Below, piece after piece: positions 1 through 64,000 of a DNA stretch of 64,000 bases. A model generated the notes under the pieces. That model made no database searches. It was not told where the DNA came from and worked only from the letters and a program-made list of their open reading frames with translations. The stretch comes from Mya arenaria (taxonomy: Eukaryota > Mollusca > Bivalvia > Myida > Myidae): NCBI RefSeq assembly GCF_026914265.1, contig NC_069134.1:16213205-16277204 (forward strand), given 5' to 3'. Each line of letters begins with the position of its first letter. The stretch's first letter is position 1. A program made the position numbers and the translations under genes.

Positions 1-1062
1 AGCTGCTTATTATCCTAAAATTAAAAAAGATTATAGTATTTGTAAGTAGGTTAAATTATGAAGTATCCCGGCTAAAAGCAGTAAATATAATTGATAGCTG
101 TTCAAAAACACATTACAAATTTTGACGAATATGTTGATAAAACCAATTAAGTCCCAATTTAAGTTCAAACCTTTCCCTTTATATAAAGCTGGTCGTAAGT
201 AAAGTTTCGACATTGTGAATTGTGATGACTTCAACGTGCAAATGGTATTATATATTGAACCTAAATCGGGGGTGTTTTTTCTCTATTAAATCGATTCACA
301 TTTATTTGTTATCGACAAGTCATCGAAGTGTCGTCTTTCAATCATTTCTTCAAGGAACAAGAAATTACAAAATTTGAATTTCAAGACATACATGACGAAA
401 GTCTAAAAAGTCTGAATAAGTATCCGTTTTTGAAAACTTAGTGTTTGCGCTAATAAGCCTAATTAAGGTAATTAAAAAACTCACTAAATAAGCTGACTTA
501 ATTCTCTGTTGATTTAACTGCAACAACGTTTTCTAAAAGACAGATCATGTAGTATATAATTATGCACTCGTAGTTTCAAAATATACATGCATGTAGTTTT
601 GTTACTAGGCATTTTGTATTTTTTAAGTACTATCAAGCACTAGATGTCAAACTCCTTCAAACGAGCATACCAACAAAATGGCTAGCGCGCATAGTCCGCA
701 TAATGTTATACCATAAGATATACATGCATGTGTTTATATTCGGCTTGAGAAAACATAAATCTGCCACAGGTGTCGGGTATTTACACCTGGGCCGGCTTAA
801 GAAGGACCCTTCAAACCCAAGACAACTATAGGTGTGGGCACGTGTATGACCTTAGATATACAGGTAATGTCTGTTAGTCAAATTACATGTACACATCATT
901 ACAGGCACCAAGCAAACTGTTTGCTCTAGAAGATAGGAACTCATTTCAAAGACTTCCTCAACATCTCAATTACACCATTCCTGACGTCCCAGTTTGGACA
1001 TAACCCATAACCCCCGCAAATGGTACATGTGGATGCTAAATTATTTGTTTCTATTTGCATAC
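1..1062. other. Noncoding flank, no gene recognised
   Basis: AT-rich sequence with many stops in all frames. If the minus-strand gene whose first exon is at 1063-1505 is real, this stretch is the beginning of its first intron. I could not find a convincing second exon here, so the rest of that gene probably lies beyond the left edge. Confidence 0.5.
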
Positions 1063-1505
1063 CTTCTGCTGTGACTAGCTTTGATATTCGACTCCGTATG
1101 CCCCGTCTCGTGCAGGGTGACGCTCCGTTCTAGCCTCGCTGTGATGTCATCAACGAACACGCGTACGGGACGATGGGGCAGCGTCTCTCTCAGGTCGAGA
1201 CTTGTGCTCGCCCTCCCGTGCAGCAGCCGGAGTCTCTCGGCAAACACTGGCGGCAGACGGTCCCGATGAGATTTCCTCCGGCGTTCCTTGTACTTCACGT
1301 TATTCAGTTTGAGCGTCACTTTGTTTGACTGAACTACTTGTTCTCTGAATGCATCCAAAATGTCTTGGGTAATCATAATATAATTCTTAGTCTCTTTTAT
1401 CGTCGGCAGATGCTTCATGTTGGCGGTCTGTACAGAATTTGGCCGTCGGGATACCGCCATATCCTGCGCGTTAGATTCGTGATGCCTTTGGCGTTTATCC
1501 ATCAT
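1063..1505 (-). CDS. First coding exon of an unrecognised gene (partial)
   Basis: An ATG at 1505 opens a frame that runs to a good splice donor (AGAAG then GTATGC) at 1062-1061. This gives about 147 residues before the frame would otherwise read into AT-rich intron-like sequence. The stretch is clearly more GC-rich than its surroundings, which supports coding. The peptide is charged and basic, with a likely helical middle (ITQDILDAFREQ; KLNNVKYKERRRKSHRD) and the segment RVFVDDITARLERS near the end. There is no signal peptide, no membrane span and no motif I recognise. The gene would continue leftwards outside the window. The plus-strand open frame across the same bases is treated as a shadow because it has no splice context. 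Function unknown. Confidence 0.5.
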
Positions 1506-4491
1506 AACGTTTAATTTCTTAATTCACAATTCCAGTTCCATTCTCGCATTTTCACTTTCATGAAATATGTCCACAATCTCACTTTCAATATAAAAATATA
1601 AACAAATCCCTTCACTCATGTTATGCCATTTGTGTTGTCTTATCTTTAAGTCCTCTTCTGGGTCTATAAATTACAAAATGTGTCCATAACGCTATTAGAA
1701 GTCAGTCAATACGTTTTAAATAAACACTTTTAAGTTATCAAAGCCATTGAAGATCATTGAAAATATTTACGCGCTAGAGTACTGTTCAACACCTTTTTAA
1801 TCTCATGCCTCCTAATGACCCATGAATGTAGGGGCGATAGCACGCAGACCACCTGATCTGGGAGCGCTCAAACGCTGAGTTATATTACTCACTAATGGAA
1901 CACTCAATTTATCATTTATTCGATAAATTGCTAATGAAAAACATAAACAATGTTGGTGGTTTCTAGAATTGTCCATTGCTCGATGTAACTATACAAAAGA
2001 GCGGTATTGACCATATCTTGTCATTCATACAAAACCCATTTGTCAACTGCCGTACATTGTCAGGGTGAATACAGTCTGAGTTGTAAATCCAAGCATGCAC
2101 ACTCATCAATAAATGAATTTGTTTATGCTCCCGTCCAATGATGATGGCGCATACTTTCCAGGCTTTTGGTCAACACGCGAACCTTTCCTAACTTCCACAA
2201 TGCTTGTAAACAACGTCCGACAAGACCACTGCCAGCACTAATAGCAACAGAACCAACTGCCACAATGGCCATGTGGTCTTACCGCGGCCCGTGTCACTGA
2301 GCTCAATTAATGGGTCGCTATGGATCGTTGGCAACCGGAAACTGGCAATCTGCAGCTAATTTCGTTACCCGATCTTAACAACCGGTGAGCGAAAGTGGCC
2401 CAAAGCATGAATCCGGGTTCGTAAGTATTGACCGCCTATTTCTGAATAATGCAAAATGAATCTCAAGAGCTGTCTATTCACATTTTGAGATAATCCAAAA
2501 TTAAATTAGCAGATACTTCACGGCAGTCATATTCCAAGAAATCGAAGATTCTCATTCAAAATCCTTCACTACCAGCACCGTTCGGAACCACAGTAAATTG
2601 TTCATAAAACAGTTCAATTGTTCAATTACTTCGTACTGTTCGAAAATAATGACTATACCACTAATCTCTGTTATTATATCAGATACAATAATAATACAAG
2701 AGATTCCATAACGACTTATATTCCGCTTGGTCTCAAAACCTTACCCAACATAATGTTATAAATATGTTCAGTTAAATTGCGTTTTAAAAACGAATAAAAA
2801 AGTAATTAACACTCGGAAATAAGCTCTGGTTTATTACCGACCCGATATTTGTAAAATTAACTGTTTTATTTACTTTTTTTATTCTCAAAGGATCGTCCCA
2901 TTGTGCATAACAATACATACATATCCAGTTTTATTAAACCTGATAACGAATAACAAACATTGTTTTAGGAAAAAAGTAAACTTTACGTATAGATTTTCAT
3001 TCGTTTAAATCTGTTGTATTTATTAAATAACAAATAATGTAACAAAACCCTTTTCCCGATGGTTATCTTTCTAACCTTTAAACAGACTTCATTGTCGAGA
3101 GCTATTGTGGTTGTCTAATTAGTTTCCATTGTTAGTTTCAAACGCATTTAATTCTTACAGACAAAACAAACAGTAAACTTTGTGTACCGGCTTGGTCTTA
3201 GTTTCCACTATTGGTGAGAGATATTTAAATGAATCAGAATGATCATTCAGTCCTAGCCGCCCTTACAAATATGAACAGGTAACGGTGATGCAAGCTATAA
3301 CGTTAGTCGTATGGGTAACAAGTCCGACAGCAAACATGTCCGTCCGTCAGTCTGTGCATCTTTTCTTCAATCGAGAAATCGTCAATTCAACCAGCCTGTT
3401 GATCGATCGGTATAACTTGTCGTTTCCATAACACATATTTCATCGCATCTAAAAATAATAAGTTAAGCAAATATTAAAAAAATGTATATATATTGAAAGT
3501 AAAATGAAATACCGTAAAAAGCGTGCTCGAAACATTTAGCGTCCAAAGAGCTGGCACAACTATGTGGTAAAGGCACGTATCTTGAAACGACAACCAGTAA
3601 TACTTTAATTCCAGTTAATGGACGTAGCCATTCCATTCTGTAATCATTTCTTGATAACTTAGACTAAATGGTCAGTCGCTTTAAAAGAAAACTGGCGTAA
3701 ACAGATTGGATATGAATCAAATGATTTCCAAGCTTTTGAAAATAAATATATTATATCAACTAGTATGCGTAGACTGAGAAAAGGTTATAACTTTACGTTT
3801 GAAAATGGCCGAATTTAAAAAGAAAAAACAGGATATCATATTATATTTAAAAGTTTAAAAGTCTTTTTTCTAGGTATTCAAGCGGCCTCTTAGAAAACAA
3901 CCGTCTATTACTATTAAGTTGAAATTGTTCGCCATCCGCTACTTGTCCGCCTGTTTGTCCGTCCGAATCGAATCCCGTTGGCTCGAATTCATCGTTATCT
4001 CGAACTGGATGTTAAGGACCAATTTCTTAATACTGAAGGTAAGAATTCCCGCTTGATTCGAATTTTCCGAGGCTCGAGGTATTTTCACCGGTCCCTAGGA
4101 GTTCTACCCAACGGGGTTCGACAGTAACCTCTTCCCTCAAGTTTATTAATTGATACCACATAATTAAATACATGACGTTTGTAAACGTCTATACCTTTAG
4201 CTTTAAGTTTTTGCTTTCCGTTCAACGTTCGTCTGTTTTTCAAAGCAGTTTGGCAGAATAAAGTATTTGACAGACTGAATTTCGATCTTTACGTAGAACA
4301 CCTTTGCCTAGTTATTGGTGATCTATTAAATGTTTATATGAAAGTGCAATGATGAAAGATCGATCTGTAAGTATCGATATTGATTTTGAGCTAATGCTTA
4401 TACAGATTATTAGATTGAATATTTAAGGCTAGATTCTGCTCATATAGAAACGTAAACAATCTATGTTTATGTATGGTTTTGTGACAAAAAT
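1506..4491. other. Intergenic region, putative divergent promoters
   Basis: Three kilobases of AT-rich sequence without a supportable exon, RNA gene or repeat array. It lies between the minus-strand exon at 1063-1505 and the proposed first annexin exon at 4492, so it would hold the promoters of both genes if those models are right. No particular regulatory site can be named with confidence. Confidence 0.4.
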
Positions 4492-7400
4492 ATGGCCTTA
4501 CGATATTATCAGGTAAGTAATTGCATTTCAATAGAAGTCAACTGATTAGGGATTGATTAAATATCTCTGCACCTGATCAAAGGGTTTAGCGGTCTTATAA
4601 GTATTAACATGACAGATTGTTTTCATTTCGTTACTTTTCATTGCGCGGATAAGACCTCATGCGGTTCACATGAAACTCGTCTTCAGCCAATGAACGAAAC
4701 TAATATACCATACACAGAAACGAAGTTGTCTAAAACTAAAATAACTATACAAATTTCTCAAACGCTAGCATAACACTAAGAAAGAAAGTTCTCTGAACAA
4801 AAGTATAACAATAAGATACGAAGTTCTCTGAAACTAGTTTGCAACCGAGGAACGATTAAAAGTGCTCTGGAACTTGTTAACCGCCGAGAAGTTGTCTGAA
4901 ACCAGTTTTGTTAACCGCCGAAGAACGAAGTTCTCTGCTACTTGTTTACCACAAAGGAATGAAGTTCTCTAAACTAGTTTAGCGCCAAAGAATGCAGTTC
5001 TCTGAAACTAGTTTACCGCCGAGGAACGAAGTTCTCTGAAACTAGGTTACCGCCTACAAAGTTCTCTGAAACTAGTTTACCGCCAAGGAACGAAGTTCTC
5101 TGAAACTAGGTTACCGCCAACGAAGTTCTCTGAAACTAGTTTACCGCCGAGGAACGAAGTTCTCTGAAACTGGTTTAACGCCGAGGAACGAAGTTCTCTG
5201 AAACTAGTTTACCACCGAGGAACAAAGTTCTCTGAAACTAGTTTACCGCCGAGGAACGAAGTTCTCTGAAACTAAGTTACCGCCAACAAAGTTCTCTGAA
5301 ACTAGTTTACCGCCGAGGAACGAAGTTCTCTGAAACTAGTTTACCGCCAAGGAACGAACTTCTCTGAAACTAGGTTACCGCCAACAAAGTTCTCTGAAAC
5401 TTGTTTACCGCCGAAGAACGAAATTCTCTGAAACTAGTTTACCGCCAAGGAACGAAGTTCTCTGCTACTTATTTACGTTCTCTGAAACTAGTTTATCCCC
5501 CTAAGGAACTAAGTTCTCTGCTACTTGTTTACCGACAAGGAACGGAGTTCTCTGAAACTAGTTTATCCTCCCAAGGAACGAAGTTCTGTGCTACTTGTTT
5601 ACCGCCAAGGAACGAAGTTCTCTAAAATAAGTATATCCCCCAAGAAACGAAGTTCTCTGAAACTAGTTTATCCCCCCCAAGAAACGAAGTTCTCTGAAAC
5701 TAGTTTATCCCCCCCAAGAAACGAAGTTGTCTGAAACTTGTTTATCCTCCCAAGAAACGAAGTTGTCTGAAACTAGTTTATCCCCCAAGGAACGAAAATC
5801 TCTGAAACTAGTTTATCCCCCCCAAGAAACGAAGTTGTCTGAAACTTGTTTATCCTCCCAAGAAACGAAGTTGTCTGAAACTAGTTTATCCCCCAAGGAA
5901 CGAAGTTCTCTGAAACTAGTTTATCCCCCCCCCAAGAAACGAAGTTGTCTGAAACTTGTTTATCCTCCCAAGAAACGAAGTTGTCTGAAACTAGTTTATC
6001 CCCCAAGAAACGAAGTTGTCTGAAACTAGTTTATCCCCCAAGGAACGAAGTTCTCTGAAACTAGTTTATCCCCCAAGGAACGAAGTTCTCTGAAACTAGT
6101 TTATCTCCCCCCCCCCCCAAAGAGACGAGGTTCTCTGAAACTAGTTTATCTCCCCCAAGAAACGAAGTTCTCTGAAACTAGTTTATCCCCCCAAGGAACG
6201 AAGTTGTCTGAAACTTGTTTATCCCCCAAGGAACGAAGTTGTCTGAAACTAGTTTATCCCCCCAAGAAACGAAGTTGTCTAAAACTAGTGTATCCCACAA
6301 GAAACGAAGTTGTCTAAAACTAGTTTATCCCCCCAAGGAACGAAGTTCTCTAAAATAAGTATATCCCCAAAGAAACGAAGTTCTCTGAAACTAGTTTATC
6401 CCCCAAGGAACGACGTTCTCTGAAACTAGTTTATCCCCCCCCCCAAAGAGACGCGGTTCTCTGAAACTAGTTTATCTCCCCCAAGAAACGAAGTTCTCTG
6501 AAACTAGTTTATCCCCCAAGGAACGAAGTTGTCTGAAACTTGTTTATCCCCCAAGGAACGGGGAGAAACGAAGTTCTCTGAAACTAGTTTATCCCCCAAG
6601 GAACGAAGTTGTCTGAAACTTGTTTATCTCCCCAAGAAACGAAGTTGGCTGAAACTTCTTTATCCCATAAGGAACGAAGTTCTCTGAAACTAGTTTATCC
6701 CCCAAGGAACGAAGTTCTCTGAAACTAGTTTATCCCCCAAGGAACGAAGTTCTCTGAAACTAGTTTATCTCCCCCCCCCCCCAAGAGACGAAGTTCTCTG
6801 AAAGTAGTTTATCTCCCCCAAAAAACGAAGTTCTCTGAAACTAGTTTATCCCCCAAGGAACGAAGTTCTCTGAAACTAGTTTATCCCCCAAGGAACGAAG
6901 TTGTCTGAAACTTGTTTATCTCCCCAAGAAACGAAGTTGTCTGAAACTTGTTTATCCCCCCCAAGAAACGAAGTTGTCTGAAACTTGTTTATCCTCCCAA
7001 GAAACGAAGTTGTCTGAAACTAGTTTATCCCCCAAGGAACGAAGTTCTCTGAAACTAGTTTATCCCCCAAGGAACGAAGTTCTCTGAAACTAGTTTATCT
7101 CCCCCCCCCCCCAAGAGACGAAGTTCTCTGAAACTAGTTTATCTCCCCCAAGAAACGAAGTTCTCTAAAACTAGTTTATCCCCCAAGAAACGAAGTTGTC
7201 TGAAACTAGTTTATCCCCGAAGGAACGAAGTTGTCTAAAACTAGTTTATCCCCCCAAGGAACGAAGTTCTCTAAAATAAGTATATCCCCAAAGAAACGAA
7301 GTTCTCTGAAACTAGTTTATCCCCCAAGGAACGACATTCTCTGAAACTAGTTTATCCCCACCCCACCCAAAGAGACGAGGTTCTCTGAAACTAGTTCATC

Positions 7401-10400
7401 TCCCCCAAGAAACGAAGTTCTCTGAAACTAGTTTATCCCCCCCAAGAAACGAAGTTCTCTGAAACTAGTTTATCCCCCAAGGAACGAAGTTGTCTGAAAC
7501 TTGCTTATCCCCCAAGGAACCGGGAGAAACGAAGTTCTCTGAAACTAGTTTATCCCCCAAGGAACGAAGTTGTCTAAAACTTGTTTATCCCCCCAAGAAA
7601 CGAAGTTGGCTGAAACTTCTTTATCCCCAAAGAAACGAAGTTCTCTGAAACTAGTTTATCTCCCCCCCGCAAGAGACGAAGTTCTCTGAAACTAGTTTAT
7701 CTCCCCCAAGAAACGAAGTTCTCTGAAACTAGTTTATCCCCCAAGGAACGAAGTTCTCTGAAACTAGTTTATCCCCCAAGGAACGAAGTTGTCTGAAACT
7801 TGTTTATCTCCCCAAGAAACGAAGTTGTCTGAAACTTGTTTATCCCCCCCAAGAAACGAAGTTGTCTGAAACTTGTTTATCCTCCCAAGAAACGAAGTTG
7901 TCTGAAACTAGTTTATCCCCCAAGGAACGAAGTTCTCTGAAACTAGTTTATCCCCCAAGGAACGAAGTTCTCTGAAACTAGTTTATCTCCCCCCCCCCCC
8001 CCAAGAGACGAAGTTCTCTGAAACTAGTTTATCTCCCCCAAGAAACGAAGTTCTCTAAAACTAGTTTATCCCCCAAGAAACGAAGTTGTCTGAAACTAGT
8101 TTATCCCCGAAGGAACGAAGTTGTCTAAAACTAGTTTATCCCCCCAAGGAACGAAGTTCTCTAAAATAAGTATATCCCCAAAGAAACGAAGTTCTCTGAA
8201 ACTAGTTTATCCCCCAAGGAACGACGTTCTCTGAAACTAGTTTATCCCCACCCCACCCAAAGAGACGAGGTTCTCTGAAACTAGTTCATCTCCCCCAAGT
8301 AACGAAGTTCTCTGAAACTAGTTTATCCCCCCCAAGAAACGAAGTTCTCTGAAACTAGTTTATCCCCCAAGGAACGAAGTTGTCTGAAACTTGCTTATCC
8401 CCCAAGGAACCGGGAGAAACGAAGTTCTCTGAAACTAGTTTATCCCCCAAGGAACGAAGTTGTCTAAAACTTGTTTATCCCCCCAAGAAACGAAGTTGGC
8501 TGAAACTTCTTTATCCCCAAAGAAACGAAGTTCTCTAAAACTAGTTTATCTCCCAAGAAACGAAGTTGTCTGAAACTAGTTTATCCCCCAAGGAACGAAG
8601 TTCTCTGAAACTAGTTTATCCCCCCCCCAAAGAAACGAAGTTGTCTGAAACTAGTTTATCCCCCCCCCCAAGAAACGAAGTTGTCTGAAACTAGTTTATC
8701 CCCCCCCCCAAGAAACGAAGTTGTCTGAAACTTGTTTATCCCCCCCAAGAAACGAAGTTGTCTGAAACTTGTTTATCCTCCCAAGAAACGAAGTTGTCTG
8801 AAACTAGTTTATCCCCCAAGGAACGAAGTTCTCTGAAACTAGTTTAACCCCCAAGGAACGAAGTTCTCTGAAACTAGTTTATCTCCCCCCCCCCCAAGAG
8901 ACGAAGTTCTCTGAAACTAGTTTATCTCCCCCAAGAAACGAAGTTCTCTAAAACTAGTTTATCCCCACAAGGAACGAAGTTCTCTAAAATAAGTATATCC
9001 CCAAAGAAACGAAGTTCTCTGAAACTAGTTTATCCCCCAAGGAACGACGTTCTCTGAAACTAGTTTTATCCCCCCCCCCCAAAGAGACGAGGTTCTCTGA
9101 AACTAGTTTATCTCCCCCAAGAAACGAAGTTCTCTGAAACTAGTTTATCCCCCCCCCCCAAGAAACGAAGTTCTCTGAAACTAGTTTATCCCCCAAGGAA
9201 CGAAGTTGTCTGAAACTTGTTTATCCCTCAAGGAACGGGGAGAAACGAAGTTCTCTGAAACTAGTTTATCCCCCAAGGAACGATGTTGTCTAAAACTTGT
9301 TTATCCCCCCAAGAAACGAAGTTGGCTGAAACTTCTTTATCCCCAAAGAAACGAAGTTCTCTAAAACTAGTTTATCCCCCAAGAAACGAAGTTGTCTGAA
9401 ACTAGTTTATCCCACAAGAAACGAAGTTCTCTGTAACTAGTTTATCCCCCCCCCCAAAGAAACGAAGTTGTCTGAAACTAGTTTATCCCCCCCCCAAGAA
9501 ACGAAGTTGTCTGAAACTAGTTTATCCCCCCCCCCAAGAAACGAAGTTGTCTGAAACTAGTTTATCCCCAAAGGAACGAAGTTCTCTGAAACTAGTTTAT
9601 CCCCCAAGGAACGAAGTTCTCTGAAACTAGTTTATCCCCCAAGGAACGAAGTTGTCTGAAACTAGTTTACCGCCGAGGAACAAAGTTCTCTGAAACTAAG
9701 TTACCGCCAACAAAGTTCTCTGAAACTAGTTTACCGCCGAGGAACGAAGTTCTCTGAAACTAGTTTACCGCCAAGGAACGAACTTCTCTGAAACTAGGTT
9801 ACCGCCAACAAAGTTCTCTGAAACTTGTTTACCGCCGAAGAACGAAATTCTCTGAAACTAGTTTACCGCCAAGGAACGAAGTTCTCTGCTACTTATTTAC
9901 GTTCTCTGAAACTAGTTTATCCCCCTAAGGAACTAAGTTCTCTGCTACTTGTTTACCGACAAGGAACGAAGTTCTCTGAAACTAGTTTATGTTCCCAAGG
10001 AACGAAGTTCTGTGCTACTTGTTTACCGCCAAGGAACGAAGTTCTCTAAAATAAGTGATATTCTTACCCAAGAAACGAAGTTCTCTGAAACTAGTTTATC
10101 CCCCCCAAGAAACGAAGTTGTCTGAAACTTGTTTATCCTCCCAAGAAACGAAGTTGTCTGAAACTAGTTTATCCCCCAAGGTACGAAGTTCTCTGAAACT
10201 AGTTTATCCCCCCCCCCCAAGAAACGAAGTTGTCTGAAACTTGTTTATCCTCCCAAGAAACGAAGTTGTCTGAAACTAGTTTATCCCCCAAGAAACGAAG
10301 TTGTCTGAAACTAGTTTATCCCCCAGGGAACGAAGTTCTCTGAAACTAGTTTATCCCCCAAGGAACGAAGTTCTCTGAAACTAGTTTATCTTCCCCCCCC

Positions 10401-13400
10401 CCCAAAGAGACGAGGTTCTCTGAAACTAGTTTATCTCCCCCAAGAAACGAAGTTCTCTGAAACTAGTTTATCCCCCAAGAAACGAAGTTGTCTGAACTTG
10501 TTTATCCCCCAAGGAACGAAGTTGTCTGAAATTAGTTTATCCCCCCAAGAAACGAAGTTGTCTGAAACTAGTGTATCCCCCAAGAAACGAAGTTGTCTAA
10601 AACTAGTTTATCCCCCCAAGGAACGAAGTTCTCTAAAATAAGTATATCCCCAAAGAAACGAAGATCTCTGAAACTAGTTTATCCCCCAAGGAACGACGTT
10701 CTCTGAAACTAGTTTATCCCCCCCCCCAAAGAGATGAGGTTCTCTGAAACTAGTTTATCTCCCCCAAGAAACGAAGTTCTCTGAAACTAGTTTATCCCCC
10801 AAGGAACGAAGTTGTCTGAAACTTGTTTATCCCCCAAGGAACGGGGAGAAACGAAGTTCTCTGAAACTAGTTTATCCCCCAAGGAACGAAGTTGTCTGAA
10901 ACTTGTTTATCTCCCCAAGAAACGAAGTTGGCTGAAACTTCTTTATCCCATAAGGAACGAAGTTCTCTGAAACTAGTTTATCCCCCAAGGAACGAAGTTC
11001 TCTGAAACTAGTTTATCCCCCAAGGAACGAAGTTCTCTGAAACTAGTTTATCTCCCCCCCCCCCCCCAAGAGACGAAGTTCTCTGAAAGTAGTTTATCTC
11101 CCCCAAGAAACGAAGTTCTCTGAAACTAGTTTATCCCCCAAGGAACGAAGTTCTCTGAAACTAGTTTATCCCCCAAGGAACGAAGTTGTCTGAAACTTGT
11201 TTATCTCCCCAAGAAACGAAGTTGTCTGAAACTTGTTTATCCCCCCCAAGAAACGAAGTTGTCTGAAACTTGTTTATCCTCCCAAGAAACGAAGTTGTCT
11301 GAAACTAGTTTATCCCCCAAGGAACGAAGTTCTCTGAAACTAGTTTATCCCCCAAGGAACGAAGTTCTCTGAAACTAGTTTATCTCCCCCCCCCCCCCCC
11401 AGAAGACGAAGTTCCCTGAAACTAGTTTATCTCCCCAAGAAACGAAGTTCTCTAAAACTAGTTTATCCCCCATGAAACGAAGTTGTCTGAAACTAGTTTA
11501 TCCCCCAAGGAACGACGTTCTCTGAAACTAGTTTATCCCCACCCCACCCAAAGAGACGAGGTTCTCTGAAACTAGTTCATCTCCCCCAAGAAACGAAGTT
11601 CTCTGAAACTAGTTCATCCCCCCCCAAGAAACGAAGTTCTCTGAAACTAGTTTATCCCCCAAGGAACGAAGTTGTCTGAAACTTGCTTATCCCCCAAGGA
11701 ACCGGGAGAAACGAAGTTCTCTGAAACTAGTTTATCCCCCAAGGAACGAAGTTGTCTAAAACTTGTTTATCCCCCCAAGGAACGAAGTTCTCTAAAATAA
11801 GTATATCCCCAAAGAAACGAAGTTCTCTAAAACTAGTTTATCCCCCAAGAAACGAAGTTCTCTGAAACTAGTTTATCCCCCCCAAGAAACGAAGTTGTCT
11901 GAAACTTGTTTATCCTCCCAAGAAACGAAGTTGTCTGAAACTAGTTTATCCCCCAAGGTACGAAGTTCTCTGAAACTAGTTTATCCCCCCCCCCAAGAAA
12001 CGAAGTTGTCTGAAACTTGTTTATCCTCCCAAGAAACGAAGTTGTCTGAAACTAGTTTATCCCCCAAGAAACGAAGTTGTCTGAAACTAGTTTATCCCCC
12101 AGGGAACGAAGTTCTCTGAAACTAGTTTATCCCCCAAGGAACGAAGTTCTCTGAAACTAGTTTATCTTCCCCCCCCCAAAGAGACGAGGTTCTCTGAAAC
12201 TAGTTTATCTCCCCCAAGAAACGAAGTTCTCTGAAACTAGTTTATCCCCCAAGAAACGAAGTTGTCTGAACTTGTTTATCCCCCAAGGAACGAAGTTGTC
12301 TGAAATTAGTTTATCCCCCAAGAAACGAAGTTGTCTGAAACTAGTGTATCCCCCAAGAAACGAAGTTGTCTAAAACTAGTTTATCCCCCCAAGGAACGAA
12401 GTTCTCTAAAATAAGTATATCCCCAAAGAAACGAAGATCTCTGAAACTAGTTTATCCCCCAAGAAACGACGTTCTCTGAAACTAGTTTATCCCCCCCCCC
12501 CAAAGAGATGAGGTTCTCTGAAACTAGTTTATCTCCCCCAAGAAACGAAGTTCTCTGAAACTAGTTTATCCCCCAAGGAACGAAGTTGTCTGAAACTTGT
12601 TTATCCCCCAAGGAACGGGGAGAAACGAAGTTCTCTGAAACTAGTTTATCCCCCAAGGAACGAAGTTGTCTGAAACTTGTTTATCTCCCCAAGAAACGAA
12701 GTTGGCTGAAACTTCTTTATCCCATAAGGAACGAAGTTCTCTGAAACTAGTTTATCCCCCAAGGAACGAAGTTCTCTGAAACTAGTTTATCCCCCAAGGA
12801 ACGAAGTTCTCTGAAACTAGTTTATCTCCCCCCCCCCCCCCAAGAGACGAAGTTCTCTGAAAGTAGTTTATCTCCCCCAAGAAACGAAGTTCTCTGAAAC
12901 TAGTTTATCCCCCAAGGAACGAAGTTCTCTGAAACTAGTTTATCCCCCAAGGAACGAAGTTGTCTGAAACTTGTTTATCTCCCCAAGAAACGAAGTTGTC
13001 TGAAACTTGTTTATCCCCCCCAAGAAACGAAGTTGTCTGAAACTTGTTTATCCTCCCAAGAAACGAAGTTGTCTGAAACTAGTTTATCCCCCAAGGAACG
13101 AAGTTCTCTGAAACTAGTTTATCCCCAAGGAACGAAGTTCTCTGAAACTAGTTTATCTCCCCCCCCCCCCCCCCCAGAAGACGAAGTTCCCTGAAACTAG
13201 TTTATCTCCCCAAGAAACGAAGTTCTCTAAAACTAGTTTATCCCCCAAGAAACGAAGTTGTCTGAAACTAGTTTATCCCCCAAGGAACGACGTTCTCTGA
13301 AACTAGTTTATCCCCACCCCACCCAAAGAGACGAGGTTCTCTGAAACTAGTTCATCTCCCCCAAGAAACGAAGTTCTCTGAAACTAGTTCATCCCCCCCC

Positions 13401-16400
13401 AAGAAACGAAGTTCTCTGAAACTAGTTTATCCCCCAAGGAACGAAGTTGTCTGAAACTTGCTTATCCCCCAAGGAACCGGGAGAAACGAAGTTCTCTGAA
13501 ACTAGTTTATCCCCCAAGGAACGAAGTTGTCTAAAACTTGTTTATCCCCCCAAGGAACGAAGTTCTCTAAAATAAGTATATCCCCAAAGAAACGAAGTTC
13601 TCTAAAACTAGTTTATCCCCCAAGAAACGAAGTTGTCTGAAACTAGTTTATCCCCCAAGGAACGAAGTTCTCTGAAACTAGTTTATCCCCCCCTCCAAAG
13701 AAACGAAGTTGTCTGAAACTAGTTTATCCCCCCCCCCCCAAGAAACGAAGTTGTCTGAAACTAGTTTATCCCCCCCCCCCCAAGAAACGAAGTTGTCTGA
13801 AACTTGTTTATCCCCCCAAAGAAACGAAGTTGTCTGAAACTTGTTTATCCTCCCAAGAAACGAAGTTGTCTGAAACTAGTTTATCCCCCAAGGAACGAAG
13901 TTCTCTGAAACTAGTTTATCCCCCAAGGAACGAAGTTCTCTGAAACTAGTTTATCTCCCCCCCCCCCCCCCCCCCAAGAGACGAAGTTCTCTGAAACTAG
14001 TTTATCTCCCCCAAGAAACGAAGTTCTCTAAAACTAGTTTATCCCCCAAGAAACGAAGTTGTCTGAAACTAGTTTATCCCCCAAGGAACGAAGTTGTCTA
14101 AAACTAGTTTATCCCCCCAAGGAACGAAGTTCTCTAAAATAAGTATATCCCCAAAGAAACGAAGTTCTCTGAAACTAGTTTATCCCCCAAGGAACGAAGT
14201 TCTCTGAAACTAGTTTATCCCCCCCCCCCCCAAAGAGACGAGGTTCTCTGAAACTAGTTTATCTCCCCCAAGAAACGAAGTTCTCTGAAACTAGTTTATC
14301 CCCCCCAAGAAACGAAGTTCTCTGAAACTAGTTTATCCCCCAAGGAACGAAGTTGTCTGAAACTTGTTTATCCCCCAAGGAACGGGGAGAAACGAAGTTC
14401 TCTGAAACTAGTTTATCCCCCAAGGAACGAAGTTGTCTAAAACTTGTTTATCCCCCCAAGAAACGAAGTTGGCTGAAACTTCTTTATCCCCAAAGAAACG
14501 AAGTTCTCTAAAACTAGTTTATCCCCCAAGAAACGAAGTTGTCTGAAACTAGTTTATCCCCCAAGGAACGAAGTTCTCTGAAACTAGTTTATCCCCCCCC
14601 CCCCAAAGAAACGAAGTTGTCTGAAACTAGTTTATCCCCCCCCTCCCCAAGAAACGAAGTTGTCTGAAACTAGTTTATCCCCCCCCCCCCAAGAAACGAA
14701 GTTGTCTGAAACTAGTTTATCCCCCAAGGAACGAAGTTCTCTGAAACTAGTTTATCCCCCAAGGAACGAAGTTCTCTGAAACTAGTTTATCCCCCAAGGA
14801 ACGAAGTTGTCTGAAACTTGTTTATCCCCCAAGGAACGAAGTTTTCTGAAACTAGTTTATCCCCCAAAGAAACGAAGTTCTCTGAAACTAGTTTATCCCC
14901 CAAGGAACGAAGTTCTCTGAAACTAGTTTATCTCCCCCCCCCCCCCCCCCCCAAGAGACGAAGTTCTCTGAAAGTAGTTTATCTCCCCCAAGAAACGAAG
15001 TTCTCTGAAACTAGTTTATCCCCCAAGGAACGAAGTTCTCTGAAACTAGTTTATCCCCCAAGGAACGAAGTTGTCTGAAACTTGTTTATCTCCCCAAGAA
15101 ACGAAGTTGTCTGAAACTTGTTTATCCCCCCCAAGAAACGAAGTTGTCTGAAACTTGTTTATCCTCCCAAGAAACGAAGTTGTCTGAAACTAGTTTATCC
15201 CCCAAGGAACGAAGTTCTCTGAAACTAGTTTATCCCCCAAGGAACGAAATTCTCTGAAACTAGTTCATCTCCCCCCCCCCCCCCCCCAGAGACGAAGTTC
15301 TCTGAAACTAGTTTATCTCCCCCAAGAAACGAAGTTCTCTAAAACTAGTTTATCCCCCAAGAAACGAAGTTGTCTGAAACTAGTTTATCCCCGAAGGAAC
15401 GAAGTTGTCTAAAACTAGTTTATCCCCCAAGGAACGAAGTTCTCTAAAATAAGTATATCCCCAAAGAAACGAAGTTCTCTGAAACTAGTTTATCCCCCAA
15501 GGAACGACGTTCTCTGAAACTAGTTTATCCCCACCCCACCCAAAGAGACGAGGTTCTCTGAAACTAGTTCATCTCCCCCAAGAAACGAAGTTCTCTGAAA
15601 CTAGTGTATCCCCCCCAAGAAACGAAGTTCTCTGAAACTAGTTTATCCCCCAAGGAACGAAGTTGTCTGAAACTTGCTTATCCCCCAAGGAACCGGGAGA
15701 AACGAAGTTCTCTGAAACTAGTTTATCCCCCAAGGAACGAAGTTGTCTAAAACTTGTTTATCCCCCAAGGAACGAAGTTCTCTAAAATAAGTATATCCCC
15801 AAAGAAACGAAGTTCTCCAAAACTAGTTTATCCCCCAAGAAACGAAGTTGTCTGAAACTAGTTTATCCCCCAAGGAACGAAGTTCTCTGAAACTAGTTTA
15901 TCCCCCCCTCCAAAGAAACGAAGTTGTCTGAAACTAGTTTATCCCCCCCCCCCCCAAGAAACGAAGTTGTCTGAAACTAGTTTATCCCCCCCCCCAAGAA
16001 ACGAAGTTGTCTGAAACTTGTTTATCCCCCCCCCCAAGAAACGAAGTTCTCTGAAACTTGTTTATCCTCCCAAGAAACGAAGTTGTCTGAAACTAGTTTA
16101 TCCCCCAAGGAACGAAGTTCTCTGAAACTAGTTTATCCCCCAAGGAACGAAGTTCTCTGAAACTAGTTTATCCCCCCCCCAAGAGACGAAGTTCTCTGAA
16201 ACTAGTTTATCTCCCCCAAGAAACGGAGTTCTCTAAAACTAGTTTATCCCCCAAGAAACGAAGTTGTCTGAAACTAGTTTATCCCCCAAGGAACGAAGTT
16301 GTCTAAAACTAGTTTATCCCCCCAAGGAACGAAGTTCTCTAAAATAAGTATATCCCCAAAGAAACGAAGTTCTCTGAAACTAGTTTATCCCCCAAGGAAC

Positions 16401-19400
16401 GACGTTCTCTGAAACTAGTTTATCCCCCCCCCCCCCAAAGAGACGAGGTTCTCTGAAACAAGTTTATCTCCCCCAAGAAACGAAGTTTTCTGAAACTAGT
16501 TTATCCCCCCCCAAGAAACGAAGTTCTCTGAAACTAGTTTATCCCCCAAGGAACGAAGTTGTCTGAAACTTGTTTATCCCCCAAGGAACGGCGAGAAACG
16601 AAGTTCTCTGAAACTAGTTTATCCCGCAAGGAACGAAGTTGTCTAAAACTTGTTTATCCCCCCAAGAAACGAAGTTGGCTGAAACTTCTTTATCCCCAAA
16701 GAAACGAAGTTCTCTAAAACTAGTTTATCCCCCAAGAAACGAAGTTGTCTGAAACTAGTTTATCCCACAAGGAACGAAGTTCTCTGAAACTAGTTTATCC
16801 CCCCCCCCCAAAGAAACGAAGTTGTCTGAAACTAGTTTATCCCCCCCCCCCAAGAAACGAAGTTGTCTGAAACTAGTTTATCCCCCCCCAAGAAACGAAG
16901 TTGTCTGAAACTAGTTTATCCCCCAAGGAACGAAGTTCTCTGAAACTAGTTTATCCCCCAAGGAACGAAGTTCTCTGAAACTAGTTTATCCCCCAAGGAA
17001 CGAAGTTGTCTGAAACTTGTTTATCCCCCAAGGAACGAAGTTGTCTGAAACTAGTTTATCCCCCAAAGAAACGAAGTTCTTTGAAACTAGTTTATCCCCC
17101 AAGGAACGAAGTTGTCTAAAACTAGTTTATCCCCCCAAGGAACGAAGTTGGCTGAAACTTGTTTATCCCCCAAGAAACGAAGTTCTCTAAAATAAGTATA
17201 TCCCCAAAGAAACGAAGTTCTCTGAAACTAGTTTATCCCCCCAAGAAACGAAGTTGGCTGAAACTTGTTTATCCTCCCAAGAAACGAAGTTCTCTGAAAC
17301 TTGTTTATCCCCCAAGAAACGAAGTTCTCTGAAACTAGTTTATCCCCCCCAAAGGAACGAAGTTGTCTGAAACTAGTTTATCCCCCCCCCCCCCCAAGAA
17401 ACGAAGTTGTCTGAAACTAGTTTATCCCCAAAGAAACGAAGTTGTCTGAAATTGGTTTATGCCTCAAGGAACGAACTTTTCTGAAACTTGTTGATCCCCC
17501 CAAGGAACGAAGTTGACTGAAACTTGTTTATCCCCCAAGGAACGAAGTTGTCTGAAACTAGTTTATCCCCCCAAGGAACAAAGTTGACTTTAACTTGTTT
17601 ATCCCCCAAGGAACGAAGTTCTCTGAAACTAGTTAATCCCACAAGGAACGAAGTTCTCTGAAACTTGTTTATCCCCCAAAGGAACGAAGTTGTCTGAAAC
17701 TAGTTTATCCCCCAAGGAACGAAGTTCTCTGAAATTAGTTTATCCCACAAGGAACTAACTTTTCTGAAACTTGTTGATCCCTCCAAGGAACGAAGTTGAC
17801 TGAAACTTGTTTATCCCCCAAGGAACGAAGTTGTCTGAAACTAGTTTATCCCCCCAAGGAACGAAGTTGACTGAAACTTATTTATCCCCCCAAGGAACGA
17901 AGTTCTCTGAAACTAGTTTATCCCCCCAAGGAACGAAGTTGTCTGAAACTTGTTTATTCCCCCAAGGAACGAAGTTGTCTGAAACTAGTTTATCCCCCCA
18001 AGGAACGAAGTTGACAGAAACTTGTTAACCATCAAGGAACGAACACCAAAGTACGAGGTTCTCTGGAAATAGTTTACCACCAAGGGAAGTAGTTCTCTGA
18101 AAATAGTTTACCGCCAAGGGAAGTAGTTCTTTGAAACTAGTTTTCCACCAAGGAACGAACACCAAGGCACGAAATGCTCTGAAACTACTATACCGCCAAG
18201 GATCTTCTATTGTACTTTGGTTCATTTATCTATACAGTTACTTTGGTTCAATTATCTATACAGTTACTTTGGTTTATTTATCTATACGTTACTTTGGTTC
18301 ATTTATCTATACAGTTACTTTGGTTTATTTATCTATACAGTTACTTTGGTTTATTTATCTATACAGTTACTTTGGGTCATTTGTCTACACAGTTTCTTTG
18401 GGTCATTTGTCTATATAGTTACTTTGGTTTATTTATATATACAGTTACTTTGGTTCATTTATCTATACAGTAACTTTGGTTCATTTATACATACAGTTAC
18501 TTTGGTTCATTTATATATACAGTTACTTTGGTTCATTTATCTATACAGTTACTTTGGTTCATTTATATATACAGTTACTTTGGTTCATTTATATATACAG
18601 TTACTTTGGTTCATTTATCTATACAGTTACTTTGGTTCATTTATATATACAGTTACTTTGGTTCATTTATCTATACAGTAACTTTGGTTCATTTATACAT
18701 ACAGTTACTTTGGTTCATTTATATATACAGTTACTTTGGTTTATTTATCTATACAGTTACTTTGGTTTATTTATCTATACAGTTACTTTGGTTTATTTAT
18801 CTATACAGTTACTTTGGGTCATTTGTCTACACAGTTTCTTTGGGTCATTTGTCTATATAGTTACTTTGGTTTATTTATATATACAGTTACTTTGGTTCAT
18901 TTATCTATACAGTAACTTTGGTTCATTTATACATACAGTTACTTTTGTTCATTTATAATTTTATATATACAGTTACTTTGGTTCATTTATCTATACAGTT
19001 ACTTTGGTTCATTTATCTATACAGTTACTTTGGTTCATTTATATATACAGTTACTTTGGTTTATTTATATATACAGTTACTTTGGTTCATTTATCTATAC
19101 AGTTACTTTGGTTCATTTATCTATACAGTTACTTTGGTTCATTTATATATACAGTTACTTTGGTTCATTTATATATACAGTTACTTTGGTTCATTTATAC
19201 ATACAGTTACTTTGGTTCATTTATCTATACAGTTACTTTGGTTCATTTATCTATACAGTAACTTTGGTTCATTTATCTATACAGTTACTTTGGTTCATTT
19301 ATCTATACAGTTACTTTGGTTCATTTATACATACAGTTACTTTGGTTCATTTATACATACAGTTACTTTGGTTCATTTATAATTTTATATATACAGTTAC

Positions 19401-22400
19401 TTTGGTTCATTTATCTATACAGTTACTTTGGTTCATTTATACATACAGTTACTTTGGTTCATTTATAATTTTATATATACAGTTACTTTGGTTCATTTAT
19501 CTATACAGTTACTTTGGTTCATTTATCTATACAGTTACTTTGGTTCATTTATCTATACAGTTACTTTGGTTCATTTATCTATACAGTAACTTTGGTTCAT
19601 TTATACATACAGTTACTTTGGTTCATTTATAATTTTATATATACAGTTACTTTGGTTCATTTATCTATACAGTAACTTTGGTTCATTTATCTATACAGTT
19701 ACTTTGGTTCATTTATATATACAGTTACTTTGGTTCATTTATCTATACAGTTACTTTGGTTCATTTATCTATACAGTAACTTTGGTTCATTTATACATAC
19801 AGTTACTTTGGTTCATTTATAATTTTATTTATACAGTTACTTTGGTTCATTTATCTATACAGTTACTTTGGTTCATTTATATATACAGTTACTTTGGTTC
19901 ATTTATACATACAGTTACTTTGGTTCATTTATATATACCGTTACTTTGGTATACAGTTTATGCCATTAAATCGTGTTAATACCACATTGTATCGCATGAC
20001 CACATTTTCTGTTCATGTTACTTAAACCATTTATATAAATAACGATACATTTTGCATGTTTAACTTAACATATGTATTATTGTAACAACCACTTCCATGA
20101 CGATACTTACACTATTTGAACACTATTTTAACCAAACATTAATTAACTTCCTTCAATCGCTAAATTCTCAAAAAGCCATGATAGAATGTAACAATGTTTG
20201 GACTCTATTTTTGTATATTCCGTTGCCATGGTTCCCAGGGTACTGTGTTGGGGCAGGGCGAGAAGCTGGATCTGGATACCACTGCCAAAAAGCTCAGGAA
20301 GGCAATGAAGGGCTTAGGTACGTGAATCGTTTTGGATTAAGACTAATACTAGTATATAGTTCTTTTTGGTAATAAAACCCTTAGATTGGGCCGTCTTTCC
20401 TCGTCTTCACCGGTACAGTGATGGGTCATAGAGAAAATTAGAGGGAGAGGGGTGGATCTGAAGGCAACCATTCACAACTCGGAAGGCCACTTTTCTGTAC
20501 TTATATCATTTGTATTGTTTTGGTTCTTACCTTAAATAAAAGTAGTCAAATGTTAAAACACATCCTACAGGAACGGACGAGAAATCGATCATCGAGGTGC
20601 TCAGTTCCCATACAAACAACGAACTACAGCTTGTGAAAGATTTCTACAAGACATGCTACGGCCGGGTAGCTATTTTTCATTACATTATTTACCGCCACAT
20701 AAAGTATTATTGTAGCTACAACAAGCTCTTATCTTTCGATTCGGACAATCTTCCTTTATTAATAACAACGGTACAAATCGATTGTCTTTGAAAACACAAC
20801 CTCTGTATGAAATAAAAGCATGTATCCTTCTAAGCACAGAAAACCGATCATGTTTTATAAAAAACAATATTTGCATTCACACTCGACACATCTTTTAAGG
20901 CAAATATTTGTTTTGCTTTTAACTTAGGAAATATTTTGTTTGCAATTACACCATTTATTTGTACATTATTCGACGTACCTTTAAAAGCATTAATACAACA
21001 AACCTAAATACCAACCATGGTGGTTTCCTTCACAAACAAATTCACCATGTTCCAGATTCTGGGCGAGGATTTCCAGAGTGAATTAAGTGGGCACTTCGAA
21101 AAGCTGTGTCTCTACTTACTCCTGCCAAGGCCGCATTTTCAGGCTTACTGTCTTCATCAGGCAATGGAGGTGAGACACTTACTCCTACCAAGGCCGCATT
21201 TTCAGGCTTATACTGTCTTCATCAGGCAATGGAGGTGAGATACTTACCCTTACCTTACTCCTACGAAGGCCCCATTTTCAGGCTTACGGTCTTCATCAGA
21301 AAATGGAGATAATATACTTACCCTTACCATACTCCTACCAAGGCCACATTTTCAGGCTAACTGTCTTCATAAGGCAATAGAGGTGAGATACTTACTCCTG
21401 CCAAGGCCACATTTTCAGGCTTATACTGTCTTCACCAGGCTATGGAGGTGAGATACTTACTCCTGCCAAGGCCACATTTTCAGGCTAACTGTCTTCACCA
21501 GGCTATGGAGGTGAGATACTTACTCCTGCCAAGGCCACATTTTCAGGCTTATACTGTCTTCACCAGACTATGCGGGTTAGATATATATACAGTAACCAAA
21601 TTTCCAAAGATGACAGTTAAAACATTAGGTTTTGTATGAAGTTCTTGTCATGAAAGCTAACTTTTTTGAATCACCGTTTTATTGGTAGAAACCATTTGTG
21701 GTGGAGGCAATGAGAAAACACCACTATAGTTTGTTCGTAATAAATCTAAAGGTAATGTGAACTGTTTTCATTTTAATTTTGTCAGGGTGTCGGGACAGAT
21801 GAAACAACTCTTGTTGAAATACTCTGTACCCGCAACAACCAGGAAATTGGGGAAATAAAAAAGGCCTATAAAGAAAGTTAGTATAAAAAAATGCTCACCA
21901 TTATTGTTATAGACAGATGATTTATGTGCATGCAAGTATCTTTATGAGCGTATGACTTCAAAATAGTTTTCCGGCTGTTTACTGTTGTAACATTCGATTA
22001 GATATTAAATATGAGGTATTTTTTTAATGATTACAGTTTATATATGACCACTGACATGCGTTACGGCTCGGATTTGTTACCATGATCATTAACTTCAGGA
22101 TTTAAGTGTGACCTTGAAAAGGACATTGTGGGTGATACGAGCGGCCACTTGCGCCGCGTGCTGGTCAGTATTGTCCAGGGCAGCCGGAGCGAGGAACAGA
22201 TCTTAGACCAGCAGCTCGTGCAGAAAGACGTTAAGGACCTTCTCAAGGTCAGTATACGGTAACCACTATAACATAAGAACGATATGTCATTGTGAAAACA
22301 AGTCAAATTCCGATGATATGGCACGATGGTCACGGTTGTTTTCAGATCGGTGAAATGTCGGCATTTTTCTGAAGCACGCCATGCCTCCAGGTCTCCCGAC

Positions 22401-24285
22401 CCTACACGATGAATCAGGGCGACATCGACGAATAATGTCACTATATTTAATTATATCCACACAGGCTGGTGTTAAGATAGTGGGGACGGATGAGTCCGCG
22501 TTCAATCGGATCCTGGTGTCGCGGAGCGTTCCGCATCTGCAAGAGGTGTTCAAGGGTTACAAGGAGAAGGACCAGCAAGACATCATAGCCGCCATCAAAT
22601 CCGAGACTAGTGGCTCCGTCAGAGACGCCTACCTCGCCATAGGTGGGTTCGTTTTATCTTAATGTCGTTTTACATCAGTTCGGGTCTGTTTCATCATTAA
22701 TTTATGAGCAAATTGTTAACCTTTTATCGTCCAAACATCAATATCCGCAGTATCAAGCAGTTGATTGTATATAATATCCTCAAAGACGTAATACCCTCCA
22801 AATTTAGATGGTTTATAGGTACAGATCAAACTAGATTTAGATCATTCCTACCGATGTGCATGTGTACTTTATTTTAGTTCGTTATGTGGTAGACCCGTTG
22901 GAATATTTCGCTGAATGCTTCTACGATTCCTTGAAAGGCGCTGGAACAAAAGATGAACGCCTGATGCAGCTTGTTGTTAACCACTGCGAGGTATCAGACA
23001 CTCTTTTCGTATACATGTATGAAACGTAAAACTTTTCTTAAGCGACGGCTTCGTCGAGTCCTATAATTGGTTACATCGGCGACGGTCGGTGTTTAAACTT
23101 ATAAGCCTCAGCAAAAGCGTATTATATCACTGACCTGCCCGTTTCCCTGTTGTTCAAGGGGCTTAATTCCAAGCTATGATTTTTAGCCATGATTGTGAGA
23201 CTTCCTTTAAGTTAAGTGTAAGCGAAGATGCGTACCAGGGCACGGGACACTTGACCGTAAAGTCGGCAGCTGATGGAGCCATCGCGTTTCAAAAAATCAA
23301 TATAGGCGTTGGTAGATGGTTGACTTTTTAAGACTGAACAGACTGCGTACAAATGTCCATGATTATATCTTTAACAATTTAAAGTGCTCAGACGGTTTCG
23401 TCCAACTATTGCCTTTGCTCCAATGCTCAGACGGTTTCAAACTATTGCCTTTGCTCCAATGCTCAGACGGCTTCCAGATATTGCCTTTGCTCCAATGCTC
23501 AGGAAGCTTCCAGATATTGCCTTTGCTCCAATGCTCAGGCGGCTTCCAGATATTGCCTTTGCTCCAATGCTCAGGCGGCTTCCAGATATTGCCTTTGCTC
23601 CAATGCTCAGGCGGCTTCCAGATATTGCCTTTGTTCCAATGCTAAGGCGGCTTCCAGATATTGCCTTTGCTCCAATGCTCAGGCGGCTTCCAGATATTGC
23701 CTTTGCTCCAATGCTCAGGCGGCTTCCATATATTGCCTTTGTTCCAATGCTCAGGCGGCTTCCAGATATTGCCTTTGTTCCAATGCTCAGGCGGCTTCCA
23801 GATATTGCCTTTGCTCCAATGCTCAGACGGTTTCAAACTATTGCCTTTGTTCCAATGCTCAGGCGGCTTCCAGATATTGCCTTTGCTCCAATGCTCAGAC
23901 GGTTTCAAACTATTGCCTTTGTTCCAATGCTCAGGCGGCTTCCAGATATTGCCTTTGTTCCAATGCTCAGACGGTTTCAAACTATTGCCTTTGTTCCAAT
24001 GCTCAGGCGGCTTCCAGATATTGCCTTTGTTCCAATGCTCAGGCGGCTTCCAGATATTGCCTTTGTTCACGCATACTTTGAACATTCCAGATAGACCTGA
24101 AGGACATTGCGGACACATACTTGCAGAGATACAAGGTCGGGTTACCATGTGCCATACAAGAGGACACGAGCGGAGACTACCGCAAGATGCTCATGAGACT
24201 GACCAATGTCTACCTCGTCCAGGCGCCTTCTACACTGCATGACTATGTGGTTCAACCTGGCACTGAACAACAGGCTGTCGCATAG
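4492..24285 (+). CDS. Annexin, four-repeat calcium/phospholipid-binding protein
   Basis: Annexins bind acidic phospholipids through calcium at membranes. Coding exons: 4492-4512 (proposed), 20239-20317, 20571-20665, 21056-21169, 21786-21876, 22099-22247, 22465-22642, 22878-22990 and 24091-24285; all phases match and all sites are GT/AG. The product is about 344 residues with four repeats. Repeat starts show the calcium-loop signature: [25 protein letters not shown] and KGAGTKDE. The acidic cap residues follow in SELSG, GDTSG, SETSG and EDTSG. Repeat 3 has IVGT instead of the usual GxGT. The proposed first exon encodes MALRYYQ before a perfect GTAAGT donor; joined to the next exon it gives [10 protein letters not shown], like the YQGTV start of other annexins, but this join crosses 15.7 kb of satellite DNA and needs RNA support. 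AATAAA lies at 24708. The subfamily is not assigned. Confidence 0.92.
4720..18200. repeat. Satellite array A, ~35-bp monomer, about 380 copies
   Basis: The unit has a core GAACGAAGTTCTCTGAAA followed by CTAGTTTATCCCCC and AAG. It is usually 35 bp, with length variation from a C-run of 5 to about 20. Two subtypes occur: TTTACCGCC units (34 bp, more diverged) at both ends, about 4815-5630 and 18010-18190, and TTTATCCCCC units in the middle. A patch of the end type recurs inside at about 9660-10040. Higher-order structure is visible: a variant unit with an embedded GGGAGAAACG recurs at 6559, 7521, 8411, 9237, 10843, 11703, 12617, 13477, 14384, 15695 and 16589. That spacing is often about 860-910 bp, with an exact 1774-bp period between 10843/12617 and 11703/13477. 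Open frames through the array are chance products of repeat structure. Confidence 0.97.
9640..11130. repeat. Internal duplication of the left part of satellite A
   Basis: This segment repeats the order of rare variants seen at about 5218-6700. Shared markers are the CTAAGTTACCGCCAACAAAG unit (near 5270 and 9694, 4424 bp apart), the truncated unit TACTTATTTACGTTCTC (near 5465 and 9889), and the later GGGGAGAAACG unit (6559 and 10843). Small spacing differences come from C-run length and unit gain or loss. The order of variants is best explained by a single block duplication of about 1.5 kb or more rather than by independent mutation. Confidence 0.8.
18213..19965. repeat. Satellite array B, 26-bp monomer, about 67 copies
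   Basis: The unit is ACTTTGGTTCATTTATC followed by TATACAGTT, 26 bp, with variants TATATACAG, ACATACAG and ACAGTAAC. An occasional longer form carries an extra ATTTATAATTTTA. It abuts satellite A with only about a dozen bases between them. A block containing GGGTCATTTGTCTACAC occurs near 18373 and again near 18813, about 440 bp apart, showing block duplication here too. Because 26 is not a multiple of three and the unit has no stop in this direction, all three forward frames stay open. The resulting [16 protein letters not shown] peptides are not evidence of a gene. Confidence 0.97.
19966..20238 (+). other. annexin intron: End of annexin intron 1
   Basis: Unique AT-rich sequence between satellite B and the acceptor TTCCCAG at 20232-20238. 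No exon is supportable here; the short open frame starting at 20097 runs across the splice acceptor and is not accepted as coding. Confidence 0.5.
21115..21585 (+). repeat. Tandem copies of annexin exon end plus splice donor (~65 bp x 7)
   Basis: The unit begins ACTTACTCCTGCCAAGG, continues through TTTTCAGGCTTACTGTCTTC and ends ATGGAG|GTGAGA. The first copy is the real 3' end of the annexin exon at 21056-21169 with its donor. Six further copies follow in the intron, with lengths of about 63-73 bp from small insertions. Copies 2, 5 and 6 keep a perfect ATGGAG|GTGAGA junction; copy 4 has ATAGAG|GTGAGA, copy 3 has lost the GT and copy 7 reads GCGG|GTTAGA. The intron therefore contains several intact decoy donors, some reachable in frame and some shifted by a 2-bp insertion (CTTATACTG versus CTTACTG). 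Confidence 0.92.
23384..24066 (+). repeat. 36-bp minisatellite in annexin last intron, about 19 copies
   Basis: The unit contains CTCCAATGCTCAGGCGGC, TTCCAGATATTGCC and TTTG, 36 bp. The main alternation is CAGACGGTTTCAAACTATTG versus CAGGCGGCTTCCAGATATTG, so there are two interspersed variants. It ends about 25 bp before the acceptor of the last annexin exon (ACATTCCAG at 24090). The array is open in several frames on both strands because its length is a multiple of three. It is intronic: the flanking exons join in phase to give [14 protein letters not shown], a normal annexin junction. Confidence 0.95.
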
Positions 24286-25736
24286 GGACTTGATATAATG
24301 AATGTAGTGGGAACTAACGCAGAAGTGTGTTGCTTCTGCAGGAATAAGTCAGAGAGAATAAGTAATGGAAGAATAATCATGATATTAGTTGTCACACAAT
24401 GGTGTTACTCAAACAGTTTAGCACTATACACAGTTGTGATTGATTTATGTCCATGTTTAAGATTCAGTAAGTGATTACCACTACTAATTATAGTTACATG
24501 TAATATTTCAGTTACAAACTGACCATATGCAATGTTCAAGATTTCTGTGAAAAGATACTGTTGCTTATGTGGCAAAATCAGATCCTAACAAAGTATTTCA
24601 TTCAGCTGATAAGTCAGAAGAGCATTTTTTATTTTATTTCCATTTTATTCATTACAATAAGACAACACTTTGATGTTCCTCAGGTAAACTTCCTATTATT
24701 TGAACAGAATAAAATTAAACATGGACTTTTCAAGGAAATAAGAACTATTTTAACTATTCAGCATTGTCGTTATAGAAAAGGTCAAGTAAACCAATGACTA
24801 ACTCATAACCGTTTAAAGTGTTAGTCAAACAAATAAATAAGCTAAATTTAAGTATGGCATAGAGTATGGTATGGGTTGTTCCAAACAGAAAAAAAATAAA
24901 ATAAGTAGCAAGACCAAAACTGCCATAAATTGGACAAGGATGACAACAGAACAAGACAATGACAAATATCCCTCCGTTGTTTCCATGCTGTTGAGGTAGG
25001 AGATAAGATAATAAGTATTGTTCACAAGAGCTCTGCAGAGTGAATGCTAATGCTCGTCTGTTTGTTTTTAATTTAAATAAGGGGCATAACTCAACAATCA
25101 TTGAATACAATGGCCCCTCATGTGCACTTTGTCATTGTTAATGTGTAAACAAATTTTCATGTTCATATTGTGAACACAGAACACTTATTTAGTTACAGGC
25201 AAGTTTAAGTTGTTGCATAGCTTTCCCAAGCTATTAAGAGGCATAACTTTACAATTATTCAACCTAGAGTTATGGGTGTTGCTACACATGTGTACAACGT
25301 TTCATGTGAATATCTTGAAGTTACGGACAATGTTGAAGATTTTGCTGAAGACACCATTTTGGCACTACTGAGGCTTTAATAAAAACAAGACATTATTTCT
25401 TAAAAAACAGATACCTGTACTTGGAAATATGTGTAGAAATAAACTACTCCAGGCATTTCTGATTTTTTAATTGTTAAAAATAACAATTTCAAACTATCAA
25501 TTCTGATGTCTTGAAGGCTATACTGAAATATTAAAAGAAAACAGATATGCAAATTGCCTTTGCAACATTTTTCATCAGTAAAAGGATATAAATGATCTAA
25601 ATTGTATATATACTTGTACTCATAGTAAGTTTCAATACATGAAATATCATTGAGCTTTAATGAACACATATCATTCCGTATAAAACAATGAATTTTCATT
25701 AACACATATGAACACTGTTATGACTTTTAACTGATT
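24286..25736. other. Annexin 3' region and intergenic space before ITPA
   Basis: AATAAA at 24708-24713 is a likely annexin polyadenylation signal. From about 25022 to 25395 there is a dispersed repeat (starting CACAAGAGCTCTGCAGAG, containing GGGGCATAACTC and AGGCATAACT, ending near AATAAAAACAAG) of a type common between bivalve genes. Nothing else coding is seen; minus-strand open frames here have no similarity to known proteins. The 3' end of the ITPA transcript should fall in the right part. Confidence 0.5.
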
Positions 25737-28643
25737 TCACCCATCTTCTGCAGTACTCTTTTTCATGAAAAAATCTTTCAATGCTTGGACTGCCTTGCCT
25801 CTGTGAGATATCAAGTTTTTTTGTTCTTTGCTCATTTCTGCATAAGTCTGTTCAAACCCGCTGGGTTGAAAACATGGATCCCAACCAAAGTCTGTTGGTC
25901 CCCTCGGATCCACTATTTTACCAGGGGTTTTGCCAATAAACAGCTGGATATCACTGCCTGGTTCACCAGTGGAGTATGCGAAAATGCAGAGAGCTTCTGC
26001 AGACTTGTCTTCAAACCCTGCCAGCATTTTATACAGACCTGGAATGTAGGATATTGTACAGTGTGAGTATGAAGAAATGCAGCTCTTGTTTTATATTCAA
26101 ACAATGATTTTTCTAACAATATTTTACTATGCCTATCGATGGGGGAAAATAGGACCAAACCATCTAAATATTTTGTTCTATAGATTTTGGACAGACCCTA
26201 ACCACCCACCCCCCTAAAAAAGGCTGAAATAAAATATTATTTTAACATTTCATTTATAAACAGGTGCCGATGAAGGCGAAAAGCCACTTTTCCTACTTAA
26301 TTAACCATTTAGAAGTTCATTCCCACTTCTAATGTCTACTTCTGAAAATACGCCCATATTATTTCATGTTTTAGTCTTCCTAGAGTTGTCAGAGACATTT
26401 ATATCACGTTTTTGCAATGTCATTTATGCATTGCATTTTCTGAAAGATTCGTATTCGTGTATGTCTATCAAACAAAACATGAATGTGGTGTGGTCTAATT
26501 TCCGTAAGTACCAATTTATAGGAGAAAATAGTCTATGCCAAATAAAAAATTAAGTTAATAACCCCTAATACCTCATTAATATACCATTTGTCTGGGTCCT
26601 ATTATTATACATGTACTAGTTAATCAATCAAACAGTTACAAATTTAGCCTACAGTATTCACTAATAATAAAACAGTATAAAACAATCATGTAATGTTATT
26701 GTTTCGCAAACTTGGTAACGTGATCACATTTTTACAGAAGCTGGTTGTACATTTAAAGTATCATGACAAAAGTATTCCATTGACAAAAGGTAATTCATGA
26801 ACAATTTTACATCAATAATTTGCCATCAAGCTCTTTATTGTACATGTATACTGCATAAAGAGGGTATTGGTGAAAAAGCCAAATCAAATATCAAGCTTCT
26901 CAGGCATCACCTCATTTATTTATTTAACTAATTATCTTTTTATACCCCTTCGTTATCAAAATTGGAATAACTTTAGAAAGAAATTATTTCAATAATTTTG
27001 AGATTAATCTCTTATCTGAATTTGAATATACCAAAATACCATGTACACATGTATACATGTACCGGGTATATATATATACAGACTAGATTTCACTGACTAT
27101 TTTTGTTATAATTCTTGAGTCAATGGATTTTTTTTCCTACACTTTTAAGATGCTTTTGGCAATGTTCTGTACATCATGCACAAATTTGTTTCTATAGGAT
27201 TGGTAAATTTGAAGTTCAGCTGCCTATCAAAGTATTCACTCCACAAAACGAGATTTTATTAATTAAATAAATGAACTGTATAAAAAACATTATGGAAATC
27301 TAACTAAACAAGAGATGTTTGTCAAACATTATGCCCCCCCCCCAGATTATGACCATTCAAAGTGTGAGGACAGTAGGTAGTTTTTAATCTTGTTCAGATG
27401 ATGACTGATATTTGCATATAAAAGTGTATCCTCTTAGCAGCAGGGAATTAATAAATATGAAGACATTTTAATGATGAATATGAGTTATGACCATGACCTT
27501 TGACTCTATGACCTCAAAATCCATCGGGGTCAACTGGTCACCCCCAACCATAATGTCAAGTTGGGGGCCATGGGTGCAGGCATTGTCAAGTTATCACACA
27601 GACAAGCTCTTTGCATTCAAGGTCATTGTGACCTTGACCTTTGATCGATGATCCCTAAATCAAAAGGGGTCAACTACAGTCAACGCATTCACTTACAATA
27701 TGCTGTCTGTGATGCCATCTTACCATATCATCATTCTTATGATTACTTAAATCCAACAGCAAAACAATGAGTCAATGAGAGTGATCAGTATTATGTTGGC
27801 ATAACTTGTTTCTCACGTGTTGTAAGTGTAAACTCTCCACATGAAGCAATGCAGTCATAGACTTACCAGATGGGCCAAGCTTTTTCAGGAACCATTTGAT
27901 ATATGGGCCTGGAAGTCCATGGAGGGCGTTAAAACAGAGACTGGTGTCTTCGGTGAGGCAAGGACCCTTGATGTGTTCTGCGGCAAGCTCACATTTACTA
28001 CGGGCAACATCCTCAGGCTCACCTTGATATTCTGGGAGATCGATGTCCTTACTTTCTACCTAAACATTAACAGTAAATTTCAATTAAAAATTTACAGAAA
28101 ACTGTTGTTTATTTATAGACTTATTGTCTATCAATTATAATTATCTGCAGATTTCAGGTTTTATATTAAAATATATTAAAAAGCTGTTATTTTTTTCTCT
28201 CAAATTTTGAAAAGAGCAGTACCTTTGTAACTTGATATTCCCAATATATAATTGCACTTGAATTTGTATTTGCAAATGAGAAACAATAGCAAGGGTGTTT
28301 AATTAAATAATTCATTAAATATTTTATCAAAGTAACAAAAACAAGAGGTTAATCTTAAGTTTTACTTGTGCCACACAGGAGGTTGATATTCACCTTGTTT
28401 AAAATTTAATGTTCTGTCAATCTCATACAAAAAAACTGTCAGAATGAATGCAAGTACCAATAATGGACTTTAATTTATAATCATTGAGGTTAAATAATAA
28501 CTAATTTTTACACAATTTAAATGTCCTTTTTTGTTTACCTCAAATGGGAAGTCCTCTCCAAGAATTTGTTTGAACTCTGCAAGCTTATTTTTGTTTCCTG
28601 TGACTATCACAATTGGTCTTTTGGCTTTCTTAGCATCAGACAT
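25737..28643 (-). CDS. ITPA: Inosine triphosphate pyrophosphatase
   Basis: Hydrolyses ITP, dITP and XTP to monophosphates in the cytosol, removing deaminated purines from the nucleotide pool. Exons in transcription order: 28643-28539, 28059-27867 and 26038-25737. Phases 0 and 1 match, and the total is 199 residues plus stop (human 194). The start [10 protein letters not shown] is followed by the family signature [11 protein letters not shown]. The second exon gives [10 protein letters not shown], then [20 protein letters not shown], containing the conserved acidic and nucleotide-site residues. The last exon gives [40 protein letters not shown] and SHRGKA, the classic C-terminal motifs. It is divergent from HBS1L, with a transposon cluster between the two promoters. 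Complete, with no broken motif. Confidence 0.97.
27304..27690. repeat. Dispersed repeat in ITPA intron
   Basis: It begins with a small palindrome (ATGTTTGTCAAACAT) followed by ATGCCCCCC, then stretches containing TGACCTTGACCTTTGA and ATCAAAAGGGGTCAACT. This AAGAGATGTTTGTCAAACAT/CCCCC start is one I associate with abundant repeats of bivalve genomes. The exact right end is uncertain. Confidence 0.55.
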
Positions 28644-28769
28644 CGTTGAATACCTGTACTGGTAAAAAAAAGAGTTTATATATTACAAATTCATATTCTG
28701 ATTCATTATTGATGAATTAAAACATAACAAAAAAACATAGACTTACTGTACATTTCAAATATAATTATA

Positions 28770-29522
28770 TACATCTCATTCAATGAATGGATCAAGCGTA
28801 GTGGATTATTTAATACTTAAGCCTCAGGATATCATACATGTCTCGGACTTTCAAATACTTGATCCAAACGAATTTTCGGATCATTCAGGGATCGTTTTCT
28901 CTTTTAATAAGCAGGTTGAGAAAAATAATACCAATGATAATATTATTAATAATAATGATAATAATAATGATAATAAAATCAAATGGAATCCATCAAAAAA
29001 TGAGAAACTTAAAAGAAATTTGTTACTAAAAAGTGATCAATTGTCTTTACTAATAGAACAATTAAACACTATAAATATTGATGGTATAACGAATTTGTTT
29101 ATACAGATAATTCAAGATTCGTATTCGTGTATGTCTGCCAAGAATATGTACCTTTTGTAATATGAATGCCATCGAAAATGAATATCATTTTCTTTTAGTA
29201 TGTCCAAAATATCATAATCTACGAAAACAATTCTTTAAACCATTCTTTTGCCATTGGCCAACAAAACAAAAATTTATTACCCTTTTGTCCTCAGACAGCG
29301 GAAAAACTATGCACAGTGTTAGTAAATATTTATATCATGCATTTTTGTTACGATCAAATCTAATTATGTTGAGAATTTGATATGATATATAGTATACTTC
29401 TCTATTGACTATGTCTTTGCTCTTCACGATGATTTGTTTCATATGATTTATTTCATATGTTTTGCATTTTGGCTATAGATGATATGTCATTTAATGCTGA
29501 ATATAAATGTTATGTTATGTTA
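28770..29522 (+). mobile_element. LINE (non-LTR retrotransposon) remnant, internally deleted
   Basis: The frame from 28783 reads SSVVDYLIL, VSDFQILDPNEFSDHSGIVF, which matches the C-terminal part of an AP-type LINE endonuclease (VDY...F.DPNE.SDH), then a linker with an Asn/Asp-rich simple-repeat stretch. Near 29115-29140 it jumps directly to the extreme C terminus of such an element: a small cysteine motif (CTFCNM, then EYHFLLVCPKY), then a tail ending at 29380. The whole reverse transcriptase is missing, and the two parts lie in different frames. The 3' tail is TATGTTATGTTAT-like, about 29500-29522. Dead copy; the clade is not assigned. The plus orientation is opposite to ITPA. Confidence 0.75.
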
Positions 29523-29635
29523 TAAACTTGACATTGTTGACCTGATTACCTAATAAGCTAATTAACATTGACCAGATTAAACTATGCTAGTGCTTATTAA
29601 AATAAACACTAATAGAATGAAATGTGAAAATTGTT

Positions 29636-29760
29636 TGGTTGTCCGGTTAGCGCAGTGGTTAGCCGTTCGCTTCTCACCAAGGCGACTCGGGTTCTATTCC
29701 ATCTTGTTGTAATAACTTGTTTCACAATCATGGTAAAATTAAATAAAGTTTAAACTAAAC
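29636..29760 (+). mobile_element. tRNA-derived SINE
   Basis: It has an A box TAGCGCAGTGG fitting the RNA polymerase III consensus and a B-box-like GGTTCTATTCC about 40 bp later (one mismatch, T for A/G). Between them GTTAGCCGTTCGCTTCTCAC resembles the tRNA anticodon arm region. A tail with TAAATAAAG and repeated AAACTAAACT follows. It does not fold as a complete tRNA with a paired acceptor stem and CCA-side, so it is called a SINE rather than a tRNA gene. It lies directly downstream of the LINE remnant. Confidence 0.8.
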
Positions 29761-30209
29761 TAAATATGAAAATTGTAAGATGGAGAACATTCAGAATAAT
29801 AAAGGCAATAAGAAGCTCTGCTTCCAAGGTTACTCATTATAGTCAAACACAAAAAAAGATCAACCATGTCTACAGTAAACTTGGTCTGTAACAAGACTGT
29901 CCAGAAAAAACATGGTTCAATTGCAAAAACTAAATCAGTATTTCGAAGTCGAATAATAAAGTGCAATAATTAGCATTATATGCAAGACTATAAGTATTTT
30001 CCATGGCCGAGAGTATAAAATAGGTTCAACCTTGGAGTTTTAGAAAATGCAAAAATATCTCAAAATCAAATTGGAACATCTACAATTATGATTGATGACT
30101 ATTGGGTGTCAGAAAATAAGTTTGCAATTAAAAAGTATTTTTGAAAATAATTACGGATGTCTGAATTCTTAGAGTGTCCAAATTCAAAGAGTGTCAGAAA
30201 CATAAGGTG

Positions 30210-30456
30210 ATTTCAGTATTAGTTCAAATAATTGTACGTTGATGGATTTTTTTACGATTTTTGATATAGCAAATCCTTCACGTACAAATTGTTTTGTACG
30301 AAAAGTGGGTAGTTATTCCGATCGGGATTCCGGGTTAAGACATATTGCGTCTATAAAATATCATAAAAACAAGAAATATTACCAGATTAGGCCAACCTTA
30401 AAAAATTTCTTGTTTGGAGTAACCCTACCCAGATTTTTTAAGGTGGGTAGGTAGGT

Positions 30457-30488
<32 letters not shown>

Positions 30489-31663
30489 CTCCAACGACAA
30501 CTGGATCTTGTGTACAGTACATTCACTACATAACACTAGTTATTCAAGGCAGTGTAATAAACTTTTGAACAACAAACATCTTAACTTCTGATCCTTTATT
30601 TTTTTCATTTCAAAGAATTTCAATCTACTTAAGACTGACACAGAGATGAACTCAACAAAACAAACTTATGACACTCAAGATAAGCAAACGAAAATGTGAA
30701 ACAAATTGGTTTACATACAATCATACAATGGCTTTGTGTACTTGTAGTTCACTTGATTTTACATTGTAAAATGTTTCATTATGTTTTACCAAATAAAATC
30801 AATTCTATCGGAATTTTGTGTTTATATTTAAGTAATTTATTGTCACACAAAACGTAATTTCGTTCGGTTCACGTTCGACAAACTTGCAGTCAGCCATGTT
30901 TTCGAAATGCTCATTGCGATCAGCGATAAAAACCGAAGCTCTACGAGTGTGTCTACAAATCGAAAAGAACCGAAACAGAAGAAAAGAGCAGAAACAGAAA
31001 ATAGTAGCGGAAAGGCGTTGAAAAAAAATTTCGCGGATCAAAATGCCAAAAAAAAATTTGAGTCAGCAACGATTTTTATGGGTCGGTCGCGTTACTCCAA
31101 ACAAGAAATTTTTTATTTTAGGCCTTATGTTATTTTATATTAGTTCCGTACACAAAAAAATAAATATCCAACGAATAATTATGAGTTTGACGGGTTTTCT
31201 TCATTTCATTCTGTCAAAACATAACAATATATACATGAACGGCACATGCAAGGCTTCAGGGCAAAATTTTAAAACAATCGGAACATTTCGGCCATGGCCT
31301 AGTTGTTACTATTGCATTTACGAGGTCTATCTCGAAGCTTGTCGGAGGTGGCCGAGTTATTACGATTGGGTCGAGTTGTTCCGCTTGGCAAAATTGTCGA
31401 CTGTGTCAGTCAACTTTCGTTTTATTGGAAAGGTAAATATTGTGTTTTAACGCATTAAATGCTTGTTTTGTGCAAAATAACTTTTCACGTACTAGTAAAA
31501 TATGAATATAAACTTTTATGATCAATTTCAACCATAAATTACTACACTTAATACAATTTCAATATTTTACGAAACACCCCCGGTTTTTGCACAAACCGGT
31601 TTAGACGTTAGAGATTGGAAGAATCCATATAACACGTCTATTATTTTAGACTAATTTCAGTAT
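30210..31663. mobile_element. Inverted-repeat DNA transposon (copy A), Mutator-like, non-autonomous
   Basis: The element runs 30220-31653 and is flanked by a perfect 10-bp direct repeat ATTTCAGTAT (30210-30219 and 31654-31663). Ends are imperfect inverted repeats: TAGTTCAAATAAT at the left, and TAGTCTAAAATAAT when the right end is read in reverse. Without the 735-bp element inserted at 30390 it would be about 696 bp, the size of copy B at 31715-32411, to which it is highly similar. A 10-bp duplication is typical of Mutator-like elements, but no transposase is present, so the family is an inference. The interior has GGCCATGG..GAGTTGTTA and CTATCTCGAAGCTTGTCGG blocks; short open frames in it are not conserved as proteins. 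Confidence 0.85.
30387..31127. mobile_element. Harbinger-like MITE inserted in copy A
   Basis: The element spans 30390-31124 (735 bp), flanked by TTA on both sides (30387-30389 and 31125-31127). The empty site is preserved in copy B, where the sequence around 31880 reads straight through. Terminal inverted repeats of about 34 bp begin GGCCAACCTTAAAAAATTTC at the left and GGCCTAAAATAAAAAATTTC when the right end is read in reverse, and both continue TTGTTTGGAGTAAC. A 3-bp TTA duplication and GGCC ends suit the PIF/Harbinger superfamily. It contains a run of more than 30 T preceded by GGTAGGTAGGTAGG. No transposase, so non-autonomous. Confidence 0.88.
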
Positions 31664-31704
31664 TTGCTGTGAGTGTGATAATGACTTAAGGTGGTTACAC
31701 GCAC

Positions 31705-32421
31705 AACCTTAACCTAGTCCAAATAATTGTACGTTGACGGATTTTTTTTAGATTTTTGATATGGCAAATCCTTCACGTACAAATTGTTTAGTATCAAAAG
31801 TGGGTAGTTGTTCCGATCAGGATTCCGGGTTAAAGCATATAGCGTCTATAAAATATCATAAAAACAAGAAATATTACCAGATAATGTTATTTTATATTAG
31901 TTCCGTACACAAAAAAATAAATATCCAACTTATAATTATGAGTTTGACGGCTTTTTTTCATTTCATTCTGTCAAAACATAACGATATATACATGAAGGGC
32001 ACCTGCAAGGCTTTAGGGCACAGTTTTAAATCGCTCGGAACATTTCGGCCATGGCCGAGTTGTTACGATTGTATAACGAGGTCTATCTCGAAGCTTTGTC
32101 GGAGGAGGCCGAGCTATTACGATTGTATCGAGTTGTTCCCCTTCGCATAATTGTTGTCTGTGTCAGTCAGCTTTCGTTTTATTGGAAAGGTAAACAACTT
32201 GTTTTAATGCACTAAATGCTTGTTTTGTGCAAAATAACATTTCACTTACATGGTAAAATATGAATATAACTATTTATGATCAATTTCAACCATAAAATAC
32301 TTCACTTAAAACAATTTCAATATTTTTAAAACACCCCCGTTTTTTGCACATTCCCGTTTAGACGTTAGGGATTGGAAGAATCCCGTATAACACGTCTATT
32401 ATTTTAGACTAAACCTTAACC
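31705..32421. mobile_element. Inverted-repeat DNA transposon (copy B), uninterrupted
   Basis: The element spans 31715-32411 (697 bp) with a perfect 10-bp target duplication AACCTTAACC at 31705-31714 and 32412-32421. Ends are TAGTCCAAATAATTG and, on the reverse strand, TAGTCTAAAATAATAG. It lies in the same orientation as copy A and only about 41 bp beyond copy A's right target repeat. Different target duplications show that the two copies are separate insertions, not a tandem duplication of one. It acts as the empty-site reference for the Harbinger-like insertion in copy A. Confidence 0.88.
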
Positions 32422-33016
32422 AAGTTGTGACGCTGATGCTAGGATGAGTATTATAGCTTTCCTTATTCTTTGAAAATTCCAGCTTAATTGGTTTTCTTTA
32501 CTTAGCATCCTTTTTTTAGTTAAAAACAAAAGAAAAAAAAGATTTATCCGAATATTTATAGAGTCCGGGTTTTGGGTTTCAACAATTTATTTCGTGAATT
32601 TGAACTCATTCAACAACTGACACCAAAAGCACGAACTACAGATTTCATAAACATTCCATTTTTTTGCTGACTAACCAGTATACCTTTGTGAAAGTATTTG
32701 AAAATTCGCCGTAAAAGTTCGCGGACACCCTGAAAATGTGCCGCATGGACAGTTTATTACTTTATGGCCAGCTTTACACAATGTAAGCGATAAGTTCGAA
32801 TTCAATATTAATTGCTAATTTTGCAAAAATAAAAAGCATTTATATACAAGAAACAATAATATATTATAAAATTTGTATAAAAAATCTTCAAACCGATGTA
32901 TACTTTTATTTTCAAATTCGAAATAACGGTCTTTTTGTAAGAACTGGCCAAAACTTGGCAGAAAATGAAACTAGCTCCAGATATTTCATATTTCCCTGGA
33001 AAATAACAAGACAATC
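32422..33016 (+). other. HBS1L upstream region
   Basis: AT-rich sequence between transposon copy B and the HBS1L start codon. It should contain the core promoter and 5' leader. I see no element that I can name, and no competing upstream reading frame of note. Confidence 0.4.
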
Positions 33017-36000
33017 ATGTCAAGACATAGAAATGTTCGGTCTATGAACTACGATGAGGGTAAGTTTCATCTCGAATTTGTCTCACCTTTAATAATTACT
33101 GAGTTATTAACGTAAATTTATCCAGTTTTACTTATTAACTCCCTTGAAAATTAAGATGTTCAAACAGCCATTGTCATTTCATGAATTTTAGAAAAACAGA
33201 TGTGTTGTTACAAGATTGTCAGATTCATTTTATTTTGTTCCTATTCTTATCCAATAGTGATTAGTAAACGCAACAAACAGAGGAGTTAATTGATGAGTCA
33301 TTTTGGAGACAGGAAAAGATTAACAGTTGTACAGTAAAAATTACGGATGCTTACTAATTTGTTTTCAAATATGCATCTTTTTTATGTCTTATACATTTGA
33401 TTGCCAAATGAATCTTTTAATGTAGTAAACTATTTGCGATAGGGTCTTTTTAACCTTTTTTGTCCAGTATCCACTACCTGCAACAGACCCTGTTTTTCCC
33501 CCCATTTCCAGTGTAACCGAATTCATAATTATCGGTGGTATGCACACTGGTAGTCACATAAACAGAGTCAAGACAGGGAGGTTGGGAATGAAAAATAACT
33601 GAGCTGTGTTCATATTTTATACTATCTATTCAATATTCAAGTCATGTACATATCAGGTATACATGTATTTAATCAATTGGCTAATAATAACATAGCAATG
33701 TTTGCTATAGAAAATAATATTTGTATATATAATGCATGCGTCTCTGTTACCAGGGCTTCCATTTAGAATTTAAAACTGGCAATATTGGAAGTTTTCCTCT
33801 GAATTTTGGAACTTTGTACTTCTCAAACTTTTAAGAATTTTCCACTATATTACAACTAGTTAGATACATTAAATATTGAATAATTTGTAACTAAAACTTG
33901 AGAACTTCACAAAATTGTATCTTAAAAATCTGGTTTTCTACACATGTGTATTATTAAATAAACATTGTATAGCTGAATTTAAATATTAAATCTTATAAAT
34001 AACAAAGCTAAACAATTTTATAAGAAGCTCAGGTTTGTAATTATAGAACATTTTACTGTAAGAATTAATTTAAAAAAAAGCTATCTATTAAAAGTAAATA
34101 ATTCACAATTGATCCCCAATATAAGCGCATATCCCATAAAATATTTTAGAGCAAAATTAAATGAACATGATTTGCATATTATGTAAAAGCTAGCTGTTGA
34201 TAAAACCTTGTTTGCATCCCTAGTAAAAATTATTCTTCACTTACACAACGTTGTCTGCATTTTGCAGTTCTGAATATATTCTCTGATTTTGCAATGTGCA
34301 CATGGGTGAATACATGTAGTTACTAATATGTGGCACAGGATTGATGTGTGCATTATCTTACTGAGATATGTTATTGTTGTTTTTCAATGCATGTGAATTT
34401 TATATCGTAAATAAGATAATTTGTTATACACACTGGTGATGATAATTATTAAAAGAGCTTTGTCAAGCTTTCAATGTTAATTTTATTTTATTTATAAAAA
34501 ATAAATTTTTATTAAAGCATTATGTGTTTTTCCACTTCTTTGTTTTCAGAATATTATGATGAAGATGAAAGTTATGGCCATTCTGTAGAGGACAACTATT
34601 GTGTGTCTCCAGGAACAGGTAGAGATTATGAATGGTCTCTGTCAGAAAAGCAAACAGTTCTCTCAAGTTCAGCCATTTTTTTAACCCACAAGACTAACAA
34701 AAAAGTGAAATACTTCTAGTCAGCTTAATTAAACTTTTCATTGATAGCATGGTTTTAAGAGAGTCTGAGAATGGCATTTTCGCATCATATTCAGGCAGAT
34801 TACCGGTAATCTGGCATACATTTCATTAAGTACATGTAATATACTTAAATAAATTACAGTAATCTTCAATAATCTTTTATATCCTTTCTTTGACTATCTT
34901 TAAATCTTATTCTATAAGTGTTACCATCCATTATCTTAATTTTTTTCAGCTGCCCAGTTCACATTCAACAGAGAGAAAGATGTGGCCCTGTCACACTACA
35001 TGGATGAGCAGGGCGGGATTCCGGAAGAGGATGAGCCGGAGGAAGGGGAGGAAACTCTCCATGGCTCACATGACTACACACGCCCAACACTCTCCAGTAT
35101 TGATGAAGGTTGGATCTATTGAAATAATATGTGCTATAGTTAGAATTTAATGGCTTCTATTCTGCTGCATGTTTTATTAACCAGTTTTTTTTTTAAACAA
35201 AAGTCCTGGCTATTTTAGAATAAATCCTTGAAAATTTTAAAAGTTTAATTTTTTAGCTCGACTATTCGAAAAATAGGTGGGCTATACTACTCGCCCTAGC
35301 GTCAGCGTCGGCGTCCGGTTAAAGTTTTAGGGCAAGTTGGGATTTTCACTTATAAGTCCAATACCTTACATTCAATTGACTTTATACTTTACACAGTTGT
35401 TCAGGGCCATCACATGATGAGGTTAGATAACTCCATATTATTCTTTACACAGATTATGGCCCCTGATTGACCAAGGAACTTGGGTTAAAGTTTTAGGGCA
35501 AGTTGGAATATTTATTTTATTAATAACTTCTATATCCTTTGTTCAATTGACTTAATACTTCACACAGTTGTTCAGGACCATCCCACGATGAGGTTACATA
35601 ACCCCATATTATCCTAAATACAAGTTATGGCCCCTGATTGACTTAGGTTAAAGTTTTAGGGCAGGTTAAAGTTTTAGGACAAGTTGGGATTTTCACTTAA
35701 AACTCCAATACCATTCATTCAATTGACTTAATGCTTCACACAGATGTTCAGAGCCATCACATAATGAGGTTAGATAACTCCATATTATCTTTTATACAAA
35801 TTATGGCCCCTGATTGACTATGGAACTTTAACCTTAGGGCAGGTTGGGATATTGTTTAATAACTTCTATACCCTTCATTCAATTGACTTAATACTTCACA
35901 CAATTGTTCAGGACCATCACCCAATGAGGTTACATAACTCCATATCCTTAATACAAGTTAAGGCCCCTGATTGACTTAGGTTAAAGTTTTAGGCAAGTAA

Positions 36001-39000
36001 AAGTTAAGGGCAAGTAGGGATTTTAATAAAAAAAAACTAAACCGTTCTTTAAATGCACTTAATAAAATTCAAAATTATTTACGACCATCTTACAACAAGA
36101 AACATAACTCCGTTTTAAGCCTAAATACAAGTTATGGCCCTTGATTTTTTTTGATTTTTTTTTTCCCTTTGAAAGGCATATTTGTATATTCTTAACCACA
36201 TTTTCATAATGGGAAATCAAGTTATTTGAATGACTTGCGTCATTGTTTGAGCAGGCTGGTGGGAGGGCAGCATCAAAGTCACCTTATGTATCAAATAATT
36301 TTAGTTAGGTTTGACAGAAAGAGACCAAACTTGGTATTTTGGTATTATTACATGGTTATTGTATTCTAAGTCAAAGCGGCGTAGTCGAGCGCGCTGTCTT
36401 ACGACGGCTCTTGTTAAGTTAATATGTTCAATACCCATTTGTTTTTACACAACATTTCAGCGGCGTTTATTTTTATAGTCAGCTTACATTATTCGGGAAT
36501 TGTATCTTTCAGCGAGACTGAATTCGTGCCTGGAGGATGTTCGGAATGTTCTTGGGGAGTCTGTGCCCGATTCAATGATGGTCAGCACGATCATTCGCCA
36601 TAACTTCAGCATTGAATCATCTCTCAATGAACTTCTGAATAAACAAGGCATGATTTCTTAAATTTAAATTCATTTAGTTCTGTTTCACTTTTGATGAACT
36701 AATAAATGTAGATATATTTTGTTTATCCAAAGTGTTGCACTTTTCATGGAACTGAAAATCTATCAGGTTGTTAGTGAATAAAAAGTGTCTTCAAGTTCTT
36801 TAAAATAATGTGAAATCTGACTTGTAATCTGGTTAAGAATATTCACAACTACGGTACTGCATCCTTTTGGGTGCCTTTATGTCAAAGAAGCAGACATTGC
36901 TTGGGCTAATTTTGTGTCCACTGAGTCTTCAATCCCAGTGAAGAAACTTAGCTCAATTTGATCATTAAACTTTGCAGTTGAAGAAGCCCCAAAGCCACAA
37001 CGGGAGCCGAGACAAAACCGGAGAAACAGATCACAAGGTAGGAATGTCTTTTCTATGGAGAACATTGTGTAAAATAAGATATTAAATGATGTAGATGCTC
37101 CAGTTGACAATGGCATTTACAGCATACATTTTACATTGTAAATGTACACTGACAGTGTTAAACGAAAGTCTAAATAGAGACAATTGTTCTGTCAAGTTCA
37201 TATATCCAGTATTGGGAGCATTCTATTACAGACTATCGTATAGTTGTAAATAAGCTGGACATTTGCATTCAAAATAGTCGAGAGTAATCCGAAATAAATA
37301 AAAATGACTTTCGGAACAATTACAAATGCAGTTTAAGCCCCTTAACCCAGCTATGGTCTTTATCCTCTCATACGTTCATACTCGACTTAATTCTTAGGGA
37401 TCATCCCTGTATATCTTTAGCTTTTGTTTCATGTTTTCAAGTTCTTAAACTGAACTTAAAATAACTGTCATACTCATCAACCAAAATGAACATACATGTG
37501 TGCAGGGTTTCCTTGGTTAACAATGTGCCTTTCTTGTTTCTTTTCATATCCACACTTGCTGCCCGCTCCGATGATGAATGGTATCTTTGCTACAAAACAA
37601 TTGGTTTGTCTTTATGTTATATTATGCACTATGGCTCTATGTAAGGTAAGAACTAGATGATGACTTGTCAGACAATCTTGAGTCTCCCAGTCAGGATAGG
37701 GTGTTCTCTTACAGCCCTATAGTGTCTGGAGGAATCTTGAAATTTGGAAATAGTTTGTCTCCAAAATCTCCGTCGTTTGTTAAAAGTCGACTGGCTTACA
37801 AGAATGATAATATTTCAACTGAGTTTGATGAACAAAATACAGTTATGTTAGCAGCTGAAAATGTGAAGTTGAAAAATTTAGTGAAAAATGTAAAAAATCG
37901 AAACAAATCAGATACTAGAAATGATATTAACATTCAATCAAACAAAATTGACACATTAAAATCTCTGTCTGAAAAGACAACAGCAGCAAAAAGAGGTACA
38001 GCTCGAGGTAACATTACAGAAACAACTAATGATCAAAACTCCAGCCTATTGTCAAAACCATCAAATGCCTGCAAGAGCAACATTCCTTTTACTGCTTATC
38101 AGGAAGAAAATAATAACAAAACCTTACACAATGACATCTCAAATGCTTCACCATCTTTGTCAGACTTAGCCAAGTTGCATTCGACTTCACCACAAAGAGC
38201 TGCTATTCAGAGCAAGGGACTGTCACTAAATGACCTTGCTCAAGCTCATCAGAGAATGTCACCTGTTGCCCAGATAAGTGAATGTTCTGCTAAACCCTCA
38301 GAAGGTACACCATCAAAGCAAGCTTCATTAGAAGATTTGGCTAAAGCTCATCAAGGTAAAAAGTCTGTCTCACCAGATATAAAGCAAGCATTAGCTGTGC
38401 CCCAGCAAGCATCTTTGGCTGATTTGGCCAAATGTCATGGAGAAAAACATGCAGCAAGTCAATCTCCACTGTCACATCTGGCAAAACAGCACATTTCTGG
38501 AACAAAAGAAATCAAGTCACAAATTATTTCAGGAATTCAATCACGAAACCAATCACCAGCAAATCCCAATATTCCTGCTAGCTCTCAAGGACATTCAAAA
38601 TCGGCAGGGTCAACACCTCTGGGATTTTCATCTATCAAACCATCCATACCCCAAGGTGGATTATCTTTAACAGATCTCGCAAAAGCTCATGGTGTTGATA
38701 AGGGACCCTCAGGTGGTAAAACAAAAAGTGTAACCATTGACAGACAACCTCTGTCACACACTGGCTCACTGCTCTCAGGAGACATTTTCAAGAACAAATC
38801 AGACAAAGCTCAGATGATGCTGTCTTTGTCAAACCTTGTGCAAAAGCATGCAGCTAAAACAGAAGATAAACGTACAGGTGAAATTGTACTGACAAAACAA
38901 TCATCCAACAGAGGCAGCTTTGAACAAAAGATGTCCATTGATAAACTTGGAAGTCAAACTTCATCAGGATTATCATTAGCAGACTTGGTGAAGAATAAGC

Positions 39001-42000
39001 AGATGACCAGCAAGGCGAGTGTTGATCAAAATAAGAAAAGTCAAGAGAACAAATCAGAGAAAAATGTGGAACATGCTGAACAAACTGACAATGGAAATGT
39101 AGAAAACCTGAAAGATAAACATGGTGAAGCTGAGGACATACTTGAAGATATAAAAAATAAGCTCAATATTTTTGAAGAAAATAAGGTAGAATGTATCAAG
39201 CATATGATAGAAGGACCATCTCTGATTGGAAATACACTGTGTCTGCATTTTACGAAGATTAAGAAGTCCGGAACAAAAATTAGGTATAGAAAGAAACATT
39301 TCCAGTACAGTTACCAAGTCAGAGACAGCAAGGATAAATCTAATGTAACCTTGCATGAAATTAAAGCTTTTGATTTCTGTAAACCCTCACCTGATGAAAT
39401 TGTGAAAGAAAGGCAGAAAATGGCTTTCAGCAGAAATGGCGATAAAATGAAATAATTGACATTGTACTAGTTAACATGTTAAAGATCTTTTAAACTTCTA
39501 TTTAAGGAAATTTGCAAGTACATGTATGTTTTATTGCAGTGTGTTTTTTGGGGCCATATTTCGGCCCAATTCCCGACCTGAAAAAGTATATATTTTTCAC
39601 CTACCCTGGGTAAAAGATTTCCCTTTTTTGGAGGAGCTTTGACCTCTAAACATTGAGCAAATATAGCAATATAGTCCCATTTATGAACATGTTGATAGCT
39701 TTGTTGATTAAAAGGTTTGAAAAAAGTTATATAACATTATGTGAATCATATTAGTATCTTTCCCTTTTTGGCAAAAATGACGCTACTTTTCCTGTATCAA
39801 AGAGCCCCGCTGCTATTCCCTTAAATGCGTAAAAAAACACTGTACTGATGCATAAATTATGTTGTTTCCATGCTATGCAGGGGAGACATATTGTTTTTAG
39901 TGCGGATGTATATCCATCTGTCACACCCCTTGACAAATCTTTATGAAACTTGGTTCAAATAATGACCACATAGAATGATGTGTAGAACCCACGTTCCAAG
40001 GGTCAAGGTTAATGTTCAAAGTTCAGGGCTAAAGGTTTGTGTACCTGCTCTATTTCTCTTCAACTCCTCAAAGGATTTTTTTATGAAACTTAGGCAAAAT
40101 GTTAACACATTTATGCAGAACCATTGCTCCAAGCAAGCTGGCTCAATGTCAAGGTCACAGTTTAAGGTCAGAGGTTCTAGCCATAGAATTTGTGTATACT
40201 TTTATGTCTGCTGTATTTCTTGCATCCCTTGAAGGATATTCTGAAAATCAGGTCAAAAACTCACTACATCTACCGGTATTTGCTCTGTTTTGTTAACAAA
40301 CCTTTAATGATTTTCAAAACACTTGTGTCCAATGTTAACCTCATTGACACACCACCCACACTCCACACCATATCTCCCAACATCAAATGTAGTGGAACGG
40401 AATGAGGCAAGCTTTGAGGGAAATATCTTAATAGTTTCCAAAAACAACCATCTAGTAAAAAATATTGAAGCTTTACATTTGATAATTTTTTTGCCTTAAA
40501 TTTGCTCATATAATTCATGAAATCAAAATGTAATATTGAAATTAGGAATTGTAAATACTCATATTTTTGTACATGTTTTGTTTATAATGTAATCAGATAA
40601 ATGTGTCTTCATACATTTCCTATTCAGCCATGATTTGTGTCTGTTTACCTTAATTGTTTTGATCTCACACCTTAAATACAGCATGAATTGAATATTTGTA
40701 TGTTAATTATTCAATAAAACTGTGACGCAATCTGCAAAAGCTAGACCACAGCTAAAATGACATAACCTAAGAAGCCATGTTTTTTCAACATGCTGATTTT
40801 TTTAAGGGTGACAGTTGGTTTATTTTTACTTATATTTGTTACTTGACAGTGAAAATAAAAAAACGCTGTCGCTCTTGAAGAATCAGACTGATGAAAAAAA
40901 CGTGATTTTGTCACATACTATAAATTACACCTGTGGCCTTGTTTGCGCACATTGCATTACATAAGCTCTCTTACAATGTATTTATTCTTTTATGTAACTA
41001 GTAACTTATGTTTTGTAAATAAATGATAAGTGTAAATGATAGTTCTTCCTCTCTGATCACTCTCAACATAAGGGATTAATGTGTATTCAAGTGATGTGAA
41101 CTGTTGGATATTTCCAATTCCTTAAACAAATGAAAAAGTTGTCCTGTTAAAGATAAATATTACAATAAAGTTAAAAGGTAAGTTTGATTTTCACAAAAAT
41201 ACTGATGTTTTTGGTGTTAAATTTAAGAAATTATCTTAATCACAACTTTTGAATAATTTGTATTATTTGCTGTTAATATGATAACATTTTATGTGTTAAC
41301 TGTTGTTGTTGTTTTCATTTTTGTAGGGTTAAAGATTAAAAGTATCATGCATCTCACAATTGTTTTATCATTGTTTAGAAAGTACCTGTCTGTATTTAAG
41401 GATCATCAGACAACTCTGCTCCAGCAAAACCCCAGTTGGAGCTTGACTTCCCAACTGAGCCCCCTACTGTGATACTTAAAGAACCCAGAAAACCCCTCAC
41501 TTCTGTACCCCAACCTAAAATTATAGAACCTTACCTCTCACAGCCCACTGTGGTGAAATCAATGTCTCCACAACGGACACCAAAAGGGAAAAATAGGACT
41601 GCAGAGTTAGCTCCACTTGCAGCGAAAGCAAAAAATGATAATAAAGTTGCATTGACTAAAGATGCTAAAGCAGTATCAAGTGAAAGTAAAGATAAGAGAA
41701 CGGACACATTGGATGTTGAAAAGAGTGCTAGTTCTGAAAAAATTGAGAATAAGGATCAGCTTGCCACACCGAAGAAGGAGAGATTTATACCACCTCTGCC
41801 TAGGAGTTCCTCAAAGTAAGTAGGAATATTTTTGAACAAATTAATTGTGGATTGAATTTCAGGAGAATGAAAATATAGCATGGCTCTGGAATACCTACAT
41901 ACAAGTGTATGTATATGTTTTTTATGCTTTCTTAAAATTGCACCATCCATCCGGTTATCCGCATTCAGGCTATCACCGGGTATTAAAATTACTTGGCACA

Positions 42001-45000
42001 TGTTGACATGTGTTCAGTACATAGAATGACGAGTCGCTTTCAAGACCCACATTCTTACCTCAAAGGTCAAGGTCACACTTACAGGTTTATCATTATGGAA
42101 TGATGCTTATATGCATATACAGTATAGTTGGTTGTGTCCATGCTATATCTTTGTCATGCACAGAGGGATTTTAAAATTAATTGGCACATGTGTTTGGTAC
42201 AGAAAGACAGCATGTCACGAATAAGACCCACATTCCTACCTCAAAGTACAAGGTCAGACTTGCAGGTTTATTATGGAGTGAGCTTGTCGGTCGGTCTGTC
42301 TGTCGGTCGGTCGGTTTTCATGGTTTCCGGACAATAACTCATGAAAGGCTTGACAGATTTGAAAAAATTTTGGTACACAGGTGTAACATCAGTAGATACA
42401 GGTCAAGTTCGATATTGGGGCTGGTGGGGCCAAGGTCAAGGTCACTGTTACTAAAAATAGAAAAACGGTTTCCAGACGATAACTCATGAAACGCTTGACA
42501 GATTTGAACAATTTTTGGTACACAGATGTAACATCAGAAGATACAGGTCAAGTTCGATATTGGGGCTGGTGGGGCCAAGGTCAAGGTCACTGTTACTAAA
42601 AATAGAAAAACAGTTTCCGGACGATAACTCATGAAAGGCTAGACAGATTTGAACAATTTTTGGTACACAGGTGTAACATCAGAAGATACAGGTCAAGTTC
42701 GATATTTGGGCTGGTGGGGCCAAGGTCAAGGTCACTGTTACTAAAAATAGAAAAAACAGTTTCCGGACGATAACTCATGAAAGGCTAGTTTTTCTTGTCA
42801 GCAGTGTAACTTCTAAATTACTCAACAGATTTAAATAAAACAATACCTGCATGTCATGATAAAAGAAGATGCAGTGTGCAGTGACCTTGGAGTTATGGCC
42901 TCTTTTCAAAGGAATGGTTTTCCATTCCTGTGTCCAGGGGGCATTTGGGGGTATTCGTCATTCCTGTGACAGCTCTAGTTATTTTTGAATGCTGCTTATA
43001 TTCATATACTATATAGTTGGTCGTGTCCAGGCTGTAACTTTGTCATGCACAAAGGGATAAAAAATGGCACTTGTGTTTGGTACAGAAGATGATGTGTCAC
43101 GTGCAAGAACCATGACCCTACCTCAAAGTTCAAGTTTGGACTTGGAGTTTAATCATTATGGAATTCTGCATATATGCATTAAATTATAATACCGTAGGTC
43201 GTTTCTAGACTGTAACTTTGTCATGCAAAGACAGATTTTAAAATTACTTGGCACTTGTGTTGAGTACATAAAGACGATGCAAGACCAACATCCATGTCCC
43301 TACCTCTTACTGCATCACATCTCCACACTCGATGTTAGCCATCATGGGGGCCTGTTTCTGAATGTAGGTATATTAATAATTGTATAATTCATTGACACGG
43401 ATGGCACTTCGGGGGCATTCGTCAATTACTGTGACATCTCTTGTTTATTGTACATGTGATTGTGCATCCAAAAATAAATATTATTTTTTCCTCTTTTGAT
43501 TGTACAAACTTATCAAATTTAGTCATGAACCAATTCTTGTAGATGTAATGCATGATTCAACTTCTATGCCATTTTGCAGAAGCAAGTATGAGAAGTACGA
43601 TCTGAAGGAGGAGTACAAGAAACGCCAGGGCGGCAAGGACATGCTTAACATGGTCGTTATAGGTGAGGGGGATATCAAGGGTTTCTGTAATACCATTTTA
43701 TCCTGGTTGAAATGTTATCGTTAAAAAAAATATTGCCTTGAACTGGTTTTAGTTAACTTACAATGTATAATGTTGGTGTTCTATATATCTTCTCAGGTCA
43801 TGTGGATGCAGGCAAGAGTACATTAATGGGACATGTGCTGTACCAGTTGGGCTCAGTAAACCAGCGTGTAATGCACAAGTATGAACAGGAGTCTAAGAAG
43901 CTGGGCAAGTCCTCCTTCGCGTACGCCTGGGTTTTGGACGAGACAGAGGAGGAAAGGTAAGGGTTTTGCTCTCTAAATTTGGTAGTGCTAATTATAACAC
44001 ACATGGGGTTTATCTATTCAGCAAAGGTGTCCAAACACCTGTTATCACTGACATTTTTATACTTCAAAAAGTCACAACAGATTGGCATGACCGTGTGACT
44101 CTGCGGTAACTTCCTTCTCCGCATTATTAACTTACAGGCTGTTGCTTTTACACTGACTTGTATGTCCTTTAAAAGTATTTGATCATGTTAAAGATGTATA
44201 ATGAATTTAAAGCAATCAAAGAGAAGCTAGTACCCACATATAAACAAATGAATAAAATCCTTGCTAAACATTCTTGATATTCTGTTAAATCATTAAAAAA
44301 CAGTTTTACTCTGAATGTTTCTCTGTATACATTGACTCTGAAAGGTTTGCTGTATACTTTGACTCTGAAAGTTTTGCTGTATACATTGAATCTGAATGTT
44401 TCTTTGTATACATTGACTCTGAATGTTTCCCTGTATACATTTACTCTGAATGTTTATCTGTATACATTTACTCTGAATTTTTCTTTGTATACATTTAATC
44501 TAAATGTTTCTATGTATACTATACATCTATTTCCAGGGCCAGAGGGGTAACAATGGATATTGCTCAGACGAAGTTCGAAACTCCTCACAAGATCATCACC
44601 TTGCTGGATGCCCCTGGACACAAGGACTTTATACCCAATATGATCACAGGTATTCTCCATTTTATCTTCGAACATATTTAATCATACTTTGTCTTAATTG
44701 AATTCTGATATTAAATAGCAGATAGGAATGTACATAAAACAAATCTGTTTCTTCTATGTTCTTAATGCCAAAAAGTATACTTTTTCCTATTTTGAAAGCA
44801 ATCATTGATTATTCTCAATGAATATTTATGTCTCCCCCATTCATGGGGAGACACATATTGTTTTTGCCCTGTCCGTCAGTCAGTCCGTCTGTACGTCACA
44901 CTTCGTTTCCGCTCAATAACTATAGAACCCTTAGACTGAGGACGTTCATACTTGGTATGCTAGTTGGTCATGACTAGTAGATGACCCCTTAAGATTTTGA

Positions 45001-48000
45001 GATCACTAGGTCAAAGGTCAAGGTCGCTGTGACCTTGAGGTGAAGAAACGGTTTCTGCTCAATAACTAAAGATTTATTAGGTCCAGGAACTTCATACTTG
45101 GTATGCTAGTTGTTCATGACTAATAGATGACCCCTATTGATTTTGAGATCAAAAGGTCAAAGGTCAAGGTTACCTTCAGGTAAAAAACAAATATGTTGGC
45201 GGTGACCTGAAGCTTAAAAATGGTTTCTGCTCAATAACTAAAGAACACTTGTACCCAGGAATTTAATACTTGGTATGCTAGTTGGTCATGACTAGTAAAT
45301 GACTCCTATTGATTTTGAGATCAGTAGGTCAAAGGTCAAGGACACCGTGACCTTGAGGTGAAGAAAAGGTTTGCGCTCAATAACTAAAGCACCCAGGAAC
45401 TTCATATTTGGTATGGTAGTTGGTCATGACTAGTAGATGAACCCTATTGACTTTGAGGTCACTAAAATTTACTTCAGGTAAAAAACAATTTGTTGGTCAC
45501 CAGTCCGTACGTCACACTTCTTTCCGCTCAATAACTAATGAAAGCTTGGACCCAGGAACTTCATACTTGGACCCAGGAACTTCATACTTTGTATGCAGGT
45601 TGGTCAAGACCAGAAAATGATCCCTATGTTTGTTCGTCTCCAGTCCAAAACTACAAATTTCATGTCCATCATTGATTATTTCTCACCTACAACCACACAA
45701 TGGGGGAGACGAGCGCTTTTTCAAAAAAGCAATCTCTAGTTGAGATTTTTTTTTGTCTTACTGGCATTCAGCAAATCACATTAATTTATTTACTGATAAT
45801 TCCTAATTGGCAGCCATGAGTCATCTTTCAAAAATAGCCCTGTAGAGACCTCAATTCAGACTAAGGTTTAGTTGGTTTCAATATGAATTCAAATGTCATT
45901 GAAATTTCTTTTAAAAATGATGTTTAACATTGATATATACCAAATGGTACCCAAATAGGGAATTAAAAATTAAATGTTTCTAAATTCTATATCTACCATC
46001 CATTCAATTGTAAAACCCTTTTAACCAGGCACAGCTCAAGCAGATGTGGCCATACTTGTTGTGAATGCCACCAAGGGAGAGTTTGAAACGGGCTTTGAGT
46101 CTGGAGGGCAGACAAGGGAACATGCACTTCTTGCCAGGTCACTAGGTATGTGAGGTTTTTGTGTGTCTACTCATAAGTTTTGTTTTTTAGGTAGATAAAG
46201 CTGAGGGCTATTTCATTTAAACATATAACCCCTGGGGGGAAGGCACTTTTAAAATATACCACCCCCCTTCAAAAGCAAATTAATCCTTCTGGGGTCCAAA
46301 TTAGCAAAAAAGACACCCGCCCAAATACTATTTAAATAATTGCCTTCCCCCCTTGGGTTATATGTTTTACTGGAATAGCCCTGAGTCAAATTGAATTGTG
46401 TAAACATAAATTGTTTACCTTTTTTGATTTTTTGTGCATGGTTTGAATAAGGCTATTTTTTCTTTAATTTCATGTCAGAGGTCCGATTAGGTGGTAATTT
46501 CCAAGTTTCTTGATATTTTACAAACTTTATCACACAATTTTTAACATTTCAATTGTGGTATGATGCATCCAGGTGTCCATCAGCTGATAGTAGCAGTCAA
46601 CAAGATGGACACTGTGGGCTGGGACCCGGCCAGATACGATGACATTGTCCGGAAACTGGGTCTGTTCCTCAAGCAGGCTGGCTTTAGGGAGGGAGACACT
46701 AACTTTGTACCAGTCAGCGGGCTTGGTGGAGAAAATCTTGCAAAACCAATCAAAGAGCCCAAGCTAGCAGCATGGTACAAGGGTTTGAACCTGCTGGAGC
46801 AGATAGGTACATCGAGAGATTCACTGTATAGTATTTTTGTCATACTAGTAAATTGGTGATATAAGTAAAATGTATACTAGTACAGTTGATAGAAACAAAA
46901 AGCGAACTTATTTCTTTTCCATTTTTAGACACTCACTTGAAACAATCCTGTTTACAATATTTTACTATATTATATGTATTAATTTATATCTTGGGCACAG
47001 AAATATTCAAGCTTCATGTAAGAACACACCTACACTGTATTTATGCTGTTGGCGGCGATGGCCTTGTGGTTAGCATATCTGCTCTTTATCCGAGGGTCCA
47101 TGGTTTGATCCCAACATGGAGCTTCATCGAGGAGTAGTACTGGTTATCACCAGGGAAATAAGAAGTGGTTTTTAATCACATGTATTAAGCATATTTTACA
47201 ACTATACACTTGCTTGTAGCATTAAGCCGGCCCTTTTAGTTCACCTGTAAAAAAAATTATTTCCTTAATCTTCCAGACAAGTTCAAGCCAGTGCCACGTG
47301 CAGTTGATAGGCCGGTACGGATCATGGTGTCGGATGTGTTCAAGGGCCAACAGGGGTCAGGGCTTACTGCGGCGGGGAAAGTCGTCTCTGGCAGTGTACA
47401 GATAGGGGATAGGCTGGCAGTGATGCCTGCTGCCGAGTACTGTATTGTAAAAAGTAAGTAACATGTTATAGTTATTAATTGAGTGGATTTGTGAGTACAT
47501 GCTTCTCTAAACATATAGAATTGTGGGACCTTCGTTATTCTTTTGTTTGTTGAAATGTGAACCATAAACTGAGTTTGTAAATAGATTTCATTGCACAGAC
47601 AATGCTGTTTGGTAGCATGTTACTATTCTTTAGTTACCTTCCAATAAGTTTCATACATATCACAGTGTTTTACAAAAAAGAACACTATTTTACAGGTATA
47701 ACTAACAATGAGGAGGCAGTTAATTTTGCCTTTTCTGGTGACCATGTGATTGTGGGTGTGGCGGGGATTGACATTACCAACATCGTTGTAGGTGGGTACA
47801 CTGGAGATTGTTCTTACCATACCTTAGTATTGTACACCCTTATCATTGATTGAAGTTGGGAGTTTCTGATACATTCTAAAGTTAAATGATAACCTCACTC
47901 TGTGATTTTCTATATTAAGTCCTGTCATGTGCAAACACAGTACAATTAAAAAATATTTTTATCATGCAATCTTAGAACATATATATGCAAGTGGAAGTTG

Positions 48001-50318
48001 ATGTAATGAGTTGTGCCAGGTTTCTACGTACATAAATATATATGTACGGTATGTATCTACAGATCTACTTGTCAAGTCTTAAATTTTCCCATGCATGTTG
48101 ACTAGTTGGTCATGGGATTTTACAAACTGTCCCAGGATGTTCCCATACATGAGTGAGGATCATTTTCATGCCTGGTCAATTATACTTCCAGGAAGTGTGT
48201 TTTGCGATGTCCAGACTCCTGTAGTGTGTGCCAGCCGTATCCTTGCACGAATAGTGCTCTTCAACCTAGAAATTCCCATGACCCGGGGATTTACTGTGAG
48301 TTCAATATCTACATTTTAAACTTTCTGAGTATGAAATGAAAACTGCAATGTGTTCAGTAGGGCCAGCGTTTACCTAACATAAGCAAACTGTTTTGTTTTG
48401 TATCTCTTTTTGCAACTCAGCGCATACACTGCGAGTGGGGAACCAAACAGCATAAAAAGTCTACGCAAGCACATTTACTGAATAAATGTCTGGTTATTTA
48501 AAAAAAAAATGACATAAAATCTAAAAAGACAGTAAATATCAGTGTTGAATCATGCTGTATTTTCAATGAAAGTAGTTAAATGTTAATAAAGGAAGTTTTC
48601 AGTTAATTTTTTTTTTCAAATTGAGCAATGCGGACAAAAAATCCCATCACAATGTCTATATAGTTAAATGGCACTTAAACAATATAGCCCTTCAATATAG
48701 CACTACAATAAGGATGGCTCAAACAGTAGATTGTTTTTTTGAAATCACAAAATAAACAACATTATTTTTGTATTTATACTGACAATACATGGAACTATTT
48801 CTCTATTACCATACTTATTCCAATTTACAATCACCAATTTACAGAAATCTCATTTCCAGGTGATATTCCATTACCAGACTGTGACAGAGCCGGCAATTGT
48901 GAAAAAACTTGTCTCACACCTCAACAAGAGTACTGGAGAGGTCATCAAAAATAAACCCAAGTATGCATTCTATTACAGGCATATCACTTATATATTAGCA
49001 AAGGTTGCTTGTATCATGGCATGCGATCAATAATGACATTGTCAAGTTTGTTAGATATGATGACCAGCAAATTTGACCCTAGGACACACTTGAAGCCTGT
49101 AACTTGGCAACCTCGTTTTTGACATCAGTCTTTACCCTAGGTCCATACAAAAAGCTGTTCTTTAACTTAAAGTGTCTTTAAGCATAAGTTTGTTCTAAAG
49201 ATATGATGCCATTCTACAAACCAGTACTTAATTTGTTTCCTCTTTTAATTTTCAACCATACAATTCCATTCAGATATTATAAAAAGCCTGGTAATTATGA
49301 GTGTCTGATTATGGTGTCTTTGTAGTGAAAGTAGGAGAACGTTTATAAGGTTGCAAATTACATGAACTGGTATCTGCAATGTGCATACATTGTGCCCTGT
49401 TTCTCTCCAGGTGTTTGATGAAAAACTCTAGCGCTGTTGTGGAAATAGAGTTTGAGTTCCCGCTGTGTGTGGAGCTGTACAAGGACAACAAGGAGATGGG
49501 GCGGTTCATGTTGAGGTCCGGGGGCCACACCATCGCCGCAGGGCTCATTGAAGAGGTGAGAGGGTTAAAGGTGGCTATTCATGTTGAGATCATGACATAC
49601 CATCATAGCAGGGCTCATTGAAGATCCGGTGGGAGGGGGGGGGGGTAGAGTAAATGGGGGTGTTTCATGTTAAGATCTTGAGGGACACAGCATCATCTCA
49701 TTGACGAGTCTAAGTGGTAAATGGGTCTGTTTGTGTTAAGATCTGCTGGGGTTAATTAAATTCCTAATGTTAAGGCTTATAAAAGAAAGAATTCAATGGG
49801 AAGATAAGTACAACAAAAATACATGTAGGTTTCGATGGGCTCACTATTGATGTAAGGCTTATGTAAGAGTTGTTATTTGTAGTTGGTGCATTGGGAAAAT
49901 ATTTTTGTAATCAAACAAAAAGGTAATAACCTTTGTGGAAAAAATGGTATAAAACAGACAACAATAATATTAGTCATGTTTTTATTAGTGATCCAAGAAT
50001 AGGCCAATATCACGGGGTGCTCTGGTGTTAATGTCATCCAAATTTTATAATTTTGTGATTTCATAAATTGAACATATATATCGTGAAATGTGTTCTAATA
50101 CAAGACTCAATAGTTGAAAAATTACAAATGAAAAAAATATTGACATATTGACTTTTGACATTCAGAGTATTATTATATGCGAATTGTTAATGTGTATTTT
50201 GCATCAAGTTTTTCATGTGTACATATATGTTTTGTTTCAGGTATTGAAAACAAAGGCTGGTGAGGGAGTGAAGAAAGGTGGTGAAGGGGCAGAGTCTCAA
50301 GGAGCGATGGGAAACTGA
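33017..50318 (+). CDS. HBS1L: HBS1-like translational GTPase (long isoform)
   Basis: Partner of Pelota; eRF3/EF-1alpha-like GTPase that rescues stalled ribosomes in no-go and non-stop decay. Exons: 33017-33059, 34550-34618, 34950-35108, 36513-36647, 36978-37037, 41401-41815, 43580-43662, 43797-43956, 44537-44649, 46029-46145, 46573-46806, 47277-47453, 47696-47791, 48192-48295, 48860-48960, 49411-49555 and 50241-50318; phases all match, 762 residues (human 684). The N terminus [14 protein letters not shown] and [15 protein letters not shown] match the HBS1 N-terminal domain. The GTPase motifs are complete: GHVDAGKST (about residue 322), RGVTMD, DAPGH, NKMD and VSGLGGEN. The beta-barrel domains end [12 protein letters not shown]. 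The exon at 41401 is a long low-complexity linker. The intron after exon 4 starts with GC. AATAAA is at 50386. Confidence 0.97.
35256..36417. repeat. Dispersed repeat with ~165-bp internal tandem units (HBS1L intron 3)
   Basis: It starts AGCTCGACTATTCGAAAAAT, then GCGTCAGCGTCGGCGTCC, followed by four to five degenerate units each with GTTAAAGTTTTAGGGCAAG, TTCAATTGACTTAATAC, CCATCA..ATGAGGTTA and TTATGGCCCCTGATTGA. It ends with a small hairpin (GCTGTC TTAC GACGGC) followed by TCTTGTT. The same kind of 3' end (GACAGCTCTTGTT-like) closes the repeats at about 42985 and 43448, so they may share a family or mechanism. Confidence 0.7.
36648..36649 (+). other. HBS1L: Non-canonical GC splice donor, HBS1L intron 4
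   Basis: Exon 4 ends CTGAATAAACAAG and is followed by GCATGA. Reading on meets an in-frame TGA at once, no GT in the next bases keeps a usable frame, and the next exon (36978) needs exactly this phase. The intron is therefore GC-AG, a minor but known class in animals. Confidence 0.75.
37651..39455 (+). CDS. HBS1L (SKI7-like): Alternative terminal exon of HBS1L, probable SKI7-like isoform
   Basis: One uninterrupted frame of 601 codons with stop TAA. It starts in the right phase after exon 5 (acceptor GTAAG|AACTAG at 37650), giving a 756-residue product with 155 shared N-terminal residues and no GTPase domain. In vertebrates a short HBS1L splice form with its own 3' exon links the cytoplasmic exosome to the SKI complex (the SKI7 role); position, size and exon class match. 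The unique part is hydrophilic and Ser/Lys-rich, with eight copies of an LSLxDLAKxH motif (near 38151, 38219, 38325, 38406, 38466, 38658, 38817 and 38970). A more ordered C-terminal segment follows ([46 protein letters not shown]). The acceptor has almost no pyrimidine tract, fitting regulated use. The function is inference. Confidence 0.8.
39880..40400. repeat. Dispersed repeat downstream of the SKI7-like exon
   Basis: It begins near GGGGAGACATATTGTTTTTAG and contains two to three degenerate units with TTTATGAAACTTGG/TTAGG, a description-like CATAGAATGATG block and AAGGTCA half-sites. The opening GGGGAGACATATTG is shared with the repeat at 44831. It would lie in the 3' UTR of the short isoform. 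Confidence 0.55.
40713..40718 (+). terminator. Candidate polyadenylation signal for the SKI7-like isoform
   Basis: AATAAA about 1.26 kb after the stop of the 37651-39455 exon and before the next HBS1L exon. A second AATAAA lies at 41164-41169. Either could end the short transcript; which is used is unknown. Confidence 0.4.
41925..43450. repeat. Composite dispersed repeat with two tandem unit types (HBS1L intron 6)
   Basis: The first type (about 150 bp, around 41930, 42130, 42990 and 43180) carries CTTTGTCATGCACA, TGGCACATGTGTT and CTACCTCAAAG. The second type, about 145 bp, occurs roughly three times from 42322 to 42780, each with GTTTCCGGACGATAACTCAT, GGTACACAGGTGTAACATCA and CCAAGGTCAAGGTCACTG. 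GGGGGCATT(C/T)..GTCA..CTGTGACA(G/T)CTCT ends appear twice, near 42985 and 43448, so two related elements sit in tandem or nested. Confidence 0.7.
44303..44525 (+). repeat. 27-bp tandem repeat abutting HBS1L exon 9
   Basis: About eight copies of a 27-bp unit (TGTATACATTGACTCTGAATG plus TTTCTC) end roughly 10 bp before the acceptor TTTCCAG at 44536. The T-rich plus strand may supply branch point and pyrimidine tract, so the array sits where it can influence splicing of the exon that encodes the DAPGH motif. Confidence 0.85.
44831..45742. repeat. Dispersed repeat with GGGGGAGAC inverted ends (HBS1L intron 9)
   Basis: The left end carries TGTCTCCCCCATTCATGGGGAGACA, itself a hairpin; the right end has CAATGGGGGAGACGAGCGC then CTTTTTCAAAAAAG. 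Inside are about five degenerate units of about 165 bp with CTCAATAACTAAAG, GGAACTTCATACTTGGTATG, TGGTCATGACTAGTAGATGA and AGGTCAAAGGTCAAGGTC. This is the 'TCTCCCCCA' type of repeat common in bivalve introns. Exact termini are not certain. Confidence 0.65.
46202..46384. mobile_element. 177-bp MITE in HBS1L intron 10
   Basis: The element spans 46205-46381. Inverted ends of about 43 bp: left GGGCTATTTCATTTAAACAT then ATAACCCC; right, reversed, GGGCTATTCCAGTAAAACAT then ATAACCC. Both lead into GGGGGGAAGGCA. A TGA triplet flanks both ends (46202-46204, 46382-46384), a possible 3-bp target duplication. It is nearly all inverted repeat, so RNA from it would fold into a long hairpin. Superfamily not assigned. 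Confidence 0.82.
47047..47200 (+). mobile_element. tRNA-derived SINE in HBS1L intron 11
   Basis: GATGGCCTTGTGGTTAGC is an A-box-like segment with one mismatch, and GGTTTGATCCC is a full B box about 45 bp later. The region between looks like a tRNA body (TCTGCTCTTTATCC). The sequence after it (GGAGTAGTACTGGTTATCAC..) is a non-tRNA SINE body; the right end is not sharp. It is a different family from the SINE at 29636. Confidence 0.75.
49500..49755 (+). repeat. Degenerate tandem copies of HBS1L exon 16 end
   Basis: The last part of exon 16 (TTCATGTTGAGGTCCGG .. GCAGGGCTCATTGAAGAG|GTGAGA) is followed in the intron by a clear second copy at about 49576-49625 (TTCATGTTGAGATCATG .. GCAGGGCTCATTGAAGA), and weaker third and fourth copies at about 49660-49710 and 49728-49750 (TTCATGTTAAGATCTTG; TGTTAAGATCTG). 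The unit is about 70 bp. In the copies the donor GTGAGA is lost (the second reads AGATCCGGTGGG). Confidence 0.8.
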
Positions 50319-50385
50319 ACCTTTACTGTGAAGGACTTGCTTGTTTTAGTTTTATCTTTGGTGCAATGTGTCTCGCTTCAGGCAA

Positions 50386-50391
50386 AATAAA
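50386..50391 (+). terminator. HBS1L polyadenylation signal
   Basis: AATAAA 68 bases after the HBS1L stop codon. PDCD2 begins about 0.8 kb downstream on the same strand, so the long isoform is expected to end here. Confidence 0.7.
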
Positions 50392-51214
50392 TTGAGAAAT
50401 ATTGTTGGTGTTTGTGAATTTACTTCAAAGACAAACAGAAGTATTGCCTAGTATGTCAATCTAGACCCAGAACAGTTTCTACAAAATCTGCTTGTTATTT
50501 TAGAGACATGTGCTGGACGAGACTGTTCCTGTTATAAAAAGTATATGAAATGTTGTGATATAGAGATGTGTAGCATGTTAGTATGAAATATCTATGATAT
50601 TGTTTGAACAGATGTTTGAGTTATACAGAAGGAAGGAAAGCACACACTGGAAAATACATTCAGATCATCACTTCAAACAGACCACTCAGAGCAGAGTATT
50701 TTATGAACTTGGTTATTGATTTACTTGAATGGGTTGATTCTTTATTGAGACATGACATACTTCATGCAGAGATAGAGTTATAATTAATATAAAGCCACTA
50801 TAGTTCATGAATTACAAATCAAAGAAACTTTACTACAGTTGCTATCTTTCCCTTAGAATAAATTTGTCAAATTTGTAAGAGATGAACTATTACCTACACA
50901 TAATACTAGGAAAAGGTGTTAAATTGTGCCAAGTTATATTTAAATTCTTAAAGCATTTGTGACCTTTCGAGACATTGACCTTGAACAGACGTGGCAAAGA
51001 GTTGTCCAGTTGTCAAATTAACTTGTTATATGACCCTGGTGATTGATTCACTATTTATTCTGTGACTAACATTCACTGATAATCAACTTGTTTACTATAT
51101 ATATGAAAGGAACATAATTCTCATACAGGTTGGCATTTCTAGTTTTAAGAATCAGTTGTTTGTAACCTACATATTGGCAATCCTTACAAATGAAATTATT
51201 TTACGTCAAACAAA
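50392..51214 (+). other. Short intergenic region between HBS1L and PDCD2
   Basis: AT-rich, no exon seen. It should carry the PDCD2 promoter; no named element is supportable. Confidence 0.45.
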
Positions 51215-54200
51215 ATGGCAGCGCCCACTGTTGACAAACATGTTGAACTAGGTTTTGTAGAAGAAACAGATAAATTTCTGCTTAAAAGCAGATTCTTTCC
51301 AAGTAAAGTTGGAGGTAGACCGGCCTGGTTGTCTTTGAAATCATTGCCAACTCCAGAAGAGCTTTCATGCAGCTTGTGTTCCAAACTAATGAAATTTTTG
51401 ATGCAAATTTATTCACCTGATCCTTCAAAAGAGTCCTGCTTTCACAGAACTATTTTCATCTTTGTTTGTGACAATACGAACTGTTGCAAATCAAATTGTG
51501 CAGGTCATTTAGTTGTATTTCGGTCACAGTTACAACAAATCAATGAATTCTACAGTTCCAAACCACCAGTTGAGGCCAGAGTAGACAAGGAAATAGATGC
51601 CTCACTTCACAATAAGTTATGTAGGGTGTGTGGATGCTTAGGGCCCAAGACATGCGGAAAATGCCACAAAGTTAGCTACTGCAGTAAAGAGCATCAGGCA
51701 GTTGATTGGAAAGAAAATCACAAACAAGAATGTTCTTCAGATTCAGCAGGTATCTTTCTGTTGATATTTACAAATATTGCCTCCATTGATCATGATGAAC
51801 ATGTAAATTTCCTACTTTCATCAACAAATGATAAAAGAATCTCTGACATTAATATCAAATTATACTGTGGTAAGGATCATGCACTTTTATGTCCCTGAAT
51901 TCAACTTTTAAACGGTTGCGTTCAATCTAAAGTATTCGGCTTTTGACAAATTATTTTGTAGTCAATTTCCGAATTTGCTGTAACAGAAAGCTCAGGAAAA
52001 CATATAATCATTGGTTGCTAAAAAATGAATGAATATTAATGAGAAAAACATTAAAACCTGTTTGAGAACCAACAATTCTATCTTAATCACATGACTGGTC
52101 AGGTGACCGGCATCATGAAATAACAGTTAACTGTTAACAATTTTCATGACCAGATAAATATCGTAAATACTCTAATGATCACACATGTCGGAATATTCAT
52201 AGTCATGAAATATAATTTCTCTAAAAGTAAGCCTAACTTAATAATATTAAAGATTAATATAAACATGATTTTAGGTTGATTTTAAAAAGCATACTATATT
52301 ATATTACATCAGTATCTTTCAATGCATCCTATCAATGGTATCAAGTTTATTTTATTGTTTTGCCTGATTTCTATCTATGCTAGCATTCTATACACAATAT
52401 AACTTGGTAGGTGACTTTTAAAGAGTTTTAAACCATACTGGTTATGCACCAGTCAATTGTAACCACGGCCCACCCAGGTCCGGGGAATAGCGGGGACTTC
52501 GGTCCAGCCAGCCCTGGGTGAAATCTCCGCCCTGCGGGAACGAACTGATGGAAAAATCCCCGCCAAATTCCCCCGCACGCCAGGGATGCGAGGTAAGGCC
52601 CATTCCCCGCTATATTTTGCGTAAAGACAAAACCACCGTATTCACCTGGCACTGCAGGGCCACCTGAAAGGTAAAAACACGGCCCATTTCCCCGTCTATC
52701 CCCGATATACCCCTGGACCTGGGGGGCCGTGGTTACAATTGACTGGTGCATTAGGGACCCCATTTCTGGACGGAAATGGAGGTTTTTCTTGAATAATTCA
52801 AGAAATACTCAATATTTTTGGATTAAATTTCACTTTTCAGAGCAAAGTTAAGCCCAAGATCTAAAAAGTAAATTATCTGTATAATATATTATGATGAATG
52901 GTTATTTTGAAAATGAGTTCATGTGCCAAACATACTCATTAAAATCCACTGACATAACAGTGTACTGAACCAGTAATTTGCCCTCTTTAAGAAAATTTAT
53001 ATTATCATAAAAAATCTAAAAATTGCTGTTTATAAGAGAATTTTGCTTGTGAACAAATGTTGAAAAAGTATGGTGCACCCTAGTGCAAATTTATAATTGC
53101 TGATAAATTGCTTCTTTTCAGTGTTTTACTATTACTATTTTGAAGCCTCATTTTAACAAAATATCATTTGCTTGAAAAAGAATCAAAACGGAATTGCTAA
53201 ACAAGGGCTTAACAGGGTGGCGAATAACTAATAGGGTAAAATTAAAAGCAAGAATTATGTGGAAAAAAGATGTTAAGTTTTGTAAAATAACACAATCAAT
53301 AAATAACACCACCTTATTATATGATGTTGTACTAATTCAATATCAGACAAACATTTGCTGCAGCAAAACAGAATACTAAGATTGTAGTGAGAGAACTTCA
53401 GCTATCAGTTATATTGGTGTGGACCAATCTGTTAAAAACATCTAAAACTTATGATGACATTTATGGTAAAGACCAGAACATATTACTATAAAGCATGCAA
53501 TGTTCATGATTATTGTCAAGTTACACGGACAAAGTTCTCGAAAGTTTTTAAGCATAACAAGCTTACATGTGTACATAGCTTATTTTTTACTTAGTCTTTA
53601 ATTTTCTAAATAAAAAAACTGTTTATCATTATTAAAATAAAGATAATTTCCTTTTAAAGCTTTACCCTCACAGATTGAACGTTTTGACAACTTTTTAAAT
53701 TTTTTGTCTTGAAACAAGCAAATTTTTGGGTAAATATCTGCAAACCAGTAATAAAAGACTGCTGACAAAAGATCTGGTCACAGCTTTTCATAAAAGTCAA
53801 AAAAATAAAAAAAGTTGGAAAAACAGCAAATCTGTGAGAGTGCAGCTTTAAGGTCCCAAACAAAGAATGTAAACATCACACAAATTCAACCATCACAAAA
53901 ATAGTGAGCTTAGCTTACTCATGTTACAACATACTTGAGAAGTCTCGAGAAATTAGTGTCAGATCAGTTGCAGTACATTAAATGCAGGTTTAAAAAATTT
54001 ACTTTCAGATGTTGCCAGTGAAAAGAACTACAACTGCCTTTTCCCAGAGTTTGAGCTTGTGACTGAGACAGAAAATGTTCCTACAAAAGGTACAAAGGAG
54101 AAAAATGATGCAACAAAAATGAAGGAGTATGAAGAATTCCTTAAGTCTGCAAAAGGGTCTGATGCAGGAGAAAGTCTACCAGATTCCGAATTACAAAGCA

Positions 54201-55358
54201 TGGCTGGAAAGGGGACAGATAATGATAAGCAGCTGCTGAAGTTTAAGGAAAGAATTAGCTTTGAGCCAGAACAAGTAGGTGACTCAAAACATTTTCTTAA
54301 GTGACATCAGTCAATCAGTCATGCTTTTGTATTTCTTACTGTTAATTTAAATGCTCGGAACAAAAGATATTTTTCTGAATGCTTTGGGTTCCAGTATTTT
54401 GTTTGCTGTACATATGGAAATTATTATGAAAGCACTGATCATGTGTGCGTGTGGAATAATGAAATTTATTGGCCCTATGGAAAATTTAAGGCCCTTAATA
54501 GTTTTTTAGTGTTCAATGGTAAAAGAATGGATGTGTAGTTCTACATTTCTATAAGGCCACAAGAGATTGTCAAGCCTTTGGCATGTGCATTTTGCAGTGA
54601 TAAAATGAATAAAGTTACATTGATGACTCATTTTCACAACCCAGGTTCTGCGCTATGATAAAGGTGGTGAGCCTCTCTGGATTGCCCATTCTCCCAAACC
54701 ACAAGCCATACCAGATTGTGATTGTGGGGCTAAGAGACAGTTTGAATTTCAGGTAATTTCAGTTCATGTTAACATTATACTTGCATGTTTTTGAGGCTGA
54801 CAGGAAAGTCAGTTTTGATAATGTTGTACAATGTCAAGTATATTCTTGTTCAGTATTAATCATTCCTTAGTAAGCATGTCTACTCACAGATTAGTGAGTG
54901 TATGATGTATTATCACAGAATTGTAATTTATTTACATTTAGTAGAAACGTTCATTGAACAGATTTGATGCAATAAAAGGTCAATTTTGTGTAACAATGTA
55001 AGGGACATAATAAATGATTGGCTAGTTTACAATCAATGTCATGATGACTTGCCTTATGTTTCAATATTTATCATGCTAGTATTTCTTAGTGATCATGTTA
55101 ACAGTCTGCTGTGTATGCAAGTTCTTCAAATTGTGTACCATACATAGTTAATTTTTTTGTTATTATACTACCATGTTCAATGAATTCCTTAACTTCTGTA
55201 CTTTCCAGGTGTTGCCCCACCTTCTTTCCCACCTGAATGTGGACAGGCTGGGAGCTAGTCTAGACTGGGGCACATTGTGTGTGTACACTTGTGTAGACAG
55301 CTGTGAGACGGGGAACCAGTATAAGAGGGAGTTCATATTCAAACAAGACGTTATCTGA
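51215..55358 (+). CDS. PDCD2: Programmed cell death protein 2, MYND zinc-finger protein
   Basis: PDCD2 is known in flies and mammals as a dedicated chaperone for ribosomal protein uS5 (RPS2) in 40S biogenesis. Exons: 51215-51749, 54009-54274, 54645-54752 and 55209-55358; phases match; 352 residues (human 344). The first exon begins MAAPTVDKHVELGF, with the PDCD2 N-terminal part (SKVGGRPAWL; two CxxC pairs around residues 52-95). The MYND finger (about 136-173) shows CRVCG, CGKCHKVSYC and EHQAVDWKENHKQEC, with all expected Cys and His. An acidic linker follows. The C-terminal domain has FKERISFEPEQVLRYD, PLWIAHSP, PDCDCGAKRQFEFQ and CVDSC. The linker is longer than I expect from human. The large first intron holds two MITEs. 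The frame continuing past 51749 to 51898 is intron read-through. Confidence 0.97.
52442..52753. mobile_element. 306-bp MITE in PDCD2 intron 1, TTA target duplication
   Basis: The element spans 52445-52750 and is flanked by TTA on both sides (52442-52444 and 52751-52753). Both ends, read inward, begin TGCACCAGTCAATTGTAACC and continue ACGGCCC; the match extends to about 40 bp. The interior is GC-rich (GGGGAATAGCGGGGA; CCCCGCTATATTTTGCG) against an AT-rich intron. A 3-bp TTA duplication suggests a PIF/Harbinger-type mobiliser, but the ends differ from the element at 30390. No coding capacity. Confidence 0.88.
53654..53851. mobile_element. 190-bp MITE in PDCD2 intron 1, TTAA target site
   Basis: The element spans 53658-53847, flanked by TTAA on both sides (53654-53657 and 53848-53851). 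Inverted ends are imperfect: AGCTTTACCCTCACAGATT at the left and AGCTGCACTCTCACAGATT at the right read in reverse, both followed by a related T-rich inner part (CAACTTTTT). A TTAA target is typical of piggyBac-like (and some other) mobilisers. I recall this CACTCTCACAGATT end as abundant in bivalve DNA; that is memory, not a search. Confidence 0.8.
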
Positions 55359-55397
55359 TTTTAATTGTATTTATTTTATATCTGTATACAAATGTAT

Positions 55398-55403
55398 AAT
55401 AAA
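55398..55403 (+). terminator. PDCD2 polyadenylation signal
   Basis: AATAAA 40 bases downstream of the PDCD2 stop codon, directly before tandem repeat DNA. Confidence 0.7.
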
Positions 55404-55544
55404 AACCAGGTATTCTTAACAAAGATGTTCATATTTATTTTCAAAATTTATAATAAACAAACTCAATTGTATACTTCAAGTTCAAGTTTAAAGAAATATT
55501 TTCATTTAACCATATCACGAGCTTATTGGTGTCTTAATGCCATT

Positions 55545-56160
55545 ACCCTTTGTATGGGTCATTCCTGTTTATGGGTCATACCTGTGTATGTGTCATTCCG
55601 GTGAACAAGTCATTCCTGTGTATGAATAAGTCATTTCTGACTGTATGAATGAGTTATTCCTGTTTACAGGTCATACCTGGGAATGTGTTATTCTGGTGAA
55701 CAAGTCATTCCTGTGTATGAATGAGTCATTCCTGTGTATGAATGAGTCATTCCTGTGTATGTACGAGTTATTCCTATACAAGTCATTCCTGAGTATAAGT
55801 CAATCCTTTGTATGTACAAGTAATTCCTGTGTACGAGTCATTCCTGTGTACCGTATATATGAGTCATGTCTGTAGGAGCCATTCCTGTGTATATATATAA
55901 ATGTATATCAATCATTCCGGTGTTAGAGTCATTCCTGTGTATATTGGAGTCATTCCTGTGTATATATGAGTCATTCCCATGTTTGAGTCATTCCTGTGTA
56001 TATATGAGTCATTCCCATGTTTGAGTCATTCCTGTGTATGTTTAAGTCATTCCTGTGTGTGTATAAATCATTCCTGTGTATGAATAATTCTTGTGTATGT
56101 ATGAATCATTCCTGTGTATGTACATGTCATTCCTTTGTATGTATGAGTCATTCCTGTTTA
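55545..56160. repeat. Irregular tandem repeat, TCATTCCTGTGTATG units
   Basis: About 30 units of 15-30 bp built on GAGTCATTCCTGTGTATG, with the linker varying (TATATGAG, AATGAG, TTTGAG, TACAAG). Period and order are irregular, so this is an old, decayed minisatellite. It follows PDCD2 immediately. Open frames (NESFLCM-like on the plus strand) are repeat artefacts. Confidence 0.88.
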
Positions 56161-56162
56161 CT

Positions 56163-56314
56163 GGCCATACATGTGTACGTTGGCCATACATGTGTACGTT
56201 GGCCATACATGTGTACGTTGGCCATACATGTGTACGTTGGCCATACATGTGTACGTTGGCCATACATGTGAACGTTGGCCATACAGGTGTACGTTGGCCA
56301 TACATGTGTACGTG
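56163..56314. repeat. 19-bp tandem repeat, eight copies
   Basis: The unit GGCCATACATGTGTACGTT starts at 56163 and repeats exactly every 19 bp through 56314 with only three or so changes. It is much more regular than the preceding repeat, so it is younger. It contains ACATGT and near-palindromic TACATGTGTA. Confidence 0.92.
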
Positions 56315-58622
56315 TCTTTACGGTGTTTGAGTGTGTATGAGACATTGAATCTGCCTGCAAATCCAGATTTGCTGTATAGGACTTTGTCTGACCTCGTAAA
56401 TGTTTTATCAATTGCGGCTTAAATTTTAACCCTGGTAAAATTGGTGTATTGTGTGCACAAGACCCTGTCTCATGGGAGTCCAAATTGGGAAAGCATTGAA
56501 ATACGCCTCTTTTTATTCTAGCACTAAGTCTGTTTCATGGAAGACACAAAGGTTAAGGAGACTGAGCAAATGGGTAAAATGTTTAATAGGGATGAGATGA
56601 TTTTGTCATCACACAATATGATACATTTAAGTACAAGTTCATACTGATATGACATTTTCCCATACTGTACAGATACTTTCATTGAAATACCAAAACACAC
56701 AAGAGAAACCAGAATTATTTGTTAAGCCATTTAGTTTCCTTCTTGTATAAATAACTTGAAATATTTTCTGACATTATTGTTGGCATTACTGTGGCAGGAC
56801 TTGAACCAGAAAAAACTAGTGTGTGTTTGAAAAGGAAAATCTTGTATTTCTGTAACTATTTTTAAAGTGATATTGTATTACATACTAACAATGACTACAT
56901 TGTACATGAACACCAATGTTCTTGGTCCCGTTACAGTTTGTTGCTAAACCTATACACAGCATACTCATGCTCTTCTGCAGGCTTTCAAGTGACCAATAAC
57001 AAAAAAGGATTATTTTTTAAAGTAGGGTAAAACGGCGATATTAAGGGCAAAAAGTATGGATAGTAAGGCTTTTTACTTAACTTTTTGGATGCAAATAAGT
57101 TATTATTAAACCTATTCATCAATTTTGATGTACATATATAGTTATCTTTGCTTAGAAACCAGCGCTTCAAGAGGAATTCAGCCAAAGGATGAGTACGGTA
57201 GATGAACCTGAAATGGGTGTCTCTGACTAATGGCACCATTCATTCTCACCATAGAACCCCTCTTGCAGCTCTGAAGACCTACTTCATCAAACTAATCCTT
57301 CAAAGATACTAGAAATGGCTTCTTAATAAAATCAAAATTTAGAAAATTAGAAATAAAATTTACACTGAAGACTTTGGCCCCTAACTTTTTTTAGACTGCA
57401 TGTTGATCTAAAAACTTGGTCTTGAAAAAAGGTAAAACCACAAGCAATTATGAATAACTGAGCAAATGGGTTCACCATAACAGCATGGTCTCTTTCATTC
57501 AAGACAGTTTTAACCTTTTATCCGTCAATTCTTACACAGAAGGACACATTGCTGCACATTTCTCTATGGACTTGTTGTATTTTGCTTGTTGTACTATTGC
57601 TGTTCACAATATCCTGCACAAGATGCTGATTTTATGCCTGAAATCTCTGTCTTAGCTTTTCCCATTGTTGCTAATGCCATTCTCTCATGCAGGACTTGTG
57701 AGAAAATACTGTGGATATTGTCGACTTTTAGTGGCAGTGATTCAGAGACGAAAATGACAAGATGTGGCCTTAAAAAATGTTTATTATACATTGTAAACTG
57801 AATGAAATACATCAATAATCAACAACAAAATCAAACGAGACGTATTAGAATATTGACTAAATTATCACAGCTGAAGTTAACACTACTTGAACTCATGTTT
57901 GATTTCACATGACAATAGTCTTGGCCAACGAAGCATTATTACACAATACAGTAATATGCTTGTATTTTTTATAAATGTAATGGAATGTCCAACTTGCAGT
58001 ATGAACCAATGCTTGTGCGGTATGAACTACTGCATTACACCATCTTAAGTCTTGTATTCAGTGACAGTAAACAGTCATGATTAATTTATTTAATTTACAA
58101 CCACAATGGCGGCCTTGTGACCCTCACCTGGAAGGCATTTGGTAGCTGTGGTAAATGTGTTTTCCAAACACTGATGAAGTTAATGTTCCTAATAACTATG
58201 AGGTAGAAGAACTGATCCCTTTACCAGGTCCTGAAATATACAATGGATGGTTTCATCATTCATTGTTACTTAAATCTGATTAAACATAAGCTTTTTTAAG
58301 TGCCATGAGCTTTGAACACTCGTCTGACATAACTGTCACAAAAAAGTACATGCCACAACTAGAGGTAATTAAGCATAAAAAAGTGAACAGTAGACTCGTG
58401 AACAACAGTTTTATGCATTTAAGAACAAGCCAGGCCTTTCTCTAGGTATGCCATAGATCAGATTTTCTGAACCATTCCCAACAGCAAAAAAGTTCTTGAA
58501 CATCCAGCAAATTCCCAATTCTGAATTTTCATTCAATTATTTTCTCAAATGACCAAGAAAAAGGCATGTAAGCATAATTATAACATGTATTTCAAACAGA
58601 ATTATACACATATATTTATAAA
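56315..58622. other. Convergent intergenic region between PDCD2 and MTAP
   Basis: No exon can be supported on either strand. A reverse-strand AATAAA (TTTATT at 58085-58090) could serve MTAP, about 0.53 kb beyond its stop codon. If the splice donor noted at the end of the last MTAP exon is used, an extra 3' exon would lie here, but none is recognisable. Confidence 0.45.
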
Positions 58623-61600
58623 TTATAAACAACTTACAGCATTCTCTTTGAGTTTAACAGACCAGTCATACTCCTTGAGTTTTGGTATAACAGCTAGAAG
58701 CACGGCGGTAGCCCTTTTGGAGTTTTCAGCAAAAGTCTTCATTACTGCCTCAACGTTCACCTGGAAATGAGTCGTATTGCTTTTGGTTTCGAAGTGCCAG
58801 TAATTCAAATCATTTATATCATATGTTGCCTGACATAATTAATAATTGCTTGCTTTTTACACATGCTGATAGCCTCAACTAGGAGTATATTTTCTTGCAA
58901 TCAGTGTTTGCCTACGAAGAATCAAAAATAAGTAAGAGTAATTGTTGACAGACACAAAACTTCCATATAATTCCAAACCCACTCACTGAGGCTGTATCCT
59001 CCCTCCAGCTATCATAGTCTGTCACGAGCCCCATAGCAGCGTAACACAGTCCAGACTCCCTTGCAAGCACAACCTGAAGAAGTAAGCCTGGTTGAATAAG
59101 CTGTGTAGAACTTTTGAAGTGACCAAAAAGAATTATGACAGTTCCACTGATTACCATGGTTTGACGTAGTGCGGATGACAAAATCCCAGGTGCACAACTT
59201 TATCACATGCTGCTATAGTTTCTTGACTCTAGGTGAAATAGTTTTCAAGTTTTGAATGACACGAGTCCAGAAATCATGGAAGGACGGACAAAAATGTAAG
59301 CTATATTTTATGAATACTATTGTACACTGTAAGACCATGCAAACATGTTTTAATTCTCAGCTGATCAAGGGGCGTAACTACACATTGTCAAATATTTTAG
59401 CCAGTTATGGAACTTGCAATCATGTGCTTATTGCCCAAGCAAACATGATTGTACATGTATTACAAGTATTATGTAAATATCTGTAATGGTTTTCAAGTTT
59501 GACAACATTAGCTTTTGCGCCAAGGCTTTTGCAATAGCTCAACTTTTTCGTCGTAGAACGAACAAACTTAGACCTTGTATCTTTACTCACCTCTGGTACA
59601 GTAGTCATGTTGATACAATGGGCACCCCACCAATTCCACATTTTACTCTCCGCTTTAGATGAGAACCGCGGACCCTCGATAGTCAACATTGTGCCACCGT
59701 TGTGCACCTTGTAATCCAGCTCTGTGGCTGTGTTGAAGATAAACTGTAAAATATGGGAAAGCATAACACAGTAACTAAATGCAACCAAAATGCATGTCAA
59801 TCTTATTATATAAATCTTTTACAATGATGTACATTTACATCAAAGTTCAAGTTTAACAATCTTCAAAACATTCTTCAACTGATTATGAGTATACATGTAC
59901 ATGTACTCATCACCTGAATTGTAGCCAACATCTTTATTAATAGTAAACTAAAATTTACTTCACTAGTAATGGGACAGAAAGGCTCAGCCAGAGGTATGTG
60001 ACATATTCCCTTTGGACCTCCTTCAGTGCCATCATAGAATGTCTGGTCTCTGTGATGGGTTCTAAAGAAGAAATAAACAGTGTTTTTATCAAACAGCAAG
60101 GTGAGGAAAATTTAGAACAAAGCTGGCATGCTGACATTTCAGTATTGATCAGGTGTGTCAGCAGTTTCAAATGATGCTGTTGCTCTTTAATAAATCTTCA
60201 ATAACAGGACCATTACCCTTACATTATCAGCATTTGTAATTCAAAGTATAATAAAAAAAACAATGGGATTATATACGATGTGTATACTCTTTTAGTTATG
60301 TCTGAGACCACAACATAAATTTTAATGCCATAATTATACAACACCTGTCAATGAATTGGTCGAGCACCACAATGTCGCCAGGGTGGATGCCCTCCTGTAG
60401 GGAACCGCAGGCCGTGGTTACCACAATGTGGGTACAGCCCTCTTCTTTCAGTGCCCAGATGTTTGCTCGATAGTTGACACGGCCAGGCATGATTGAGTGA
60501 CCTCGGGCATGTCTGTTGATAAAAGAAAAATGTTTTCAATTCAATTTATTGGTACAATATGTTAGTAATTGAAGTAACTTGTTTAACACATTTAATACAT
60601 TCAGATGAAACAAGCTTATGACAAGCATATACAATTATCAGTAGAAAAGTTTTATGCCAGGCAATGGTTAAGACTTTCTTTCAAATGTGGCTTCATATGT
60701 ACTGTCTACAAAATGACAGTTCTTCTAAAATAATAAAAAGAAGCATATATATATATGTGACTTACCTTGAAAGCAGGACACAGTCAACATCTCCAATTTT
60801 CCCCAGGAGTAGATTGTCTGACGGCTGAAATGAGTTAAAATAAACCAGTTTACAAATATGAGAAACAAATTTTATTTTAGAATAAATACATGTATATGTT
60901 ATTGTATACAAAGCATGTGATTTGCGTTACCATGTAAGACAGTGATGGTAGTCAATTATCTATAGACATACCTTTCCAAATGGAGTCTCAACTGTTTTCT
61001 CACTTTTGTCTTTCAAAATGTCAGTGTTACTGAGACCTGAACCACCAATTATTCCAACCTGAAACAGATTAAACATGGAGAGACTATGTGAAAAATTGAT
61101 GAGGCAGTGGCAGTCTAGTTATTGTGGAAAGAATTCAATAAAAGCTATGAATTATAATCTGTTTGTTGTTCCATTTCATTACTTCCCAGCCAGCAATCCT
61201 ATATAGATAGATATTGGCATATGATCTGAATTTCGGCAGATCAGCCCAATTATGGCCTGATAACAGTCCGATATTTATTAGGGATGGCAATGAGTACCCC
61301 AGTACTCGAGTACTCGATCTATCGTCCGAGTACTCGAGTACCAAATCACTACTCAAGTACTCGGAAATTGTTTTAAAAAATCTATGTAAAATCACCAAAT
61401 ACACGATTTACAGATGAAGTATCAGATCTGGTTAGTTGCCAAGAGGACAATTTACGGTCCTTAATCCCCGCTGTGTACACAATTGAGCCTAATAAATTAG
61501 TTCAGAGTTGCAAACTGTCAACAGAGGGCCCCTATTTCCAATTAGCACTGACGTCAGTTAACGAAGTTTTGATAGCGGTACTTTCACCTACACAATTCTA

Positions 61601-62954
61601 TTGTTTACCAATTAGGGACCTTTCACCAAACAATGGACGCTAACGAGCGAACGAGAAGCGACCGTTACGAGCATTGATTTCTTAATGGGAGTATTTTAAC
61701 TATATTTGCAATGATTATCACAATTGATTGGTTGATATCTTAAATCAAGAATTATGAATATTAATGAGGTAAAACAATAATACAGTACGAAATAATTCTT
61801 TCATTATTTTTATGTATGCTATTAATTTTCGTTCATTGTAATTCAGATTGATGTTTATTATAAATTTCTATTATCTACACGTTCAAATTAAATCCGGGTT
61901 TAACTTTCCAGCTATAGCAATTTTGCAGTGCATACTTAATATAAACAAAATCATGAAAATGAAATGAAAAAGACAAAATTTAAAGCATGAAACAACCTTC
62001 GTTTTCCTTTAATTTAATGTTCTGTTTAAGTACATAATGAAAGTCTAATTTAAAGATGAAAATTACCAATAATACGACCAACGCACAATATACGCCATGA
62101 ACGATACATGTATACACGATCTTGTCTTTCCCGAAAACGAATTCATTTTTTCCGAGTAATCGAGTACCCGAGTACTCGATCGGAAGATTGTCCGAGTACT
62201 CGAGTACCAATTTTACTACTCGTTGCCTTCCCTAATATTTATGTATTAAAATTATGTGTATTCTAGACTGAAGCTACATTCTAAATAATATGTTTAAATA
62301 ACTAAAATACTCATAGTATATACTGAATACTTGACAAGTGCTTTTGAACATATCAGAAAATATAGAGGTCCTGATATATTTTTTAATATCAGATAGATGG
62401 TTGGTGAAAATCTTTCTTCTTGAACAAAGTCATTACCTCCCTTGATCTTAATTCACTTCATTTTTCGTTCTTTTGTTTTATAAGTAATTTATGAAAATAA
62501 TTATTAAGTGTTGCTATATTATATATTTTTAGGCAGATTTTGTCATCTATAATAGTTTCATTTAACTTCAGCTGTATGTCTGCATCTTGTGCTACTGACC
62601 TGTCAAGTCCACTTTGCTTAAAGTAATTTACATTTCTAGATAAAGAAAAAGTATATCTTAATAATGCATTTATTTGAATCCACAGGATCTGAAAGAATGT
62701 CAGATGGACAGATGACTAAAGTTATATAGGCCCAATATTGGCCCGATAGATTGATGACAAGAAATTGTTCCATCTTGTATCCAATGGGCAAAGCGATATC
62801 AGATAGATATCATTTATGATATTGTTTATGATATATGTCTGATAAATGAAGTATAATGGTCTGATATATATCTGATATTTGATATGGGATTGCTGGTTGT
62901 GTTAAAAGTAATGTATACACAATGTAGATGTATAGATACCTTGATTGAAGTCAT
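58623..62954 (-). CDS. MTAP: S-methyl-5'-thioadenosine phosphorylase
   Basis: Cleaves methylthioadenosine with phosphate to adenine and methylthioribose-1-phosphate in the cytosol, the first step of methionine salvage after polyamine synthesis. Exons in transcription order: 62954-62940, 61058-60972, 60824-60767 (one end uncertain by a base), 60512-60345, 60061-59959, 59743-59591, 59073-58987 and 58760-58623; about 269 residues (human 283). Signatures: [81 protein letters not shown] and VTDYDSW. The phosphate/substrate residues (S in GGSGL, RH, TTA, NM, DYD) are all present. The RHxxxHxIMP/[10 protein letters not shown] context fits MTAP better than purine nucleoside phosphorylase. The C terminus (..[10 protein letters not shown]) is shorter than human, and a GTAAGT lies just before the stop. 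Confidence 0.96.
61186..62900. mobile_element. AT-rich inverted-repeat element in MTAP intron 1, interrupted
   Basis: Outer ends are CCAGCAATCCTATATAGATA near 61191 and, on the reverse strand, CCAGCAATCCCATATCAAAT near 62895. Further in, both arms carry GATATC/CTGATAT runs and a related GCCCAAT..GGCC block (61243-61256 and about 62730-62746). The hAT-like element at 61279 lies inside it, so this is the older insertion. Without that insert it would be about 0.75 kb. No target duplication could be fixed, so the ends are approximate. Confidence 0.5.
61271..62242. mobile_element. hAT-like non-autonomous DNA transposon in MTAP intron 1
   Basis: The element spans 61279-62234 (956 bp) with a perfect 8-bp target duplication ATATTTAT (61271-61278 and 62235-62242). 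Ends: TAGGGATGGCAATGAGTA at the left; TAGGGAAGGCAACGAGTA at the right, read in reverse. Next to each end are several GAGTACTCGAGTACT-type subterminal repeats, which resemble transposase-binding clusters. An 8-bp duplication with TAGGG ends is the hAT pattern. No transposase frame is present. Confidence 0.9.
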
Positions 62955-64000
62955 TTTGTCTGAAAAAAAAAATGCAATGCATATTAGTTATTAGAACCAT
63001 TGTCAACTGATCAAACATTTTAAACATGCATAACATACTATTATATTTTGATGCATGTATATCAGTAAATGACGTTTATTTGCTTGAAAATGATTTATTT
63101 GCTTGATCTTTTTTCATGTTCTCCTAAAAATTAAAGAAACATCACTATTGGTAAGTTTATTGTCAATGTTTTTGCACTAATACAATTGGCCCACCTCGGT
63201 TTTATGCCTTTATTCCACCAACTGAACAGTAAAATATATTTTTTTATTTAAATGAAAGAAAATCTTTCACTTTCAACATATATGTGGATTTTACTCCCCC
63301 CTGCAACTAATACTGAACAGTTGAACAAGGTATATCATAATCGTAATGACATTTATACAGTATATTAGAAATTTTGTCAGTCATTTCAATGGAAAATTGA
63401 TATTTCAAAACTATATTTTTTTCTGGTTTAAATATTTAACAGAAATCAAATTTAGAAACCGCTTGCAAAAATATTCACCGGTTTTGCTGTTTAATGTACT
63501 CTAGTAGGGTTAAATCTTGTTATTGGTTCCAGGCCAAAGAAAGCGTCTAAGGATAAACACACCTGTACCAGTGTTCGACACTAACGGGGTCCCGGGATCC
63601 CGAGGACACCAATTTTTCGGGAGGGACACCTGAACTTCAAAGTCCGGTGTTCCGTCGGGACACTTAAATTTTGACCGATAAAAGCTAAACATCAATAAAT
63701 AAATAGCGTTTCTTTTATTTATTACATAAATTTAGGTCCCCCTAAATTTCTTAAAAGTGCATGCAAAAATGATATTATTATTAATACGTTGCACACACTA
63801 AAGCGAAAGTGTGGCTGACTTTTTGACTGTAGTTACGTCATGAATCTATAAATAAACAGGTCATTTCACAGTGCGCATGCGGGTTAACACTTCTGTTTTG
63901 TTGTTTACCTTATCAACAAGGTCAGAGGTGACAGGCTGTTATTATCGGTACAATAATTATGTTGAATTAGTTTGTTTATGTGTCAGAACCGCCCAAAAAA
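62955..64000 (-). other. MTAP upstream region
   Basis: The 5' leader and promoter of MTAP are expected here. At about 63568-63665 a GC-rich patch (GTGTTCGACACTAACGGGG; then TCGGGAGGGACACC and CCGTCGGGACAC) looks like part of a dispersed repeat, but I could not define its ends. Otherwise AT-rich with no exon seen. Confidence 0.4.

What the first reader, a model, noticed from the sequence alone, without database searches (positions are those of the whole stretch)
37651..39455. A SKI7-type alternative terminal exon inside HBS1L
Between HBS1L exons 5 and 6 lies one 601-codon open frame that starts in the correct splice phase, has its own stop and is followed by polyadenylation signals. Using it would give the HBS1 N-terminal domain fused to a GTPase-free tail, the architecture of the vertebrate short HBS1L isoform known to join exosome and SKI complex. 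Seeing it in a probable mollusc would mean that this one-gene, two-protein arrangement is old in animals.
Basis: partly seen in the sequence, partly recalled or inferred. Interest (0 to 1): 0.75.

Follow-up and report, generated by a model that had tools for sequence, protein, structure and literature searches.

The report
Clam HBS1L gene's SKI7 exon
A clam-like genome carries, inside its HBS1L ribosome-rescue gene, a spare last exon that would turn the product into SKI7, the bridge to the RNA-degrading exosome; this one-gene-two-proteins arrangement is already known in animals, but the clam version shows a striking repeated motif that may be a docking site.

Summary
37651-39455 is one 601-codon frame between the shared HBS1 N-terminal exons and the GTPase exons of HBS1L, in the right phase, with its own stop and AATAAA signals from 40713. 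The SKI7 reading is supported by sequence: 96 aligned columns near the C terminus match human SKI7 (HBS1L isoform 3, PDB 9g8m chain E) at E=1.2e-9, 36 of 96 identical. The genome gave one match for this tail and one for HBS1_N, so no second SKI7 gene was found. Splicing is not shown: no RNA data were available, and the proposed acceptors (37651, 37657) score poorly, though coding signal reaches them. The age of the arrangement is not news: SKI7-like proteins were reported in mollusks, brachiopods and cnidarians in 2018. What my searches did not find in print is an array of eight SLxDLAxxH-type motifs in the tail. Human SKI7 residues 373-546 hold five similar motifs, and the fifth is the helix (Leu454, Ile458) that docks on SKI3. 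I infer that the tail is a multi-copy SKI3-docking region; binding by the clam copies is untested. New member of a known kind, moderate to low interest.

The parts
33017..33059 (+). HBS1L exon 1 coding part (MSRHRNV...), phase 1 donor
   Evidence: 11 of 14 residues identical to the human start
34550..34618 (+). HBS1L exon 2, shared
34950..35108 (+). HBS1L exon 3, shared
   Evidence: splice sites and phase
36513..36647 (+). HBS1L exon 4, shared, HBS1_N (UBA-like) domain; GC donor
   Evidence: (PF08938, 33.4 bits, cut-off 26.4)
36978..37037 (+). HBS1L exon 5, last shared exon, phase 1 GT donor
37651..39455 (+). SKI7-type alternative terminal exon, coding part (acceptor at 37651 or 37657, less likely 37723)
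38154..38999 (+). Array of eight SLxDLAxxH-type motifs, starting at 38154, 38223, 38325, 38412, 38466, 38664, 38823, 38973
39150..39437 (+). Putative exosome-binding region: SKI7-like segment ([10 protein letters not shown]) and Patch 4-like motif ([21 protein letters not shown])
   Evidence: E=1.2e-9 to human SKI7; 36 of 96 columns identical
40713..41169 (+). AATAAA signals at 40713, 40854, 41018, 41164 (candidate 3' ends of the short isoform)
41401..41815 (+). HBS1L exon 6, used instead in the long GTPase isoform, same phase at its start
   Evidence: acceptor AAG, donor GTAAGT
43515..49561 (+). HBS1L GTPase and C-terminal domain exons (ten tblastn blocks, exact borders not worked out)

Best explanation
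The frame is the SKI7-specific alternative last exon of HBS1L. Splicing exon 5 to exon 6 gives HBS1L, the GTPase that works with Pelota. Splicing exon 5 to 37651/37657 and ending at one of the AATAAA sites gives a GTPase-free protein of about 755 residues: the shared acidic and UBA-like N terminus, a long, probably disordered tail with eight SLxDLAxxH-type motifs, and a C-terminal exosome-binding stretch. It would bridge the SKI2/3/8 helicase to the exosome: the C-terminal stretch on RRP43/MTR3 and CSL4, and one or more SLxxL helices (best candidates copies 7 and 8) on SKI3. Shown: the frame, phase, gene context, sequence match to human SKI7, the motif array and its likeness to the human SKI3-docking helix. 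Inferred: the splicing, the 3' end and all binding.
For: Human SKI7 match E=1.2e-9, 1.3e-10 with the C-terminal 212 residues alone. Same place in the gene as the human and zebrafish SKI7 exons. The frame opens right after a stop at 37647-37649 and its first Met is codon 66, so the first part needs an upstream exon; chance of 66 open codons 0.023. One genomic match for the tail and one for HBS1_N. Eight motif copies against 0.24 expected, 0 of 20,000 shuffles. A matrix from the five human copies ranks exactly these eight as the best of 590 positions on the clam tail, sum reached by 0 of 2,000 shuffles; a matrix from the clam copies ranks the five human copies first in residues 373-546, sum reached by 0 of 5,000 letter shuffles. 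The human copy at 452-460 holds Leu454 and Ile458, which bind SKI3 (PMC11540850). Between clam copies, 94 of 152 pairs of identical residues use different codons, against 92.6 expected if silent sites were fully random, so the copies are not recent duplicates. Ski2_N is present in the genome.
Against: No transcript evidence. Weak acceptors at 37651/37657. The SKI7-like segment lacks the Arg and Phe of human RxxxFxxxL (Gly and Ile instead). Clam motif queries alone did not pull human SKI7 from the solved structures at E<=10. The human SKI3-docking copy is the weakest of the five by the clam matrix (4.93 bits). In human the L454D/I458D mutant was used to validate docking although the other copies remain, and a second predicted helix made no substantial contribution, so extra copies may add little. 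A poor single-sequence model makes only copy 7 of the eight helical. Family searches meant to mark SKI3 (TPR_22, from recall) and CSL4 (EXOSC1) found nothing in the genome, and Pelota only a weak piece; exons are searched one by one, so this says little.
Confidence: 0.9

Rival explanations
1. The frame belongs to an internal cassette exon, ending at an internal donor, giving a SKI7-like protein that keeps the GTPase domain, as in plants.
For: Donor-like GT sites in the right phase lie inside the frame, the best at 38878 (score 3.0 on a rough matrix). Plant SKI7 keeps the GTPase.
Against: A donor before about 39150 would remove the end that matches human SKI7, and the frame has its own stop followed by AATAAA signals.
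Confidence: 0.05
2. A separate intronic gene with its own promoter, not spliced to HBS1L exons.
For: Weak acceptors at the start of the frame; a Met at codon 66 could start a 536-residue protein.
Against: Coding signal before that Met (15.9 for 63 codons; intron 99th percentile 11.9, maximum of 4,000 draws 19.6); phase agreement with exon 5; the same gene arrangement in human and zebrafish.
Confidence: 0.04
3. The SLxDLAxxH array does not bind SKI3 but some other partner, or merely spaces the ends. This concerns the array only and is compatible with the main reading.
For: No binding data; the SKI3-docking human copy is the weakest of the five by the clam matrix (4.93 bits); six of the eight clam copies have Ala where human has Ile458.
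Against: The one human copy with known function sits in the same kind of array and has the same hydrophobic positions.
Confidence: 0.35

Closest known systems
Human SKI7 (HBS1L isoform 3, HBS1LV3; PDB 9g8m and 9g8r, where the label reads isoform 2)
   Same: Alternative exon 5 followed by termination; shared N terminus; no GTPase; C-terminal exosome-binding stretch with Patch 4; SLxxL motifs upstream of it
   Different: Clam tail longer (601 against 488 residues); eight near-regular motifs, seven ending in His, against five degenerate ones in human 373-546 (human 145-372 was not seen); SKI7-like segment lacks the human Arg and Phe
Zebrafish ski7 (exon 5 of hbs1l), PMC7924785 (passages)
   Different: Sequence not compared here; 576 residues in all according to the paper
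Invertebrate SKI7-like proteins (cnidarians, echinoderms, cephalochordates, mollusks, brachiopods, priapulids), PMC6143672 (passages)
   Same: Same family and probably the same isoform
   Different: Evolution of gene and transcript structure in animals was left open in that paper; its sequences were not seen here
Yeast Ski7 and plant SKI7
   Same: SKI7 proteins with a Patch 4-like motif
   Different: Keep a GTPase-like C terminus; the yeast protein docks on Ski3 by other elements (PMC11540850)

Membership tests
Animal SKI7 (HBS1L short isoform) | Shares the HBS1 N-terminal exons with HBS1L | tested here: met
   Exons in order and in phase, HBS1_N over cut-off; the joining is predicted, not seen in RNA
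Animal SKI7 (HBS1L short isoform) | Alternative last exon with own stop between shared and GTPase exons | tested here: met
   DNA layout
Animal SKI7 (HBS1L short isoform) | Patch 4-like motif (metazoan consensus IaPF[D/R]F[K/D][S/T]aSPDDIV+A) | tested here: met
   [23 protein letters not shown] aligned to human ITPFDFKSASPDDIVKANQKKAF, 14 of 23 identical; the Pro of PF is Ala and the second Asp is Glu here
Animal SKI7 (HBS1L short isoform) | SKI7-like motif (A+PShFAahL; human RxxxFxxxL) | tested here: inconclusive
   [10 protein letters not shown] aligns without gap to human ARPSAFASTL, 4 of 10 identical, but Arg and Phe are Gly and Ile. PMC6143672 says RxxxFxxxL is not conserved in all eukaryotes; PMC7924785 calls the motif weak in Drosophila and yeast
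Animal SKI7 (HBS1L short isoform) | No GTPase domain in the isoform | tested here: met
   No Pfam family in the tail at E<=1
Animal SKI7 (HBS1L short isoform) | SKI3-docking SLxxL helix upstream of the exosome-binding part | tested here: inconclusive
   Sequence motif present in eight copies; helix and binding not shown
Animal SKI7 (HBS1L short isoform) | Isoform is transcribed and spliced | not testable with these tools
   No RNA reads available
Animal SKI7 (HBS1L short isoform) | Binds exosome and SKI complex | not testable with these tools
   Needs pull-down

The most novel reading that the evidence does not exclude
The long insert of animal SKI7, described in 2018 as of unknown function, is an ancient array of SKI3-docking motifs. 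The clam keeps eight near-regular copies, so one SKI7 could hold SKI3 with high avidity or bind several SKI complexes, for example on collided ribosomes; vertebrates keep a decayed array in which one copy does most of the work.
Probability: 0.4. Interest if true: 0.5.

Novelty: new member of a known kind. Interest (0 to 1): 0.33.

Why it matters
It gives a genomic layout, in one probable mollusc, for a point left open in 2018: how the HBS1/SKI7 gene structure evolved in animals. The layout is the vertebrate one. The motif array gives a testable idea of what the long SKI7 insert does: multi-copy docking on SKI3.

Tried and rejected
Pfam gave nothing for the tail at E<=1. Searches of solved structures with the clam repeats alone found no SKI7 at E<=10; the weak hits there (a bacterial Tir fragment at E 0.011 to 0.1, a designed pore at 0.024, a TAL effector and an aldehyde oxidase above 0.5) are taken as chance. 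Family searches of the genome for TPR_22 (recalled as a mark of SKI3) and EXOSC1 found nothing, and Pelota only a piece below the family's cut-off with a stop inside; these say little because exons are searched apart. A DSHCT helicase about 220 kb upstream of the window looked like a possible SKI2, but its best matches are MTR4; the Ski2_N match lies on contig C17, where the other DSHCT matches are. A single-sequence AlphaFold2 model of the tail was too poor for fold searching (mean pLDDT 42.8); its helices are at 61-87, 289-292, 387-401 (motif copy 7), 481-521 and 581-598 (Patch 4 end), and the other seven motif copies are not helical in it. Reading on from exon 5 without splicing was rejected: a stop comes after 11 residues.

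The core of the motif has pN/pS 0.33 against 1.06 for the next nine codons. I do not lean on this ratio, because the core was chosen for likeness and silent sites are saturated; the random synonymous codons are the safer result.

The 2018 PNAS paper on SKI7 splicing, the 2017 paper on HBS1LV3 and two exosome-SKI structure papers (Mol. Cell 2016 and 2023) are not held. I recall that the PNAS paper describes alternative splicing of this gene in many eukaryotes but did not read it; it may already show mollusc transcripts.

Not-in-print claims rest on searches of an open-licence library only; most of the listed papers were seen as listings, and papers found there such as PMC8860381 and PMC13271354 were not opened.
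Full report
What was checked. The window lies on contig C13 of a 1.216-Gb genome in 18 contigs. [quoted passage not shown] passages of PMC10663159) plus one further contig, but I did not prove the species.

Gene context. The P-loop exon has an Hbs1l chain as its best solved match (5lzw_jj, E=3.2e-25). Five shared exons (33017-33059, 34550-34618, 34950-35108, 36513-36647, 36978-37037) each leave phase 1; exon 4 has a GC donor. They encode 155 residues, including the HBS1_N domain. The human shared part is 144 residues (PMC11540850, passages).

The frame. 37650-39455 is open for 601 codons, the longest run in the window; the next is 239. Simulated windows gave at most 196 (60 simulations). It begins right after a stop at 37647-37649, and the first Met is codon 66, so an upstream exon is needed for the first part. 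Joined to exon 5 at 37651, 37657 or 37723, the product is 756, 754 or 732 residues with one final stop; exon 6 (41401) takes the same phase, so exon 5 can join either. Without splicing, exon 5 runs into a stop after 11 residues. The acceptors at 37651 and 37657 are weak on a rough matrix that I wrote from general knowledge; 37723 scores better. Yet codon usage from 37656 to 37844 looks coding in this frame only: 15.9 for 63 codons, against -11.5 and -14.0 in the other two frames, and its first 22 codons, before 37722, score 7.6 against an intron 95th percentile of 3.8 and 99th of 7.8. A weak acceptor is what one may expect of a regulated exon, but it could also mean that the true site is 37723.

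Homology. Against the solved structures, the only strong match is human SKI7 (9g8m chain E, labelled isoform 2 of HBS1-like protein; the paper calls it HBS1L isoform 3), E=1.2e-9 over frame residues 501-596, 36 of 96 columns identical. [quoted passage not shown] The SKI7-like segment is kept in place, but Arg and Phe of the human RxxxFxxxL are Gly and Ile. [quoted passage not shown] In human, residues 602-616 bind CSL4 and the helix from 617 reaches SKI2 (PMC11540850); the Patch 4 stretch in this region has 14 of 23 residues identical.

The motif array. The tail has eight copies of a nine-residue motif, SLxDLAKxH by majority, at frame residues 169, 192, 226, 255, 273, 339, 392 and 442. The pattern [SPT]LxxL[AVILCF] occurs 8 times against 0.24 expected, in 0 of 20,000 shuffles. 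Human residues 373-546 have it 5 times against 0.22 expected, in 0 of 20,000 shuffles. A matrix made from the clam copies alone ranks the five human copies first in that segment; the sum of the best five was reached by 0 of 5,000 letter shuffles, 0 of 5,000 two-block and 1 of 5,000 three-block shuffles. In the whole human stretch 373-632 one other site (615-626, in Patch 4) ranks second. A matrix from the five human copies ranks the eight clam copies as the best eight of 590 positions; their sum was reached by 0 of 2,000 shuffles. The fifth human copy, LSLSELIAE at 452-460, belongs to the helix whose Leu454 and Ile458 bind between TPRs 29 and 30 of SKI3 (section read); the letters L454 and I458 were checked. 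It is the weakest of the five by the clam matrix (4.93 bits). Clam copies 7 and 8 carry Val where human has Ile458, the other six Ala, and copy 7 is the best match to the human matrix, so 7 and 8 are the best candidates for SKI3 docking.

Results against this. Searching solved structures with the clam repeats alone did not find SKI7 at E<=10. An invented query with Ile at the key position returned the two human SKI7 chains as its only matches, but at E=0.17 and 0.46. In the poor single-sequence model only copy 7 is helical. The structure paper reports one main docking helix in human and a second predicted one of no substantial effect.

Age and selection. Of 152 pairs of identical residues among the eight copies, 94 use different codons; full randomisation predicts 92.6 (95% range 76-106). 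The copies are therefore not recent duplicates; the protein motif has been held, or reached repeatedly, while silent sites were scrambled. The exon-6 region of the long isoform has 0 copies in 139 residues.

One gene or two. The tail matches the genome once, at this place, and HBS1_N once. The search is exon by exon and scores only the best candidates, so a diverged second copy is unlikely but not excluded. SKI2 seems present (Ski2_N; DSHCT on the same contig). SKI3, CSL4 and Pelota were not settled.

What is known. [quoted passage not shown] Zebrafish: ski7-specific exon 5, with Lingula and coral found by PSI-BLAST (PMC7924785, passages). Mollusks and other invertebrates: SKI7-like proteins found in RefSeq, with the evolution of gene structure left open (PMC6143672). 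The same paper calls the long human insert one of unknown function. I found no paper that describes the insert as an array of SKI3-docking motifs (searches; seen as listings, apart from the passages named).

Verdict. A SKI7-type alternative terminal exon of HBS1L, supported by sequence, not shown in RNA. New member of a known kind. The array is the part worth following up.

Noticed in passing
5477-18026: A 12.5-kb minisatellite of about 340 copies of a 35-base unit, followed by a second array (26 bases, 65 copies, 18213-19950).
   Followed up: no
23407-24065: 36-base minisatellite, 18 copies, open in several frames.
   Followed up: no
36513-36647: HBS1L exon 4 seems to use a GC donor (AAG|GCATGA); by eye no GT lies between it and the in-frame stop.
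   Followed up: partly
51212-51715: Frame with a MYND finger (Pfam, E=4.7e-7), by eye and from recall PDCD2-like, just downstream of HBS1L.
   Followed up: partly
59423-59818 (- strand): Frame matching the phosphorylase superfamily PNP_UDP_1 (E=5.1e-10).
   Followed up: no
G000:C13:15991886-15995114 (L006, L007): A likely MTR4, the nuclear exosome helicase, lies about 220 kb upstream of the window on the same contig.
   Followed up: partly
35331-36032 and 42323-42786: Tandem repeats (171 and 145 bases) within HBS1L introns.
   Followed up: no
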